A DNA stretch of 53,189 nucleotides from a filamentous cyanobacterium CCT1 (lineage in GTDB: Bacteria; Cyanobacteriota; Cyanobacteriia; Phormidesmidales; Phormidesmidaceae), in the NCBI GenBank assembly GCA_003017855.1, contig PYER01000011.1, positions 1 to 53,189 of the forward strand, written 5' to 3'. The notes below the pieces were generated by a model, which was not told the DNA's origin, ran no database searches, and worked only from the letters and a program-made list of their open reading frames with translations. The position numbers and the translations under genes are program-made. Shown piece after piece: positions 1 to 53,189 of this stretch (the stretch's first letter is position 1; each line of letters begins with the position of its first letter).

Positions 1-145
1 CCTTGGTGCTGTCGGGGCGGGGTGGCAGGGTGCCCCGCAGGCTGAGGCGATCGCCCCGGCACTCCACCTGCAGGCCGAGACGAGCCGCTTTGAGGCGAGT
101 ATTTAGCGCTGCGATCGCGCGATCGAGAGAGTCAGAGACAGCCAT
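1..145 (-). CDS. Tyrosine-type site-specific integrase, N-terminal fragment
   Basis: This reading frame starts at the ATG whose complement ends at 145 and runs off the left edge, so only about 48 residues are visible. They begin MAVSDSLDRAIAALNTRL and continue with a short strand-rich stretch ending in LRGTLPPRPDSTK. This resembles the amino-terminal segment of cyanobacterial phage-type integrases, in which an N-terminal helix is followed by a RGxLPPKPGS motif. No catalytic residues lie inside the window, so the assignment rests on this N-terminal pattern alone. It is divergent from hemH, with 76 bp between the two starts. Confidence 0.45.
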   Translation of the reverse strand, partial: MAVSDSLDRAIAALNTRLKAARLGLQVECRGDRLSLRGTLPPRPDSTK

Positions 146-221
146 CGGGGTCGGAAACCGTTCATCCAGCTTGTAGAATATTGTCAGATATGAGTACCTA
201 ATTTAAAACCACTACAGTGCC

Positions 222-1385
222 ATGGGTCGTGTCGGGGTCTTATTGCTAAATCTAGGGGGGCCAGAACAGCTTGACGATGTTCGTCCCTTTCTGTTTAACC
301 TGTTTGCCGATCCAGAGATTATTCGCCTGCCCTTCCCCTGGTTGCAGCGGCCCCTGGCCTGGTTAATTTCTAGCTCACGCGCCAAACAATCCCAAGAAAA
401 CTACCAGCAGATCGGCGGTGGGTCCCCGCTGCGCCGCATTACCGAAGAGCAGGCCGAGGCCCTCAAACGGGTGCTGGCCGAGCAGGGCACCGACGCCAAT
501 ATCTATATCGGCATGCGCTACTGGTACCCCTTCACCGAAGAGGCCGTTGCCCAGATCAAGCGCGACGGCATCGAAAAGCTGGTGGTGCTGCCCCTCTACC
601 CCCAGTTTTCGATCAGCACCAGCGGCTCCAGCTTTCGCCTGCTGGAGCGGCTCTGGCTCGAAGATCCGACCCTGCAGCGCATTGTCTACACCGCTATACC
701 CTCCTGGTACAACCGCCCCGGCTACACCGCCGCCATGGCCGACCTGATTGCCAAAGAGCTCGATAAGCTCGACAATCCCGACCAGGCCCACATTTTCTTT
801 AGCGCCCACGGGGTACCCGTGAGCTACGTCGAAGAGGCGGGCGACCCCTACCAGCGCGAGATCCAGCACTGCACCGAGCTGATCATGCAGGCGCTCGATC
901 GCCCCAACCCCTACACCCTGGCCTACCAGAGCCGGGTCGGGCCAGTGGAATGGCTGCAGCCCTACACCGAAGATGCGATCGAGCAGCTGGCCCAGCAGGG
1001 CGTCAAAGACCTGGTTGTCGTACCCATCAGCTTTGTCTCCGAGCACATTGAGACCCTGCAGGAGATCGACATGGAGTACCGGGAGATTGCCCACGAGGCC
1101 GGGATTCCGGGCTTCCATCGGGTACCGGCCCTCAATACGCACCCCCGCTTCATCACCGATATGGCCGATATGGTCAATGAAGCCCTGGCTGCGCCCCGCC
1201 AGCTCTTCTCCGATGTGGTGCACCCCGACAAAAAGGTCAAGATTTACCCCCAGGAGCGATCGGCCTGGGGCCTCACCCCGGTCGCCGAGGTGTGGAACGG
1301 TCGTCTGGCCATGGTGGGCTTTCTAGCCCTGCTGCTGGAGCTGGTCAGCGGTCGCGGCCCCCTGCACTTTGTCGGCATTCTCTAG
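222..1385 (+). CDS. hemH: Ferrochelatase with C-terminal CAB helix
   Basis: Ferrochelatase inserts Fe2+ into protoporphyrin IX, the last step of protoheme synthesis. The 387-residue protein begins [16 protein letters not shown], the usual start of the family. It has the FSAHGVP segment with the metal-site histidine near residue 195 and the signature [13 protein letters not shown] near residue 230. From about residue 344 there is an extra tail with [20 protein letters not shown], a chlorophyll a/b-binding-type transmembrane helix. This fusion is characteristic of cyanobacterial and plastid type II ferrochelatases and anchors the enzyme to the thylakoid membrane. Full length; no sign of damage. 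Confidence 0.97.
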
Positions 1386-1450
1386 GGTTTGCGCCCCAGA
1401 CCATCACATCTCGCGCCATTTATACCCCAGGCCGTTGCGCCCCAGCGGTA

Positions 1451-2014
1451 TTAGGGCTTCGGCTTGGAGCGCCTGGGCCAGTGCCGCCACAGGTACGAGG
1501 TTCGAATCACCAGCCACAGCAGCAGCAGCGCAATGATACCGCCCTGGTTAGGCGCGTCAAACGCCAGCACCGCGAGCACAATGCAGAGCCCGTCTACCAC
1601 GAAGAAAAGCCACAGCGGCGGGCGGCGGGGGCGGTAAAACCAGCCCACCTGCAGCAGCTGAATGACCAGGGCTAGGAGAGCGCTAATCAGGCCAATCAGA
1701 AGGTTAATCCAGCCGTCCAGGCCAAAGGTGCGGGCGACAGCCAGACCGGCCAGGGCACCCACCCCAGGACTCAGAAACAGCTCCAGGGTTTGAAAGAAAC
1801 GCTGGCTGTAGCGATCCTTGGACAGCATCAGCTCGGCCATCGACCAGGTAGCCAGCACCCCCAACACCAGGGCGGGGGGCAGACGCGACAGCAGCGGTAC
1901 GTTAGACCAGAGCTGAGGCCCAGACATCAACCCAATCAGCAGCAGGGGCAGCGCCAGCCGGAGCCCCGTCGCCGCCGCGATCGACAAGATTGCTAGCAGT
2001 TCGGTGATAATCAC
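1451..2014 (-). CDS. DUF4126-type membrane protein
   Basis: A 187-residue, very hydrophobic protein with about five predicted membrane segments. It opens with MIITELLAILSIAAATGLRLALPLLLIGL, and the small-residue and arginine pattern (AAATGLR) matches DUF4126 proteins. Function is unknown. The C-terminus is short, basic and probably cytoplasmic (RRSKPKP). The gene lies 39 bp downstream of hrcA on the same strand, so it may be read from the hrcA promoter. The DUF assignment is from pattern recognition of the N-terminal helix. Confidence 0.7.
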   Translation of the reverse strand: MIITELLAILSIAAATGLRLALPLLLIGLMSGPQLWSNVPLLSRLPPALVLGVLATWSMAELMLSKDRYSQRFFQTLELFLSPGVGALAGLAVARTFGLDGWINLLIGLISALLALVIQLLQVGWFYRPRRPPLWLFFVVDGLCIVLAVLAFDAPNQGGIIALLLLWLVIRTSYLWRHWPRRSKPKP

Positions 2015-2053
2015 GGCAGTCCCTGCCCAGTTGAGGCCATACTGGGGATACCC

Positions 2054-3148
2054 CTAGGCGCTGAGGGCCGTCGATAGGTAATCTGCCGCCGCCTTGACCA
2101 CAGCCACAGCGTTTTCATAGACCATGCGGGTCGGCCCCAGTACCCCTACACTGCCCACAGAGGCGTCGCAGCGGGTGTAGTTCGACACGACGAGCGCACA
2201 GCCCTGCATCGGCTCTAGCGGGTTTTCAGCCCCAATCCAGACCTTTACATCCACGCCGTTGAGCGTCTGGCTCGCCACGGGTGGGGTGTCAAAAAACAGG
2301 GGCCACAGCTGCGACTGGTCTTCTTCCAGCAGCCGCACGATGGACTGAATCCGCTGCGCATCGGAAAACTCGGGCTGGCGCAGCACCTCTGACAGACCGC
2401 TAATCACCAGCTGAGGTGTTTCTGGTGCCCGCGATCGCAGCGCTAGATTGTCCAGTGCCTGACAGAGCAGCGCCCCGTAGTGCTGAAATTCGGCATCGAG
2501 ATCGCCCCAATTCAGCGCAGCTACAGCGGCTAGCGGTCGTCCCCGCAGATGGTGACTCAAAAAGTTTGACAAAATTTCCAGGTGACGACGGCCCAGTTCT
2601 TCTGTTGCTTGAGCCGAGGCCCCCAGCAGCGCCGGCAGCTGCACCACTACCGACTGGGTCGCCAGCGAATCGAGCAGCACCACCATGAGCACCTGCTCTC
2701 CATCCACCGCCACCAGCTGAATGTGGCGAATAGTCGCACTACTGGACTGGGGCACCGTGATCAGGGCCAGATAACCGCTGATTTGAGCCAGGATTTGGGT
2801 GGCTGATCGCAGCAACGATTCCAGGCTGCGGCCCACCCAGTCCAGTTCCTCCGACAGAGCCGCATCCACCCGCCGCCCCACCCGCGTTGAGGGCGACATC
2901 AGCCGATCGACATAGAGCCGATAGCCAAAATCTGACGGCACCCGCCCCGCCGACGTGTGTGGCTGATAGAGCAGGCCGTATTTCTCTAGCAGGCCCATGG
3001 TGTTGCGCACCGTCGCTGGACTTACCTTCAGGTCATACTCCTGAGCCAAGGCCCGCGACCCGACGGGCTCTGCTGTAGCAATGTAGTGACGAATCGTGGC
3101 CTGTAGCACCTGCTCGTGGCGAGCACTCAGGGGAAGGGCAGAGTCCAT
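2054..3148 (-). CDS. hrcA: Heat-inducible transcription repressor HrcA
   Basis: HrcA represses class I heat-shock genes (groESL and others) by binding the CIRCE operator. The 364-residue protein has the N-terminal winged helix (LSARHEQVLQATIRHYIATAEPVGSRALAQEY, then SPATVRNTMGLLEKYGLL). Next comes the YGLLYQPHTSAGRVPSDFGYRLYVD segment typical of HrcA. The C-terminal half carries the GAF-like dimerisation domain ending in VGVLGPTRMVYENAVAVVKAAADYL. I did not see a CIRCE inverted repeat (TTAGCACTC-N9-GAGTGCTAA) in front of the gene, so it does not look autoregulated by CIRCE here. Confidence 0.96.
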   Translation of the reverse strand: MDSALPLSARHEQVLQATIRHYIATAEPVGSRALAQEYDLKVSPATVRNTMGLLEKYGLLYQPHTSAGRVPSDFGYRLYVDRLMSPSTRVGRRVDAALSEELDWVGRSLESLLRSATQILAQISGYLALITVPQSSSATIRHIQLVAVDGEQVLMVVLLDSLATQSVVVQLPALLGASAQATEELGRRHLEILSNFLSHHLRGRPLAAVAALNWGDLDAEFQHYGALLCQALDNLALRSRAPETPQLVISGLSEVLRQPEFSDAQRIQSIVRLLEEDQSQLWPLFFDTPPVASQTLNGVDVKVWIGAENPLEPMQGCALVVSNYTRCDASVGSVGVLGPTRMVYENAVAVVKAAADYLSTALSA

Positions 3149-3228
3149 AGGGGGTTGGTATAAAACTCAACTACGGCATTGCCCTACCATAACAGATGTT
3201 CTATGGGGTTCGGCCATGAACCGCAGAC

Positions 3229-3714
3229 CTATAGATCTTTGCTCTGGGTAAAGAACTCACCCACCTTAAAGCTAGCCGTTTTCTCCAGCTGAGTGATCAC
3301 CGAGCGCGTAATCAGCTTGCCCTGCTCGACCAGCACCTCGCCCGTAATCGGGTGCAGCAGATCTTGCTCAGCCCGGCGACCAATCAGCGCCTCAATGTCC
3401 TGCAGCGAGTTGACGTACATACCCGGCGGCAGTTCTACCACCACCCCGTTGGCGACCACCCGGGCCTGGCAGGCCAGCCGCGAGTTGGGCTTGCAGGAGG
3501 TAATCACTTCCAGCGTCCGCTGCTCGCGACGGTTAATCGGGGTCAACGCCTCCATACCCGACTGTACATAGATGTGGCAGGTGGCGCACATGCCTCGCCC
3601 ACCGCACTCTTTCAACACATCTAGGTCTTTGTTGAGCAGGACCGACAGCAGGTTGCCGTTAGTTTCAACGGAGGTTTCTTGGGCGATGGGCTCTAGGCGA
3701 ACGGTTTTAGCCAT
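3229..3714 (-). CDS. 2Fe-2S ferredoxin, adrenodoxin-like
   Basis: A 161-residue soluble electron carrier. The start is placed at MAKTVRLEPIAQETSV because homology begins there; the open frame extends further upstream without ferredoxin features. The cluster ligands are Cys in CGGRGMCATC (spacing C-x5-C-x2-C) and a fourth Cys in RLACQA about 35 residues later. That is the adrenodoxin/ISC-type spacing, not the plant-type photosynthetic one. About 60 residues follow the ferredoxin fold (from NSLQDIEALIG on) and form an extension seen in a conserved cyanobacterial ferredoxin. The partner is not identifiable from the sequence. Confidence 0.88.
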   Translation of the reverse strand: MAKTVRLEPIAQETSVETNGNLLSVLLNKDLDVLKECGGRGMCATCHIYVQSGMEALTPINRREQRTLEVITSCKPNSRLACQARVVANGVVVELPPGMYVNSLQDIEALIGRRAEQDLLHPITGEVLVEQGKLITRSVITQLEKTASFKVGEFFTQSKDL

Positions 3715-3801
3715 GGGGTAGAAGGGGGGGGATAAGGAATAGACGAAACGCCTGGGCAGGCTGCGGTGGGACGACCTCGGCGCCATTGGCTCACCGCATG
3801 C

Positions 3802-4626
3802 TCAGCAGTCCTGGGAAGACGGGAGAGCGAGCAAAAGAGCCTGTTCCTGGGGAGTAAGCCGACTACTCGCCAGGGTTTGAAAATTGCGGATGGTTCTACC
3901 ACCGCGGCTCATAAAGGCCGTCACCCAGTCTTTAACCCACTGATGCTGTTCCGCCGTCAGCGGCATTTGGCCCTGGGCGGCAGCGGCAAAGTAGCCATCT
4001 CGCTGAACCTCAAACTGCTCTAGCCAGGGGTGGGCCGGGCGAGACTGCTTCCAGGTGTTGATGACGATGGTTTTACCCAGGTACTGGGTCGCGCCATCGC
4101 TGAGGTGATTGAGGGCCGCCACCACCTCCTGTGGGCCTGGAGCTAGGGTACCCGCTTTAGAGCCCACTGGCTCAGGCTGAGCCCTATTAACAGAGGAGAG
4201 GGACGTGGAGGGATCCGCAGCGGGGTCAATGGCGCTGGCGCTGCTGCCCAGGGTGACGCAGCCAGCCAGCAGCCGAAAGGTGGGCACGGCGTTGTGGGGG
4301 GCTTCGATCAGGGTGGCCTTGAGCTGGCCAATGGCGGTGCGGTAGTCGGTGAGGGGCATTTGGTCGGTGACCAACACCAGCAGAATCAGCCCCTGATCGA
4401 GCTTGTAGATGTGGGTGAGCTGATTGGCGAAGCGAAACGAAAAGGTATCGAAATGGGCCGGAGTCGTGTCGACCACCTGCTGAATACCCTGGGCCAGCGC
4501 ATCCTGCTGGTGGGAGTTGAGGCTGATGTCTGGCCCAAAAAAGAAGGGTCGGTTGCGCCCGTCAATCAGCGCTATCCCAGAGATGCCGGGCAAGTTTAGG
4601 ACATTCTGGATTACCTGACGTTTCAT
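3802..4626 (-). CDS. Conserved cyanobacterial protein of unknown function
   Basis: A 274-residue protein that I do not recognise with certainty. Residues 1-110 (MKRQVIQNVLNLPGISGIALIDGRNRPFFFG) alternate strands and helices and carry a LDQGLILLVLVTD stretch, reminiscent of a Roadblock/LC7 or longin-like small-GTPase-regulator fold. A low-complexity Ser/Ala/Pro linker follows at about 125-165. A C-terminal domain has conserved-looking Trp residues (NTWKQSRPAHPWLEQFEV). There is no signal peptide. It is divergent from rbcR, with 213 bp between the starts. Confidence 0.6.
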   Translation of the reverse strand: MKRQVIQNVLNLPGISGIALIDGRNRPFFFGPDISLNSHQQDALAQGIQQVVDTTPAHFDTFSFRFANQLTHIYKLDQGLILLVLVTDQMPLTDYRTAIGQLKATLIEAPHNAVPTFRLLAGCVTLGSSASAIDPAADPSTSLSSVNRAQPEPVGSKAGTLAPGPQEVVAALNHLSDGATQYLGKTIVINTWKQSRPAHPWLEQFEVQRDGYFAAAAQGQMPLTAEQHQWVKDWVTAFMSRGGRTIRNFQTLASSRLTPQEQALLLALPSSQDC

Positions 4627-4839
4627 AAATCCTTGGGGTCTCGCTCTAATTTTTGTTGTCGAATGTCCTGAACCAAGTAATCTAGGGATGGCAGACTTAA
4701 TTCGACACTAGGCTTGAGGCCATGAGTCTATCTAGGGTTGTTACGGCGACATCGGTTGCGATGACAGCCAGGGGCTGGCCTGCATTACTATCATGGTTTG
4801 TTGGCATCCCAGGATTATCGTACGTTAGGGTTAATGCCC

Positions 4840-5862
4840 ATGTCTGACCTTCCTTTTACGCTCGACCAACTGCGCATTCTCAAGGCGATTGCAGCGGAGG
4901 GCAGTTTTAAACGAGCGGCAGACAGTTTGTATGTCTCTCAGCCAGCAGTTAGTCTACAGGTGCAAAACCTGGAGCGCCAGCTGGATGTACCGCTGTTTGA
5001 CCGGGGCGGCAGGCGGGCGCAGCTCACTGAAGCGGGACATTTGCTGCTCAGCTACGGCGATCGCATTCTCAGCCTGTGCCAGGAGACCTGCCGCGCCATC
5101 GAAGACCTGCAAAACTTGCAGGGCGGCACCCTGATTATTGGCGCTAGCCAGACCACAGGCACCTATCTCCTGCCCCGCATGATTGGCCTGTTTCGGCAGA
5201 AGTACGCCGATGTGGCCGTGCAGCTACACGTCCACTCCACTCGACGCACCGCCTGGAGCGTGGCCAACGGTCAAGTCGATCTAGCCATTATTGGTGGCGA
5301 ACTTCCTCCCGAACTACAGGACTCTTTAGAGAGAGTGCCCTACGCCGAGGACGAACTCGCACTGATTATGCCGATGTTTCACCCGCTGGCCAGTCAGGCG
5401 GTGATTCAGCGCGAAGACCTCTACAAGCTGCACTTCATTGCCCTCGACTCCCAGTCAACCATTCGCAAAGTGATTGACCAGGTGTTGACCCGCTGCGGCA
5501 TCGAGACCCGCCGCCTCAAAATTGAGATGGAGCTCAACTCCATTGAGGCGATCAAAACCGCCGTGCAGTCGGGGCTGGGGGTAGCCTTTGTGTCTAACTC
5601 TGCGATCGAAAAAGAGCTGCAGATGGGCGTACTGCACCGGGCTAAGATTGACTCGGTAGTGGTCAACCGCACCCTCTCGGTCATTTTTAACCCCAACCGC
5701 TACCGCTCTAAAGCTGCAGCCGCCTTTACCGCCGAAATCTTGCCGCAGTTTACCAACCTACCCCTCAACTTTAAGCCCATCGGCGCCGACAAAAATGGAG
5801 CCGACAAGAACGGGGTCAAGTCTACGTCTCTACCTCCCGAACCGCTATACCCTACCCCCTAG
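4840..5862 (+). CDS. rbcR: LysR-family regulator RbcR (CbbR-type)
   Basis: LysR-type regulator of carbon-fixation genes in cyanobacteria and red-lineage plastids (Ycf30). The start is set at [18 protein letters not shown]; an in-frame ATG lies 6 bp earlier and a TTG start 42 bp earlier. The N-terminal helix-turn-helix is [27 protein letters not shown]. The effector-binding domain follows with [13 protein letters not shown] and the [20 protein letters not shown] segment that marks the RbcR/CbbR subgroup. The protein is 340 residues, full length. Its stop overlaps the stop of the convergent Crp/Fnr gene by 4 bp. Raf1, a RuBisCO chaperone, is also in this window but far away. Confidence 0.9.
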
Positions 5863-6593
5863 CCCAACGCTTCGCGGGTCGTGCTCTGATCGCTGGGAAT
5901 GGCGATCAGCCCATCTTTGTAGATATGAATGAGTTTGCGCTGGCGGAGTTTGCCCATCAGGCGAGTTACGGTGACCCGAGTGGAGCCAATGGCGCTGCCG
6001 ATTTGAGCGTGGGTGAGCGACCAGGGCAGGTAGTAGCCCGACTCGCAGGGTTCGCCAAACTCCTCAATCAGCAGGGTGAGAAATCCCAGCAGGCGATCGA
6101 TAGTACGGCGCTGGCCTAGGGTGCTGAGCCACAGCAGCTTGCGCTGGTGCTGGTAGCGAAAGGCGTCGAGCACCTCGCGCCGAAAGTGAGGCCAGTTGTC
6201 GAGGTCACTCCAGTAGAGCCAGAGCACTGTCGTTTGATCGACATGGGCAAAGCTCTGCAGCAGGAAGGGCGACTGAGCCACAATCTCAAAGGGCTGCCCC
6301 GCTCCGACAAAGCCTAAGAAAGCCTCCTCGCTCAGTCCCATCGCTAAAGACGTAGACCCCTCTTCATCGGTCGCATCGTCGAGATCGGGGCTGACCAGAT
6401 CTGGAGCGGCTCCCTGGGCTGTGCCCACCAGGCGTACGGCACCGCGCTCTACCAGGTACAACAGCCCAGACCGGGTGGGAATACGCTCGTCTTTGTTAAA
6501 AGTTCTGGCGCGGTAGTGGGCGTGGGCCCAGTCGGTAATGCGTTGCCAGGTCAAAAACGGTCGGGCATGATCGGGGCGTTGGGATGATTGCAT
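5859..6593 (-). CDS. Crp/Fnr-family transcription regulator
   Basis: A 244-residue regulator started at [13 protein letters not shown]; the frame is open further upstream, but that stretch looks noncoding. The first ~150 residues form the cNMP-type beta-roll sensor ([16 protein letters not shown]). The C-terminal winged helix is [30 protein letters not shown], close in style to NtcA-type recognition helices ([10 protein letters not shown]). The N-terminal sensor is atypical and carries an acidic insertion ([11 protein letters not shown]). The ligand cannot be inferred. It is convergent with rbcR, with overlapping stop codons. Confidence 0.85.
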
Positions 6594-7086
6594 AGCAACA
6601 GCTGGATTAGACGGTACAGACCATGACCATGGGATAAACGCTAGGGAGAAGGCGCGATCGCACAGAATCGCAGCATCATAAACCAAATCAGCTGCATAGA
6701 CCAGGTAGATATACCCCTCGTCCAGTTCAAAACCGCACCTACAGCCATCAATCGATTTACCCTGCGAGGCTGGAGGTTTAGCCCCAAACTCAGACAACCC
6801 CAGCGACCAAAGAGAAATCTGGCTAGTAGATTTTCAGAGATTTGGCATTGTAAAGGTTACGTAAACCATCCCATACTAATACAGAGATCCCGTATTTTCT
6901 CGGAGCCCTTTTAAGGAACCAGAGACATTCCTGGATCCTTAACCTTAATCTTGATGCCACTGGGTAATAGCCGCCGTGGATTCAAAGCCCCTAGCTAAAG
7001 CGCCAGGTTCAGACCAGTGTAGCCCTAGCCCCAATTGAAGCCCGTCTCCCATAAGAAATACTGTTCATTCAAAGTGGTTTTTAGGG
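6594..7086. other. Gene-free interval upstream of the sRNA candidate
   Basis: About 490 bp without a convincing coding frame. It contains the upstream region of the Crp/Fnr gene. I see no repeat, RNA or strong promoter motif that I would name here. Confidence 0.5.
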
Positions 7087-7115
7087 GTGACATTCCCTCA
7101 CCCTAATCCTATAAT
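7087..7115 (+). promoter_or_regulatory. Sigma-70-type promoter of the sRNA candidate
   Basis: A -35 box GTGACA (7087-7092; five of six consensus bases) is followed by exactly 17 bp and a perfect -10 box TATAAT (7110-7115). Transcription should start near 7122, at the G of GTGTGAGGAGC. No open reading frame follows, but a strong terminator does. Confidence 0.75.
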
Positions 7116-7121
7116 TCAATT

Positions 7122-7186
7122 GTGTGAGGAGCGAACCAGAAGAGATGCCGAGACGAAACACGGCCAGTCGTCGGCATCTCTTTTGT
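7122..7186 (+). ncRNA. Candidate small regulatory RNA, about 65 nt
   Basis: A short transcription unit is defined by a canonical promoter at 7087-7115 and a terminator hairpin whose arms are 7141-7151 (AGAGATGCCGA) and 7171-7181, followed by TTTTGTTTT. The predicted RNA begins GUGUGAGGAGCGAACC, unpaired, followed by the hairpin with a GACGAAACACGGCCAGUC apex. GUGUGAGGAG is the exact complement of CUCCUCACAC, the conserved core of the cyanobacterial sRNA Yfr1. The apical GAAACA resembles the GGAAACA loop described for the Yfr2 family. Size and layout suit a Yfr2-type RNA, but I cannot run a covariance search. Confidence 0.6.
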
Positions 7187-7190
7187 TTTG
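7141..7190 (+). terminator. Rho-independent terminator of the sRNA candidate
   Basis: An 11-bp perfect stem (7141-7151 with 7171-7181) with a structured 19-nt loop, followed by the T-rich tract CTTTTGTTTTG. The hairpin probably forms the body of the sRNA as well as its terminator. Confidence 0.8.
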
Positions 7191-7352
7191 TAGCTAAGCT
7201 TTAGAGTATTCCTGACGGTTGGGCCGTTCGCCTCATGCCTGCCCAGCCGTCGTCAGGCGTCACCTAGCCCTGCGCTGCAGACCAGCGGGCTGCAGTCCAA
7301 CTACAGTTTGAGCCATTCCGGTGCAGCGTTAACAGGCCTCACATGATGGCTG

Positions 7353-7487
7353 ATACCAATTCCGAATCGCATTACCCTGATTCCAAATAGGCGGCTTGCG
7401 TAGGGGCATAGGCGTAGCCAAGCCAAAGGCTTTACGGCGTTTGCCCAGCCCAAACTGTGGGTAGCCAAAGCGAATTCGGTATAAGGT
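7353..7487. repeat. MITE-like repeat, class A
   Basis: The interval is bounded by related inverted ends: ATACCAATTCCGAAT on the left, and on the right the complement of ATACCGAATTCGC. It has no coding capacity. Inside, 7401-7429 (TAGGGGCATAGGCGTAGCC...) matches 17376-17404 in another repeat at 26 of 29 bases. The alpha/beta hydrolase stop codon lies 7 bp beyond its right end. The ends are imperfect and no target duplication is clear. Confidence 0.5.
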
Positions 7488-7493
7488 CATAAA

Positions 7494-8390
7494 TTAGGCC
7501 AAAGGTAGTAGCGAATGGGCGTGCAGCAGATCTTGCAGCACCTTGGCTACGACCTGGGGCTGTTCGACCATCGCCAGGTGGCCACAATTTTCAATTTCAA
7601 TCACCGGGCTGCGGCCTGGCCTGACCGGCAAATAGCCCGCCAGATGGTGCACGTAGCGCAAATTCATCACCTGGTCCTGGCGACCGGCGACAAAATATAC
7701 CGGCGGCTGGAGACTGGCCACCAGCCTGGGCAGAAGGTGCACCTCAGTTTCGGTCGTTGACTCTAGCAGGGCACCCAGGGCGGCGGCAGCATCGGCCTGC
7801 AGCATATCAAGACAGCGATCGCGGCCCCAGCGGTAGGCCAAAGGCCGGTGCACCATCATTCGAGTGAGCAGCAGCGGCAGCAGGGTGTAGCGCAACCACG
7901 AACGCCGCCAGCCGACAATGTACTGCCCCGCCTGACGAAACTGCTGAAACTCGCGCTCCAGGTAAATGCCACCGCCAGCGTTGAGGCAAACCACTCCCTG
8001 CAACTGCTGCGGGTAGCAGTGGGCCATCCAGAGGGCAATACTGCCCCCCAGCGAATGACCCACCAGCCACACGGGACCCAGATCGAGCTGCTCTAGCAGC
8101 GCTGCCAGGTCGCGAGCATAGGCCCCTAGCCCGTAGGGCAATGTCGAAGCTCCCAGAGCTTCGGCCTCTGCGGGTACCCCAGACTTATACTGGTCGAGCC
8201 CATAGCGCGATTCGCCAAACCCGCGCAGATCGTAGGCCAGACAGGTGTGGTCAGGCGCCAGCCGGTCAATGACAGGCTGCCAGTACCGATGGCTCAGCAG
8301 CCAGCCGTGAATAAAGACCAGAGCGGGAGCTTCCCTGGCCGCAGTCAGTTGGTAATAGTGGGGTACGCCAAAGACTGTGGCGATAGCCAT
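7494..8390 (-). CDS. Alpha/beta-fold hydrolase
   Basis: A 298-residue alpha/beta hydrolase. The HG oxyanion segment is VFIHGWLLSHRYW near residue 27. The nucleophile elbow is GHSLGG with Ser at residue 113. The acid is likely the Asp in VAGRQDQVM (about 238) and the catalytic His is in NCGHLAMVEQP (about 270). There is no signal peptide. Substrate unknown; the family includes esterases, haloperoxidase-like and C-C bond hydrolases. A short cap region spans about residues 145-200. Confidence 0.88.
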   Translation of the reverse strand: MAIATVFGVPHYYQLTAAREAPALVFIHGWLLSHRYWQPVIDRLAPDHTCLAYDLRGFGESRYGLDQYKSGVPAEAEALGASTLPYGLGAYARDLAALLEQLDLGPVWLVGHSLGGSIALWMAHCYPQQLQGVVCLNAGGGIYLEREFQQFRQAGQYIVGWRRSWLRYTLLPLLLTRMMVHRPLAYRWGRDRCLDMLQADAAAALGALLESTTETEVHLLPRLVASLQPPVYFVAGRQDQVMNLRYVHHLAGYLPVRPGRSPVIEIENCGHLAMVEQPQVVAKVLQDLLHAHSLLPLA

Positions 8391-8430
8391 GGGCCAATGC
8401 CCTCTGAGGCCGGTCGTTGACCATCGTACC

Positions 8431-9147
8431 CTAGCTCATGAGGCGGTAGCGCATACCCTCAGCAATTTTATGGCCCAGATAATCGGGAATCAGACTTTCA
8501 TTGGGGCCAAGAAGATACAAAATCAGACGGGTACGCCCCCGCCATACCAGCAGGTTGGCGTTAACCACCAGCAAATCTTCCTGCCAGATGGCGTACATAA
8601 CCTTATAAAAGAGGCCTGGTTGGTTATCGGCCTCGATCAGCAGGGCTGGCAAATGGAAGACCGGATCGACATAAAACTCGGTTTCTACCCGCTCCAGGCC
8701 CGCATCCAGGTTAAATTCTACGGTCAGCATTTCTTCAACTTCAAACCGCCCCGCCAGGGTTTCTTGAATCGCTCGACAGACATTTTCAGTCGTTTTAGGA
8801 CTCAGCGCCTGGCCTCCCCGCGATACCACCAGCTTGATAAACACCAGCATGGGCGGATAAATTTGCCCGTAGAGACTGAGGTTGTGAATCGTCAGCCCAT
8901 AGGCAGCCAGTACGCCAAAGATATCGCTGAGTAAAAATGACTGATTGCGGTAGACAAAGTGCAGCGCGCTCTTGCTGCCCTCGGGCTTGATATCGAGAAC
9001 TGCTTTGCGTTGCTTATAGAGTTGGTAGGCCAAGCGCAGGTTCTGCAGCTGAATCTCGCTGCTGACAAACTGCTCATAAAACTGCGGAAAGGCGCGGTTG
9101 AAGCGCTTTAATAGCTCAACCGTGGAAGGGTTTAAGCCAGCGGCCAT
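8431..9147 (-). CDS. ACT-domain-like conserved protein
   Basis: A 238-residue protein started at MAAGLNPSTVELL, which leaves a short helical N-terminus (ELLKRFNRAFPQFYEQF). Two regions with the beta-alpha-beta pattern of ACT domains follow: LSDIFGVLAAYGLTIHNLSLY, and PGLFYKVMYAIWQEDLLVVNANLLVW with the typical Asn-x-Pro-Gly-Leu start (ADNQPGLF). This arrangement resembles the regulatory tail of GlnD uridylyltransferases without the catalytic part. A role in sensing a small metabolite is inferred. It lies 40 bp upstream of the hydrolase on the same strand, so the two are probably co-transcribed. Confidence 0.7.
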   Translation of the reverse strand: MAAGLNPSTVELLKRFNRAFPQFYEQFVSSEIQLQNLRLAYQLYKQRKAVLDIKPEGSKSALHFVYRNQSFLLSDIFGVLAAYGLTIHNLSLYGQIYPPMLVFIKLVVSRGGQALSPKTTENVCRAIQETLAGRFEVEEMLTVEFNLDAGLERVETEFYVDPVFHLPALLIEADNQPGLFYKVMYAIWQEDLLVVNANLLVWRGRTRLILYLLGPNESLIPDYLGHKIAEGMRYRLMS

Positions 9148-9589
9148 GGTTGGAAGGACGGAACTCCATGGAGGTAACGTTAGCATCTGCCGCATCAGGA
9201 AACCCTAACCAAGCAATGACATACTCCTGTCGTAACGCTTTTGGCGGCCGTTGTCGACAGAGAAACTCACAGGTTGAAGCGGTCTTTGCTTTGCCCCAAG
9301 GGGCTTCAGGGTTTACCCATTACCGTTGGCCCACCCCCCAGGTTAATCAACTCTACTGCATCAGTCGTTGAGGCGATCGCACCCCAGATTGAGCCGAGGT
9401 TCCCTTTCCCAAGCCAGTTAGCATAAATCTCAATCTCGTCAGAGGCATCGGGATTTTATGGGGATATACTATGAGAAACGGTGTTCAGCCCTAAGTTTAG
9501 CCTTAGCTGTAGCTATTGTGCGGCGTTATTTAGAGGCTTAAACTGGTGTCAACGAACGCTGTCCCATTTCATTATCAGAAAGGGCCTGC
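9148..9589. other. Gene-free interval
   Basis: 442 bp between divergent genes. One HIP1-like site (GGCGATCGCA near 9372) and a TATACT motif near 9465 that could be a -10 element of the acetyltransferase gene. The open frames here have no recognisable product. Confidence 0.4.
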
Positions 9590-10111
9590 ATGGGTTTTTG
9601 GAAAAGTCTTTTTGTCGGGTCTGACGGCGCTTCGGCTGGAGAGACAAGGTCGGCGAGTACTGTTTTAGAGGCCCTGCCCGAGCAAGGGGAAGGGTCAACT
9701 ATTGTATTTAGCACCGATCGCGACCTTGACCTCTACGAGCTTGAAGAGCTGTGCAATGCCGTGGGCTGGGCCCGGCGTCCCATTCGCAAGGTCAAAAAAG
9801 CAATTCAGCACAGCTATCTCGTCGTTACCATGTGGGAGCAGCGGGGCTCGCGCCGCCGTTTGGTAGGCTTTTCTCGCGCTACCTCCGACCACGCCTTTAA
9901 CGCCACCATTTGGGATGTCGTGGTGCACCCTGACTTTCAGGGTCGCGGCCTGGGCAAAGAACTCATGCGCCAGCTGATCAAAAAATTGCGCAGCGAAGAC
10001 ATCAGCAACGTAACGCTGTTTGCCGACCCCCAGGTCGTCGAGTTTTACAAAGGGCTTGGCTTTATGCCCGATCCTGAAGGTATTAAAGGCATGTTCTGGT
10101 ACCCGGACTAG
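9590..10111 (+). CDS. GNAT acetyltransferase, Ycf52/NSI-like
   Basis: A 173-residue GCN5-related N-acetyltransferase. The acetyl-CoA site is the [19 protein letters not shown] segment (Q/RxxGxG/A motif) at about residues 120-140, and the C-terminal motif is [20 protein letters not shown]. The middle segment [17 protein letters not shown] is typical of the plastid/cyanobacterial Ycf52 group. Plant relatives (NSI/SNAT) acetylate plastid proteins and arylamines. The substrate of the bacterial protein is not settled. The first 40 residues are low-complexity. Confidence 0.85.
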
Positions 10112-10120
10112 CCCCAGACC

Positions 10121-10534
10121 TCAAGAGGCTCTGGCAATGGCCTTGGCCTGCTGAATCCACAGGCTGACCTGGTCAGCACTGGGGCAAAGGTCGTTGCGCT
10201 GCAGGGTGGTTACATGCAGTCGCCGCAGCCGCGTGTAGAGTCCCTGAGCCGTACATTCTGCCAGCTGCGCCACAGACATAATACCGGCGTGCAGCAGCAG
10301 CCCGTTAAACTGGCAGCCCACTCCCGGTACCCTGGCTAAATCGGCCAGAATGACCCACTTCGTGACATAGCGCAGCGGTACCTGCATCTTTTGCGCCAGG
10401 TTTTGGCGACGCTCCACCGAGGTTCCATAGCGACGGAGCTGGTCGGTGCTGGTCAAGCCCAGCTGAGCCAAATTTTGGGCGTGGGCAGGGCTCAATCCGG
10501 GCAACTGGTCTAAGCGGTAAGTGGAAATAGCCAT
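10121..10534 (-). CDS. DUF4332 helix-hairpin-helix protein
   Basis: A 137-residue protein with repeated helix-hairpin-helix-like units: LDQLPGLSPAHAQNLAQLGLTSTDQLRRY at the start and LARVPGVGCQFNGLLLHAGIMSVAQLAE in the middle. This layout matches DUF4332. Such motifs often bind nucleic acid non-specifically, but no enzymatic residues are visible. It is convergent with the acetyltransferase, with 9 bp between the stops. Confidence 0.78.
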   Translation of the reverse strand: MAISTYRLDQLPGLSPAHAQNLAQLGLTSTDQLRRYGTSVERRQNLAQKMQVPLRYVTKWVILADLARVPGVGCQFNGLLLHAGIMSVAQLAECTAQGLYTRLRRLHVTTLQRNDLCPSADQVSLWIQQAKAIARAS

Positions 10535-10628
10535 AGCAGCATCGTAACAAACAGAGCCGCGTCAAGGAGAAGGGCAGTGGGCAGTAACGGTTGGGCAAAA
10601 AAGCAGGCTATACTGATGACGTGAACTA

Positions 10629-10702
10629 CGGGATGTAGCGCAGCTTGGTAGCGCGCCTGCTTTGGGAGCAGGATGTCGCAGGTTCAAATCCTGTCATCCC
10701 GA
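10629..10702 (+). tRNA. tRNA-Pro (anticodon TGG)
   Basis: A complete cloverleaf of 74 nt. The acceptor arm CGGGATG pairs with CATCCCG. The anticodon stem CCTGC/GCAGG encloses the loop TTTGGGA, giving anticodon TGG. The T-loop is GGTTCAAATCC. The discriminator is A and the CCA end is not encoded. Confidence 0.97.
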
Positions 10703-10857
10703 TTTTGAATCTAGGAGCTTTGCCTGGGCGGTTGTCACGACTGGCACAGAGCGTTATGCAAATGGCCTTTAGTCTGTAGTATCTATAGTCAGTAATTCAG
10801 TCATCATTGACGCTCATCTGCCCGACCCCCTCTATCGTTAACTCTGACGCAACTCCT

Positions 10858-11598
10858 ATGCAACAGCTATTTTCCTCCCTTCTGCGGCCTCTCCCCCTTG
10901 TTACCGCCTTGGTTAGCGGCAGCCTCTTGGGGGGTGGCCTGGCGATGCCCCTGCCCGCTGTCGCCCTGGGTGAAGAGGCCATTGTCGACAAGCTGGAACA
11001 GGTGCCGGTCTTTATTATTTTGAACTCTGACGGCCAACCCCTGACGGCGGCCGCTGAGGTGAATGACCAAGAAGTGAAAGTGCCTGTTGTGTTTATCGAT
11101 GGAGCCGCTGCCGAAGAGTTTTTGGCCCGCGCTCAGGAAGAAGACCCAAGTGCTGAAGTGGCTCTGGTAGACCTGGGCACGCTTTACCAGGAAACCGTGC
11201 TCAACGATGAGGAGGAGGTACCCCTACTGTATCTCCCTATCGGCGGTGAACTAGAGACGGCAACCCAGCTGCAGTCTGATTTTCAGGGAGTGCCACTATT
11301 TATAGCCCGCCAGGGTGCTGATGGTCCCTATCTGACCATCAACCAGGACGGTGAAGCCTCGTTGCCCATGTTCTTCTCGCGCAACGACCTGCAGACTCTG
11401 CTCGATCGCTACGAAGAGAGCAATGCTGAGGCAGCAGACGACGTGGTGGTTCAGGTGCTCTCACTGGAGTGGTTACTGGCTACCATGTCTAGCAACGACG
11501 ACCCCGCCCTCGACGCTCAGCTGGATCAGGTGCGCCTGTTTCCATCGACGGAGGTGTTGAACTACATTCGCGCCCAGGAAGAAGAAGCAACTCCTTAA
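10858..11598 (+). CDS. Tic22-like periplasmic/thylakoid-lumen protein
   Basis: A 246-residue Tic22-family protein. The start is set at MQQLFSSLLRPLPLVTALVSG because it begins a clear signal peptide ending around AVALGEEA. The mature part has the family pattern: DKLEQVPVFIILNSDGQPLTA, then VPVVFIDGAAAEEFL, and a second related half (VPLFIARQGADGPYLTINQDGEASLPMFFSRNDLQ). Cyanobacterial Tic22 helps outer-membrane biogenesis in the periplasm; in plastids it guides protein import. The two halves look like an internal duplication, which is normal for the family. Confidence 0.88.
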   Translation: MQQLFSSLLRPLPLVTALVSGSLLGGGLAMPLPAVALGEEAIVDKLEQVPVFIILNSDGQPLTAAAEVNDQEVKVPVVFIDGAAAEEFLARAQEEDPSAEVALVDLGTLYQETVLNDEEEVPLLYLPIGGELETATQLQSDFQGVPLFIARQGADGPYLTINQDGEASLPMFFSRNDLQTLLDRYEESNAEAADDVVVQVLSLEWLLATMSSNDDPALDAQLDQVRLFPSTEVLNYIRAQEEEATP

Positions 11599-11669
11599 AT
11601 CAGTTTCTACCCAGACATTTGAGTCAGGGGTCAAACATTGCCTTAGAGCATCACCTTAGATACGGCACG

Positions 11670-11710
11670 AAGAAAGCGGGAAGGCGTATACCTCCCCGCT
11701 TTCTTTGCTT
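11670..11710. terminator. Bidirectional rho-independent terminator
   Basis: A perfect 11-bp stem (AAGAAAGCGGG at 11670-11680 with its complement at 11695-11705) and a 14-nt loop. It lies between the convergent tic22-like and transketolase-like genes and can serve both. Confidence 0.8.
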
Positions 11711-11724
11711 TTTAGTCCAGGGGC

Positions 11725-13929
11725 TTAGGACAGCAGCGCCTTAGCTCTAGCGACAAAATTAGCGGCCGTTAGCCCGTTGAGCGCCATGATTTGCTGAGCG
11801 CTGGCGGTGGTTTCACCCCGCTTCCAGGCAAAGGTGTCACGAGGGGCGGTGCTGCGCAGCATGACGGGCTCTAGCACGGCACTGGAGCCGCCGGTTACCC
11901 CAATTAGCGCATCACCGCCAAACAGGCGCGTAAACCCGGCATCGCTCAGGAAGGCGTCATCGGGCTCAGCGCAAAGATCCCAGGCTACATCGGTGGGGCG
12001 GTAGAGCTGGCGGGGGTTAACGACCGACACGATGCGGCTACCGATGCCGCTAGTAGCTAGCTGTTCGGCAGCCTCAAACACTGGCAGCAGGGTCATGTCG
12101 CCGACGACAGCAAACACCACGGTTTGGTCGCCGGACCATGCAGCTAGCTCCACGGCCCCCTCCGCCAGGGCCTGACGCGTTTGCTCAAACGTGGTGCGTA
12201 CCGGCAGGGGCGACTTGCTGGCGGTAATGGTAACCCCTTTGTTGCGGGTACCCAACGCCCAGTCGTAGCAGACCTGGATGCTGTTGGCATCGACGGGAAA
12301 TAGGGGATACACGTTGCCGTTGCGCATCATGCCGGCAAAGTAGTTTTCGATTTCGGGGCGCTGGTGGGTCCAACCGTTGCGGCCCTGCTCCAGGGCACCG
12401 GCGGTAAACAGGGTGATGGTCGATGGGGTGGGACGGCGCAATTCGGCCATCGCCTGGGTGACGGTTTGCCAAATGGGTAGACCGTTGACGGCGAATGATT
12501 CGTAGGAGCACCACAGGGTGCGGCCACCAAAGAGGGCCTGGGCTGCCGCTAGGCCCGCGCAGGCGTCTTCGCTGAGGGGCTCGTAGACCTGACCCTGGGG
12601 CTGCTGAAAGTAGGTGTCATCGGCGGTCGGGTGAATGATTTTGAGCGCCTGGTTGATGTTGTTGATGCCGGAGGCGGCATTGCCGTCGGCATTGGTAACT
12701 ACAAACTGGGCGTCTTTTTTGCCAACGTGGCCCACCAGAGCGCCCATAGCGGTGGTGGCCACCTGCTTGTCGCCCCCAACCGGAAATTCGTTGAAGGGCA
12801 GAGTGCCCAGGTCGGCCAGGGGTAAGACCGCTTCTGTCACCGCTGTTTTGGCCCCAGGGCCGCCCGCAGAGCGCTCGTAGTTGGTGCGCACCAGGTGCCA
12901 AGCGTCGGGGTGTAGGGCGCGGCTGCTCAAGGCGCTGACGATGTAGTCGCGCTGCAGGGAGTCGCCGGGGTAGAGGTTGTGGGACTGAGCGCCTCGCTTG
13001 TGGACGCCTGCGCCCTTGAGCTGCTTGACAATGAGCACGGTGAGGGTGCCGCCTAAGGCCAGTGTGGCGGCCTTGTCGGTGGCCTCTAGCACCGCCTGGG
13101 TAAAGGCAAACCGCTGAGGAAACGAAAAGGCAGTGCTGTCGACGTAGTCGCCAGGCTGGTTGGCGTCGTCGTAGTCTTTGGCATCGACCAGCACGATTTC
13201 CTGGAAGCCGTTGCCGCGCCAGTAGTCGATCATGGCCTGGTTTGATTTGGTTGACACCATGCTGTGGTGCTCCTGGGAGAAGCCATTCCAGACCAGGATG
13301 GGCAGGAAGTTGGTGACGTTGGGGTAGGCGGTGTTGAAGTGGCCAAAGCTGCTCATGATGTAGGGCTCGCCCAGGCCGCCGTCGCCAATGGTGACAGGGA
13401 AGAGCACGCCAGGGTGCAGCTTGGCCCCCGCCATGGCAAAGTGCTGGCCCTGACCCAGGGGACCAGCGGGAGCCAGCAGACCCGGAATTTGACCCGACAG
13501 GTGGCCCAGCAGGCCATGGGTCTCGCGGAAGCGATCGCACAGCTGCTGCACGGTCTCAATGCCCATGGCTTCGAGGGAGCGGTCTAAGAACACGTTGCTG
13601 TAGAAGCCGGGGGCGTGGTGACCGACTTCGGTGACGATATTCTTGTGGCCTAGCATAACCAGGGAAGCGATCGCATCGGCAATGCTGGCAAACCCGCCAG
13701 GGTGGCCCGACTCTTTGCTGGCGGTCACCTGCAGGGTGAGGTAGCGCAGGGCGTCGGCGGCCAGCAGGGTTTGATAGACGGCGGCGGGGTCGCTGGATGA
13801 GGTGATGGCGGTCTGCTCTGGCGCGATCGCCGCCGTTTGCCCATAGGCGGCAAACTCGGGGGGCAATTCCCCGAAGTGTTGAATGCCCTCACAAAAGGCC
13901 GGAATCGATTGCGTGCTGGCAGCCGTCAT
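11725..13929 (-). CDS. Transketolase/phosphoketolase-family ThDP enzyme
   Basis: A 734-residue thiamine-diphosphate enzyme. The N-terminal pyrimidine-site signature is SKESGHPGGFASIADAIASLVMLGHKNI. The diphosphate/Mg motif is IGDGGLGEPY (GDG) near residue 180. QEHHSMVSTKSN follows, and the central domain contains the VTNADGN segment. The NGLPIWQTVTQAMAEL and C-terminal GDMTLLPVFEAAEQL parts complete the fold. In cyanobacteria this family is annotated either as transketolase or as phosphoketolase. It acts on sugar phosphates of the Calvin/pentose phosphate pathway. I cannot settle donor specificity from the sequence. Confidence 0.8.
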   Translation of the reverse strand: MTAASTQSIPAFCEGIQHFGELPPEFAAYGQTAAIAPEQTAITSSSDPAAVYQTLLAADALRYLTLQVTASKESGHPGGFASIADAIASLVMLGHKNIVTEVGHHAPGFYSNVFLDRSLEAMGIETVQQLCDRFRETHGLLGHLSGQIPGLLAPAGPLGQGQHFAMAGAKLHPGVLFPVTIGDGGLGEPYIMSSFGHFNTAYPNVTNFLPILVWNGFSQEHHSMVSTKSNQAMIDYWRGNGFQEIVLVDAKDYDDANQPGDYVDSTAFSFPQRFAFTQAVLEATDKAATLALGGTLTVLIVKQLKGAGVHKRGAQSHNLYPGDSLQRDYIVSALSSRALHPDAWHLVRTNYERSAGGPGAKTAVTEAVLPLADLGTLPFNEFPVGGDKQVATTAMGALVGHVGKKDAQFVVTNADGNAASGINNINQALKIIHPTADDTYFQQPQGQVYEPLSEDACAGLAAAQALFGGRTLWCSYESFAVNGLPIWQTVTQAMAELRRPTPSTITLFTAGALEQGRNGWTHQRPEIENYFAGMMRNGNVYPLFPVDANSIQVCYDWALGTRNKGVTITASKSPLPVRTTFEQTRQALAEGAVELAAWSGDQTVVFAVVGDMTLLPVFEAAEQLATSGIGSRIVSVVNPRQLYRPTDVAWDLCAEPDDAFLSDAGFTRLFGGDALIGVTGGSSAVLEPVMLRSTAPRDTFAWKRGETTASAQQIMALNGLTAANFVARAKALLS

Positions 13930-14139
13930 GCGTAAAACCCCTAACTAGCGTCAATGAAACGGTCTTAGCCCTGGATCAGGCTGTGCACCAAGCTCTGGCT
14001 GAGCCCAATTGCTCTAGCTCTGTATACAACGACAAGACCTGTTTACCATCCTACACAGGGACGGGAGCAGGGCAACGGAGCACACCATTGCGATTCTAGA
14101 GGGAGGCAATAGGCTGAACCAATCTCAATCGTGTCGCCC

Positions 14140-14592
14140 TCAGTGAGCCGCCCACAGCAGCGTCGGCAGCCAGCTCAAAGCCAGCCCCAGCAGGGCCAGC
14201 CCTGCCAGCAGGAAAAAAGCAGCGGTATCTTTTAAGCCCAGAATGAGATTGTCAACTCTGGCCAGCAGCGATACCGCCACCAGCATAGCGAAGTAGGCAA
14301 ACAGCTGAAACTGCGTCACGGCTATCACCGCCAGGGAGGCCACGGTCAACGCCATGATGAAGTAGCCGACATCCGACTGAAACCCTAGCAGGATAACGCG
14401 GCGAATCAGCGGCCAGCAGAGGGTAATGGCACCGGCCCCGCAGATGGCTAATACCACGCTGACCAGCCAGGCGGTTGGGCCAGCGCCGCGATCGTGCAAA
14501 AAGCCGCCGTAGGTGATGTGGGCCAAAACCATCAGCGTCCAGGAAAGCCAGTGAACCTTGATCAGCGTGCGGAGTGAGCGGTCTTGTTGCAT
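14140..14592 (-). CDS. Four-helix membrane protein, function unknown
   Basis: A 150-residue integral membrane protein with about four hydrophobic segments (WLSWTLMVLAHITYGGFL; LVSVVLAICGAGAITLCW; YFIMALTVASLAVIAV; AFFLLAGLALLGLALSWLP). The N-terminus MQQDRSLRTLIKVHW is basic. No domain is recognised. It lies 21 bp downstream of the NIL-ferredoxin gene on the same strand and is probably in one transcript with it. Confidence 0.65.
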   Translation of the reverse strand: MQQDRSLRTLIKVHWLSWTLMVLAHITYGGFLHDRGAGPTAWLVSVVLAICGAGAITLCWPLIRRVILLGFQSDVGYFIMALTVASLAVIAVTQFQLFAYFAMLVAVSLLARVDNLILGLKDTAAFFLLAGLALLGLALSWLPTLLWAAH

Positions 14593-14613
14593 GGCGATCG
14601 CGCCTCAGCCGGG

Positions 14614-15018
14614 CTATAGATTGGTCGAAATCGCCTGTACGGGACAGGTGGGCACACACTGCTCACAGACAATGCAGCGCGATCGCGAGAAAGTGAGCCG
14701 GTAGGTCTCGCTGTCGAGGGTGAGGGCTTTAGTCGGGCACACCCCCGTACACAGCCCGCAGTGCACGCAGAGGTCGTCATCGACGACAATCTCGCCGCTG
14801 GCCCCAGACACCTCAATGCCCTGCACTTCTAGCCAGTCAATGGCGTCGTTGAGCTGATCGATATCGCCCGACAGCTCGACTACCAGGGTACCCACCTGGT
14901 TGGGCGCAACCTGGGCGCGAATGATATTGGCGGCAATGTTAAAGTCTTTGGCCAGCCGATAGGTGATCGGCATGTGCACCGATCGCTTGGGGAAAATCAG
15001 CTTGACTCTTTTTTTCAT
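14614..15018 (-). CDS. NIL-domain 4Fe-4S ferredoxin
   Basis: A 134-residue fusion. Residues 1-75 form a NIL domain (VKLIFPKRSVHMPITYRLAKDFNIAANIIRAQV). The rest is a two-cluster bacterial ferredoxin with CVHCGLCTGVCPTKAL and CIVCEQCVPTCPVQAI, each with the Cx2Cx2Cx3CP pattern. It is expected to hold two 4Fe-4S clusters and to carry electrons. The NIL domain is related to the ACT-like domain of methionine transporters, and cyanobacterial NIL-ferredoxins have been linked to sulfur metabolism. Divergent from the thioredoxin gene. Confidence 0.92.
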   Translation of the reverse strand: MKKRVKLIFPKRSVHMPITYRLAKDFNIAANIIRAQVAPNQVGTLVVELSGDIDQLNDAIDWLEVQGIEVSGASGEIVVDDDLCVHCGLCTGVCPTKALTLDSETYRLTFSRSRCIVCEQCVPTCPVQAISTNL

Positions 15019-15153
15019 CGCCGACTCAACACCGCGATTCTTTTACACTAAAACTAGCGGGCTGTTCCTATCCTAACCGGAGAGTTCGGTTACCCACGTC
15101 ATTCTGTAGCTCAGTCCTAGCTCCCGATCTTAGCCAACTAAAATTTTCGTCCT

Positions 15154-15735
15154 ATGCCAGACAACCTGCCTGTAACGTCAGATGTTGCCCCCAGCCGCGC
15201 CCGCAATTTGATCGTGGCGGTGGCGGCCGTGGTGCTGGCCGTCGCCCTATTCCTGGGTATTCGCACCCAGTCGGCGGTGCCCTCGCTCAGTGCGCTGGCT
15301 GCCAGCGCGGTGCCCTTTGAAGAGGCCCAGACCAACGGCAAACCCACACTACTGGAGTTCTACGCCGACTGGTGCACCAGCTGCCAGGCGATGGCCCCAG
15401 ATATGGCCGAACTGCGCGAGAGCTACGGCGATCGCGTCAACTTTGTCATGCTCAATATCGACAACAACAAGTGGCTGCCCGAAATGCTGACCTACCGGGT
15501 CGAAGGCATTCCCCACTTTGTCTACTCTGGGGCTGACGGTACCCCGATTGCGGTGGCCATCGGTGAGCAGCCCAGGCAGATTCTCAGCGACAATCTCGAC
15601 GCCCTGATTGCCCAGGCCCCGCTACCCCACCAGCAGAACTTTGGCCGCCTGTCGGCGATCGAGGGCGATGTTGTATCCAGGCAAAGTGCGGTCAACGATG
15701 ACCCTCGCGCCCACGGCAGCGCTGTGGTGAACTGA
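15154..15735 (+). CDS. txlA: Thylakoid thioredoxin-like protein (TxlA/HCF164 type)
   Basis: A 193-residue membrane-anchored thioredoxin. Residues ~18-40 form the single membrane helix (LIVAVAAVVLAVALFLGI). The thioredoxin fold begins at PTLLEFYADWCTSCQAMAPDM, with active-site Cys-Thr-Ser-Cys. It continues with the cis-Pro loop VEGIPHFVYSG. The active-site variant WCTSC and the N-terminal anchor match TxlA and plant HCF164, which pass reducing power across the thylakoid membrane for cytochrome maturation. The C-terminal 30 residues are likely disordered. Confidence 0.88.
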   Translation: MPDNLPVTSDVAPSRARNLIVAVAAVVLAVALFLGIRTQSAVPSLSALAASAVPFEEAQTNGKPTLLEFYADWCTSCQAMAPDMAELRESYGDRVNFVMLNIDNNKWLPEMLTYRVEGIPHFVYSGADGTPIAVAIGEQPRQILSDNLDALIAQAPLPHQQNFGRLSAIEGDVVSRQSAVNDDPRAHGSAVVN

Positions 15736-15761
15736 GCCTACGGGCAGACTCAAACGCCGAA

Positions 15762-16148
15762 TCAGGTCATCGAGTCCCAAATGGTCTTGGTATCGGCAAA
15801 CATGCGAAAGCGGCAGACCTTGCCATCGCGCAGATCGTAGATATGGGCCGCCGCTGCACTGAGGGGTTTTCCGGAGACGCTGTTCTGCCCGGTATATCTG
15901 CCCAGTACGATGACGGAATCGCCAGCATTTAAAAATTCTTCGATCTGGTAGGCAAAGCCTGCCCAGCTGTTACTGTTGGCCTTGAAGACGCCCTCAATCA
16001 CCTCAGCAGCACCTCGGTAGGTCACTCCTCCTGGAAAGCCCTCGTTTTGAATCCACTCCAGATCCGGCGTGGTGATGCTGAGAAAGGCGTCGTAGTCGCG
16101 ATCGCGAAAGGCCCGATAGAGTTCTCGAATCACGTCAACGTTGTTCAT
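15762..16148 (-). CDS. SnoaL/NTF2-like protein
   Basis: A 128-residue protein of the NTF2/SnoaL fold. The N-terminal helix (VDVIRELYRAFRDRDYDAFLSITTPDLEW) is followed by a cone of strands (FLNAGDSVIVLGRYTGQNSVSGKPLSAAAAHIYDLRDGKVCRFRMF). Members bind or isomerise small ligands or act in detoxification. No catalytic diad is obvious. It starts 11 bp downstream of ald and is probably co-transcribed with it. Confidence 0.82.
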   Translation of the reverse strand: MNNVDVIRELYRAFRDRDYDAFLSITTPDLEWIQNEGFPGGVTYRGAAEVIEGVFKANSNSWAGFAYQIEEFLNAGDSVIVLGRYTGQNSVSGKPLSAAAAHIYDLRDGKVCRFRMFADTKTIWDSMT

Positions 16149-16159
16149 ACAGGTGATCT

Positions 16160-17272
16160 CTAGAGAGCGGCCATCTCAGCAGACCGAGCAACCAGATCGG
16201 GGAAGACATCGCGCACGGCTGGGTGAATGAGCTTCCCCGCAGACACATTGAGTCCGCCTTTCAAGCCGCTATCGGCGTCCAGAGCATCCATTCCCTGGCG
16301 AGCCAGCTTGAGCACGTAGGGCAGCGTAGCGTTGTTGAGCGCCTGAGTCGCCGTCCAGGGCACGGCACCGGGCATATTGGGTACACCAAAGTGCACCACG
16401 CCCTCTTCCACGTAGGTAGGCTGGCTGTGGGAGGTGGGACGCAGGGTCTCGATACAGCCGCCCTGATCAACCGCGACATCGATAATGACCGAGCCGGGGC
16501 GCATGGTAGCCACCAGGTCTCTAGAAACCAGGGTAGGGGCTTTGCGGCCGGGCACCAGCACCGCCCCAATCAGCAGGTCGGCCTGGGGCACCGAGGCGGC
16601 AATCTGGGCAGAACTGCTGTAGAGTAGCTCCACGCGAGAGCCAAACAGGGTTTCGAGGTAGGCCAAGCGCTCGACGTTGAGGTCAATAATCTGCACCCTG
16701 GCCCCCAAGCCGACGGCCATCTTAGCGGCTTCAGTACCCACCACGCCGCCGCCTAAAATCACTACTGTGCCGGGGGCTACACCAGGCATACCGCCCAGCA
16801 GCACCCCCCGCCCGCCCTGCTGACGCTCCAGGTAGCGGGCCCCAAACTGCACGGAGAGGCGTCCGGCAATCACGCTCATGGGGGTGAGCAGGGGTAGTTT
16901 GCCATCGGGGCCAACGACGGTTTCGTAGGCGATCGCCTCGATACCGCTCTGCATCAGCGCCTCGGTCAGCACCCGTTCAGCCGCCAGGTGCAGGTAGGTA
17001 AACAAAATCAGATCGGAGCGAAAGAACTCGTACTCCGAATGCTGAGGCTCTTTGACCTTGACCACCATCTCTTGGGCCCAGGCGGTGGCGGCATCGGCGA
17101 CTAGCTTAGCCCCCGCCTGTTGATAGTCGCGATCGCTAAAGCCAGACCCGGCCCCAGCCCCAGCCTGCACCATCACCTGATGCCCCTGCTGTGCGAGGCT
17201 CTGCACCGCCGCTGGGGTCAAGCCAACGCGAAACTCCTGATCTTTGATTTCCTTGGGTAGCCCAATGCGCAT
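16160..17272 (-). CDS. ald: Alanine dehydrogenase
   Basis: NAD-dependent alanine dehydrogenase, which interconverts alanine with pyruvate and ammonium. Started at MRIGLPKEIKDQEFRVGL (370 residues, the family's length); two in-frame ATGs lie 15 and 36 bp upstream. The N-terminal substrate-binding part has RVGLTPAAVQ, and the Lys-containing MVVKVKEPQ is present. The Rossmann site is VVILGGGVVGTEAAKMAVGLGARV, and the C-terminal region has VPNMPGAVPWTATQALNNATLPYVL. Full length and intact. Confidence 0.95.
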   Translation of the reverse strand: MRIGLPKEIKDQEFRVGLTPAAVQSLAQQGHQVMVQAGAGAGSGFSDRDYQQAGAKLVADAATAWAQEMVVKVKEPQHSEYEFFRSDLILFTYLHLAAERVLTEALMQSGIEAIAYETVVGPDGKLPLLTPMSVIAGRLSVQFGARYLERQQGGRGVLLGGMPGVAPGTVVILGGGVVGTEAAKMAVGLGARVQIIDLNVERLAYLETLFGSRVELLYSSSAQIAASVPQADLLIGAVLVPGRKAPTLVSRDLVATMRPGSVIIDVAVDQGGCIETLRPTSHSQPTYVEEGVVHFGVPNMPGAVPWTATQALNNATLPYVLKLARQGMDALDADSGLKGGLNVSAGKLIHPAVRDVFPDLVARSAEMAAL

Positions 17273-17345
17273 AGTGGTGCTCTGCATAGATGAGGGGATC
17301 TTCCCCATCCTACTAAACCTGGCCTGAGCGCGCGGTTGGCCTACT

Positions 17346-17470
17346 GGCGTTGCTGAACTAAAGCATAAATTTGGATAGGGGCACAGGCGCAGCCAAGCCA
17401 GAGGATTGCTGGCCTTTGGCCCCTACGTGAGGCGCTGAGTGTTTGATTCGCACCTGGGTTCAGCAACGCC
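17346..17470. repeat. MITE-like repeat with 8-bp target duplication
   Basis: A 125-bp element with perfect 12-bp inverted ends (GGCGTTGCTGAA at 17346-17357, complement at 17459-17470). It is flanked by the direct repeat GGCCTACT (17338-17345 and 17471-17478). No coding capacity. It shares a 29-bp core (17376-17404) with the repeat at 7.4 kb. An 8-bp duplication fits several IS families, such as IS1595 or ISAs1; the parent element is not in the window. Confidence 0.85.
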
Positions 17471-17524
17471 GGCCTACTGTTTACCTAACATCTAGACCGA
17501 CCGCCTGTGCCCGCATCCTACGCC

Positions 17525-18775
17525 TCACATCTCTGACTGCTTTGGCAGGTACAGGGTAAAACAGCTGCCGTGATCAATCTCAGAGGCCAGAGTAATGGTG
17601 CCGCCGTGGAGCCGAGCAATCCGCTGCGACAGGTGCAGACCCAGGCCATGGCCCGAGCGGGCCTGGTTGCCCTGGCGGAACCACTCAAACACCGCCTGCT
17701 GCTCGGCCTCGGGCACGCCAATACCGGTATCGGTGACGCTGACCCATACCCAGGCCGAGCCCTTGCCGTCAGGCAGGTCTACCTCATCTGGCGGGCGTGA
17801 GGTGGTGCCGATGGTGGCCGTCACACTGCCGGTGTCGGTAAATTTAATGGCGTTGCCGATCAGGTTGGTAATCACTCGGCGCAGCTCTAAGTGGTCACCG
17901 GGCACGACAAAGGCATCGTTGTCCAGCGTCGCTGTCTCGGGAACGGCCTTGTCTAGGGCTACAGGCCCAGAGTCAGCGGCAGGCGATCGCAGGCTGCTGT
18001 CGCGGGCAGTAGGCGGTACGGCATCGACCCAGTCAGAGCGACATAGCAAGCAGGTCAGCCCTTTTTCAGCCGCCATTGGGGCGAGCTCCATGACCACGGC
18101 CTCGGTCAGCTTAAACAGGTCAACCGGCGACAGGGTCAGGGCTTTGTGCCCTGCCTCGTGGCGGTACACTTCCAGCAGCGTATTCACCATACTGAGCAAG
18201 TGGCGGTTGCTGTCGACCACAGTAGCGATCGCGTGTTTGCCGTCCTCGGGCATGGGGCCAAAGGCATCGCCCTCGCACAGCTTCAGCATGCGGTTGGCGG
18301 CCACCAGCGGGGTGCGCAGGTCGTGGGTGAGACGAGCCACAAAGTCGTCGCGCTGACGAATCATATTGGACTGGGCGTCTATGCTGCGCTTGAGTCGCAA
18401 CAGCGATCGCACCCGCGCCCGCAGCTCGTTGACATCCACCGGCTTGCGGATAAAGTCATCGGCTCCGGCGTCTAGCCCCTGCACCAGGCTTGACTGGTCG
18501 TGGGCGGTAATCAGCAGAATGGGAATGTAGGGCAGGGTAGGATTGTCGCGAATACGCTGGGTGACAGCATAGCCATCGAGCCCTGGCATCATGACATCGA
18601 GCAAAATCACATCGGGCGGCGTCTGCCCTACTACCTCTAGAGCCGCCTGACCACTCTCCACGCAGGTAATGTGATACTCGGGGTCATCCAAAATAGACTC
18701 GATCAGAAACAGGTTGTCTGAAGAGTCATCTACAGCCAGGATGGCATAGGGTTCATGGGAAGGATCCGGAGGCAT
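17525..18775 (-). CDS. Response regulator-histidine kinase hybrid
   Basis: A 416-residue signalling protein. An N-terminal receiver domain (AILAVDDSSDNL... with phospho-acceptor Asp in VILLDVMMPG, and Lys in FIRKPVDVNEL) is followed by HisKA (DFVARLTHDLRTPLVAANRML, His acceptor). A C-terminal HATPase carries the N-box VITNLIGNAIKFTD, G1 VTDTGIGVP and G2 SGHGLGLHL. A low-complexity insert lies between the H and N boxes at about residues 250-285. There are no membrane segments, so the protein is soluble and its input probably comes by phosphotransfer to the receiver. Confidence 0.93.
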   Translation of the reverse strand: MPPDPSHEPYAILAVDDSSDNLFLIESILDDPEYHITCVESGQAALEVVGQTPPDVILLDVMMPGLDGYAVTQRIRDNPTLPYIPILLITAHDQSSLVQGLDAGADDFIRKPVDVNELRARVRSLLRLKRSIDAQSNMIRQRDDFVARLTHDLRTPLVAANRMLKLCEGDAFGPMPEDGKHAIATVVDSNRHLLSMVNTLLEVYRHEAGHKALTLSPVDLFKLTEAVVMELAPMAAEKGLTCLLCRSDWVDAVPPTARDSSLRSPAADSGPVALDKAVPETATLDNDAFVVPGDHLELRRVITNLIGNAIKFTDTGSVTATIGTTSRPPDEVDLPDGKGSAWVWVSVTDTGIGVPEAEQQAVFEWFRQGNQARSGHGLGLHLSQRIARLHGGTITLASEIDHGSCFTLYLPKQSEM

Positions 18776-19092
18776 TATTTAGTTAAACTATCGGTGCGGT
18801 GCTCTATGGCTATAGTACCGAGAACTCCGAGTACCGAGGTCCAATGGTACAGAGGGAGAAAAAGGTTTAAGAATGCAAGAACCTAATCTTAGAAATGCCA
18901 CAGGAGTTGCCCACTAACCTCTATCCGAGGGAATAGCTTCAGTTCCATACCCTAGTGCGCCAGTATCATGAGGGCTAACGCCCAGCAATCAGGCCCTCAA
19001 TGCCGGTAGCCTGTGGGCGACAGCTACCGGCCAATTCACTATCCAAGAACTGGCGACAGGCAGTCAGCACCGCCCCAATCGGCCAGCTCCAT
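18776..19092. other. Gene-free interval
   Basis: 317 bp between two minus-strand genes. I see no tRNA, repeat or strong terminator. The half next to 18776 must hold the promoter of the sensor kinase gene. Confidence 0.4.
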
Positions 19093-20343
19093 TCAGGTCA
19101 TCGTAAACAGCTCAAGGGTCTGGGCTCGACCGCGCAGAGCATGTTGCCCAAGCGATCGCAACGGAAACGAACCCGCCTGCTGCTGAGTTGTTTCGCTCAC
19201 CAATAGAGGATGGCCCAGGGTTTTGGTCAGCGCTTCCAGCCGGGCCGCTACGTTGACCGTATCGCCAATCACGGTAAACTCTAGCCGCCCGACAGTGCCC
19301 AAACAGCCGGCCACTACCGGACCCGAATGTACCCCTACCCCCATCGCCAGCGGTGAAATTTGCTTCACCTCTCGCACCATGGCAGCGGCGGCGGTCAGAG
19401 CGCTGCGGGCATGGTTCTCTAGCGGGTCGGGGGCACCGAATACTGCCAGCATGCCGTCGCCCATAAATTTATCGACCCAGCCCCCGTGGCGCTCGACGAT
19501 AGTGGCCAGCACCCCCTGGTAGCGATTGAGAAAATCGAGCGCCGCCTGGGGCTCCAGGGACTCAGCAAAGCGGGTAAACTCGCGCAGGTCCGTCACCACG
19601 ATCGTCACGCTGCGTTTCTGGGGCTGCTGTAGCAAATCCAGGGGCGACTCAAAGGCGGCTTCCACCACCGCTTTGGGTAAAAACTGGGCCATTAGCACCC
19701 GCCCCGACTCATTCTTGACCTGGCGGCGCACTATCACCGCTATTCGCATGCCCAAAAAGCCAGTGCCAAAAACAGTAATCCCGGCGAATAGCGCCAGCGC
19801 CAGATTGAGCTCAAACAGCACCGCCGCATAGCCAAAATTGACCAGGGCCAGCAGCGAGGTGAGCAGGGCGGCGCGACGGCTGAGCCGCAGCCCCCCAGAC
19901 ACGGCCACCAGGCTGCAAAAGGCCACCACGTTGGTCACAATCAGCGGCTGGGTTGCCCCCATCACCCGCCAAATATTAGTGATAAAGGCCCACAGCAGCA
20001 GGTTGTCAAAAATGGGGATAATCACCTGCCAGCGCTGCAGGGCTTCCATGGAGAGGCCCTGGCGCAAAATCACCACCAGCCCCAGGGCAAAGAGGTTGGC
20101 ACAGACGCTGATAATGACCACCGTAGGGGGCACGTAGTCTTTGCCCAGCAGCACCTGGGGAAACAAAAACACCGCTACATCCAGCAGCAGCGAAATAAAT
20201 AGCACCCCAGCCCGCACGTAGGCCAGCAGCAGCTCATTGCGGTGCGCCTCCTGGGATACCACCTGGTTGAGCGCCGCTTGAAGGGTGACCTGGCGGGAGG
20301 AAGTATTGATCAGAGGAGCGCCAGAGGGGCTTTGAAAGGTCAT
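19093..20343 (-). CDS. Membrane-bound adenylate cyclase (class III)
   Basis: A 416-residue protein. The first ~200 residues have about six membrane helices (VLFISLLLDVAVFLFPQV to AGITVFGTGFLGM). The class III cyclase domain starts at SVTIVVTDLREFTRFAE, with metal Asp in VTDL and the second in KFMGDGMLAVFG. The base-recognition Asp is in EFTVIGDTVNVAARLE, which favours ATP over GTP. The Asn-Arg pair (NVAAR) stabilises the transition state. It makes cAMP at the membrane. Layout and length are normal for cyanobacterial Cya-type enzymes without extra sensor domains. Confidence 0.92.
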   Translation of the reverse strand: MTFQSPSGAPLINTSSRQVTLQAALNQVVSQEAHRNELLLAYVRAGVLFISLLLDVAVFLFPQVLLGKDYVPPTVVIISVCANLFALGLVVILRQGLSMEALQRWQVIIPIFDNLLLWAFITNIWRVMGATQPLIVTNVVAFCSLVAVSGGLRLSRRAALLTSLLALVNFGYAAVLFELNLALALFAGITVFGTGFLGMRIAVIVRRQVKNESGRVLMAQFLPKAVVEAAFESPLDLLQQPQKRSVTIVVTDLREFTRFAESLEPQAALDFLNRYQGVLATIVERHGGWVDKFMGDGMLAVFGAPDPLENHARSALTAAAAMVREVKQISPLAMGVGVHSGPVVAGCLGTVGRLEFTVIGDTVNVAARLEALTKTLGHPLLVSETTQQQAGSFPLRSLGQHALRGRAQTLELFTMT

Positions 20344-20515
20344 CTCCAGGGCGGGGTGAGGGGCGACACAGTAGCGATGCGATGTCCCTGATTGTCAACG
20401 GCGGCCTGGGCCGTCAACCACCGCCCGCCTGCCTCTATTAAAACATGGCCCCCGATAGCCTCCATGGCCCAACTGGCTGGAGTCCATGCCTGCAAGCGCG
20501 CCCCTGGGTCGATCG

Positions 20516-20971
20516 CTAAGAGCTGGCGGCCACAATCTCGAGCTGGCCAACCATACCGGCTTCGGCATGGCCCGCGATCGCGCAGTGCAGCTCATACCGA
20601 CCAGGACGCTCGGGCACAAACACCCACTCGGCGATCGCCCCTGGCTTTAGCTCTAGCTCGTGAATGGCGCCTTTGACCTCTACCCCGGCGGCCTGCACCT
20701 TTTGCGACCAGATGCCGTCAGCAAAATCTTTGGCGGTAAAGTAATGCTTCTCGGGGCTGGGGTTGTCGAGCACCAGCCTGTAGCGCTGGCCGACCACAAA
20801 CTGCATCTGGTCGGGCTCAAAGCGCAGGCTGCCGTCAGCGGTGCCCAGGTGAACCGTAAGGGAATCGGCGGGGGCGGCGATCGCTTCGCCTGGGTGGACA
20901 GCAAACCCTACCATCAGACCCAAAACCAACGCCATGAGCAGGTTTTGCAATGCCGCCGCTAACTGATGCAT
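20516..20971 (-). CDS. Exported cupredoxin-like copper protein
   Basis: A 151-residue secreted protein. Residues 1-33 form a signal peptide (MALVLGLMVGFAVHPGEAIAAPA). The rest is a cupredoxin fold with a likely type I copper site: His in SPEKHYFTA, then Cys-x4-His-x4-Met in LHCAIAGHAEAGM near the C-terminus. The ligand set His, Cys, His, Met is complete. Probably a periplasmic or lumenal electron carrier; the partner is unknown. It differs from plastocyanin in size and loop lengths. Confidence 0.85.
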   Translation of the reverse strand: MHQLAAALQNLLMALVLGLMVGFAVHPGEAIAAPADSLTVHLGTADGSLRFEPDQMQFVVGQRYRLVLDNPSPEKHYFTAKDFADGIWSQKVQAAGVEVKGAIHELELKPGAIAEWVFVPERPGRYELHCAIAGHAEAGMVGQLEIVAASS

Positions 20972-21003
20972 GACGCCTCTATTTCCTAACGCTGTGCCAG
21001 TGC

Positions 21004-21573
21004 CTACAGGTACCCCAGCGGCAAATCGTCGGGATACACCGTCTTAAACGGTTCTGTCTTGAGGGATTCTATCGCACGCTGAGTAGTTGGCCCCATAATG
21101 CCGTCGATGGCTCCGCTGTAAACCCCCACCCGCTTGAGGTAGGCCTGGAGCGCCTTAGTGCGGTGCTGCAAATCATGCCAGAGCGTATCGACCCAGGTTT
21201 GACCAATAATTCGCCGTAGCTTACTCTGCTGCTGCTTAAACGCGTCCTCGGGCAGCAGCTCAAGCTGCTCGCCGACCCAGCCGTCGGCCTCGTCGAGCCA
21301 AAAGCTGAGCAGGGGGTCATCCACCGCCTGGGCCAAAATCTGGCCCAGGTGAGTTTCATCTTCGGCGGAGAGGGTGGGCTGTAGGGCCAGCGTACAGTAG
21401 GCAATCAGAGTAGGGCGGTGCTGCCGCAGTGCCTGCCGCAGACTGTCTAGAGGACATTCCCCCTGGGCCTCAAGCAAAGCGGCCAGCGAGGCATCGGGGG
21501 CACCGGAGCCTGCAACCGTGAACGAATCGTTTGGGGCTACCGCTGAAGGTGCCGTTGCGGGTTCTGTGTTCAT
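21004..21573 (-). CDS. Peptidoglycan-binding-domain protein
   Basis: A 189-residue protein with a C-terminal peptidoglycan-binding type 1 motif (LQAYLKRVGVYSGAIDGIMGPTTQRAIESL). The preceding region (residues ~30-130) is acidic and alpha-helical and not recognised. There is no signal peptide, so export is uncertain. It is 32 bp downstream of the cupredoxin-side region but separated by its own start; co-transcription is possible. Confidence 0.75.
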   Translation of the reverse strand: MNTEPATAPSAVAPNDSFTVAGSGAPDASLAALLEAQGECPLDSLRQALRQHRPTLIAYCTLALQPTLSAEDETHLGQILAQAVDDPLLSFWLDEADGWVGEQLELLPEDAFKQQQSKLRRIIGQTWVDTLWHDLQHRTKALQAYLKRVGVYSGAIDGIMGPTTQRAIESLKTEPFKTVYPDDLPLGYL

Positions 21574-21895
21574 TACTCCTCGCGTGCCTTTGTAGAGAAA
21601 GTAGGTAAACCAGGGGTGCTGGTGGGGCTTGCGAACTCGTGCCCATCTAAAGCACAGACCAATCGGACATCCAGCCGGTATCGACCTGCTGACCTGCCCA
21701 TTGCACCAGTCAACCGCTCAGCCTCAGACAACGGGGGCTACCCCTGTCGATGAACCTAGCGATCGCCGCGCTAGTGTATTAGTGACCTGGAGTTTGGGGT
21801 TGTGACAGGAGAGTGTTATATTTCTTAAGATCTTTTTGGGCGGCAGTTTCCGCAATTTGCACTGTCACATTGGAGCAGCTTATATCACTTGTTAA
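21574..21895. other. Intergenic region with a possible promoter
   Basis: 322 bp between divergent genes. TTGTGACA followed by TTATAT near 21797-21820 could be a sigma-70-type promoter for the sigma-like factor gene downstream. Nothing else stands out. Confidence 0.35.
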
Positions 21896-22621
21896 GTGAG
21901 TGATGCCTCACCTAACGCCCAAGGGAATATGAGCCAATCCGACGATCCTAGTGGTTTTAATGAGTTCCGCTTGCCCGCCGATGCTCCAGCCCAAGACGTT
22001 TTCGATCAGGCGCTGAGTGACATTCTCGGCAAAGACAATCCCCATGCCTACACTATCCTGAGCGCGATTCAGAGAACCCTCAACCAGTATCACCTCAACA
22101 CCCAGTACGAAGCCTACGAGATTCTGCACGAGGCTTACCTGCGGGGCAAAAAAAAGCTCCAGGCAGGGGAGGTGATTCGCAACCCCTACGCCTGGCTCAA
22201 GGCGACCGCGTTTCACGTCATCTATGAGCGCAAGCGCAAGCACCGAGCCAATGCCACCGACCCCCAGGTGATCGAGGCGGCCCTGCCCGACCCCCGCCTT
22301 AACCTGATGCAGCAGCAGATTATTGTCGAAGAGCTTGATCTGCTCTACGCGGCGCTGCGGCTGCTCAATCAGGAAGACCCTGAAGCCACCTGCCTACTCT
22401 ACCTGCGTACCGTGAGCGACTGGTCGTGGAGCCAGATCAGTCAGTGGCTGATTGCCGAGGGGCATGCCGCCGCCACCGAAGCCGCTCTGCGCCAGCGGGC
22501 TTCACGGGCCAAGCGACGCCTGCGAGACATTTTTTGGCAAAGTATCTGCCAGGAGGTGCCTCGCCTGAGTTCGCCGTCTGCCCTGGACGAACCGTCGCCC
22601 CTGAGCAAGCGGGGGCGGTAG
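21896..22621 (+). CDS. Sigma-70-like (ECF-type) transcription factor
   Basis: A 241-residue protein read here from a GTG start (VSDASPNAQ); an in-frame ATG at 21929 is an alternative. The region-2-like part is YEAYEILHEAYLRGKKKLQAGEVIRNPYAWLKATAFHVIYERKRKH (DEAY... and NPYAWL patterns). The region-4-like part is EDPEATCLLYLRTVSDWSWSQISQWL...LRQRASRAKRRLRDIFW. This is the layout of a sigma-70 family member. No anti-sigma gene is adjacent. Its promoter targets cannot be inferred. Confidence 0.7.
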   Translation: MSDASPNAQGNMSQSDDPSGFNEFRLPADAPAQDVFDQALSDILGKDNPHAYTILSAIQRTLNQYHLNTQYEAYEILHEAYLRGKKKLQAGEVIRNPYAWLKATAFHVIYERKRKHRANATDPQVIEAALPDPRLNLMQQQIIVEELDLLYAALRLLNQEDPEATCLLYLRTVSDWSWSQISQWLIAEGHAAATEAALRQRASRAKRRLRDIFWQSICQEVPRLSSPSALDEPSPLSKRGR

Positions 22622-22693
22622 CGCGGCCAAGCGGTGGCAAGGTGCCCCCCAGAGCGGCATGATGGGGGTGGCGCTAGCACGGGGACATTGGCC

Positions 22694-23410
22694 ATGGACA
22701 ACCTTTTGACACGGATGCGTAACTCTAAACTGCTGGTGTGGGGCATTGTTGGGGCCCTGGTAATTGGTCTGCTGATTCCGCTACTGCTGCTGGTGCCTCG
22801 GCGCAACCAGGCCAGCCCCCCCGATAGCCCCGAAGCCCACCAGGCCATTGTTACCGACGTAATTATGTCGAAGGATCGGGCCAGCCTGATTGGGTCTTCG
22901 GCCACGAAGGGCAACCCCAACGCGCCGATTGTGCTGTTTAAGTTCTCAGACTTTGAGTGCCCCTACTGCGCCGTGGCAGCGGGCAACATGAAGGAGTTTG
23001 TAGGCAACCACGAAAACGACCTTCTCTACGTCTACAAGCATTTTCCGCTCACCCAAATTCACCCGGAGGCGATGCCGTCGGCCAAGGCAGCCTGGGCGGC
23101 GGGTCAGCAGGGGCAGTTTTGGCTGTACCACGACGGACTGTTTGCCAACCAAACCCGCCTGGGCGAAGACCTTTACGTTGAGCTAGCCGAGGCCATGGGG
23201 CTGGATATGGAGCAGTTTAACCGCGATCGCGCCAGTGCCGAGGCCGAAGCCGCCATTCAGGAAGACCTGGCTCTGGCCGAACAGCTCCAGCTCCAGGGCA
23301 CACCCTCGTTTATCATGAATGACCTGCTGATTCCGGGCGGTGCGCCGCCCCAGCTCTTTGAGGAGATCTTCACCCAGATCAACGCAGCTATCAAGAGCCA
23401 AGAGCAGTAG
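22694..23410 (+). CDS. DsbA-family thiol oxidoreductase
   Basis: A 238-residue protein started at MDNLLTRMRNSKLL, which opens a single N-terminal membrane helix (LVWGIVGALVIGLLIPLLLLV). The DsbA-like thioredoxin fold has the active site FECPYCAVAAG (Cys-Pro-Tyr-Cys) and the cis-Pro loop QGTPSFIMND. It probably oxidises or isomerises disulfides on the periplasmic or lumenal side. It follows the sigma-like factor by 72 bp on the same strand. Confidence 0.9.
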   Translation: MDNLLTRMRNSKLLVWGIVGALVIGLLIPLLLLVPRRNQASPPDSPEAHQAIVTDVIMSKDRASLIGSSATKGNPNAPIVLFKFSDFECPYCAVAAGNMKEFVGNHENDLLYVYKHFPLTQIHPEAMPSAKAAWAAGQQGQFWLYHDGLFANQTRLGEDLYVELAEAMGLDMEQFNRDRASAEAEAAIQEDLALAEQLQLQGTPSFIMNDLLIPGGAPPQLFEEIFTQINAAIKSQEQ

Positions 23411-23788
23411 AGCCGATATGCCAGTTAACTGTGCCAGTTGGGGCGCTGCCTGCTAAACCTGCCCTGTTGCCTGCTTTTAGGGCGGCGGCGATCGCCGTCT
23501 CCAACCCCTATCTCAAGCCCACAAATCCTTGCTAGACAGAGGTTTGAGAAACTTGCAGCGTTTTCTAAACTGTTCCGTCAGTATCACCCACTACACAAAG
23601 TGTCATGGCCTCGCTAAAGGGTACCTAGCCCCCAGCGCTACAACAGTGTCATGGCGAAAGCGAAGACAACTGCTTCACCGCCATCCCCATCCTGACCGAA
23701 TGGATTGACTCTCACATCGCGTTGGCCGTTTGGATGGGCCGTTCAACAACACAGTCAACAACACACAGTTTGCATTTGGAGAATGACC
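23411..23788. other. Gene-free interval before the beta-barrel gene
   Basis: 378 bp with a long leader in front of the beta-barrel protein. The decamer AGTGTCATGG occurs twice (near 23600 and 23647). A HIP1 site lies near 23489. No RNA family is recognised. Confidence 0.4.
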
Positions 23789-24265
23789 ATGAAAATCCGT
23801 TCTATCGCCGCGATCGCACTGGGTATCACCGCCGCTTCTATGGCCGCTCTGCCGATGGCCGCTAATGCCCAAAACGCCAGCACCGACTACAACTACGTTG
23901 GCGCAGGCGTCGGCATCGGTGACGACATTGGCCTCTCGATCAACAGCAAGGTAACGGTCGCTGACAGCGTCTCGGTGCGCCCCGGGGTCATCAGCGACCT
24001 CGACTTCAGCGACAATGGTGAAACCGTCTTTCTGCTGCCTGTCACCTACGACTTCAACCCCGTTACCGAGAACGGTCGTCTGCTGCCCTACGTGGGTGGC
24101 GGCCTGGCAGTCTCGACCGAAGGCTCTACGTCCGTCGGTCCTATGCTGACCGGTGGGGTTGACTACCGCATCACCGAGCGCATCGTCGCCAATGGTGCTG
24201 TCAACGTGTCGTTCTACGACAACACCCAAGTCAACGGCTCCGTCGGTCTGGGCTACACCTTCTAG
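23789..24265 (+). CDS. Small outer-membrane beta-barrel protein
   Basis: A 158-residue exported protein. The start is the second of two ATGs, because GGAGA lies 7 bp before it and too close to the first. The signal peptide is MKIRSIAAIALGITAASMAALPMAANA. The mature part alternates short strands with aromatic/hydrophobic periodicity and ends in NGSVGLGYTF, the C-terminal phenylalanine signal of outer-membrane barrels. An eight-strand barrel is likely. Function unknown. Confidence 0.75.
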   Translation: MKIRSIAAIALGITAASMAALPMAANAQNASTDYNYVGAGVGIGDDIGLSINSKVTVADSVSVRPGVISDLDFSDNGETVFLLPVTYDFNPVTENGRLLPYVGGGLAVSTEGSTSVGPMLTGGVDYRITERIVANGAVNVSFYDNTQVNGSVGLGYTF

Positions 24266-24306
24266 GCCCTAGACCGCCTGTAAATCAACCGTTCTAAACC
24301 AGCAAC

Positions 24307-24347
24307 AAAAGGGATCGGCGGCATGTCCACCGATCCCTTTTCTTTTG
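24307..24347 (+). terminator. Rho-independent terminator after the beta-barrel gene
   Basis: Stem AAAAGGGATCGG / CCGATCCCTTTT around the loop CGGCATGTCCA, followed by CTTTTG. It lies 42 bp downstream of the stop codon. Confidence 0.85.
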
Positions 24348-24372
24348 CTGATCTTTAGAAAACAGTCCCTAA

Positions 24373-24512
24373 CCTGCATTATTCATGAGCCGACTGAAAG
24401 GTTCGTCATTCCCGCAAAGGGGGGAATCCACTCTGGAGTAAGTTGCCTCTCATGGATTCCCGTTGCCACGGGAATGACAGCCGCTGATGGCCAGTTTCGT
24501 GAATAATCCGGG
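24373..24512. repeat. MITE-like repeat carrying a REP-type hairpin
   Basis: A 140-bp element with inverted ends CCTGCATTATTCATGA / (complement) CCCGGATTATTCACGA, flanked by CTAA on both sides (24369-24372 and 24513-24516). Inside, 24405-24478 is a hairpin module that starts GTCATTCCCGC and ends in GGGAATGAC. A related module lies in the repeat at 41.9 kb. No coding capacity. Confidence 0.75.
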
Positions 24513-24725
24513 CTAAAGCAAGGTGCACTTGCGTAACATTGCTCTCAGTCATCTCGACTAACCTCGCCTAGGTTGGGATGATTGTGGGGTTTGGAGGTTG
24601 GCCGCCGCTGAGGTTCAGTGTCGCTGGCCATTCAAGATGACTTGGAATCGCTGGCCGCGAGTTATTGTGAACCCAAATGTTACTCCTCAACGAGTTGTGA
24701 CCGTCTTTTTTGATCGGAGAGTGAA

Positions 24726-24947
24726 ATGAAACTGGTTGTCCACAAAGACGACGATGCTCTGTACCTGCGGCTAGACGATACAGCTATTGTCGAATTTGAA
24801 GAGGTCAGTGACGGAATTATTCTTGACTACAACGCTGACGGCAAGGTGGTCGGCATCGAAATGCTTTACGTCAGCCAACGCAGCCCCAATTCCTGGCAAC
24901 AGATTTTTGTGAGTTTAACCATAAGCTTACCAAGTATGGAAGCATAA
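24726..24947 (+). pseudogene. DUF2283 gene cut at its 3' end by the transposon
   Basis: The first 59 codons are a typical DUF2283 protein (MKLVVHKDDDALYLRLDD... EVSDGIILDYNADGKVVGIEMLYVSQ). At 24908 the Tn7-like element begins, and the frame then reads 12 transposon-encoded codons to a new stop at 24947. Removing the element and one ATTTT copy joins codon 60 to sequence at 40189, which reads ILLKTTYI and stops at 40210. The original gene therefore had 67 codons. The core domain is intact, so a modified protein may still be made. DUF2283 function is unknown. Confidence 0.85.
24903..24907. repeat. Target-site duplication, left copy (ATTTT)
   Basis: The five bases just outside the left TGTG terminus, identical to 40184-40188 at the right end. 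Five-base duplications are the rule for Tn7-like elements. Confidence 0.9.
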
Positions 24948-25051
24948 AGGGACCTCACAAAGCTCTCGATTCATTGTCATCTCGTCAGCTGTCTGACGCC
25001 TTATGGAAGCATAAGTTTACCAAGAGTACAGTTTGGAAGCATAAGCTTACC
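24913..25051 (+). repeat. Left-end site array (four TnsB-type sites)
   Basis: Four related 17-19-bp sites: 24913-24931 (terminal, GTTTAACCATAAGCTTACC), 24938-24954 (diverged), 25005-25021 and 25035-25051 (GGAAGCATAAGCTTACC). All point the same way and are unevenly spaced, as in the left end of Tn7. They are assumed to bind the TnsB part of TnsAB. Confidence 0.85.
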
Positions 25052-25091
25052 GAAAGTTCGAGAGCTACTGCCCCGTATCCTTCAATCAAAC

Positions 25092-25128
25092 ATGGCCTGG
25101 ACGCTAAGAAACTTAACGTCCAGGCCAT
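25092..25128. terminator. Long perfect hairpin inside the left end
   Basis: A 12-bp stem (ATGGCCTGGACG with its complement at 25117-25128), then one mismatch and four more pairs (TAAG/CTTA) around the loop AAA. A TTTCT tail follows on the plus strand. It lies 40 bp inside the last left-end site and may block transcription entering from the host. Confidence 0.6.
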
Positions 25129-25245
25129 TTCTATAGCTTCTATAGCGGTTCTCGATGGCGTAACGAACCTAGTAATACTTGGCAACACATATATTGCACG
25201 AGCAGCTTGATGTTGAGCCGGGGTCTATAAGCTGTCAGGAGGCTT

Positions 25246-25515
25246 ATGGCCAGAGAAGAAGACTTTACGACAGTCAAGGCAACTCGGAGGAGACCCCAAA
25301 CCGTTCCCTTCCCATTGATCAAGCTTAACAGTCATCCTAATAACGATGAATGTGAACCTTACCAGTGTGAGCTAGCCAGGAGCATTCCCATAATGCCTCA
25401 TTCAATAGCCCTTTATGCAATGCCAAGAAATCGACTTAATAAATCCAATACCTTTGCCAATTTTTTAGCAAGCTTACATAAAGGGGGTTTGGGGGATGCC
25501 AATTTAGAGGACTGA
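25246..25515 (+). CDS. Possible small protein in the left-end region
   Basis: An 89-codon frame preceded by AGGAGG three bases before the ATG. The sequence (MAREEDFTTVKATRRRPQ...) matches nothing I know. Its tail is read through a AAAGGGGGTTTGGGGGAT stretch that looks like a common intergenic cyanobacterial repeat. Coding status is doubtful. Confidence 0.2.
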   Translation: MAREEDFTTVKATRRRPQTVPFPLIKLNSHPNNDECEPYQCELARSIPIMPHSIALYAMPRNRLNKSNTFANFLASLHKGGLGDANLED

Positions 25516-25676
25516 GAACTTTAAGAACGGAGGAATTGAACTCTTTTCATAGTCCTAGCTCTCCATTACTGCTCAAGGACTGCAGTCAAAGCTTCTTTCG
25601 TTGAGTAACTTGCAACCATTTTTTTATTAAACCTATCTCTTTGAGAGAGTTGCACAGAGCGAGTTGCCTAGTCATT

Positions 25677-25915
25677 GGCTAAGCCTGGCCGTGATTCGCA
25701 CTGCCTTGCAACATGCATTTCGACTGCATAATGTGCCGCATTTGTAGACTTTCCGAATAATGGTTTCCGAATAATGGTTTCCGAATAATGGAACTATTAT
25801 GGAAAACCTCCTCATGGCTAAGCCTGGCCGTGATTCGCACTGCTTTGCAACATGCATTCGACTGCATAATGTGCCGCATTTGTAAACTTTCCGAATAATG
25901 GTATCAGAATAATGG
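25677..25915 (+). repeat. Two ~88-bp direct repeats with 14-bp tandem units
   Basis: Copies at 25677-25764 and 25816-25902 differ by only a few bases (start GGCTAAGCCTGGCCGTGATT, end GCATTTGTARACTTTCCG). Each runs into tandem copies of the 14-mer TTTCCGAATAATGG: three exact units at 25750-25791 after copy 1; one exact and one decayed unit at 25888-25915 after copy 2. They lie in the 1.2-kb gene-poor region in front of tnsAB. Function unknown; iteron-type regulator sites or unequal-crossover products are possible. Confidence 0.85.
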
Positions 25916-26193
25916 AACCCATAAAATACATCCCTAACACATCCCCATAGTTTTTGTTAACTTAAAACCATTTTTTCCGGAATTCATAAAGTATAATTAA
26001 AGCCTGAAACCCTTAAGCATCAGTAGTTTTAGCTCATTAATTTTAGAAAAAGACAAACGATTAAGTAGAAATCAAGGACAAAGTAAACCTTAAGACATGG
26101 ACCTTATTGCTATTAATTAGGATGCCTGGATTTGCCCGATACAAGCAAAAATAATCCCTTCATTTGCGTGCTTAACATAATTTATTGAAAAGA

Positions 26194-26220
26194 TTGACTA
26201 GCGCTTTTTGATCAGATAAT
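26194..26220 (+). promoter_or_regulatory. Possible tnsAB promoter
   Basis: TTGACT (26194-26199) and GATAAT (26215-26220) with a 15-bp spacer, slightly short. They lie 26 bp before the tnsAB start, so the leader would be very short. Confidence 0.4.
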
Positions 26221-26246
26221 GTTTCTCGATATTGAGCGGAGAAGCT

Positions 26247-28958
26247 ATGCTAAGCCAACTAGAATACAATTCTTGGTGCAGTCGAAACAATCTCTCGATC
26301 GAGGCAAAAGAAGAGATCAACAAAATAAGAGCATCTCAACCTGCTCGAAAGGTTGGAGGTGGTTATAAAAACGTGTGTGGACAATATCCAAGTCGAAAGA
26401 TGGGTGTTTCCATTCAGTTCGAGTCTCACAAGGTTGAACTACCAATACTATACAAACTTGAATACGACGATAGCGTGCTGGAGTATTACGATCAGCCGAA
26501 CCAGATCAAGTTGCTTTCCGAAACTGCTCAAGGTACCAAAAGGGCATACCTTACAACTCCTGACTTTTTTGTGATTTGGCAAGATAGCGCAGGATGGATA
26601 GAGTGTAAGACCGAAAAAGATCTGGAAAAACTCCAATCGAAAAACCCAAGACGGTTTTCTTTAGGGAATGACCAGCAATGGCATTATCTTCCAGGTGAAG
26701 TATATGCCGCAAAACTGGGACTCCATTTTCGAGTTTGGTCAGATTCAGATATTAATTGGATCCTATACAGGAATTTAATTTTCCTTGACGATTACTTTTC
26801 CCAAAACGAAATAGATGAAGAGGAAAAAAGTCTCCTGATAACATTGATTTCTAGAAACCCTGGCATGAGCTTGAATGAATTATTTAACCATGAACATAAT
26901 TTTTCTAAAGATTTAGTGTATACCTCTGTTGCTCGAAGTGAAATATATATTGACCTGAATAGTGCACCAATAGTAGAGCCTGAAAAATGCCTTCTCTTTG
27001 CTAACAAGGAAGCAGCAATAGCTTACAGAATTAGCATTGACTCAATGAGCCATCTTCCAAAGCCACAAATTCCTCTGATCAAACTTCAATCGGGAGAAAA
27101 GCTATTTTATGAAAATCAAGAGCTAACAATTCTCCTTATTGGCTCTGAGAGCGTTTTCCTTAAAGATGGAAACCATAATTCCCTTGAATTAAAAATCTCC
27201 GAAATAGAGCTTTTGATCACAGCAGGAAAAATCAAATCACTAGGATCTCAATTAGAGTCACTAAATGAAAGTAGGGTTTTTGAGTTCTTGTCTACAGCAA
27301 GCAAGAATGATTTAGCAACAGCTAACATGCGTTTTAACTATATTCAAGGGAATATTGAAGGAGATTACTCACCAGAAACAGTAAGAAAATGGAAGAGACG
27401 CTTTAAACTGGCCGAAAAAGAGCATGGGAACGGATTTATCGGCTTGCTCCCTAGAAATCATAGGAAAGGAAATAGAACAAGAAAAATATCCGAAGAAAAA
27501 ATAATTTCAATGAACCAGATTATCGACCAAGAGTATGAGACTTTTAAGCAGCAGTCAATTATGTCATCCTATAGTCATTTTGTTCGCATTCAAGGGAATC
27601 AAGAAATATCTATTGATGACATCCCATGCTACAAAACATTTGCTCAAGAGATCAAGAAAAGGCCTATGTATGAGAAAGAAATAAAAAGAAGAGGCCATAG
27701 GGCTGCGTATAAACATAGTGAATTTTATTACGAGTTAAGTTTTAGCGTACCTAGACATGGAGATAGACCACTTGAGATTGGACACATAGACCATACAGAA
27801 TTAGATATAGAACTTAAATGCTCTAGCACAGGAAAAAACTTAGGTAAACCATGGCTGACACTGTTAACAGATGCTAAAACAAGGAGAATTCTAGCTATCT
27901 ATATAACTTTTGATCCACCATCATATCGTTCCTGCATGATGATCATTAGAGTATGCATTCAAAGAAATGGTCGATTGCCGCAGACAATTGTCACTGATAA
28001 CGGCGCTGAGTTCCATAGTATTTATTATGAAACTCTCCTAACTTATTTAGGTTCAACAATCAAGTATAGACCACCATCCAAATCACGATTTAGCTCGGTT
28101 TGTGAACGTTTATTTGGCACTTCCTCTAAACAGCTAATTTACAACTTGTCTGGAAACACTCAAATCACAAAAGACGTTAGAGTAACCACAAAATATAATA
28201 ATCCTAAAGAATTAGCCACGTGGAATTTAGGCGATTTGTATATCTATTTCAGCCTTTGGGCATACGAAATTTATGATCAGATTACTCACAGTTCTCTTGG
28301 AATTTCCCCTCAAGAAGAATGGCAAATTGGTATAGCAAAATTTGGCTCTAGGGAACATAAGTTTATAGTATATGACAAAAACTTGAAAATTCTTACTATG
28401 CCTGGGACAAGAAAAGGTACTGCCAGAGTCCGAGCAGGTAAAGGTATTCAAATTAAAAATATTCACTATTGGGCCAATGATTTTAGGGATCCTGCATTAG
28501 AAGGAGCAGATGTTGACGTTCGATATGATCCGTTCGATAGAGGGATAGCTTATGCGTTTCTGAAGGGTCGATGGGTTGAGTGTAAAAGTGCTCAATACAG
28601 CACTTTTCAAGGAAGGTCAGAAAAAGAAATAGAAATGGCTTCAGCCGAATATCGTAAGAGAAATGAAAGAAGCAATAAGAACTTGAAGCTCAGTGCCTCG
28701 GCAATGGGTAAATTCTTGAAGGAGATTGAAGTCGAAGAAAGCTTGCAAAGACAACGGCTCAAAGACTTAGAAAGCCAGCGAATTTTAAAGAGTTTAGAAG
28801 GAGATGTTTTCTTAGAAAAAGATTCTAATAGCTTTCTTGAAGCTGAAAAAAGTAATGAAGCTTCAGACTCAATAACCTTGGATGCGTACAACAAGGACGA
28901 AAAAGAAGAAGTTTATGATGATAACTCTTCAATGTTTCAACCCATGGAGCTTATTTAG
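26247..28958 (+). CDS. tnsAB: Fused TnsA-TnsB transposase
   Basis: A 903-residue fusion that cuts both strands at the transposon ends and joins them to the target. The start is ATG 26247 with GGAG six bases before it; an in-frame TTG lies 15 bp upstream. Residues ~1-230 are a TnsA endonuclease: Glu59, and the PD-(D/E)xK site Asp106 (TTPDFFVIW), Glu119 and Lys121 (WIECKT). Helix-turn-helix DNA-binding regions follow (SPETVRKWKRRF). The RNase H-like TnsB core has Asp515 (GHIDHTE), Asp584 (TDNGAEF) and Glu620 (VCERLFG), giving a D-x35-E. A basic, coiled-coil tail may contact TnsC. Fusion of A and B is known in some Tn7-like and type I-B CAST elements. AT-rich codon use, unlike the host. Confidence 0.95.
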   Translation: MLSQLEYNSWCSRNNLSIEAKEEINKIRASQPARKVGGGYKNVCGQYPSRKMGVSIQFESHKVELPILYKLEYDDSVLEYYDQPNQIKLLSETAQGTKRAYLTTPDFFVIWQDSAGWIECKTEKDLEKLQSKNPRRFSLGNDQQWHYLPGEVYAAKLGLHFRVWSDSDINWILYRNLIFLDDYFSQNEIDEEEKSLLITLISRNPGMSLNELFNHEHNFSKDLVYTSVARSEIYIDLNSAPIVEPEKCLLFANKEAAIAYRISIDSMSHLPKPQIPLIKLQSGEKLFYENQELTILLIGSESVFLKDGNHNSLELKISEIELLITAGKIKSLGSQLESLNESRVFEFLSTASKNDLATANMRFNYIQGNIEGDYSPETVRKWKRRFKLAEKEHGNGFIGLLPRNHRKGNRTRKISEEKIISMNQIIDQEYETFKQQSIMSSYSHFVRIQGNQEISIDDIPCYKTFAQEIKKRPMYEKEIKRRGHRAAYKHSEFYYELSFSVPRHGDRPLEIGHIDHTELDIELKCSSTGKNLGKPWLTLLTDAKTRRILAIYITFDPPSYRSCMMIIRVCIQRNGRLPQTIVTDNGAEFHSIYYETLLTYLGSTIKYRPPSKSRFSSVCERLFGTSSKQLIYNLSGNTQITKDVRVTTKYNNPKELATWNLGDLYIYFSLWAYEIYDQITHSSLGISPQEEWQIGIAKFGSREHKFIVYDKNLKILTMPGTRKGTARVRAGKGIQIKNIHYWANDFRDPALEGADVDVRYDPFDRGIAYAFLKGRWVECKSAQYSTFQGRSEKEIEMASAEYRKRNERSNKNLKLSASAMGKFLKEIEVEESLQRQRLKDLESQRILKSLEGDVFLEKDSNSFLEAEKSNEASDSITLDAYNKDEKEEVYDDNSSMFQPMELI

Positions 28959-28960
28959 GT

Positions 28961-30103
28961 ATGAATCGACTATTTCCTGAATACTTATTAAAAGCCGATA
29001 AGATTGAAAGAAGTCAATATTTTCAAGGCGTCATCGTAAACCACATAAAGTTGTCAGAAGTCATCCAGAAGGTTTACAAATTAATAGTTAGCCCAAGTTC
29101 TCAGTCTTCAATCATTATCTTAATCGGACCTACAGGAGCTGGAAAGTCTACTTTAATACCAAGAATTGAAAAAATGCTGATTGCAAGATCTCTTGAAGAC
29201 AAGGACTTTCATCCAGGAAGGATACCTGTTGTTTCGCTGGAAGCAGCCTCACCATCTTCAGGAAATTTTGATTGGAAAGATTATCACTATCGTGCTCTTG
29301 TAAAAATGGAAGAGCCATTAATTGACTATAAAATCGACTATTCAACTCAAGAAATTTCTAGAGATGCAAATGGAAAGATAAAAGTCAAATCTGGTACATC
29401 GACAAACGTACTACGACATGCTCACGAAAACGCTTTACTATATCGTCGGCCTTATGCGGTTATTGTAGATGAGGCACAGCACATTCAGAAAATGTCTAGT
29501 GGTAGACGACTGCAAGATAATATGGACTGTTTAAAGTCCATTGCAAATATCACTAAAATTCCTCATGTTTTAATTGGAACCTATGAGCTTCTAATAATGC
29601 TCAATCTAAGTGCGCAGCTAAGTAGGAGAAGTCAAGAAGTCCATTTTTCAAGATATAAAGCTGATTTAGAAAGCGATAAAAAGAATTTTCGTGCAGCTCT
29701 CCAGTCTTTATCTCTTCATTATATGCCTATGGTTGAAGAAAATAATTTAGATTTTGAGTGGGAATATTGTTATGAGAGATCATTGGGATGCATTGGTATA
29801 TTAAAAGACTGGCTTAATAGAGCATTAAACAATGCGTTGGATGAAGGAAGCGAAAAAATAACAAAGCGTCACTTAGAAAATACAGCTTTAACAGTTGCTC
29901 AATGCCGGGAAATTGCCACTGAAATTACTGAGGGTGAGAAATTGCTAGAGGAGCCTCAATCAAAAAATGATGAGCTTAGAACTCTTTTAGGTTTAGGCAA
30001 AAAGTCCATTCAAGAACCCGAAAAAGTACCTACCTCTGATAGAAAAGGTAGGAGAGTAGGAACTTCTAAGCCAGTCCGTAGAAAGAGCCATGTTGATGAA
30101 TGA
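28961..30103 (+). CDS. tnsC: AAA+ regulator TnsC
   Basis: A 380-residue ATPase that links target selection (TniQ/TnsD) to the transposase. Walker A is GPTGAGKST at residues 56-64 and Walker B is AVIVDEAQHI, with Asp170-Glu171. The sensor-1 region is HVLIGTYELLIML. The C-terminal 60 residues are charged and end in the basic RKGRRVGTSKPVRRKS. The gene begins 2 bp after the tnsAB stop and overlaps tniQ-1, so the block is one operon. Confidence 0.95.
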   Translation: MNRLFPEYLLKADKIERSQYFQGVIVNHIKLSEVIQKVYKLIVSPSSQSSIIILIGPTGAGKSTLIPRIEKMLIARSLEDKDFHPGRIPVVSLEAASPSSGNFDWKDYHYRALVKMEEPLIDYKIDYSTQEISRDANGKIKVKSGTSTNVLRHAHENALLYRRPYAVIVDEAQHIQKMSSGRRLQDNMDCLKSIANITKIPHVLIGTYELLIMLNLSAQLSRRSQEVHFSRYKADLESDKKNFRAALQSLSLHYMPMVEENNLDFEWEYCYERSLGCIGILKDWLNRALNNALDEGSEKITKRHLENTALTVAQCREIATEITEGEKLLEEPQSKNDELRTLLGLGKKSIQEPEKVPTSDRKGRRVGTSKPVRRKSHVDE

Positions 30104-31478
30104 AAGTCATTCTTTTAATAGCGCTGACGTTAACCAAAACCAACAAGTTAGCAGACTCTATTCGATACAACCTATTGATTGTGGTCTTGAAAACGTTGAA
30201 AGTCTAACTAGCTACATTTCAAGACTAGCCGTTGCACATTGTGTTCCTGCAGGTCTCTTGATGACGAAGGAAATCACTCCTTTAATTAAGCCTAAGTATA
30301 ACTTTGCTGGAGAACCTCAGGGAGGGCGTTTAGGAAGAACATTTGCGAATGAAACTAGTGCACTTAATGGATATGGTAGTTGGGCAACTGAAGTAGTTAA
30401 TGTGATTGAGAAGCTTACTTGTAGAACAAATATATCTAAACTAACCTTTCTCAATTGGAGGAAAGTCTTATCTAATCGGAAACTTCTAAAGCAGAATAGA
30501 GCCTGGTATCCCCTTTGTTTTAGCGAATTACTTGATGAGTCTAAAGTCTTGTATGAGCCTCTTAATTGGAGTATAGAAATACTCCAATTATGTTCTACTC
30601 ACAGAACTCCTCTTTCAAACATTTGCCCTCATTGTGAAAAAGAAAACAGTCCACTTGCATGGTATAGCAGGCCAGGGTTTTGTTCAAAATGTCGAGGGTG
30701 GTTAGGTATCGATGCTTATAGATCTAAATTTCCTAATCTGAGATTTAAAGTAGTTAAAGATGAAGAGCAACTTCACTGCATTGAATGCGTGAGGGATTTG
30801 CTTTGCCTGTCGCCTGATAGCTTTTATGATGACGTTAGAGTTTCTATCGCGAGCCATTTGAATCATTTTTCAAAGGATATATCGAGAGACAAATATTTAT
30901 GTCTAGCTCAAGTCCTAGATGTTAGCGTTCAGGCAGTGAGGGAGTGGTGTAAAGGCAAAAGTACTCCAACTTTAGCCTCTATGATAAAAATTTGCTACAA
31001 GTTTAAAATTGATTTTTCTACTTTATTCGAACCCATTTATGGTGTGGCTGTCAATGAAAATTGCGAGTTAGAGAAAAATCATCAAGATTCAAGTAAAAAA
31101 TTAGTTTCTCGTAGATCTATCGAGAAGCAGACATTAATCAAATTAGCCTTAGAAGCAGCACTTCTCGAGAATCCACCAAAATCATTGAATAGTGTTGCTA
31201 ATAAATCAGGAATGCATCCGAAAACGATGAGATTTTACGAAAGAAGCTTGTGCAAGCAGGTATCCAATAATTATGCTCGGTTTAGAACTCAGAAGAAAGA
31301 TGAACGAATAGAAGGTCTCTTACAGGAGATGAAAAAAATTGCTCAATCTCTCTACAGCAAGGGAATTATACCTACCCCAAGCCGTATAGCACCTCACATG
31401 AGTAATCCTGCATCGATTTTGACTGTAGAGTCGAGAAAAAAGCTAGAGCAGTTTCTTCAAGAGAATGAGTGGTTTTGA
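30096..31478 (+). CDS. tniQ: TniQ/TnsD-family target selector 1
   Basis: A 460-residue target-selection protein whose start overlaps the tnsC stop (ATG 30096; another ATG at 30090). The TniQ domain opens with ESLTSYISRLAVAHCVPAGLL. A zinc-binding region follows with CSTHRTPLSNICPHC and FCSKC (about residues 172-205). Further on is an XRE-like helix-turn-helix (LCLAQVLDVSVQAVREWCKGKSTPTLASMI), and a second possible DNA-binding part (SVANKSGMHPKTMRFYERSL). The long C-terminal DNA-binding region makes it TnsD-like rather than a short Cascade-type TniQ. Confidence 0.9.
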   Translation: MNESHSFNSADVNQNQQVSRLYSIQPIDCGLENVESLTSYISRLAVAHCVPAGLLMTKEITPLIKPKYNFAGEPQGGRLGRTFANETSALNGYGSWATEVVNVIEKLTCRTNISKLTFLNWRKVLSNRKLLKQNRAWYPLCFSELLDESKVLYEPLNWSIEILQLCSTHRTPLSNICPHCEKENSPLAWYSRPGFCSKCRGWLGIDAYRSKFPNLRFKVVKDEEQLHCIECVRDLLCLSPDSFYDDVRVSIASHLNHFSKDISRDKYLCLAQVLDVSVQAVREWCKGKSTPTLASMIKICYKFKIDFSTLFEPIYGVAVNENCELEKNHQDSSKKLVSRRSIEKQTLIKLALEAALLENPPKSLNSVANKSGMHPKTMRFYERSLCKQVSNNYARFRTQKKDERIEGLLQEMKKIAQSLYSKGIIPTPSRIAPHMSNPASILTVESRKKLEQFLQENEWF

Positions 31479-31542
31479 GGTGTTGCTATAATGTCTCGAC
31501 CCATGTCCAAATTCAATTGTAAGTTTAGACTTAGGCACAGTA

Positions 31543-32862
31543 ATGATGGGTGAAACACCGAGGTCTGTTAGTAGGCTCTACTATTTTCTCCCTAAAGGTG
31601 TTGATACTACCTACATTGAAGGCCTAACTAGCTTCATAGGCCGCTTAGCTATGGCTCATTGTGTCCCAGCAGGTGCATTACTTGAAAACTTAGTGCAGCC
31701 TATATTAGGGAAAGAGCATGGAAGTGCAACGCTGCATAAAATTTATAACTATACTGCTGCTATAAATGGGCCAGGTACAATGGCTCAAGACTTAATTTCC
31801 TGTTTAGAGAAGCTTACACACCAGCATGCCCTTTCCAAGACTACTTTAGTACCTTGGGCTGAGGTGCTTTCTACAAGACAACTCTTACGCTCCCACAGGG
31901 CTTGGTGCCCCTGCTGTTTACAAGAACTTAGGAGTCAAGGGCTTGAGATTTACGAGGCGTTGCTTTGGACAGTCGAGGCTGTCCAAGTTTGCTCTAGACA
32001 TCGAATTTATCTACAAGAGAACTGTATTACCTGTGGCGAATCAAGCATCTTTTTGACTTGGCAGGGGCGACCGGGTTATTGCTCTAATTGCTTGTCATGG
32101 CTAGGCTTAGAGCAGAGCCAATTTATTGCAAAAGAAGAGCGTAGAGACGATGAATACTTAAGCCGACAGCTTTGGATCTCAACCTCTGTAGGTGAAGTTT
32201 TGGCTGCTGACAGTAGCGTGCTTAAACCTTCCAGAGAAAAGTTGGCTAAAGGATTATCGAAAGCTGTCACTCATTTTGCTGATGGTAATGTCGCAGGGCT
32301 GGCAAGGCAGCTAGGGGTACCTAGAAATACTCTTTGGCTTTGGTGTAACGGGAAAAACAATCCTACTCTTAGTTCCGTATTAGATATTTGCTATAGATTA
32401 GGAATCAGTCTGTTAGATCTTTTCTGCAATGAGGATCTAGAGTTTCCTCCACGAACTGTGCTGAAGCCACCACTTCTTCATGTGCCTGAAGCCTATAGGC
32501 AAAATCCGACGAAATTTCCTAAGGAAGTGATCGAGAAGCATCTTCGAATACTGCTATCTCTTGAAGATGGCCCTTTTCCCTCTTTAGAGGAGGTTGCACG
32601 GCAACTCAAACTAGATAGACGAACTATACTGCGACACTTACCAGAGCTTAGCCATAAGATATCGAATCGCTACAGGACCTACCGGCGTGAAGCCAAAGAG
32701 GCCAATATAAGAGATGCTTGTGAGGATATAAGGCAAATCGTCACCGAACTACGAAAAACGGACCAATATCCTTCAGAGGCACGAGTCGCATCCCTCATGG
32801 CCCATCCCGGGTTTTTACGCTACAAGGTTGTTCGAAGTGCTCTTAAGGCAGCACAAAGTTAA
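31543..32862 (+). CDS. tniQ: TniQ/TnsD-family target selector 2
   Basis: A 439-residue paralogue of the preceding gene with the same plan: IEGLTSFIGRLAMAHCVPAGALL at the N-terminus, zinc ligands in CSRHRIYLQENCITC and YCSNC, an XRE-like helix-turn-helix (GLARQLGVPRNTLWLWCNGKNNPTLSSVL), and a C-terminal HTH-like part (SLEEVARQLKLDRRTILRHLPEL). It is clearly related to, but well diverged from, selector 1. 64 bp separate the two. One of the pair may recognise the tRNA-Ala site; which one cannot be told from the sequence. Confidence 0.9.
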   Translation: MMGETPRSVSRLYYFLPKGVDTTYIEGLTSFIGRLAMAHCVPAGALLENLVQPILGKEHGSATLHKIYNYTAAINGPGTMAQDLISCLEKLTHQHALSKTTLVPWAEVLSTRQLLRSHRAWCPCCLQELRSQGLEIYEALLWTVEAVQVCSRHRIYLQENCITCGESSIFLTWQGRPGYCSNCLSWLGLEQSQFIAKEERRDDEYLSRQLWISTSVGEVLAADSSVLKPSREKLAKGLSKAVTHFADGNVAGLARQLGVPRNTLWLWCNGKNNPTLSSVLDICYRLGISLLDLFCNEDLEFPPRTVLKPPLLHVPEAYRQNPTKFPKEVIEKHLRILLSLEDGPFPSLEEVARQLKLDRRTILRHLPELSHKISNRYRTYRREAKEANIRDACEDIRQIVTELRKTDQYPSEARVASLMAHPGFLRYKVVRSALKAAQS

Positions 32863-32964
32863 ACGTATTTCTGCTAATTTTCGTGATTTGAATCTTGTCC
32901 TGATAGTTCCCACACGTGCGATGCCTCTTCTGCAGCAGTAAGCCCGCATAAGCTATCGAGGAGG

Positions 32965-33270
32965 TCATTTGTCAACGTTTCGGTAGGCGGGATGCAATCG
33001 CGACTCTCCTACGCTTTCGAGTTGAGGAACATCTAACTTAGTAGGGTCAGCCGGCTCTCCGGGTTTCATAATGTATGGCTGAGGTTCCCAGTCAAAGAGC
33101 GTTGGGGCATAACCTATCCCATTTCCCTTCCATGTGGTAGAAGCTTCAGCCAACCTCTCCGAAAAGCCTTCAACAAGCTCTTTGGCTTCGTTAGTCTGGC
33201 CTTGCAAGCAGAACTCTGCTACCTTTCCGAGCAAACGATTCATAACGTCATCAAGATCTTCTGCCAACAT
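32965..33270 (-). CDS. Small protein of unknown function (cargo)
   Basis: A 101-residue protein with AGAGG about seven bases before the ATG, so translation is plausible. The first half is helical and acidic (EDLDDVMNRLLGKVAEFCLQGQTNEAKELVEGF). The second half has proline-rich loops (GYAPTLFDWEPQPYIMKPGEPADPTK). No domain recognised. It is the first cargo gene beyond the transposition module, on the opposite strand. Confidence 0.5.
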   Translation of the reverse strand: MLAEDLDDVMNRLLGKVAEFCLQGQTNEAKELVEGFSERLAEASTTWKGNGIGYAPTLFDWEPQPYIMKPGEPADPTKLDVPQLESVGESRLHPAYRNVDK

Positions 33271-33354
33271 GGGGCACCTCTAGCTACTTGATACAAGGGT
33301 ACTCAATTTTCATAAAGTCGTTCAGCTTCAATCTTCACCATGCTCTTCAAAGCT

Positions 33355-33594
33355 TTACTCAGAGGGGCTTTCGAAGTCTACAAAGTAAACTAAAGGCTTG
33401 TCGTAGATTAAGGCAAACTCAAGGAGTTCGACGATGTCGACGCGGCGCTCGCCGGACTCGCACTTGGAAATGAACGATTGAGGGACGCTGAGACGAGCAG
33501 CCACCTGCTGCTGGGTAAGGTTGGCGTCTAAGCGGGCAGCTTTCAGCCGGACGAGGAACTGTTGGTAACGAAGTGAATAGACTGAGCTGCTCAT
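33355..33594 (-). CDS. XRE-family transcription regulator (cargo)
   Basis: A 79-residue single-domain regulator started at MSSSVYSLRYQQF; an in-frame TTG lies 9 bp upstream. The helix-turn-helix is LTQQQVAARLSVPQSFISKCESGERRVDIVELLEFA. Similar small XRE proteins act as antitoxins or controllers of restriction systems. It is divergent from the next gene, and the dyad at 33622-33642 in the shared promoter region is its likely operator. Base composition is closer to the host than to the tns genes. Confidence 0.88.
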   Translation of the reverse strand: MSSSVYSLRYQQFLVRLKAARLDANLTQQQVAARLSVPQSFISKCESGERRVDIVELLEFALIYDKPLVYFVDFESPSE

Positions 33595-33621
33595 GACGAG
33601 CAAGCTACAATCAGCGGTTAG

Positions 33622-33642
33622 AATATCCCAAAATCGGATATT
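33622..33642. promoter_or_regulatory. Dyad operator between divergent cargo genes
   Basis: AATATCC, seven bases, GGATATT: a perfect 7-bp inverted repeat, 27 bp before the XRE gene and 6-18 bp before the possible starts of the divergent gene. Probable binding site of the XRE protein. Confidence 0.65.
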
Positions 33643-33659
33643 TTCAGGTGGCTAGCCCA

Positions 33660-34019
33660 ATGTTGAAACTGTTTGCTGAGTGGACAGGAGAGAAAGGACT
33701 CTCAAAACTATTTTTTCAGTGTTCTTGTTGTGGAGGGGTGATTGATGACTCAGACGCTGCTTTGGCGCTTTATCCAGTTCGAATTAAACCTCGAACACAT
33801 ACCTATGGCATGCCTTCCACTGAGCTGGACGCCTCTACGGTGTACACGGTCCACTCTGGAGTATGTGCTTTCAGAATAAGGAAGTTAGCGATAGAAACCT
33901 ATCAACATATTGAGATAAGGCAGTTATCACAGCTTCTATCCCATCTCATAGAGAATACGAAAGCCTTTGGGGAGACTAGCCCAGAACTTTGGGAAGGTAC
34001 AGATAACGATCTTGAGTAG
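33660..34019 (+). CDS. Unknown protein with a Cys pair (cargo)
   Basis: A 119-residue protein read from ATG 33660; a GTG at 33648 is the alternative. It contains FFQCSCCGGVIDDSD, which could be half of a metal site, and a later single Cys (SGVCAFRI). No family recognised. It is divergent from the XRE gene and presumably controlled by it, a layout seen for toxin-antitoxin or phage-defence pairs. Confidence 0.45.
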   Translation: MLKLFAEWTGEKGLSKLFFQCSCCGGVIDDSDAALALYPVRIKPRTHTYGMPSTELDASTVYTVHSGVCAFRIRKLAIETYQHIEIRQLSQLLSHLIENTKAFGETSPELWEGTDNDLE

Positions 34020-34264
34020 TGACTTTGAGGCGCTTGGCAAAGGGGCACTTAGCGCCGTGGTCATCCCCAGATGCTTAGCTCCCAAGAATCGGGTTGGTTG
34101 ATCGCCTGGCGGCTCCACGCACGACAGGTAAAGTTTTTGCTGAAAAATAAAGAACTCGTTAGCTGAGACTGTATTTAGGACTAGAACGGGAACTATCAGT
34201 GGAAATACCTGCCTTGCGAACGGAGTATTGTGGGTTAGATGGACTAGCGATAAGGATTGAGTGA

Positions 34265-34520
34265 ATGCCGCGCGGCAAGAAGAACGGAGCTAACAGCCAA
34301 CCCAGTAACGGAGCCCACCTGGGTTTAAGCAAACCCTCTGGGCCGCCGCTGACAAGATGCGCGGCCCCATGGATGCTGAGGAGTATAAGCACGTCACTCT
34401 GGGGCTGATCTTCCTCAGGTATATCTCGGATGCATTTCAGGAGCTGTACGATGACCTGGCTGCTAGGGCTGACACCGATTACACAGACCCCCGGGGACCG
34501 CGACGAGTACATGGCGGAGA
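34265..34520 (+). pseudogene. hsdM: hsdM remnant (type I DNA methyltransferase start)
   Basis: Begins MPRGKKNGANSQPSNGAHLG, which with the next segment is the standard start of type I methylase subunits. The frame then shifts, and KMRGPMDAEEYKHVTLGL plus IFLRYISDAFQELYDDLAARAD continues in another frame. After ADTDYTDP the frame shifts again to GDRDEYMAE. The rest of the gene (about 450 residues with the SAM site and NPPY) is missing, so it is dead. Confidence 0.75.
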
Positions 34521-34525
34521 CTAAT

Positions 34526-34828
34526 ATGAGCATGAAGAGGAAGCAATCCTTTAGCATTAAGAATTTACCAAGGGGTGCCAGAAAGGAATTTGAAATCTTT
34601 TCGAGCACACCAAGGATCTGGGGCGAAAAAATAGAATTTCTTCATTTAAGAGACTGGAAAAAATTTTATATGTTTATCCGATATTGTTATAGATACAGAG
34701 TGAATCTATCTGGTGAGGATGTAAAAGATCTTCTACTCGAAACTAATTTTGAAAAAGAATTTGCGATATACCTTTCTGACATTTTTCATCATGGAATAAA
34801 CTTGCTTAAAGTGACTAAAAGTAATTAA
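34526..34828 (+). CDS. Small protein of unknown function (cargo)
   Basis: Exactly at the point where the hsdM remnant breaks, GGCGGAG provides a ribosome-binding site for ATG 34526. The 100-residue protein (MSMKRKQSFSIKNLPRGARKEF... FEKEFAIYLSDIFHHGINLLKV) is basic at the start, rich in aromatic residues, and AT-rich in codon use. No family recognised. It may be a complete small gene or the tail of a larger inserted one. Confidence 0.4.
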   Translation: MSMKRKQSFSIKNLPRGARKEFEIFSSTPRIWGEKIEFLHLRDWKKFYMFIRYCYRYRVNLSGEDVKDLLLETNFEKEFAIYLSDIFHHGINLLKVTKSN

Positions 34829-35448
34829 AACTTGGTTGTTTGGGCTGAATTAGGCAAGGAATTGCTGAACAAATTCAAGTAAATCAATCGATTTGAGCCA
34901 TGGTGGTTACCGATAAGCCTTTTTTAAGGATAACCGATTTGCTAGGAATGTCCTCAGAGTGATATCTGTACCTGACCTGCTGTGAGTATTATTGAACCGT
35001 GGAAAGAATGGATTGAGGAAGGAGCGGGTGATCATGAGCTAATGGGTAGAAAGTGTTGATGAAATAGTGGGCAGTGCGCACTCTATGCCTACAGAGGATG
35101 TCTATGCGGAGGAAATGAGACAGCCAATTGAGTTCGACAGGTAGGCGTTGGTTATGGGCAAGTAGGTGGGGTGATGAACAGTGCTCACTGCCTTAACTTA
35201 CTTAGCCATTAATCTTTAGGTAGGTAATACATGGCGCTCACACTAATAAATCGTTATTAACACTTTAAAGATCTAACAAAAAAATATTTAGAATTCAGCA
35301 GCACAACAATTGTTCAAACCAAAATCAAATTGATTTTAGAAATAACTAGGCTAAAAGCGAAGGGAATGAATTCCTTAATATCTTGAGATCGTTCATAATA
35401 GCAAATATCTAAAGAATCAGTCCAACACTTTCTATGGGGAGATGAAAT
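34829..35448. other. Gene-poor cargo interval
   Basis: 620 bp. Around 35050-35145 a frame without a start reads VESVDEIVGSAHSMPTEDVYAEEM and ends in a stop, which looks like the tail of a lost gene (possibly an antitoxin-like protein). The last 200 bp are very AT-rich and form the upstream region of the TPR gene. Confidence 0.4.
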
Positions 35449-36522
35449 ATGACCACATCAGGCAAGAACCTTCGGCAGCTCGCTCAGGAAGGAAATCCTG
35501 AGGTAATCTCTAATATTTTGAATAGATATTTAAACCCCAAAAAATTCTCGGCAAAAGTTAGAAAAAAAGACACTTTGATTGAGGTCATGGTAGAAGGCAT
35601 CTCTACTCCTCCACAACAGCCTATGGTTGACTTTTTAGTCAAAGGCTTGTCAAGTCTGGAATTGAATGGAATCACTAAAGCAAAAATTTATGGGCGTCAA
35701 GCTGGTGAAGATTTCCCGTCCTGGAGTGAAGAGGTTGTCTTAACTAACCCAGTCAAGCCACTACCAGAAAGAGAGGCCCATAATCAAAAATCTCTTGATC
35801 CTAGTGTCAAGGAAAACGTTGAATTACTACTTAAGAAAGGCCTTGAGCAAAGTCAAGGAAAAAATGAGGATGCAATTAAGACTTACACAGACATAATTAA
35901 CCTCAATCCTATTTGTGCTGAAGCGTATTTCATGAGAGGCTCAAACAAAGTTGCTCTAGATGAAATTCAGTCAGCACTTGAGGATTTTAGTAAAGCTATC
36001 GAAATCAGGCCTGACTATGGACAAGCACATCATGAATACGCCATGGCGCTCTTTGTTGTCAAGGATTTTAGGCGTGCCATTGAGGAAGGTAGTAAAGCCA
36101 TAGATTTAGGTGTAAATTATGCTTCAACATATAATATTCGAGGGGCTGCTTATGAAAGTTTATCAATGTATAAAGAAGCCATAACGGATTTCAGTCAAGC
36201 AATATCAATTGATCCAAGTGAAGGAATATACTACCAGAATCGAAGTCTTGCGTATAGAAAGGATGGTGATATAGAGAAAGCTGAACAAGATTTGTTAGCC
36301 TTAAATAAGCTCACTAAGCAAAACAAGAATCCTGCTAGTCAAGATGCTTTTGCATTCACCTCAGCTCTTCTGTTCAGCTTTCCAATTCTATCTGCAATTC
36401 TAACTATTATTGCCACTTTATTTTTTATGATGATCTGGGCTTCTATGATTCCTTGGTATTTATGGATAATTTTACTTATCATTGCATTTGGTCTTTTTTC
36501 GATGATAAAAAGCAGCACGTGA
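35449..36522 (+). CDS. TPR protein with C-terminal membrane anchor (cargo)
   Basis: A 357-residue protein with GGGGAG seven bases before the ATG. Residues ~5-105 form a domain known from cyanobacterial proteins (LRQLAQEGNPEVISNILNRYL... IYGRQAGEDFPSWSEEVVL). Residues ~125-290 hold about four tetratricopeptide repeats (e.g. AYFMRGSNKVALDEIQSALEDFSKAIEIRPD). Two hydrophobic helices close the protein (ILSAILTIIATLFFMMIWA; YLWIILLIIAFGLFSMI). It is likely a membrane-tethered adaptor; role unknown. It lies in the AT-rich insert between restriction-system remnants. Confidence 0.8.
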   Translation: MTTSGKNLRQLAQEGNPEVISNILNRYLNPKKFSAKVRKKDTLIEVMVEGISTPPQQPMVDFLVKGLSSLELNGITKAKIYGRQAGEDFPSWSEEVVLTNPVKPLPEREAHNQKSLDPSVKENVELLLKKGLEQSQGKNEDAIKTYTDIINLNPICAEAYFMRGSNKVALDEIQSALEDFSKAIEIRPDYGQAHHEYAMALFVVKDFRRAIEEGSKAIDLGVNYASTYNIRGAAYESLSMYKEAITDFSQAISIDPSEGIYYQNRSLAYRKDGDIEKAEQDLLALNKLTKQNKNPASQDAFAFTSALLFSFPILSAILTIIATLFFMMIWASMIPWYLWIILLIIAFGLFSMIKSST

Positions 36523-36873
36523 TAAATATTGCTAATTAGTTTTACCATCTAGGGCGCTCTGATTAAGGTCACCTCCACTATAGGCCTTTCACCTGGGTAT
36601 TTTTCCGGCTTTGAATCTGTTTCAGGGGTATAGCAAAATCTGCCAGGACTTTAAAGAAGTCATTGTTAATGAGTAGAAAATGAGAAGCGTATCTAATTCT
36701 GAATAAAACAAATATCTATCTAAAGCTTTTGATCTTGATACTAACCTGAATTTTATGAATGATCGAAATGACATAAAACTGGCTAAGTCAGTTATCAAAG
36801 AAAGAAGTTTGGACAAAGAATACTTCAAAACTATCCGGAGGAAGCGCGTCACTAAAGTAGAAGGAGACTCTAT
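36523..36873. other. Gene-free interval between TPR and HEPN genes
   Basis: 351 bp, AT-rich. It ends in GAAGGAGAC, a strong ribosome-binding site for the next gene. No RNA or repeat noted. Confidence 0.4.
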
Positions 36874-38301
36874 ATGAGAGCGTACAGTCAACTCGCTGAT
36901 CTAGAAGTACTACTCACTAGCATTCCCGATGAAAAAACCAGAGCTTATGCTGGAGAAGCTATTGCTTCCTATTCTGCTGGTGCATATCGTTCCGCAATCG
37001 TATCAACCTGGATAGCAGTAGTTCTTGATCTGTACCAAAAAGTTCTTTACTTGGATGAGGAATATAGTGATCCGGCTGCTAAAAAGTGTATAGAAAGAAT
37101 AAACAAAATTAGAAATAACAACGATAGGAAGCAAATCGCCGCATGGGAAAGAGAAATCCTGATAAATGCTTACAAGGATATAAAAATTGTTAGTGAAGTG
37201 GAATACGAACATCTAGAAAGAATTCAACAAGATCGCCACAGATGTGCTCATCCTGCCTTAGATAAAGATGGTTTTCTATTTCAGCCTTCACCAGAGCTAG
37301 TTAGAAATCACATCCGAACAGCTACTGAAATCTTACTAAGTCAGCCTGTAATAGTTAGAAAGGCATCTATGGACGCCTTTGAACGTGACATAGAGCATGA
37401 GAATTTTCCCAATACAGAAGATAGGATTGTGAGAGCCCTGCTAGGCAGACACCTTCCCATGTCAAAAGAGTATAGAGTAAGTATAATCAAGTTTTCTCTT
37501 AGGAAAATTCTTCACATTGAAAATGTTGACCAGAAAATTCTCAATAGGTACATAACTGTATTCAAGCACATTTTAGAAGAGTATAGACAAGACTTTGAGG
37601 GCATAGACAATCAGTTTCTGTCAGATCAAATAAAACGAACCAAGGACGAAAGATATTCTTTTTTTGCCGCTCTTCTTTTTCTTGAGCCAAGGCTTTGGGA
37701 TATGTCACCTCCAGATTTGCAGGAAAAATTCTATTCCTATATTAAAAATCAAAATATATTAACCCTCAAGATTTTCACTCTTCATATTTTCGAGATTGAA
37801 AGAGAAAAGCTTTTAATTCTATATGAGCAATCATGGCTAAAAGATGGAAAAGATGCTCAAACCATTTTATATAATTTAACCTCTCATGGTAGAGCGAAAA
37901 GGATAATTCGCACTGACGCAATTTTTATTCAAAAAATTGTGAAACTTACTTTGGATGCTTTCTGTTCGACAGATGCATCTATTTTTTTCGTGGCTGCTGG
38001 CTTGATCAAGTCAGTAATAGCTCTAATGAATAAAGATCATTTAGAGTTGCTATTTGAAATGCTCAGTAGACCAGAGATAAAGGGCAATGAATTAATGATT
38101 GTCCGAATTGGTATTATGGAAAGTGTTTTTCGGGAAACTATCAGCGCGTTTCCCGAAACAATCTCATGCTGGGAAAAATTTTATGAAGATATCGAAAGCA
38201 ATAAGGCTTTATATCCCGGATTGAGCAGGCTAGGTCAACTGATTAATGCATACCCTGAGCATGAAGCAGTAGTCTTTTCTTATGACGATATACCTTTTTA
38301 A
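36874..38301 (+). CDS. HEPN-motif protein, candidate defence RNase (cargo)
   Basis: A 475-residue protein with AGGAGA before its ATG. The N-terminal ~170 residues are helical and carry the HEPN signature Arg121-His-Arg-Cys-Ala-His126 (QQDRHRCAHP, R-x4-H with a polar residue after Arg). The helix AYRSAIVSTWIAVVLDLYQ is typical of the same fold. The remaining 300 residues are all-helical and unrecognised (possibly an effector or sensor part). HEPN domains with this motif are usually RNases in toxin-antitoxin and anti-phage systems. A role in defence is inferred from the motif and from its place in transposon cargo. Confidence 0.7.
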   Translation: MRAYSQLADLEVLLTSIPDEKTRAYAGEAIASYSAGAYRSAIVSTWIAVVLDLYQKVLYLDEEYSDPAAKKCIERINKIRNNNDRKQIAAWEREILINAYKDIKIVSEVEYEHLERIQQDRHRCAHPALDKDGFLFQPSPELVRNHIRTATEILLSQPVIVRKASMDAFERDIEHENFPNTEDRIVRALLGRHLPMSKEYRVSIIKFSLRKILHIENVDQKILNRYITVFKHILEEYRQDFEGIDNQFLSDQIKRTKDERYSFFAALLFLEPRLWDMSPPDLQEKFYSYIKNQNILTLKIFTLHIFEIEREKLLILYEQSWLKDGKDAQTILYNLTSHGRAKRIIRTDAIFIQKIVKLTLDAFCSTDASIFFVAAGLIKSVIALMNKDHLELLFEMLSRPEIKGNELMIVRIGIMESVFRETISAFPETISCWEKFYEDIESNKALYPGLSRLGQLINAYPEHEAVVFSYDDIPF

Positions 38302-38469
38302 GGCGATAAACTTATGCTAAACCTTGAAAATCAGATATTCTTCTACAATATTATGTTGTATTTGTATTAACGATTTCCTATTGTAATTTCAAAAGGCTGT
38401 CAAACCCAAAAAACATGCTGACGTTGATCCAGAAAAATTTCGCCAGATTATCTAAACTCAAATGCCCAT

Positions 38470-39119
38470 ATCTATGAGTCACCACAGCATAACCGATCCG
38501 AGGTTGAAGAAGCCGCCCTCTACTACCTCAACCAACTGGGCTACACCGCCCTCAACGGCCCCACCATCGCCTTCTTTCTGACCAGTTCTTAGTAGACTTT
38601 TGTGAACTGCCCCAGAAAAACCTAGCCCTAGAAGTGCTGCGCAAGCTGCTCAACGACGAGGTAAAAGCGCGACCACGGAAGAACGTGGTTCAGTCCCGCA
38701 ACTTCCCGGAGATGCTGGAAGCCTCTATTCGTCGCTACCAGAACCGGGCGATCACCTCCGCTGAGGTGATTCAGGAGCTGATCAACCTGGCCGGAGAAAT
38801 GCGCGAGGCCAGCCGCCGAGGCATTGACTTGGGCCTGAGCGAGGATGAGCTGGCTTTCTACGACGCCTTAGAGGTGAACGATAGCGCCGTGCAGGTGCTA
38901 GGAGATGAGACGCTGAAGACCATTGCCCAGGAACTGGTCAAGGCGATTCGCGGCAACGTGACGATTGATTGGACGGAGCGGGAAGCGGTGCGGGCGAAGC
39001 TGCGGGTGATGGTGAAGCGGCTGCTGAAGAAGTATGGCTATCCGCCCGATAAGCAGGAGAAGGCAACTCAGACGGTGTTGCAGCAGGCTGAGACCCTGTG
39101 TAAAGACTGGGCGGCTTGA
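38470..39119 (+). pseudogene. hsdR: hsdR remnant (type I restriction subunit, deleted)
   Basis: Two pieces of one gene are joined. 38470-38575 reads [19 protein letters not shown] then [14 protein letters not shown], the amino-terminal segment of HsdR. From 38577, in another frame, comes the HsdR carboxy-terminus: [20 protein letters not shown], then [20 protein letters not shown] and a C-terminal helix bundle with [19 protein letters not shown]. The nuclease and helicase centre (several hundred residues) is missing. The second piece is still an open frame from GTG 38634 (161 codons), but it cannot be a restriction enzyme. GC content is host-like. Confidence 0.85.
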
Positions 39120-39137
39120 GCGGGGAGCCTTCGGGTG

Positions 39138-39443
39138 TTAGGCATTAGCCAAGGGTTGGGCCTGGCCGCGCCACAGATGCACGGCCTTGGAACTAACCAC
39201 AGAGAGAAGCTGCTGCCACTCTTCAATAAGGTAGTCATCCTCTACAGTCTGATGCTGCTCATCCTTGAGCACTGCCAGGACATGAACACCTGAGGGGTAA
39301 GAAATATGGCGAATTTTTGGGGTATACCCAAGAGATTCGATAGATCCAAGCACCACCTCAATTGAGCCCGCAACGGTTAGATCTACGGCTAGAATAACCT
39401 GGCCAGGCTTAACCCCTGGCTTAACGAAATCCAATCCATACAT
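39138..39443 (-). CDS. Unknown protein (cargo), second of a pair
   Basis: A 101-residue protein (MYGLDFVKPGVKPGQVILAV... RHISYPSGVHVLAVLKDEQHQT). It lies 21 bp after the 166-residue gene on the same strand, so the two are likely co-transcribed. No family recognised; a mixed alpha/beta fold is likely. The stop lies 18 bp from the end of the convergent hsdR remnant. Confidence 0.5.
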   Translation of the reverse strand: MYGLDFVKPGVKPGQVILAVDLTVAGSIEVVLGSIESLGYTPKIRHISYPSGVHVLAVLKDEQHQTVEDDYLIEEWQQLLSVVSSKAVHLWRGQAQPLANA

Positions 39444-39464
39444 AAGTTCATCCCACCATTAGGC

Positions 39465-39965
39465 TCATTTTCTAGACCGGGTTGAGGTTCTAGTCTGCGG
39501 CGATACCATGGCGCTACTGGTTGAGTACTGCTGCTGGCGCTCGATCGCCTCTTTAGCCAAAGCAAAAAAGCCATCCGCCAATGACTCTCTTTCGTAACGA
39601 GCAATGTACGAGTACGAATTTCTTGTCATAGATTCAGATTCTGGATGTACAGCTAACGCTTGAAATATTAAAAGACGTAGTTCATATTGCCAATCATACC
39701 AGTCCTTAGGATCCAAAAACCTAAAATAGGTGTCACCGTCGCAGATACAGCCAACAACCCAGCTCACAAAGAAGTGACTGTATGCCTTTTCCCAAGTGTG
39801 TTTCAGACGCAGATCGCCAAACAGGCGGTGAACCTCGGGCTCGAAGTTTTCTCGCTGAACATATGCCATGTTTGACCTATGTATCAAGCACCAGACGCGG
39901 AATACCTCAGCTTTCAGCTTTTGAATGCTGATTAAGCCTTGAGTCAGTGATTCGGGAGCGCTCAT
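39465..39965 (-). CDS. Unknown protein (cargo), first of a pair
   Basis: A 166-residue protein, mainly helical, rich in Trp and aromatic residues (WCLIHRSNMAYVQRENF; KAYSHFFVSWVVGCICDGDTYFRFLDPKDWYDWQYEL). The C-terminus is low-complexity Ser/Thr. No family recognised. It is the cargo gene nearest to the right end of the transposon and points inward. Confidence 0.5.
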   Translation of the reverse strand: MSAPESLTQGLISIQKLKAEVFRVWCLIHRSNMAYVQRENFEPEVHRLFGDLRLKHTWEKAYSHFFVSWVVGCICDGDTYFRFLDPKDWYDWQYELRLLIFQALAVHPESESMTRNSYSYIARYERESLADGFFALAKEAIERQQQYSTSSAMVSPQTRTSTRSRK

Positions 39966-40063
39966 GGGACTTAGCCCTCAACTATCACTGGGAACATAAT
40001 ACAGTCCGGCACGCGCAACAGTACTAGTGCATTACTGAAATTAGAGGATTCCCAGAGCGAATT

Positions 40064-40178
40064 GAAACCATATCCTTACCGAATTGGAATCATATCCTTA
40101 CCAAAACATGGGAAGCATAAGCGTACCGTGTGGCTTTGGAAGCATAAGCGTACCAAACAGGTACGCTTATGGTTAAAC
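40064..40178. repeat. Right-end site array (five TnsB-type sites)
   Basis: Sites at 40064-40080, 40086-40102, 40111-40127 and 40138-40154 (the last two both GGAAGCATAAGCGTACC), plus the terminal site 40160-40178 on the opposite strand. They are packed every 22-27 bp, as in Tn7R. The last inner site and the terminal site form a 12-bp inverted repeat (CATAAGCGTACC, AAACA, GGTACGCTTATG). Confidence 0.85.
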
Positions 40179-40183
40179 GCACA

Positions 40184-40188
40184 ATTTT
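40184..40188. repeat. Target-site duplication, right copy (ATTTT)
   Basis: Identical to 24903-24907 at the left end. Confidence 0.9.
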
Positions 40189-40215
40189 GCTAAAAACCAC
40201 ATATATCTAACGAGA

Positions 40216-40288
40216 TGGAGCTAAGCGGATTCGAACCGCTGACCCCTTGCATGCCATGCAAGTGCTCTACCAGCTGAGCTATAGCCCC
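40216..40288 (-). tRNA. tRNA-Ala (anticodon GGC)
   Basis: A complete cloverleaf on the minus strand. The acceptor GGGGCTA pairs with TAGCTCC. The anticodon stem CTTGC/GCAAG encloses ATGGCAT, giving anticodon GGC. The T-arm contains GGTTCGAATCC. The discriminator is A and CCA is not encoded. The 3' end faces the transposon 32 bp away. The tRNA itself is undamaged. Confidence 0.97.
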
Positions 40289-40472
40289 GAGTAGGTTACT
40301 CGAGTGCGTCAACGGTGGCGTTGAGCGCATCAATAATAGTGACGTAAGGGGGGTACCATCGTCAACCCCTATTTTCAGCGCAAGTGTTGGCCCAGTTCGG
40401 CCCAAGTTTTGTCTCGCGGTAGCGGTGAAGGGCGGCCATCCGCGATAGAGTCAGGGAGAATGTAGCATTAAC

Positions 40473-41561
40473 GTGGCGATCGCAATGGTTTTCCCCGGTT
40501 CTTCGTCTCCCCCCGATGCCGCTGCCGTGCAGGATATTCTGCTTAAGCTGCGGCGCAAGGAAGGCACCTGGGTCGACTGGGCCCAGGGCTGCCAGGCGCT
40601 GCAAAAGGCGCGCTTTACCCCCCAGCAAATTTTTGAAGAAACGGGGTTCGAGCCGATTCAGCAAAACCAGATTGTGGTGGCCGAGCAGGTCTACCAGTCG
40701 GCGCTCAAGGCCGGGGTCAAAGACGCTACCCAGGCCCATTTCACGCGGCAGGGCAGCGATTCGCTCTACGAACTGCGGGTGCTCTCCCAGGGCGATCGCG
40801 CCGCTATGGCCGATTTTGCGGTGCAGCACGGGCTCGACTCCGACGAGGTGCGCGATCTGGTGAAGCCCGTTAAAGAATATTCCTACCGCAAGGAAAAACC
40901 ACCGGGCTTTGGCGATGGGCCAGGGGATGCGATCGCCTACCACTTCTGGAAGCTAGCCCGCCAAAAAGACGACCTGCAAGACCGCTCTCGGCTGATTGCC
41001 CAGGGGCTGCGCTTTGCCGAGAGCCCCACCGCCCGCCAGCACATCGAAAAGCTGCTGACCGACTTTACCGTGGTCAAAAGCCGCCCCGCCCCCCGGCTGC
41101 CCCTCTACCGGCTCGAAACCGAAAGCGAGCTGCCGCGCGTGATCCCCGTAGTGGGGCAGATGCCCTTGACGGTAGATGACCTGAAGGCAGTGCCGGTGGT
41201 GGTGCCCGAAGAACCCTTCAGCATGGTCAGCGCCAATGGGGCCAGCGCCTGGATTGCGGTGCCCGGCTGGCAGGTGATTTTTCGAGCCGAAGATCCGGTG
41301 GGCCTGCTGACTCAGTCTCGCCGGTTGCCCAACTATCCCGCCGATGCCGCCGATGAGACGGTGCTGGTGGTGGTCGATCGCAGCGATCGCACCTGGGAGG
41401 ACGACGGCTACTTTCTCACCGCTGAGGGCGATCGGCTCACCCTCGTCTGGTCGCCCAGCCCAATCGAGACCCCCATTTTGGGCAAAGTCATCCTGATTTT
41501 GCGGCCCAAGCGCATTCTCGACGAAAACTACAACCGTGAACTCTGGCAGCTAGACGAATAG
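40473..41561 (+). CDS. raf1: RuBisCO accumulation factor Raf1
   Basis: Raf1 is a chaperone that stabilises RbcL dimers during RuBisCO assembly. The 362-residue protein is read from GTG 40473; ATG 40485 (MVFPGSSSPP) is an alternative start. The N-terminal alpha domain (LKLRRKEGTWVDWAQGCQALQKARFTPQQIFEETGFEP) and the linker-to-beta segment (PRLPLYRLETESELPRVIPVVGQMP) are diagnostic. The beta dimerisation domain ends in GKVILILRPKRILDENYN. Divergent from tRNA-Ala. Confidence 0.95.
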   Translation: MAIAMVFPGSSSPPDAAAVQDILLKLRRKEGTWVDWAQGCQALQKARFTPQQIFEETGFEPIQQNQIVVAEQVYQSALKAGVKDATQAHFTRQGSDSLYELRVLSQGDRAAMADFAVQHGLDSDEVRDLVKPVKEYSYRKEKPPGFGDGPGDAIAYHFWKLARQKDDLQDRSRLIAQGLRFAESPTARQHIEKLLTDFTVVKSRPAPRLPLYRLETESELPRVIPVVGQMPLTVDDLKAVPVVVPEEPFSMVSANGASAWIAVPGWQVIFRAEDPVGLLTQSRRLPNYPADAADETVLVVVDRSDRTWEDDGYFLTAEGDRLTLVWSPSPIETPILGKVILILRPKRILDENYNRELWQLDE

Positions 41562-41570
41562 GAGACCGCT

Positions 41571-41786
41571 ATGGGCCTGGAACGACGTTTATCTCGCGAT
41601 ATGTTCTTGAATACCGAAATTGTGGAGCTGCGGCAGATGTGCTTCACCCCTGGTCGCATGTTTGAACCGGGCAAGTACATCGCGGGCGATCTGCCCGACA
41701 CCGCTTTTGAAATGGGTCTGGTCGAAAAGCTGCCCCCAGTGCGCGGCAAGAGCGAGGAGATTGGGGATCCGTCAGGGGAGGGATGA
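41571..41786 (+). CDS. Small conserved-looking protein after raf1
   Basis: A 71-residue protein starting 9 bp after the raf1 stop, with AGGAGA six bases before the ATG, so it is probably translated from the same mRNA. The sequence (MGLERRLSRDMFLNTEIVELRQMCFTPGRMFEPGKYIAGDLPDTAFEMG) is not recognised. The last ~15 residues run into repetitive GGGGATGAGG DNA and may be an extension. Confidence 0.55.
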   Translation: MGLERRLSRDMFLNTEIVELRQMCFTPGRMFEPGKYIAGDLPDTAFEMGLVEKLPPVRGKSEEIGDPSGEG

Positions 41787-41826
41787 GGAGGTGGAGAGAT
41801 GAGGGGATTGAGGGATGAGGGGATGG

Positions 41827-42003
41827 GTGCATCCCAGTTTTGTAGAAGTGCTGCGCTATTGGCTCTAAAGAAGAATCGTGCCTGTCATTCCCGCGGAGGC
41901 GGGAATCCACTGGGTAGCAACTGCTCCTGATAGATGCCCGTTTGCACGGGCATGACTGATTAGCTGTCCATCGAACCCATGAATTTGCAAACTTGGGATG
42001 CAC
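41827..42003. repeat. MITE-like repeat with REP-type hairpin
   Basis: Inverted ends GTGCATCCCAGTTTTG / (complement) GTGCATCCCAAGTTTGC. The decamer TGAGGGGATG flanks both sides (41816-41825, 42006-42015), but the area is itself rich in this motif, so the duplication is uncertain. Inside, 41884-41956 is a hairpin module (GTCATTCCCGCGGAGGCGG) like that at 24.4 kb. Confidence 0.7.
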
Positions 42004-42224
42004 TCTGAGGGGATGAGGAGGAAAAATTCAAAGTTCAAAATGCAAAATTGAGAATTCTCAATTTTGTTCGCGCAGCGTCTCTAGAGGAGAAACTTTGCAC
42101 TGTCCCTGCCTCATCTCTCCGCGTTCCCTAATCATCCATTCAAACTTTTAAGACAACGTGCCTCAGGCTACAGCGGCTACAGGCTACAGCCTCGACAACA
42201 GAGCATAGTATCTGTTGGCTGACT
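42004..42224. other. Repetitive intergenic DNA before the RCK gene
   Basis: Contains the motif AAATTCAAAGTTCAAAATGC followed by an AATTGAGAATTCTCAATT palindrome, a kind of repeat common between cyanobacterial genes, then CAGGCTACAG repeats. No gene seen. Confidence 0.5.
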
Positions 42225-43964
42225 ATGGCCGTGACCTCCTTAACGCCTCGGGCGCTGCCCTCGCCCCAGCAACCCCAAATTATTGTCTGTGGTCTGGGCC
42301 GCACAGGGTTGCGCATTTTTAGTCTGCTACGGCAGCAGGGGGCGCGGGTGGTGGGCGTGAGCTACCATCCAATGCCGGAAACAGGCGGCGATGTGGTTGT
42401 GGGAGAGCTGCGATCGCCCACCACGCTGATCCAGGCTGGCATTTACCAGGCCCAGACCCTGGTGCTGGCGACTTCCGATGACGCCCTCAACCTGGCGATT
42501 CTCACCCAGGCGCGCATTCTCAACCCCAACATTCGCATTATTAACCGGCTGTTTAACATCAGCCTGGGCGAGCGCCTTGACCACACCCTGCCTCACCACG
42601 TCAGCCTCAGCTCGGCGGCGCTGGCAGCCCCGCTGTTTGCCTTTGCGGCGCGGGGCAATCGCGCGATCGGCCAGCTGCGCCTGTTTGAGCTGACCTGGCC
42701 TATGTACGAAGAGGTAATCGATGCCGCCCACCCCTGGCACGGCAAGCCCCTTAAAGCCCTGTGGGACAACCGATCGCAGCTGTTGATCCACTACCATTCG
42801 GCCCGCCGACCGATCGATCTGGTGACGGCGGTGGTGACGGGGGAGGTCTTGCAGGTGGGCGATCGCATTGTCGTTGCTACCCAGCCCCAGCAGCCCATGC
42901 TCAAGTCTCGCCATGTCGCCCAATTTTGGCAGCGGCTGCTGGTCACCCTCGACCACGGTCGCCGCCGCGCCCGCGCCACGCTGCTGGTGATTCTGGCGCT
43001 GCTGATTACCATTGGACTGGCCACCTTTACCTACCTCTGGCACAATCTCAACACCAGCTGGGTCGATGCCCTCTACTTCTCGGTGGGTATGATCACTGGC
43101 GCTGGCGGCCAGGAACAGGTGGCCGAAAATGCCTCCTCGGCGATCAAAGTGTTTACCGCCGTGATGATGCTGGTGGGGGCGGGGGTGATCGGCATCTGCT
43201 ACGCGCTGCTGAACGATTTTATTTTGGGTTCCCACTTCCAAAGCCTCTGGAGCGTGGCCCGTATGCCCCGTCAGCACCATTACATTGTCTGTGGGCTGGG
43301 GGGCGTGGGCTATCGCATTGCCCTCCACCTGCACCAAACCGGGCACAAGGTCGCGGTCATTGAACAAGATGTCAACAATCGCTTTTTGCCTGCGGTCAAG
43401 GCGCTCAAAATTCCGGTTATGATTGCCGACGCCAACCTCACCTCCACCCTCGAAACTGTGAATCTGGCCTCGGCCCAGGCCCTGCTAGTGGTCACCAGCG
43501 ACGACACAATCAATCTAGAAATTGCCCTCACCGCCCGCAGTATTAGCCCCCAGGTGCCCGCCGTAGTGCGCATCTACGATGCCGAGTTTGCTCAGCAGGT
43601 GCAGCAGGTCTTTGAGTTTGACCAGGTGCTCAGCCCCATGGATCTAGCCGCACCTACTTTTGCCGCCGCCGCTCTGGGGGGACGCATTCTCGGCAACGGC
43701 ATGTCTGGGGATCTGCTGTGGGTGGCGATCGCGACGCTGATTACGCCCCACCACCCGTTCTACAACCAGCCCATCCAGACCGTGGCCCAAACTGCCCAGC
43801 TTGTGCCTCTGTACATTGAGAGTCAACACCGCACGCTGCACGGCTACGACCTGCTCAATGTCACCCTGACCGATGGCGATGTGCTCTACCTCACCATGCC
43901 CGCCAGTCGGCTCGATTGCCTGCAGTACCACCCTGCTTCAGTGGTTGAGGAAATGAGAGGATGA
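42225..43964 (+). CDS. Membrane protein with two TrkA-N (RCK) domains
   Basis: A 579-residue protein. Residues ~15-230 form a TrkA-N Rossmann domain (IIVCGLGRTGLRIFSLL) with a TrkA-C-like part. Membrane helices follow at ~250-330 (LLVILALLITIGLATFTYL; VFTAVMMLVGAGVIGICYALL). A second TrkA-N domain (YIVCGLGGVGYRIALHL) and a TrkA-C end follow. The pore position between the helices reads YFSVGMITGAGGQE, so the usual K+-filter TVGYGD is absent. It belongs to the channel/TrkA superfamily; ion selectivity is uncertain. Confidence 0.85.
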   Translation: MAVTSLTPRALPSPQQPQIIVCGLGRTGLRIFSLLRQQGARVVGVSYHPMPETGGDVVVGELRSPTTLIQAGIYQAQTLVLATSDDALNLAILTQARILNPNIRIINRLFNISLGERLDHTLPHHVSLSSAALAAPLFAFAARGNRAIGQLRLFELTWPMYEEVIDAAHPWHGKPLKALWDNRSQLLIHYHSARRPIDLVTAVVTGEVLQVGDRIVVATQPQQPMLKSRHVAQFWQRLLVTLDHGRRRARATLLVILALLITIGLATFTYLWHNLNTSWVDALYFSVGMITGAGGQEQVAENASSAIKVFTAVMMLVGAGVIGICYALLNDFILGSHFQSLWSVARMPRQHHYIVCGLGGVGYRIALHLHQTGHKVAVIEQDVNNRFLPAVKALKIPVMIADANLTSTLETVNLASAQALLVVTSDDTINLEIALTARSISPQVPAVVRIYDAEFAQQVQQVFEFDQVLSPMDLAAPTFAAAALGGRILGNGMSGDLLWVAIATLITPHHPFYNQPIQTVAQTAQLVPLYIESQHRTLHGYDLLNVTLTDGDVLYLTMPASRLDCLQYHPASVVEEMRG

Positions 43965-44033
43965 GGCCGTGGAGCAGGCTGAAACGGCGATCGCCCTCAA
44001 GGGCCGATCTTTGACCATTGCCCCTAAATTCTC

Positions 44034-44603
44034 TCAACTACGGCTGATCTGAAGCCAGCCAAAAATTTGCTCAACGGTCAGCGATAACGACAGCCCTGGT
44101 AAGACTGGCAATTCAGTATTCTCAGGCCATTCCTCAGGCAGGCAATCGGGGCGATAGACCAACACCACTCGTTCATCAGGATCTATCAGCCAGCCCAGCT
44201 GCCCCCCGTGGCGCAGGCTGTGCAGAATTTTGCGCGTCACCTTCATCTGACTCTGCTGTGGGGAGAGAATTTCAATGATCCAGGTTGGAGCAATATTGAT
44301 GCCAGTACTCACAATTTCGCCGTTTTGATCAACCGGAATTTGGCTTCGTTCCAGCACGGCAATGTCTGGCACCATGGAGCGGTCGCCAACGGTGCAGCGT
44401 AGTTCGCTCAGCGCTTCGTAGGGCGAATCGACAGCGCCATTAATAACACCTACCAACCGCGACTGAATCCGACTGTGCTTTCCACCGGGCATCGGTTTTT
44501 GGCTGACCTCTCCCTGCACAAATTCCCAGGCCGGTGACTCTTCGATATAGGGCAGCGTTAAAAACTGCTCCAGGGTCAACCGTTGAGGTAAGGCGACAGT
44601 CAT
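44034..44603 (-). CDS. Uma2-family (DUF820) PD-(D/E)xK-like protein
   Basis: A 189-residue Uma2 protein, a family greatly expanded in cyanobacteria. The fold markers are LTLEQFLTLPYIEESPAWEFVQGEV, VPDIAVLERSQIP (Asp), PTWIIEILSPQQSQMKV (Glu) and LGWLIDPDERVVLVYRPD. The catalytic-type residues Asp, Glu and a following Lys (K in MKVTRK) are present. Nuclease activity and biological role are unproven. Confidence 0.88.
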   Translation of the reverse strand: MTVALPQRLTLEQFLTLPYIEESPAWEFVQGEVSQKPMPGGKHSRIQSRLVGVINGAVDSPYEALSELRCTVGDRSMVPDIAVLERSQIPVDQNGEIVSTGINIAPTWIIEILSPQQSQMKVTRKILHSLRHGGQLGWLIDPDERVVLVYRPDCLPEEWPENTELPVLPGLSLSLTVEQIFGWLQISRS

Positions 44604-44703
44604 GGCGACGGCCCTCGCTAACCGTTAACTGCCTAAATTGTAGTCGTCTGCAATCTTTCGGGTTGGGCGATCGCTACAATACCCCCAGTAACTATCGACT
44701 ACC

Positions 44704-46197
44704 ATGGGGCGCACGCCAACGCTGACCTACGATCGCGGCACGCTCATCCTGCATCCACCGCCGCGAGGCAAATGCTGGGTTGACTTTGCCCACTGGGACG
44801 ATCGCATTGAGAAATTTCGCATTCCGGCCCAGCAGTATCGAGATCTGGTCGAAATCCTGCGGGCTGAGCAGGTGCCCTTCGACGACCAAGTTCAGACCTT
44901 TGCCCCGCTCGATCTCAATCCCCAGGTCAGTTTAGACCCCTACCCTCACCAGCAGGAAGCTCTCCAGGCCTGGACGGCCCAGCGCTGGCGCGGCGTGGTG
45001 GTGCTGCCCACCGCCAGCGGCAAAACCTACCTGGCTCAGCTCGCCATGCAGACCACGCCGCGATCGACGCTGATCACGGTGCCTACTTTGGATCTGATGC
45101 ATCAGTGGTATGCCCACCTGACCACCGCCTTCCCCGATGTGGAGGTGGGGTTGTTGGGCGGGGGATCAAAAGATCGGACGCCGATTTTGGTTGCCACCTA
45201 CGACAGCGCCGCTATCCACGCCGAGAGTTTGGGCAACCAGTACGGGCTGCTGATCTGTGACGAGTGCCATCACCTGCCCAGCGACTTTAACCGGGTGATT
45301 GCCGAATACTCGATCGCGCCCTACCGACTTGGGCTAACGGCGACCCCCGATCGCGCCGACGGTCGCCACGACGACCTCACCCACCTGCTGGGGCCAGTGG
45401 TCTACCAAAAGTCGGCAGCGGATCTGTCGGGCGATGCCCTGGCCCCGTTTCAGATTGTGCCGATTAAGGTCAAGCTGTCGGCCCAGGAGCGATCGCGCTA
45501 CACCCAGCTAATTGCCCAGCGCAACCGTTTTTTGCAAGAGGCTAACATCTGGCTCAGTTCGGCCCAGGGGTGGCAGCGGTTTGTGCGGGCCAGCGCCCAG
45601 TCGGCTGGGGGGCGGCGGGCGATGCTGGCCCACCGGGAAGCACGGGCGATCGCCCTGGGCACCGAGGGCAAGCTGCGAGTGCTGGCCGATCTGCTGGCTC
45701 AGCACTACCCCGATCGCACCATTATCTTTACCAACGACAACGCCACCGTCTACCAGATTTCCGAAACGTTCTTGATTCCCGCCATTACTCACCAAACGCC
45801 GGTTAAAGAGCGCCACGCGGTGCTCCAGGCCTTTCGCAGCGGCGAGTACCCTACCCTGGTGGTCAGCCACGTGCTCAACGAAGGAGTGGATGTACCCGAG
45901 GCCAGGGTGGCGATTTTGCTCTCGGGCAGCGGTTCAATTCGCGAGTACGTGCAGCGGCTGGGGCGCATCTTGCGCAAGGGCAGCGGCCAAAAGCAGGCCG
46001 TACTCTACGAAGTCGTAGCCGAAGAAACCACGGAAGAAGCGATTTCCAGTCGTCGCCGTCAGGGGGTGCAGCCCTCGCCTCAGCGCCCCCATCAGCTGGA
46101 GCTGGTGCCGGTTACACCAATCTATGGTGCTGATCCCCTACCCTCAGTGCCCAAGGCAGCTGAGGCACCGCCACCCGACGGCGAGCCACCCTCCTAG
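44704..46197 (+). CDS. XPB/RAD25-like superfamily 2 helicase
   Basis: A 497-residue DNA helicase-like ATPase. Motif I is PTASGKT at about residue 105, motif II is DECHHL, motif III is LTATPDR, and motifs V-VI are HVLNEGVDVP and QRLGRILRKG. The N-terminal ~80 residues (PTLTYDRGTLILHPPP...) resemble the damage-recognition region of bacterial XPB. The C-terminal 50 residues are proline-rich and disordered. Likely involved in DNA repair or transcription-coupled remodelling. Divergent from the Uma2 gene. Confidence 0.9.
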   Translation: MGRTPTLTYDRGTLILHPPPRGKCWVDFAHWDDRIEKFRIPAQQYRDLVEILRAEQVPFDDQVQTFAPLDLNPQVSLDPYPHQQEALQAWTAQRWRGVVVLPTASGKTYLAQLAMQTTPRSTLITVPTLDLMHQWYAHLTTAFPDVEVGLLGGGSKDRTPILVATYDSAAIHAESLGNQYGLLICDECHHLPSDFNRVIAEYSIAPYRLGLTATPDRADGRHDDLTHLLGPVVYQKSAADLSGDALAPFQIVPIKVKLSAQERSRYTQLIAQRNRFLQEANIWLSSAQGWQRFVRASAQSAGGRRAMLAHREARAIALGTEGKLRVLADLLAQHYPDRTIIFTNDNATVYQISETFLIPAITHQTPVKERHAVLQAFRSGEYPTLVVSHVLNEGVDVPEARVAILLSGSGSIREYVQRLGRILRKGSGQKQAVLYEVVAEETTEEAISSRRRQGVQPSPQRPHQLELVPVTPIYGADPLPSVPKAAEAPPPDGEPPS

Positions 46198-46543
46198 TCT
46201 GCCTTGGGACAGTTGGCGTGATCCCAAAGAAGTGGCATTTTTTTCCGTTCAGAAACGGCCTCAACCGCTATCTTAGTAATAGGCTAAAGTCTTGCCAGAA
46301 CAAGGTTAGCGGCGCTAGCGTCGTGGCCCAAGATCGGGCGCTCAATCTGCCGTCCAGGACCCGGTTATCGATCGCGAGCTTTCCCCCCACAGCTTGCCAA
46401 CGCTCTAGCTTTTAACTGGCGATCGCGAACTGATCAAGCCGATGGCTGGGATAGCACCCGGCGATCGCGCTCGAGCTGATCTAGGCCACTGGCGATCGCC
46501 CCTCGCCCTCTCTTTTCAATGTTCACGCCCTTCGTCTTCTTTC
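46198..46543. other. Intergenic region with a HIP1 cluster
   Basis: 346 bp. Three HIP1-type sites (GGCGATCGC) occur within about 80 bp (near 46419, 46461 and 46490). No gene seen; short open frames here lack ribosome-binding sites. Confidence 0.5.
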
Positions 46544-47245
46544 ATGGATCACCTGTTTGCCACGACCCTGCTACTTACCCTCGGTGCTGGCTCTGTGGGG
46601 CTCTTGATGGTGTCCCACCGACCCACCCTAGCCAGTTCCCCTAGCGCCAGCACAATCCGAGCCGGTCTTTTGAGCTCTGGTGCGGCTGAGTCTGCCCTGG
46701 CCAGTTATTTAGCTCAGGTTGAGTCACCCTCAGACCCAGCGCTACAGACCCAGGCAGGCGACACCATCGCGGCCGAAATCTGCGTCGACCTACCCGACTG
46801 GCAGCGACCCTCAGACCTGGCTCAGATGAAGCAGCTAGAGGCCATGCCCGCCTACGGCGCAGCAATCCAGGACGATCCCCTGGCGGAGACGGTGAAAACC
46901 TGGTGGAGCCACGACATTTTTTCGTTCACGACCTATGGTCTCAGCGCCCGCACTGACCCCATATACCTATCTGGGATTTGGACGGCCATAGACGACATCT
47001 GGGACTGCTACAGCGCCAACCAGCCTGAACAAATTAACCAGGGTGAGCTGGCGGAGATGTGGCTGCTGCACCACCGTCTGGTGGGCCTGGTCTGGCAGGA
47101 TGATCAGTACCTCGCCACCGTCGAACCCACCGACACTGGGCTACAGCTGGTGCAGTTTCCCCGACGGGAAAGTGGTCAGGGTTTACCGCTCAACATCGTT
47201 ACCACTACAGGCCAGGCTTTAGCGGTCATGTCTGGCGATTGGTAG
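46544..47245 (+). CDS. Exported protein of unknown function
   Basis: A 233-residue protein started at MDHLFATTLLLTLGAGSVGLLMV, a signal peptide or anchor. The mature part has many Trp residues (DLPDWQRPSDLAQM; VKTWWSHDIFSFTTYGLSARTDPIYLSGIWTAIDDIWDCY). I recognise no domain; it looks like a lineage-specific cyanobacterial periplasmic protein. Confidence 0.55.
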   Translation: MDHLFATTLLLTLGAGSVGLLMVSHRPTLASSPSASTIRAGLLSSGAAESALASYLAQVESPSDPALQTQAGDTIAAEICVDLPDWQRPSDLAQMKQLEAMPAYGAAIQDDPLAETVKTWWSHDIFSFTTYGLSARTDPIYLSGIWTAIDDIWDCYSANQPEQINQGELAEMWLLHHRLVGLVWQDDQYLATVEPTDTGLQLVQFPRRESGQGLPLNIVTTTGQALAVMSGDW

Positions 47246-47269
47246 GGCGACATCAGCTATAGCCCCATG

Positions 47270-47304
47270 ACAAAGCCCCTGGTTGTTGCAACCAGGGGCT
47301 TTGT
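47270..47304. terminator. Perfect bidirectional terminator
   Basis: A 16-bp perfect stem (ACAAAGCCCCTGGTTG / CAACCAGGGGCTTTGT) with a 3-nt loop. It lies between the exported-protein gene and the convergent secG. Confidence 0.9.
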
Positions 47305-47438
47305 TTGAGCTGGGTTCAAGAGTTTAAGCTCTGTGGGATAGCCGTCTCGGCTGTCTGCACTCAGGCAGATATCGGTTGACACAAACCAGACTAAATCAAG
47401 TCTTGATTGAGCACCACCTAAAACCAAAAGAGAATTAC

Positions 47439-47693
47439 TTAAAGGGCTGCTGGGGCTGCTGCTACGTCGAGCCAGCCAGCGCTCAGCACCACAGTCAGCC
47501 CCATAAAGAGCACAGTCAGTGTCCAGGTTACGCGGTTGAGGGTCGTTTCAGCGCTTTTGGTGCTGGTAAACAGCTGGGCCTGGCCTCCCAACCCTCCCAG
47601 GCCGTCGCCCTTGGGGCTGTGCAGCAGCACCAACGCCGTCAGACCAACGGCAGAAACCATCCAGATAACCTTCAAAATTGTGGTAACTAGCAT
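47439..47693 (-). CDS. secG: Preprotein translocase subunit SecG
   Basis: An 84-residue SecG, the small accessory subunit of the SecYEG channel. Two membrane helices (VIWMVSAVGLTALVLLHSPKGDG and LNRVTWTLTVLFMGLTVVL) flank the conserved GGLGGQAQLFTSTKSAETTLNR loop. The gpmI-secG order on one strand is common in cyanobacteria. Confidence 0.92.
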   Translation of the reverse strand: MLVTTILKVIWMVSAVGLTALVLLHSPKGDGLGGLGGQAQLFTSTKSAETTLNRVTWTLTVLFMGLTVVLSAGWLDVAAAPAAL

Positions 47694-47959
47694 CGCGTTC
47701 TCAGACTAACCTGCTCAAAAAACGGTGTAGGCGACAATGGCAAACCAGCGGGCGATCGCTGATCTAGATCGACAAGACCCATAGCCTAACCTTCACTATA
47801 CCCTAAGGGTTAAGGCAGGCGGGGGGCAGACCACCCAATAGGGCAGGCGTTATCCTCGATCAACAGCTGCGGTCTCAGGGATCAGTAACTGCAGCCCATG
47901 ACCGGTTTCCCTGGGTCGGGCATGGCACAGCACCGCAGCCAGAATCGATGGTATGAGGC

Positions 47960-49558
47960 CTAGCGAGCGAGTTTTACCGGCGTACGGTTATTGCGAATCT
48001 CTACGTCGGCGGGAAGGAACATCGATCGCCCCGTCATTTCCTGAGGCTGAGGCAATCCCAAAATTTGCAGGATGGTAGGGGCAATGTCAGACAGCCGCCC
48101 GTCTTCCCTGAGATTGACGTCGCCACCGTAGGCGGGCACCTTGAGCCGCTCCCCTTCCACCAGAATAAAGGGAACGGGGTTAGTGGTGTGGGCGGTCCAG
48201 GGCTTGTGGTTTTCGTCCCACATCAGCTCGGCGTTGCCGTGGTCGGCAATGATAATGGCGGTGCCTCCCGCCTGACCGATACTGTCAATCAACAGCCCCA
48301 GCTGATGGTCAACGGCCTGCAGGGCAGTCACGGTCGCGTCCATTTGGCCGGTGTGGCCGACCATATCGGGGTTGGCGTAGTTGATGACGACCAGCGAGTA
48401 AATGCCCTTTTTGATGGCGGCGATCGCCGTCTTGGTAACCGCCTCTGCCGACATTGCCGGAGCCTTGTCGTAGGTGGCTACCATGGGGCTCGACACCAGC
48501 TCCCGGTCTTCACCCTCTAGGGGTTCTTCCAAGCCGCCATTAAAGAAGTAGGTAACGTGGGCATACTTTTCGGTTTCGGCAGTGCGAAACTGCTTGAGGC
48601 CGTGGTTCGCCACCACTTCACCCAGAATGTTGCTCAAGTTTTGGGGCGTAAAGGCCACCTTCACCGGCAGGTCGGGATCGTACTGGGTCATGGTCACAAA
48701 GCTCAGGGGAGTAACCATCTCCCGCTCAAAGCCCTTAAAGTTGGGATCGACCAGCGCCTGGGTCAGCTGCCGCGCCCGGTCGGGGCGAAAGTTGAAGAAG
48801 ATTACGCCGTCTTCGGGAGCGATCGCGCCGGGGGCCAGCCGTACCGGCTCTACGAACTCATCGTTGATGTCCTGGTCGTAGGAGTTGAGCAGCGCTTCCA
48901 TAGCCGTCTGCCCAATGCCTTCACCCGGGTCGGTGATGACTCGATAGGCCTTTTCAACCCGATCCCAGCGGTTGTCGCGGTCCATGGCGTAGTAACGGCC
49001 GCTGAGGGTTACCAGGCGACCTAGCCCCAGCTGATCGACGTAGTCCTGAATTTTTTGCACCGCTATTTTGCCCTCGGTGGGCTTAGTATCGCGGCCATCG
49101 GTAATGACGTGAATACAGACATCTTCAATATCTTGGGCTTTGGCCATCTCTAGCAGCCCAAACAGATGCGACAGATGAGAATGCACTCCGCCTTCTGAGC
49201 AAAGCCCGATTAAATGGAGCTTGCTGTTGCGGTAGCGCACCGACTGACAGACGTCCAGAAAAGCCTCATTTTCTTGCAGAGTGCCGTCTTCTACCGCGTC
49301 TGAAATCCGCACGAGTTCCTGGGGCACAATACGGCCGGCCCCAATGTTTAAATGACCCACCTCAGAGTTGCCCATTTGGCCCTCGGGTAGCCCTACATCT
49401 TTACCCGACGTACGAATTAACGTGTGGGGATAGGCAGCCCACAGACTATCCATAACCGGAGTCTTTGCGGCAGCGACAGCATTGCCGTCGGTATTTTCCC
49501 GATATCCCCAACCGTCGAGAATAACTAACACCATCGGCGCGATTGACGCTTGACTCAT
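47960..49558 (-). CDS. gpmI: 2,3-bisphosphoglycerate-independent phosphoglycerate mutase
   Basis: A 532-residue Mn-dependent glycolytic enzyme interconverting 3- and 2-phosphoglycerate. The N-terminal VLVILDGWGYREN holds the first metal Asp. MGNSEVGHLNIGAGR holds the catalytic Ser, and GVHSHLSHLFGLLEMA, VHVITDGRDT-type and VVINYANPDMVGHTG plus IADHGNAELM supply the other metal ligands. Full length. It lies 266 bp upstream of secG on the same strand. Confidence 0.97.
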   Translation of the reverse strand: MSQASIAPMVLVILDGWGYRENTDGNAVAAAKTPVMDSLWAAYPHTLIRTSGKDVGLPEGQMGNSEVGHLNIGAGRIVPQELVRISDAVEDGTLQENEAFLDVCQSVRYRNSKLHLIGLCSEGGVHSHLSHLFGLLEMAKAQDIEDVCIHVITDGRDTKPTEGKIAVQKIQDYVDQLGLGRLVTLSGRYYAMDRDNRWDRVEKAYRVITDPGEGIGQTAMEALLNSYDQDINDEFVEPVRLAPGAIAPEDGVIFFNFRPDRARQLTQALVDPNFKGFEREMVTPLSFVTMTQYDPDLPVKVAFTPQNLSNILGEVVANHGLKQFRTAETEKYAHVTYFFNGGLEEPLEGEDRELVSSPMVATYDKAPAMSAEAVTKTAIAAIKKGIYSLVVINYANPDMVGHTGQMDATVTALQAVDHQLGLLIDSIGQAGGTAIIIADHGNAELMWDENHKPWTAHTTNPVPFILVEGERLKVPAYGGDVNLREDGRLSDIAPTILQILGLPQPQEMTGRSMFLPADVEIRNNRTPVKLAR

Positions 49559-49837
49559 GGGTAAAAATCCTTGGGATTTGGACTAACGTCTCAGCAATCA
49601 TACCATCCAGAAAATTAGCCCCGATTCTGAGCCAGGGCAGAGTTGGAGTGGCAAATACAAAGATTGCGCAGATCAAAAACCGCGCTGGAGGAGTAGTTTA
49701 AAACCTTACCAGTGAGGGTGTAGCCTCACCTAAGAGCCTGACTCTCACAATCTAAACCCGCTCATCGACTCTATGGTTGAGGACGAGATTAACTTAAGAA
49801 AGTTTTTTTATAAAAGGCATATTACTCTACAAAGGCG

Positions 49838-51547
<1,710 letters not shown>

Positions 51548-51692
51548 GGGCGGCTCCAAAGGCAGACTTCAACGGACAGGAAGTAAACGAATCTTTACCA
51601 AAGGTAACGAATAATGGGGCCAGGTTGTCCACTCTGGTGCCATCTAATTAATTCATCGCTAAGAGAAAAATCTATCCCTGAGCTTTCACAAA

Positions 51693-51720
51693 AAAAGGAC
51701 GCAGCTAGGCTACGTCCTCA
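51693..51720 (-). terminator. Rho-independent terminator (minus strand)
   Basis: Read on the minus strand: AGGACGTAGCCTAGCTGCGTCCT, split by a small internal mismatch, then TTTTTTT. It is just downstream of the 139-residue gene. Confidence 0.8.
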
Positions 51721-51759
51721 TTCATTGGCAGGGCTTACGCCCAGGAAATGGCGTTTTGA

Positions 51760-52179
51760 CTACTTCCTGATGTCCTTCGCCATTTTGCGAAACATATCGA
51801 GGTTGGTGTCAACCTTGCGGCGCTCAGAGCTAGCGTCCTTTTTGACGGTGGGTTGGTAAGAGACTTCGGAGGTAGCTACCTGCTGCACCGGCATGCCCTG
51901 CTCCTGCAGCCGTTTGGCCTCTAGAGAAGAAATTTGCCGAATGCTCTCTCTTTCTCCGGTTTCACCCCGCTTTTTGGCGTAGGTGCGCCGCACGGTCTTA
52001 GACGAGCGCATGTACTCGATGTTGCCATAGCTCTTCGCGTCGTCCTCGCTCAAGAAGTAGGCTCCGCCAACCTGCTTGATGGTGGGCTGCTTGGGCGCGG
52101 GCTTTTGCCGCACGGGACGGTCTGATTCCCCTGGGTTCTTGGCTTTGCCGCCAAACAGCCCGCGAATAAATCCAGTCAT
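51760..52179 (-). CDS. Conserved basic cyanobacterial protein, function unknown
   Basis: A 139-residue protein started at MTGFIRGLFGGKAKN, with AGGAGAG just upstream. The composition is very basic (PVRQKPAPKQPTIKQV; VRRTYAKKRGETGERES). It ends in a helix NLDMFRKMAKDIRK. Parts such as GGAYFLSEDDAKSYGNIEYMRSSK look conserved, but I know no function. It has its own terminator. Confidence 0.6.
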   Translation of the reverse strand: MTGFIRGLFGGKAKNPGESDRPVRQKPAPKQPTIKQVGGAYFLSEDDAKSYGNIEYMRSSKTVRRTYAKKRGETGERESIRQISSLEAKRLQEQGMPVQQVATSEVSYQPTVKKDASSERRKVDTNLDMFRKMAKDIRK

Positions 52180-52527
52180 GAAGCTCTCCTGCGTCAGTAC
52201 GTTAGTGGTCGAATGAGCCAAGCCCACGGGCAAAGCGCCCTGAGCAGGGCCGATAGCCAGACTGGACTTAGCTGAAGGTTTGTTAACTACTATGTTAACT
52301 TTTGTTGGAAGAAAAGTTAGATCAAATTGGCCTAATCCGCGTTTTGCCTCGGGTTGGTGGTTTATGAGAGACGTGACTCTATGCTGACCGCTGGACTGCG
52401 AAACCTTGGTCCTGATTCCCGCCCAGTTGCTGACGGCTCAGCGGATTTTGCCCTGGGCTAAGCTCTCAGGGCTATCCAGCGGCGGCAAAGTAATAGAGTG
52501 GGAGAGAACGTTTATCTGTCCAGCTCC
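52180..52527. promoter_or_regulatory. Divergent intergenic region with a GTTAAC pair
   Basis: 348 bp between two divergent genes. GTTAAC, six bases, GTTAAC (near 52285-52302) is a short symmetrical motif that could be an operator. Promoter boxes are not obvious. Confidence 0.35.
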
Positions 52528-53189
52528 ATGGTTACCTCTTCCCCCTCACCCTTGGCTGCCGCTGTGCCCGTCGATCGCATTCGCTACAACGACCAGGGGC
52601 TAGTGCCCGCGATCGTGCAGGACCACCTCGACGGCACCGTGTTGATGATGGCCTGGATGAACGCCGAGTCGCTGCAAAAAACCCTAGACAGCGGCGAAAC
52701 CTGGTTCTGGAGCCGATCGCGCCAGGAGTTTTGGCACAAAGGAGCCACCTCTGGCCATGTGCAGAAGGTGCGCGCCATTCGCTACGACTGCGACAGCGAC
52801 GCCCTGCTGGTCACCGTTGAGCAGGTGGGCGACGTAGCCTGCCATACGGGCGAGCGCAGCTGCTTTCACCAGGTCGATGATTACAAAGTCGCACCCCCCG
52901 CCGACACGCTCTCCCAGGTGTTTGGAGTAATCTGCGATCGCCGGGATCACCCCAACCCCGACTCCTACACCTGCAAACTGCTGGCGGGCGGCGACAACAA
53001 AATTCTCAAAAAAATTGGCGAAGAAGCCGCCGAAGTGGTGATGGCCTGCAAAGATGATGACGCGGACGCGATCGCCGGAGAAGCCGCCGACTTGATGTAC
53101 CACACCCTCGTCGCCCTAGCCCACCACGGAGTCGATATTAAAGACGTGTACCGGAAGCTGCAGGCGCGGCGGCTTCTCCGGCGATCGCG
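52528..53189 (+). CDS. hisIE: HisIE bifunctional histidine-biosynthesis enzyme, cut by the window edge
   Basis: Read from ATG 52528 ([21 protein letters not shown]) to the right edge without a stop: 220 codons. The HisI domain (phosphoribosyl-AMP cyclohydrolase) has [31 protein letters not shown] and [16 protein letters not shown], with the zinc Cys pair in [10 protein letters not shown]. The HisE domain (phosphoribosyl-ATP diphosphatase) has [28 protein letters not shown], then [17 protein letters not shown]. It normally ends near KLQARR. The last few codons here are the inverted copy described in the findings and may not be real. Confidence 0.95.

Follow-up and report, generated by a model that had tools for sequence, protein, structure and literature searches.

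A Tn7-like element beside a cyanobacterial tRNA-Ala gene carries two long TniQ/TnsD proteins that may select different targets

Introduction

Why should a Tn7-like element with no detected CRISPR genes carry two long TniQ/TnsD proteins side by side? The question is raised by a 53,189-nucleotide stretch of DNA (here called the window) from the filamentous cyanobacterium CCT1. The original prediction for this locus offered three answers: the second TniQ may read a second DNA site by itself, may be the relic of a lost CRISPR module, or may act together with the other TniQ. It also traced such pairs to type I-B CRISPR-associated transposons (CASTs), which is correct but incomplete, since Faure et al. 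(2023) reported 998 dual TniQ/TnsD loci whose tandems include two-tnsD pairs (PMC10293859). According to that study, dual pairs are thought to originate by in situ duplication, and usually one protein exceeds 400 aa and its partner is substantially smaller (PMC10293859). The window element, which likewise has two adjacent tniQ/tnsD genes, joins these published dual elements; unlike in the usual case, both of its proteins exceed 430 aa. Our partial coverage of the literature yielded no paper combining a Tn7-like element, tRNA-Ala, and TniQ, and we claim no priority.

Results

The window contains a Tn7-like element of 15,276 bp (positions 24908 to 40183; Table 1), flanked by a perfect 5-bp target duplication, ATTTT, whose two copies were matched by script. 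Its TGT...ACA ends bear repeated TnsB-type sites, and we infer that the D1 and D2 repeats there are sites for TnsB. In Tn7, the left-end TnsB sites are spaced and the right-end sites packed, and the same holds here. Neither the ends nor the duplication had been mentioned in the original prediction. The right end lies 32 bp from the 3' end of tRNA-Ala(GGC). The tnsA-tnsB fusion, tnsC, and tniQ share one operon, as in the fused-TnsAB branch of Tn7-like elements; the TnsAB product matched chain 9bw1_M with 903 bits, and tnsC stood at 79 to 80% to its close relatives. The best PDB matches were 8v32, 9bw1, and 8fcu, which we take to be PmcCAST structures, in keeping with the published description of a Peltigera cyanobiont transposon (PMC12585508).

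Table 1. Features of the Tn7-like element and its attachment site in the window
Feature	Position	Strand	Basis
Left target-duplication copy, ATTTT	24903..24907	.	Sequence and script match to right copy
Left end, spaced putative TnsB-type sites (about 24914, 25004, 25034)	24908..25057	.	Repeat families D1 and D2, terminal inverted repeat I1
tnsAB fusion, 908 aa from TTG (ATG five codons in)	26232..28958	+	TnsA_N and Mu-transpos_C exceed the cut-off; rve falls just short
tnsC, AAA ATPase, 380 aa	28961..30103	+	TniB/AAA_22 matches
TniQ1, long TniQ/TnsD, putative second selector	30090..31478	+	462 aa; Pfam TniQ match
TniQ2, long TniQ/TnsD, probable tRNA-Ala reader	31543..32862	+	439 aa; 309 bits to TnsD 8v32_J, domain identities
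Cargo, candidate defence protein matching PADLOC PD-T7-3	36874..38301	+	E 7.5e-39
Cargo, type I restriction subunit (HsdR) C-terminal fragment	38634..39119	+	PF11867 E 3.8e-73; REase_I
Right end, closely packed putative TnsB-type sites, terminating ...GTTAAACGCACA	40062..40183	.	Repeat family D1, inverted repeat I1
Right target-duplication copy, ATTTT	40184..40188	.	Sequence match to left copy
tRNA-Ala(GGC), attachment gene	40216..40288	-	ARAGORN and Rfam

The two adjacent long TniQ genes that had been predicted were recovered, but with an earlier start for TniQ1: position 30096 is its second ATG, and the open reading frame begins at 30090. Both products matched Pfam TniQ above the cut-off of 27 bits (TniQ1, 43.7 bits; TniQ2, 60.3 bits), and they were 32% identical over 442 alignment columns (E 6e-67). 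Their supposed XRE-like helix-turn-helix (HTH) regions lie near the Pfam cut-offs, with HTH_3 in TniQ1 at 22.6 bits (cut-off 23, hence just under) and HTH_26 in TniQ2 at 22.8 bits (cut-off 22). The zinc region is complete in TniQ2 (8/8 ligand columns), whereas window TniQ1 has only seven of the eight, Y140 standing in place of a cysteine. TniQ2 additionally matched HTH_24 at residues 332 to 369 (E 0.0025, below the Pfam cut-off). Because such HTH matches were weak and the models purely helical, we dropped the name winged helix for the C-terminal module and refer to it as an HTH module.

The description of both proteins as TnsD-like held up by length, architecture, and similarity to the solved TnsD 8v32_J, which TniQ2 matched with 309 bits over residues 10 to 437 and TniQ1 with 233 bits. 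It does not rest on the Pfam TnsD domain: PF15978 was absent from the listings of both proteins at E ≤ 0.1, and a search of the window's own genome was empty, as were the controls. Structural models of middling confidence (pLDDT 74.0 for TniQ1 and 69.3 for TniQ2) aligned with 8v32_J over nearly their full length, TniQ1 with Z 25.0 over 420 residues and TniQ2 with Z 22.4 over 423, at large rmsd values of 9.6 and 9.1, respectively; the TniQ1 model favored TnsD over a short TniQ by a small Z margin (25.0 versus 22.8).

This likeness is distributed differently in the two proteins. In the core, window TniQ1 and TniQ2 were equally close to 8v32_J (81/180 versus 76/179 identical residues; P = 0.67), with mean identities of 43% and 42%, respectively, to four TnsDs of tRNA-linked elements. 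In the DNA-binding part, identity to 8v32_J was 37/160 for TniQ1 versus 65/161 for TniQ2 (P = 0.0012). Relative to the same four TnsDs, the five TniQ1s of the genus reached 22 to 25% in the XRE-HTH, 23 to 31% in the C-terminal HTH, and 28 to 30% in the C-terminal tail, whereas four TniQ2s of the genus reached 36 to 40%, 42 to 44%, and 33 to 36%, respectively. In Stenomitos, the difference in the DNA-binding part was not significant (TniQ1, 55/161; TniQ2, 65/161; P = 0.3). At the level of sequence, TniQ2 is like the tRNA-homing TnsD of PmcCAST along its whole length, and TniQ1 is like it in the core and less so in the DNA-binding part. TniQ2 probably reads the tRNA-Ala site, and TniQ1 probably reads some other site. 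We regard it as reasonably likely that the locus is a complete-looking cut-and-paste element of the fused-TnsAB cyanobacterial branch with two protein target selectors, TniQ2 for homing and TniQ1 for another site.

We compared the window element with those of four relatives of its genus and of Stenomitos (G446). All six have the layout tnsAB-tnsC-TniQ1-TniQ2; in G415, TniQ2 is interrupted, and only the start of the gene is visible, followed by an inserted sequence and then the end of the contig. Every visible right end (5/5) lies beside tRNA-Ala(GGC) at a distance of 30 to 36 bp, the element of WJT8 (L022), with its right end beyond the stretch examined, being left out of this count. Perfect 5-bp duplications flank four elements: the window element, G417 (ACTAT), G428 (GCTGC), and G415 (TGCGC, read from two ends on two contigs). 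In Stenomitos, the left end was not found in the 7.2 kb upstream of tnsAB, and no duplication is claimed. A search of 63 genomes of the order with a right-end pattern built from three of these elements, which would miss diverged ends, located four right ends, all at tRNA-Ala, and no second insertion site. Several other tnsC loci, including G278, G328, G199, and both small G376 contigs, were left out of the TniQ count because their sequence breaks off shortly beyond tnsC or the first TniQ. Of the three answers originally offered, a second TniQ that reads a second site by itself still fits best, with no second-site copy among these genomes.

The original prediction would have been contradicted by two TniQs grouping with one-site TnsDs and always occurring together at one site, and the latter half of this outcome was observed. 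Together with the adjacency of the genes, co-occurrence in 6/6 elements and a single site for all five visible insertions would suit a joint complex of TniQ1 and TniQ2 at tRNA-Ala in which neither protein suffices alone. We consider such a complex unlikely, however. CyCAST, a related element, homes to tRNA-Leu with TnsD alone, 30 to 33 nt downstream of the tRNA gene, at 0.008%, and addition of TniQ lowers homing to 0.0006% (PMC10293859); a transposon of a Peltigera cyanobiont is described as a TnsABCD complex, with no TniQ named in the abstract (PMC12585508); and the DNA-binding part of TniQ1 has diverged from the TnsDs of tRNA-linked elements.

TniQ1 diverges faster than TniQ2 (59 to 68% versus 78% to close relatives). 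The window copy has lost a zinc ligand retained in 36/37 TniQ rows, along with about 65 residues bearing one of the two C-terminal HTH modules found in relatives; it measures 462 aa versus 522 to 529 aa in the five relatives, where the two modules are mutual repeats (z 7.2 to 11.6; 0/500 shuffles as high). With these losses, window TniQ1 may be weakened or re-targeted. The losses and the faster divergence are also what one would expect if TniQ1 had no target of its own and were mainly a regulator or TnsC competitor, or a decaying selector, and the reduced TnsD homing caused by TniQ in CyCAST points the same way (PMC10293859). Nonetheless, the TniQ1 reading frame is open in 6/6 elements, the zinc ligands are complete in the five non-window copies, and dN/dS values of 0.175 to 0.378 (10 pairs) indicate purifying selection, so that we hold this explanation to be about as improbable as the joint complex.

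In the phylogeny that had been proposed as a check, the TniQ1s of the genus and Stenomitos formed one clade (support, 98/89; core tree, 100/98), and the TniQ1/TniQ2 pair is therefore older than the split between the two. A recent tandem duplication was rejected because TniQ1 and TniQ2 are only 32% identical and TniQ1 falls together with its Stenomitos counterpart on the trees. Stenomitos TniQ2 joined the TniQ2s of the genus with moderate support (80/87), in a group that also took in a third row on a long branch; keeping the five TniQ2s together was not rejected (p-AU 0.32), and in the core tree, the grouping reached 93/85 after two rows were dropped. The short TniQs of I-B2 CASTs formed a clade of their own (100/99), with TniQ1 outside it.

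As the original prediction had stated, the element showed neither a detected cas gene nor an array: domain searches of eight cargo ORFs (some small ORFs were left out) gave no cas domain, and the window contained 0 array k-mers, compared to 279 in the positive control L072. No cas domain or array turned up in any of the stretches that were scanned. Furthermore, the G417 and G428 genomes, both of which retain TniQ1, had no match to Cas1, Cas5, Cas6, or DevR. The Cas5 model PF09704 matched in 2/11 genomes, and its match close to one supposed I-B2 CAST was weak (E 0.0085); because it detects supposed I-B2 CASTs poorly, its negatives carry little weight. A former CAST that lost its CRISPR-Cas module could account for the position of TniQ1 between tnsC and tnsD, where G185 has a short TniQ, and for a branch that also includes I-B2 and I-D CASTs (PMC11406308). 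Still, we find a relic very unlikely because purifying selection acts on TniQ1 and two genomes with no detected Cas1, Cas5, Cas6, or DevR retain it; the protein is also long, with DNA-binding modules, and lies outside the I-B2 TniQ clade. A role for TniQ1 as an adaptor, in trans, to a CRISPR effector or another protein of the host is scarcely credible: contig C60 of the window genome does have a Cas6 gene and a 25-repeat array beside a MobF-type relaxase gene, and Cas1 is present in the Stenomitos and G415 genomes (the G415 match with an internal stop), but the 23 C60 spacers compared (23 of 24 intervals, one over-long interval omitted) matched neither the window nor the L024, L044, G417, and G428 stretches to any meaningful extent (best, 17 bp, E 0.048), and TniQ1 is retained in G417 and G428 with no such cas genes.

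Plasmid elements also exist in which a long TniQ with tandem HTHs, the layout of the relatives' TniQ1, is the only TniQ detected. Among them, the candidate Tn5469-type elements L080, L081, and L083 have TnsAB and TnsC; compared to the window element, they have one selector and lie on plasmid stretches without tRNA genes, L080 having no cargo. Single-TniQ Tn5469-type elements of cyanobacteria have been reviewed (PMC11406308). Among the long single TniQs found, a target shared with TniQ1 was not established, and we do not claim that TniQ1 targets plasmids, as the plasmid proteins did not join TniQ1 with support in the core tree. On an Allocoleopsis plasmid (L079), a 407-aa TniQ adjoins type III CRISPR genes by annotation.

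Discussion

With two selectors, as we propose, TniQ2 would act as the homing TnsD, reading tRNA-Ala(GGC) and recruiting TnsC and TnsAB; insertions are indeed observed 30 to 36 bp downstream of the gene, with the right end facing it. TniQ1, a presumed diverged TnsD paralogue, would recruit the same TnsC, read a different DNA sequence, and supply a second, spreading route, as Cascade does for CASTs. The element would share this two-route life style with canonical Tn7 (TnsD plus TnsE), with which it has the 5-bp duplication in common; it differs in that TnsA and TnsB are fused, the attachment gene is a tRNA gene rather than glmS, and the domain search of window ORFs gave no match to TnsE. Moreover, unlike in Tn7, tnsAB is found toward the left end, on the side remote from the attachment gene.

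The type I-B2 CAST PmcCAST (Tn7744) and the I-D CASTs (CyCAST and McCAST) share with the window element a fused TnsAB, TnsC, a second TniQ gene, and tRNA-adjacent homing, which in the window element is seen as placement. They differ in that the window element has no detected Cascade or array, its extra TniQ is a long protein that includes DNA-binding modules, in contrast to their short Cascade adaptor, and it occupies tRNA-Ala whereas they occupy tRNA-Val or tRNA-Leu (PMC10293859). Relevant to this comparison is G042, an element with two long TniQs at tRNA-Val and no cas gene found nearby. Its TnsC is sister to those of supposed I-B2 CASTs (100/97), and its first TniQ (437 aa) joins the short I-B2 TniQs plus one 275-aa TniQ (94/79; unresolved in the core tree). 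We suggest tentatively that the window element is a protein-only counterpart of CASTs, with TniQ1 as a sequence-specific spreading selector whose HTH modules set the target and are exchangeable, and, given the positions of G042 on the TnsC and TniQ trees, that long second TnsDs of this sort gave rise to the Cascade-adaptor TniQs.

A closely related set, comprising the window element, those of four relatives of its genus, and that of Stenomitos, keeps a second long TniQ without CRISPR. The set makes two questions testable: what the second TnsD targets, and whether the short CAST adaptor arose from a full selector by loss of its DNA-binding modules. If the target of TniQ1 were defined, its modular HTH part could offer a means of protein-programmable targeted insertion.

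The operon and its TniQ pair

The window, contig C47 of a genome of 6.85 Mb, holds the operon tnsAB-tnsC-TniQ1-TniQ2, which bears out the original prediction's placement and description of the TniQ pair. TniQ1 and TniQ2 are paralogues, with 32% identity across 442 aligned columns. Both matched the TnsD chain 8v32_J (TniQ1, 233 bits; TniQ2, 309 bits) and, more weakly, the short TniQ chain 8fcu_P (136 and 116 bits, respectively), while TnsAB matched chain 9bw1_M with 903 bits. We take these chains to be those of PmcCAST, a type I-B2 CRISPR-associated transposon (CAST), consistent with a published abstract. AlphaFold models of TniQ1 (pLDDT 74.0) and TniQ2 (pLDDT 69.3) both ranked 8v32_J first (Z 25.0, rmsd 9.6, 420 aligned; Z 22.4, rmsd 9.1, 423 aligned), above 8fcu_P (Z 22.8, rmsd 5.0, 295 aligned; Z 16.3, rmsd 4.9, 283 aligned). 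Thus, the models suggest that both proteins resemble the DNA-reading form over their length, the lead in Z being small for TniQ1.

Coordinates of features in the window and in related loci
Feature	Location	Remark
tnsAB	window 26232-28958	first gene of operon
tnsC	window 28961-30103	after tnsAB
TniQ1	window 30090-31478	after tnsC
TniQ2	window 31543-32862	after TniQ1
Element	window 24908-40183	
Terminal inverted repeat	window 24907-24931, 40160-40184	25 nt, paired
tRNA-Ala(GGC)	window 40216-40288	
Duplicated stretch	window 25676-25918	between left end and tnsAB
Type I restriction subunit	window 38634-39119	C-terminal fragment only
Cyano-1 sRNA	window 7118-7187	Rfam RF01701, 46.2 bits
Type I restriction-modification subunits	L042 16768-19956; L043 1053-3924	G428 element
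Interrupted TniQ2	L044 1-229	G415, contig end
Two-TniQ element of G042	L056 7242-14121	
Array, Cas6, relaxase	L072 1419-9760	contig C60
Minimal plasmid-borne elements	L080 4687-10633; L081 ~4728-10622; L083 4679-10625	TnsAB, TnsC, one long tandem-HTH TniQ
Two-ended element	L083 10631-10947	317 bp

Element ends, cargo, and insertion sites

The ends, set by the TGT...ACA rule and a 5-bp duplication, enclose 15,276 bp flanked on each side by ATTTT. TnsB-type sites are packed at the right end and spaced at the left, and the 3' end of a tRNA-Ala(GGC) gene lies 32 bp from the right end. Between the left end and tnsAB, a stretch of about 100 nt occurs twice at a spacing of 138 to 139 nt, with TTTCCGAATAATGG short repeats, and possibly has a regulatory role. 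Among the cargo genes are those for a PD-T7-3-like protein and for part of a type I restriction subunit, whereas the element of G428, a relative, encodes type I restriction-modification subunits of all three kinds; cargo therefore seems to decay in place. A Cyano-1 sRNA lies beyond the element.

With TnsC as the query, matches came from 17 genomes in a sample of 386 from the phylum (20 places) and from 7 of the 63 searched in the order (7 places, six of which were new); a TnsC scan of genome contigs gave four loci, of which those of Nodosilinea sp. WJT8-NPBG4 (a further relative) and Stenomitos were new. Among the 28 TnsC places, two adjacent TniQs of >430 amino acids follow tnsC in the window, G417, G428, WJT8, Stenomitos, and G042. 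In G415, which like G428 shares the genus of the window's genome, the second TniQ begins but is soon cut short by an insertion that starts with residues resembling an IS1-type InsA. The other places have a short TniQ, a lone TnsD-like gene, or none detectable next to tnsC with the window's TniQs, or end too early to score.

Mapping the insertion sites of close homologues, as the original prediction had proposed, placed all five visible right ends at tRNA-Ala(GGC), at distances of 32 (window), 30 (G417), 36 (G428), 33 (G415), and 32 bp (Stenomitos). Perfect target duplications flank the elements of the window (ATTTT), G417 (ACTAT), G428 (GCTGC), and G415 (TGCGC), the ends of the last sitting on separate contigs joined through the shared duplication. 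A right-end pattern allowing ≤3 mismatches recovered four copies from the order's 63 genomes, each being one of the known tRNA-Ala copies, and none elsewhere; built from three of these four, the pattern is blind to diverged ends.

TniQ2 as the likely reader of the tRNA

Each domain was compared with four TnsDs of tRNA-linked elements (8v32_J, G042, G185, and G197). In the core domain TniQ1 and TniQ2 are equally similar to these, whereas in the DNA-binding part TniQ2 is closer than TniQ1. The greater likeness of TniQ2 to 8v32_J in that part had P values of 0.0012 (window), 0.0063 (G417), and 0.0099 (G428); for Stenomitos, P was 0.3. Moreover, in hand-chosen rows, two arginines (at about positions 379 and 445 of 8v32_J) occur in 9/9 TnsD/TniQ2 rows and in 1/6 and 0/6 TniQ1 rows, respectively. 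This TnsD-like DNA-binding part and the conserved arginines indicate, at the level of sequence, that TniQ2 is likely the protein homing to tRNA-Ala. The behavior of CyCAST as described by Faure et al., in which TnsD by itself homes to a position 30 to 33 nt downstream of a tRNA, with less homing when TniQ is added (PMC10293859), fits this assignment.

Divergence of TniQ1 and signs of damage in the window's copy

Phylogeny, the other check proposed in the original prediction, grouped the TniQ1s of the window, G417, G428, G415, WJT8, and Stenomitos in one clade (support 98/89; 100/98 in a second tree). TniQ1 diverges faster than TniQ2 (59 to 68% versus 78% identity to the window's copy), and does so in every compared domain. 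dN/dS values, rough because dS is near or above 1 in some pairs, were 0.175 to 0.378 for TniQ1 (10 pairs), 0.153 to 0.269 for TniQ2 (6 pairs), and 0.191 to 0.253 for TnsC (10 pairs). The relatives' TniQ1s (n = 5) have 522 to 529 amino acids and a pair of HTH modules, each a repeat of the other (z 7.2 to 11.6; 0/500 shuffles as high). In the window's TniQ1, about 65 residues of the HTH region are missing, which leaves a single module, and the first zinc-ligand column holds Tyr in place of the Cys found in 36 of 37 rows. The window's second selector thus shows signs of damage, as judged from its residues.

The tandem-HTH layout also occurs in plasmid elements of Calothrix, Nostoc, and Tolypothrix that carry TnsAB, TnsC, and one TniQ of 522 to 527 amino acids, so this layout can serve as an element's only selector. 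The Calothrix element spans 5.9 kb, with perfect 24-nt inverted ends and ATTGT duplications; the inverted ends of the three tabulated elements, which recall Tn5469, are 24 to 27 nt long and perfect or near-perfect. Immediately past the right end of the larger L083 copy lies a 317-bp element with two ends only and ATTGC on each side, a non-autonomous derivative in tandem.

CRISPR genes and the TnsC tree

The absence of a CRISPR array claimed in the original prediction held, with no array-like repeats in the window and the contig C60 array as a working positive control. Models of Cas1, Cas5, Cas6, and DevR, each of which overlooks some subtypes, were searched more widely. Cas6 (PF10040) matched 17 of 24 genomes, including the window's, and none of G417, G428, G415, and G446 (Stenomitos); DevR matched 1 of 24 (G127). 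Cas1 matched four of eight genomes, including G415 (with an internal stop) and G446, with none in the window's genome, G417, or G428. Cas5 (PF09704) matched 2 of 11, none from the dual-TniQ group. No cas domains were found in the scanned cargo open reading frames of at least 100 amino acids (4/7 in Stenomitos, 6/10 in G042, and 10 in G417 and G428 combined). The Cas6 gene of the window's genome lies on the 17-kb C60 next to a MobF-type relaxase gene and a 25-repeat array that uses two forms of the repeat, an adjacency that suggests a plasmid-borne array.

In the TnsC tree, dual-long-TniQ elements do not fall together in a single group, with Stenomitos and the window's group apart from G042 (85/80). 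The G042 element (TniQs of 437 and 467 amino acids) ends beside tRNA-Val(GAC); no nearby cas gene was found, the closest Cas1 or Cas6 match on the contig being about 1 Mb from tnsC. Its TnsC is sister (100/97) to those of G143, G340, and G157, supposed I-B2 CASTs so termed because 8fcu_P groups with their 329-amino-acid TniQs in one clade (100/99); on the cas side, the evidence is a single weak Cas5 match in G340. By this sister relationship, the G042 element may resemble the form preceding Cascade uptake.

Relation to published two-TniQ elements

Faure et al. describe 998 dual TniQ loci, with two-tnsD pairs among the tandem ones, and infer independent in situ duplications (PMC10293859). A review states that two TniQs usually underlie a two-pathway lifestyle and that the TnsAB branch in question harbors unstudied non-CRISPR targeting systems (PMC11406308). 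The two-TniQ/two-tnsD element type is therefore already published, and the window's element is one more example. It adds precise ends, a tRNA-Ala(GGC) site, and a pair conserved in two host lineages, together with evidence on the likely homing TniQ and indications that the second selector of this copy is damaged.
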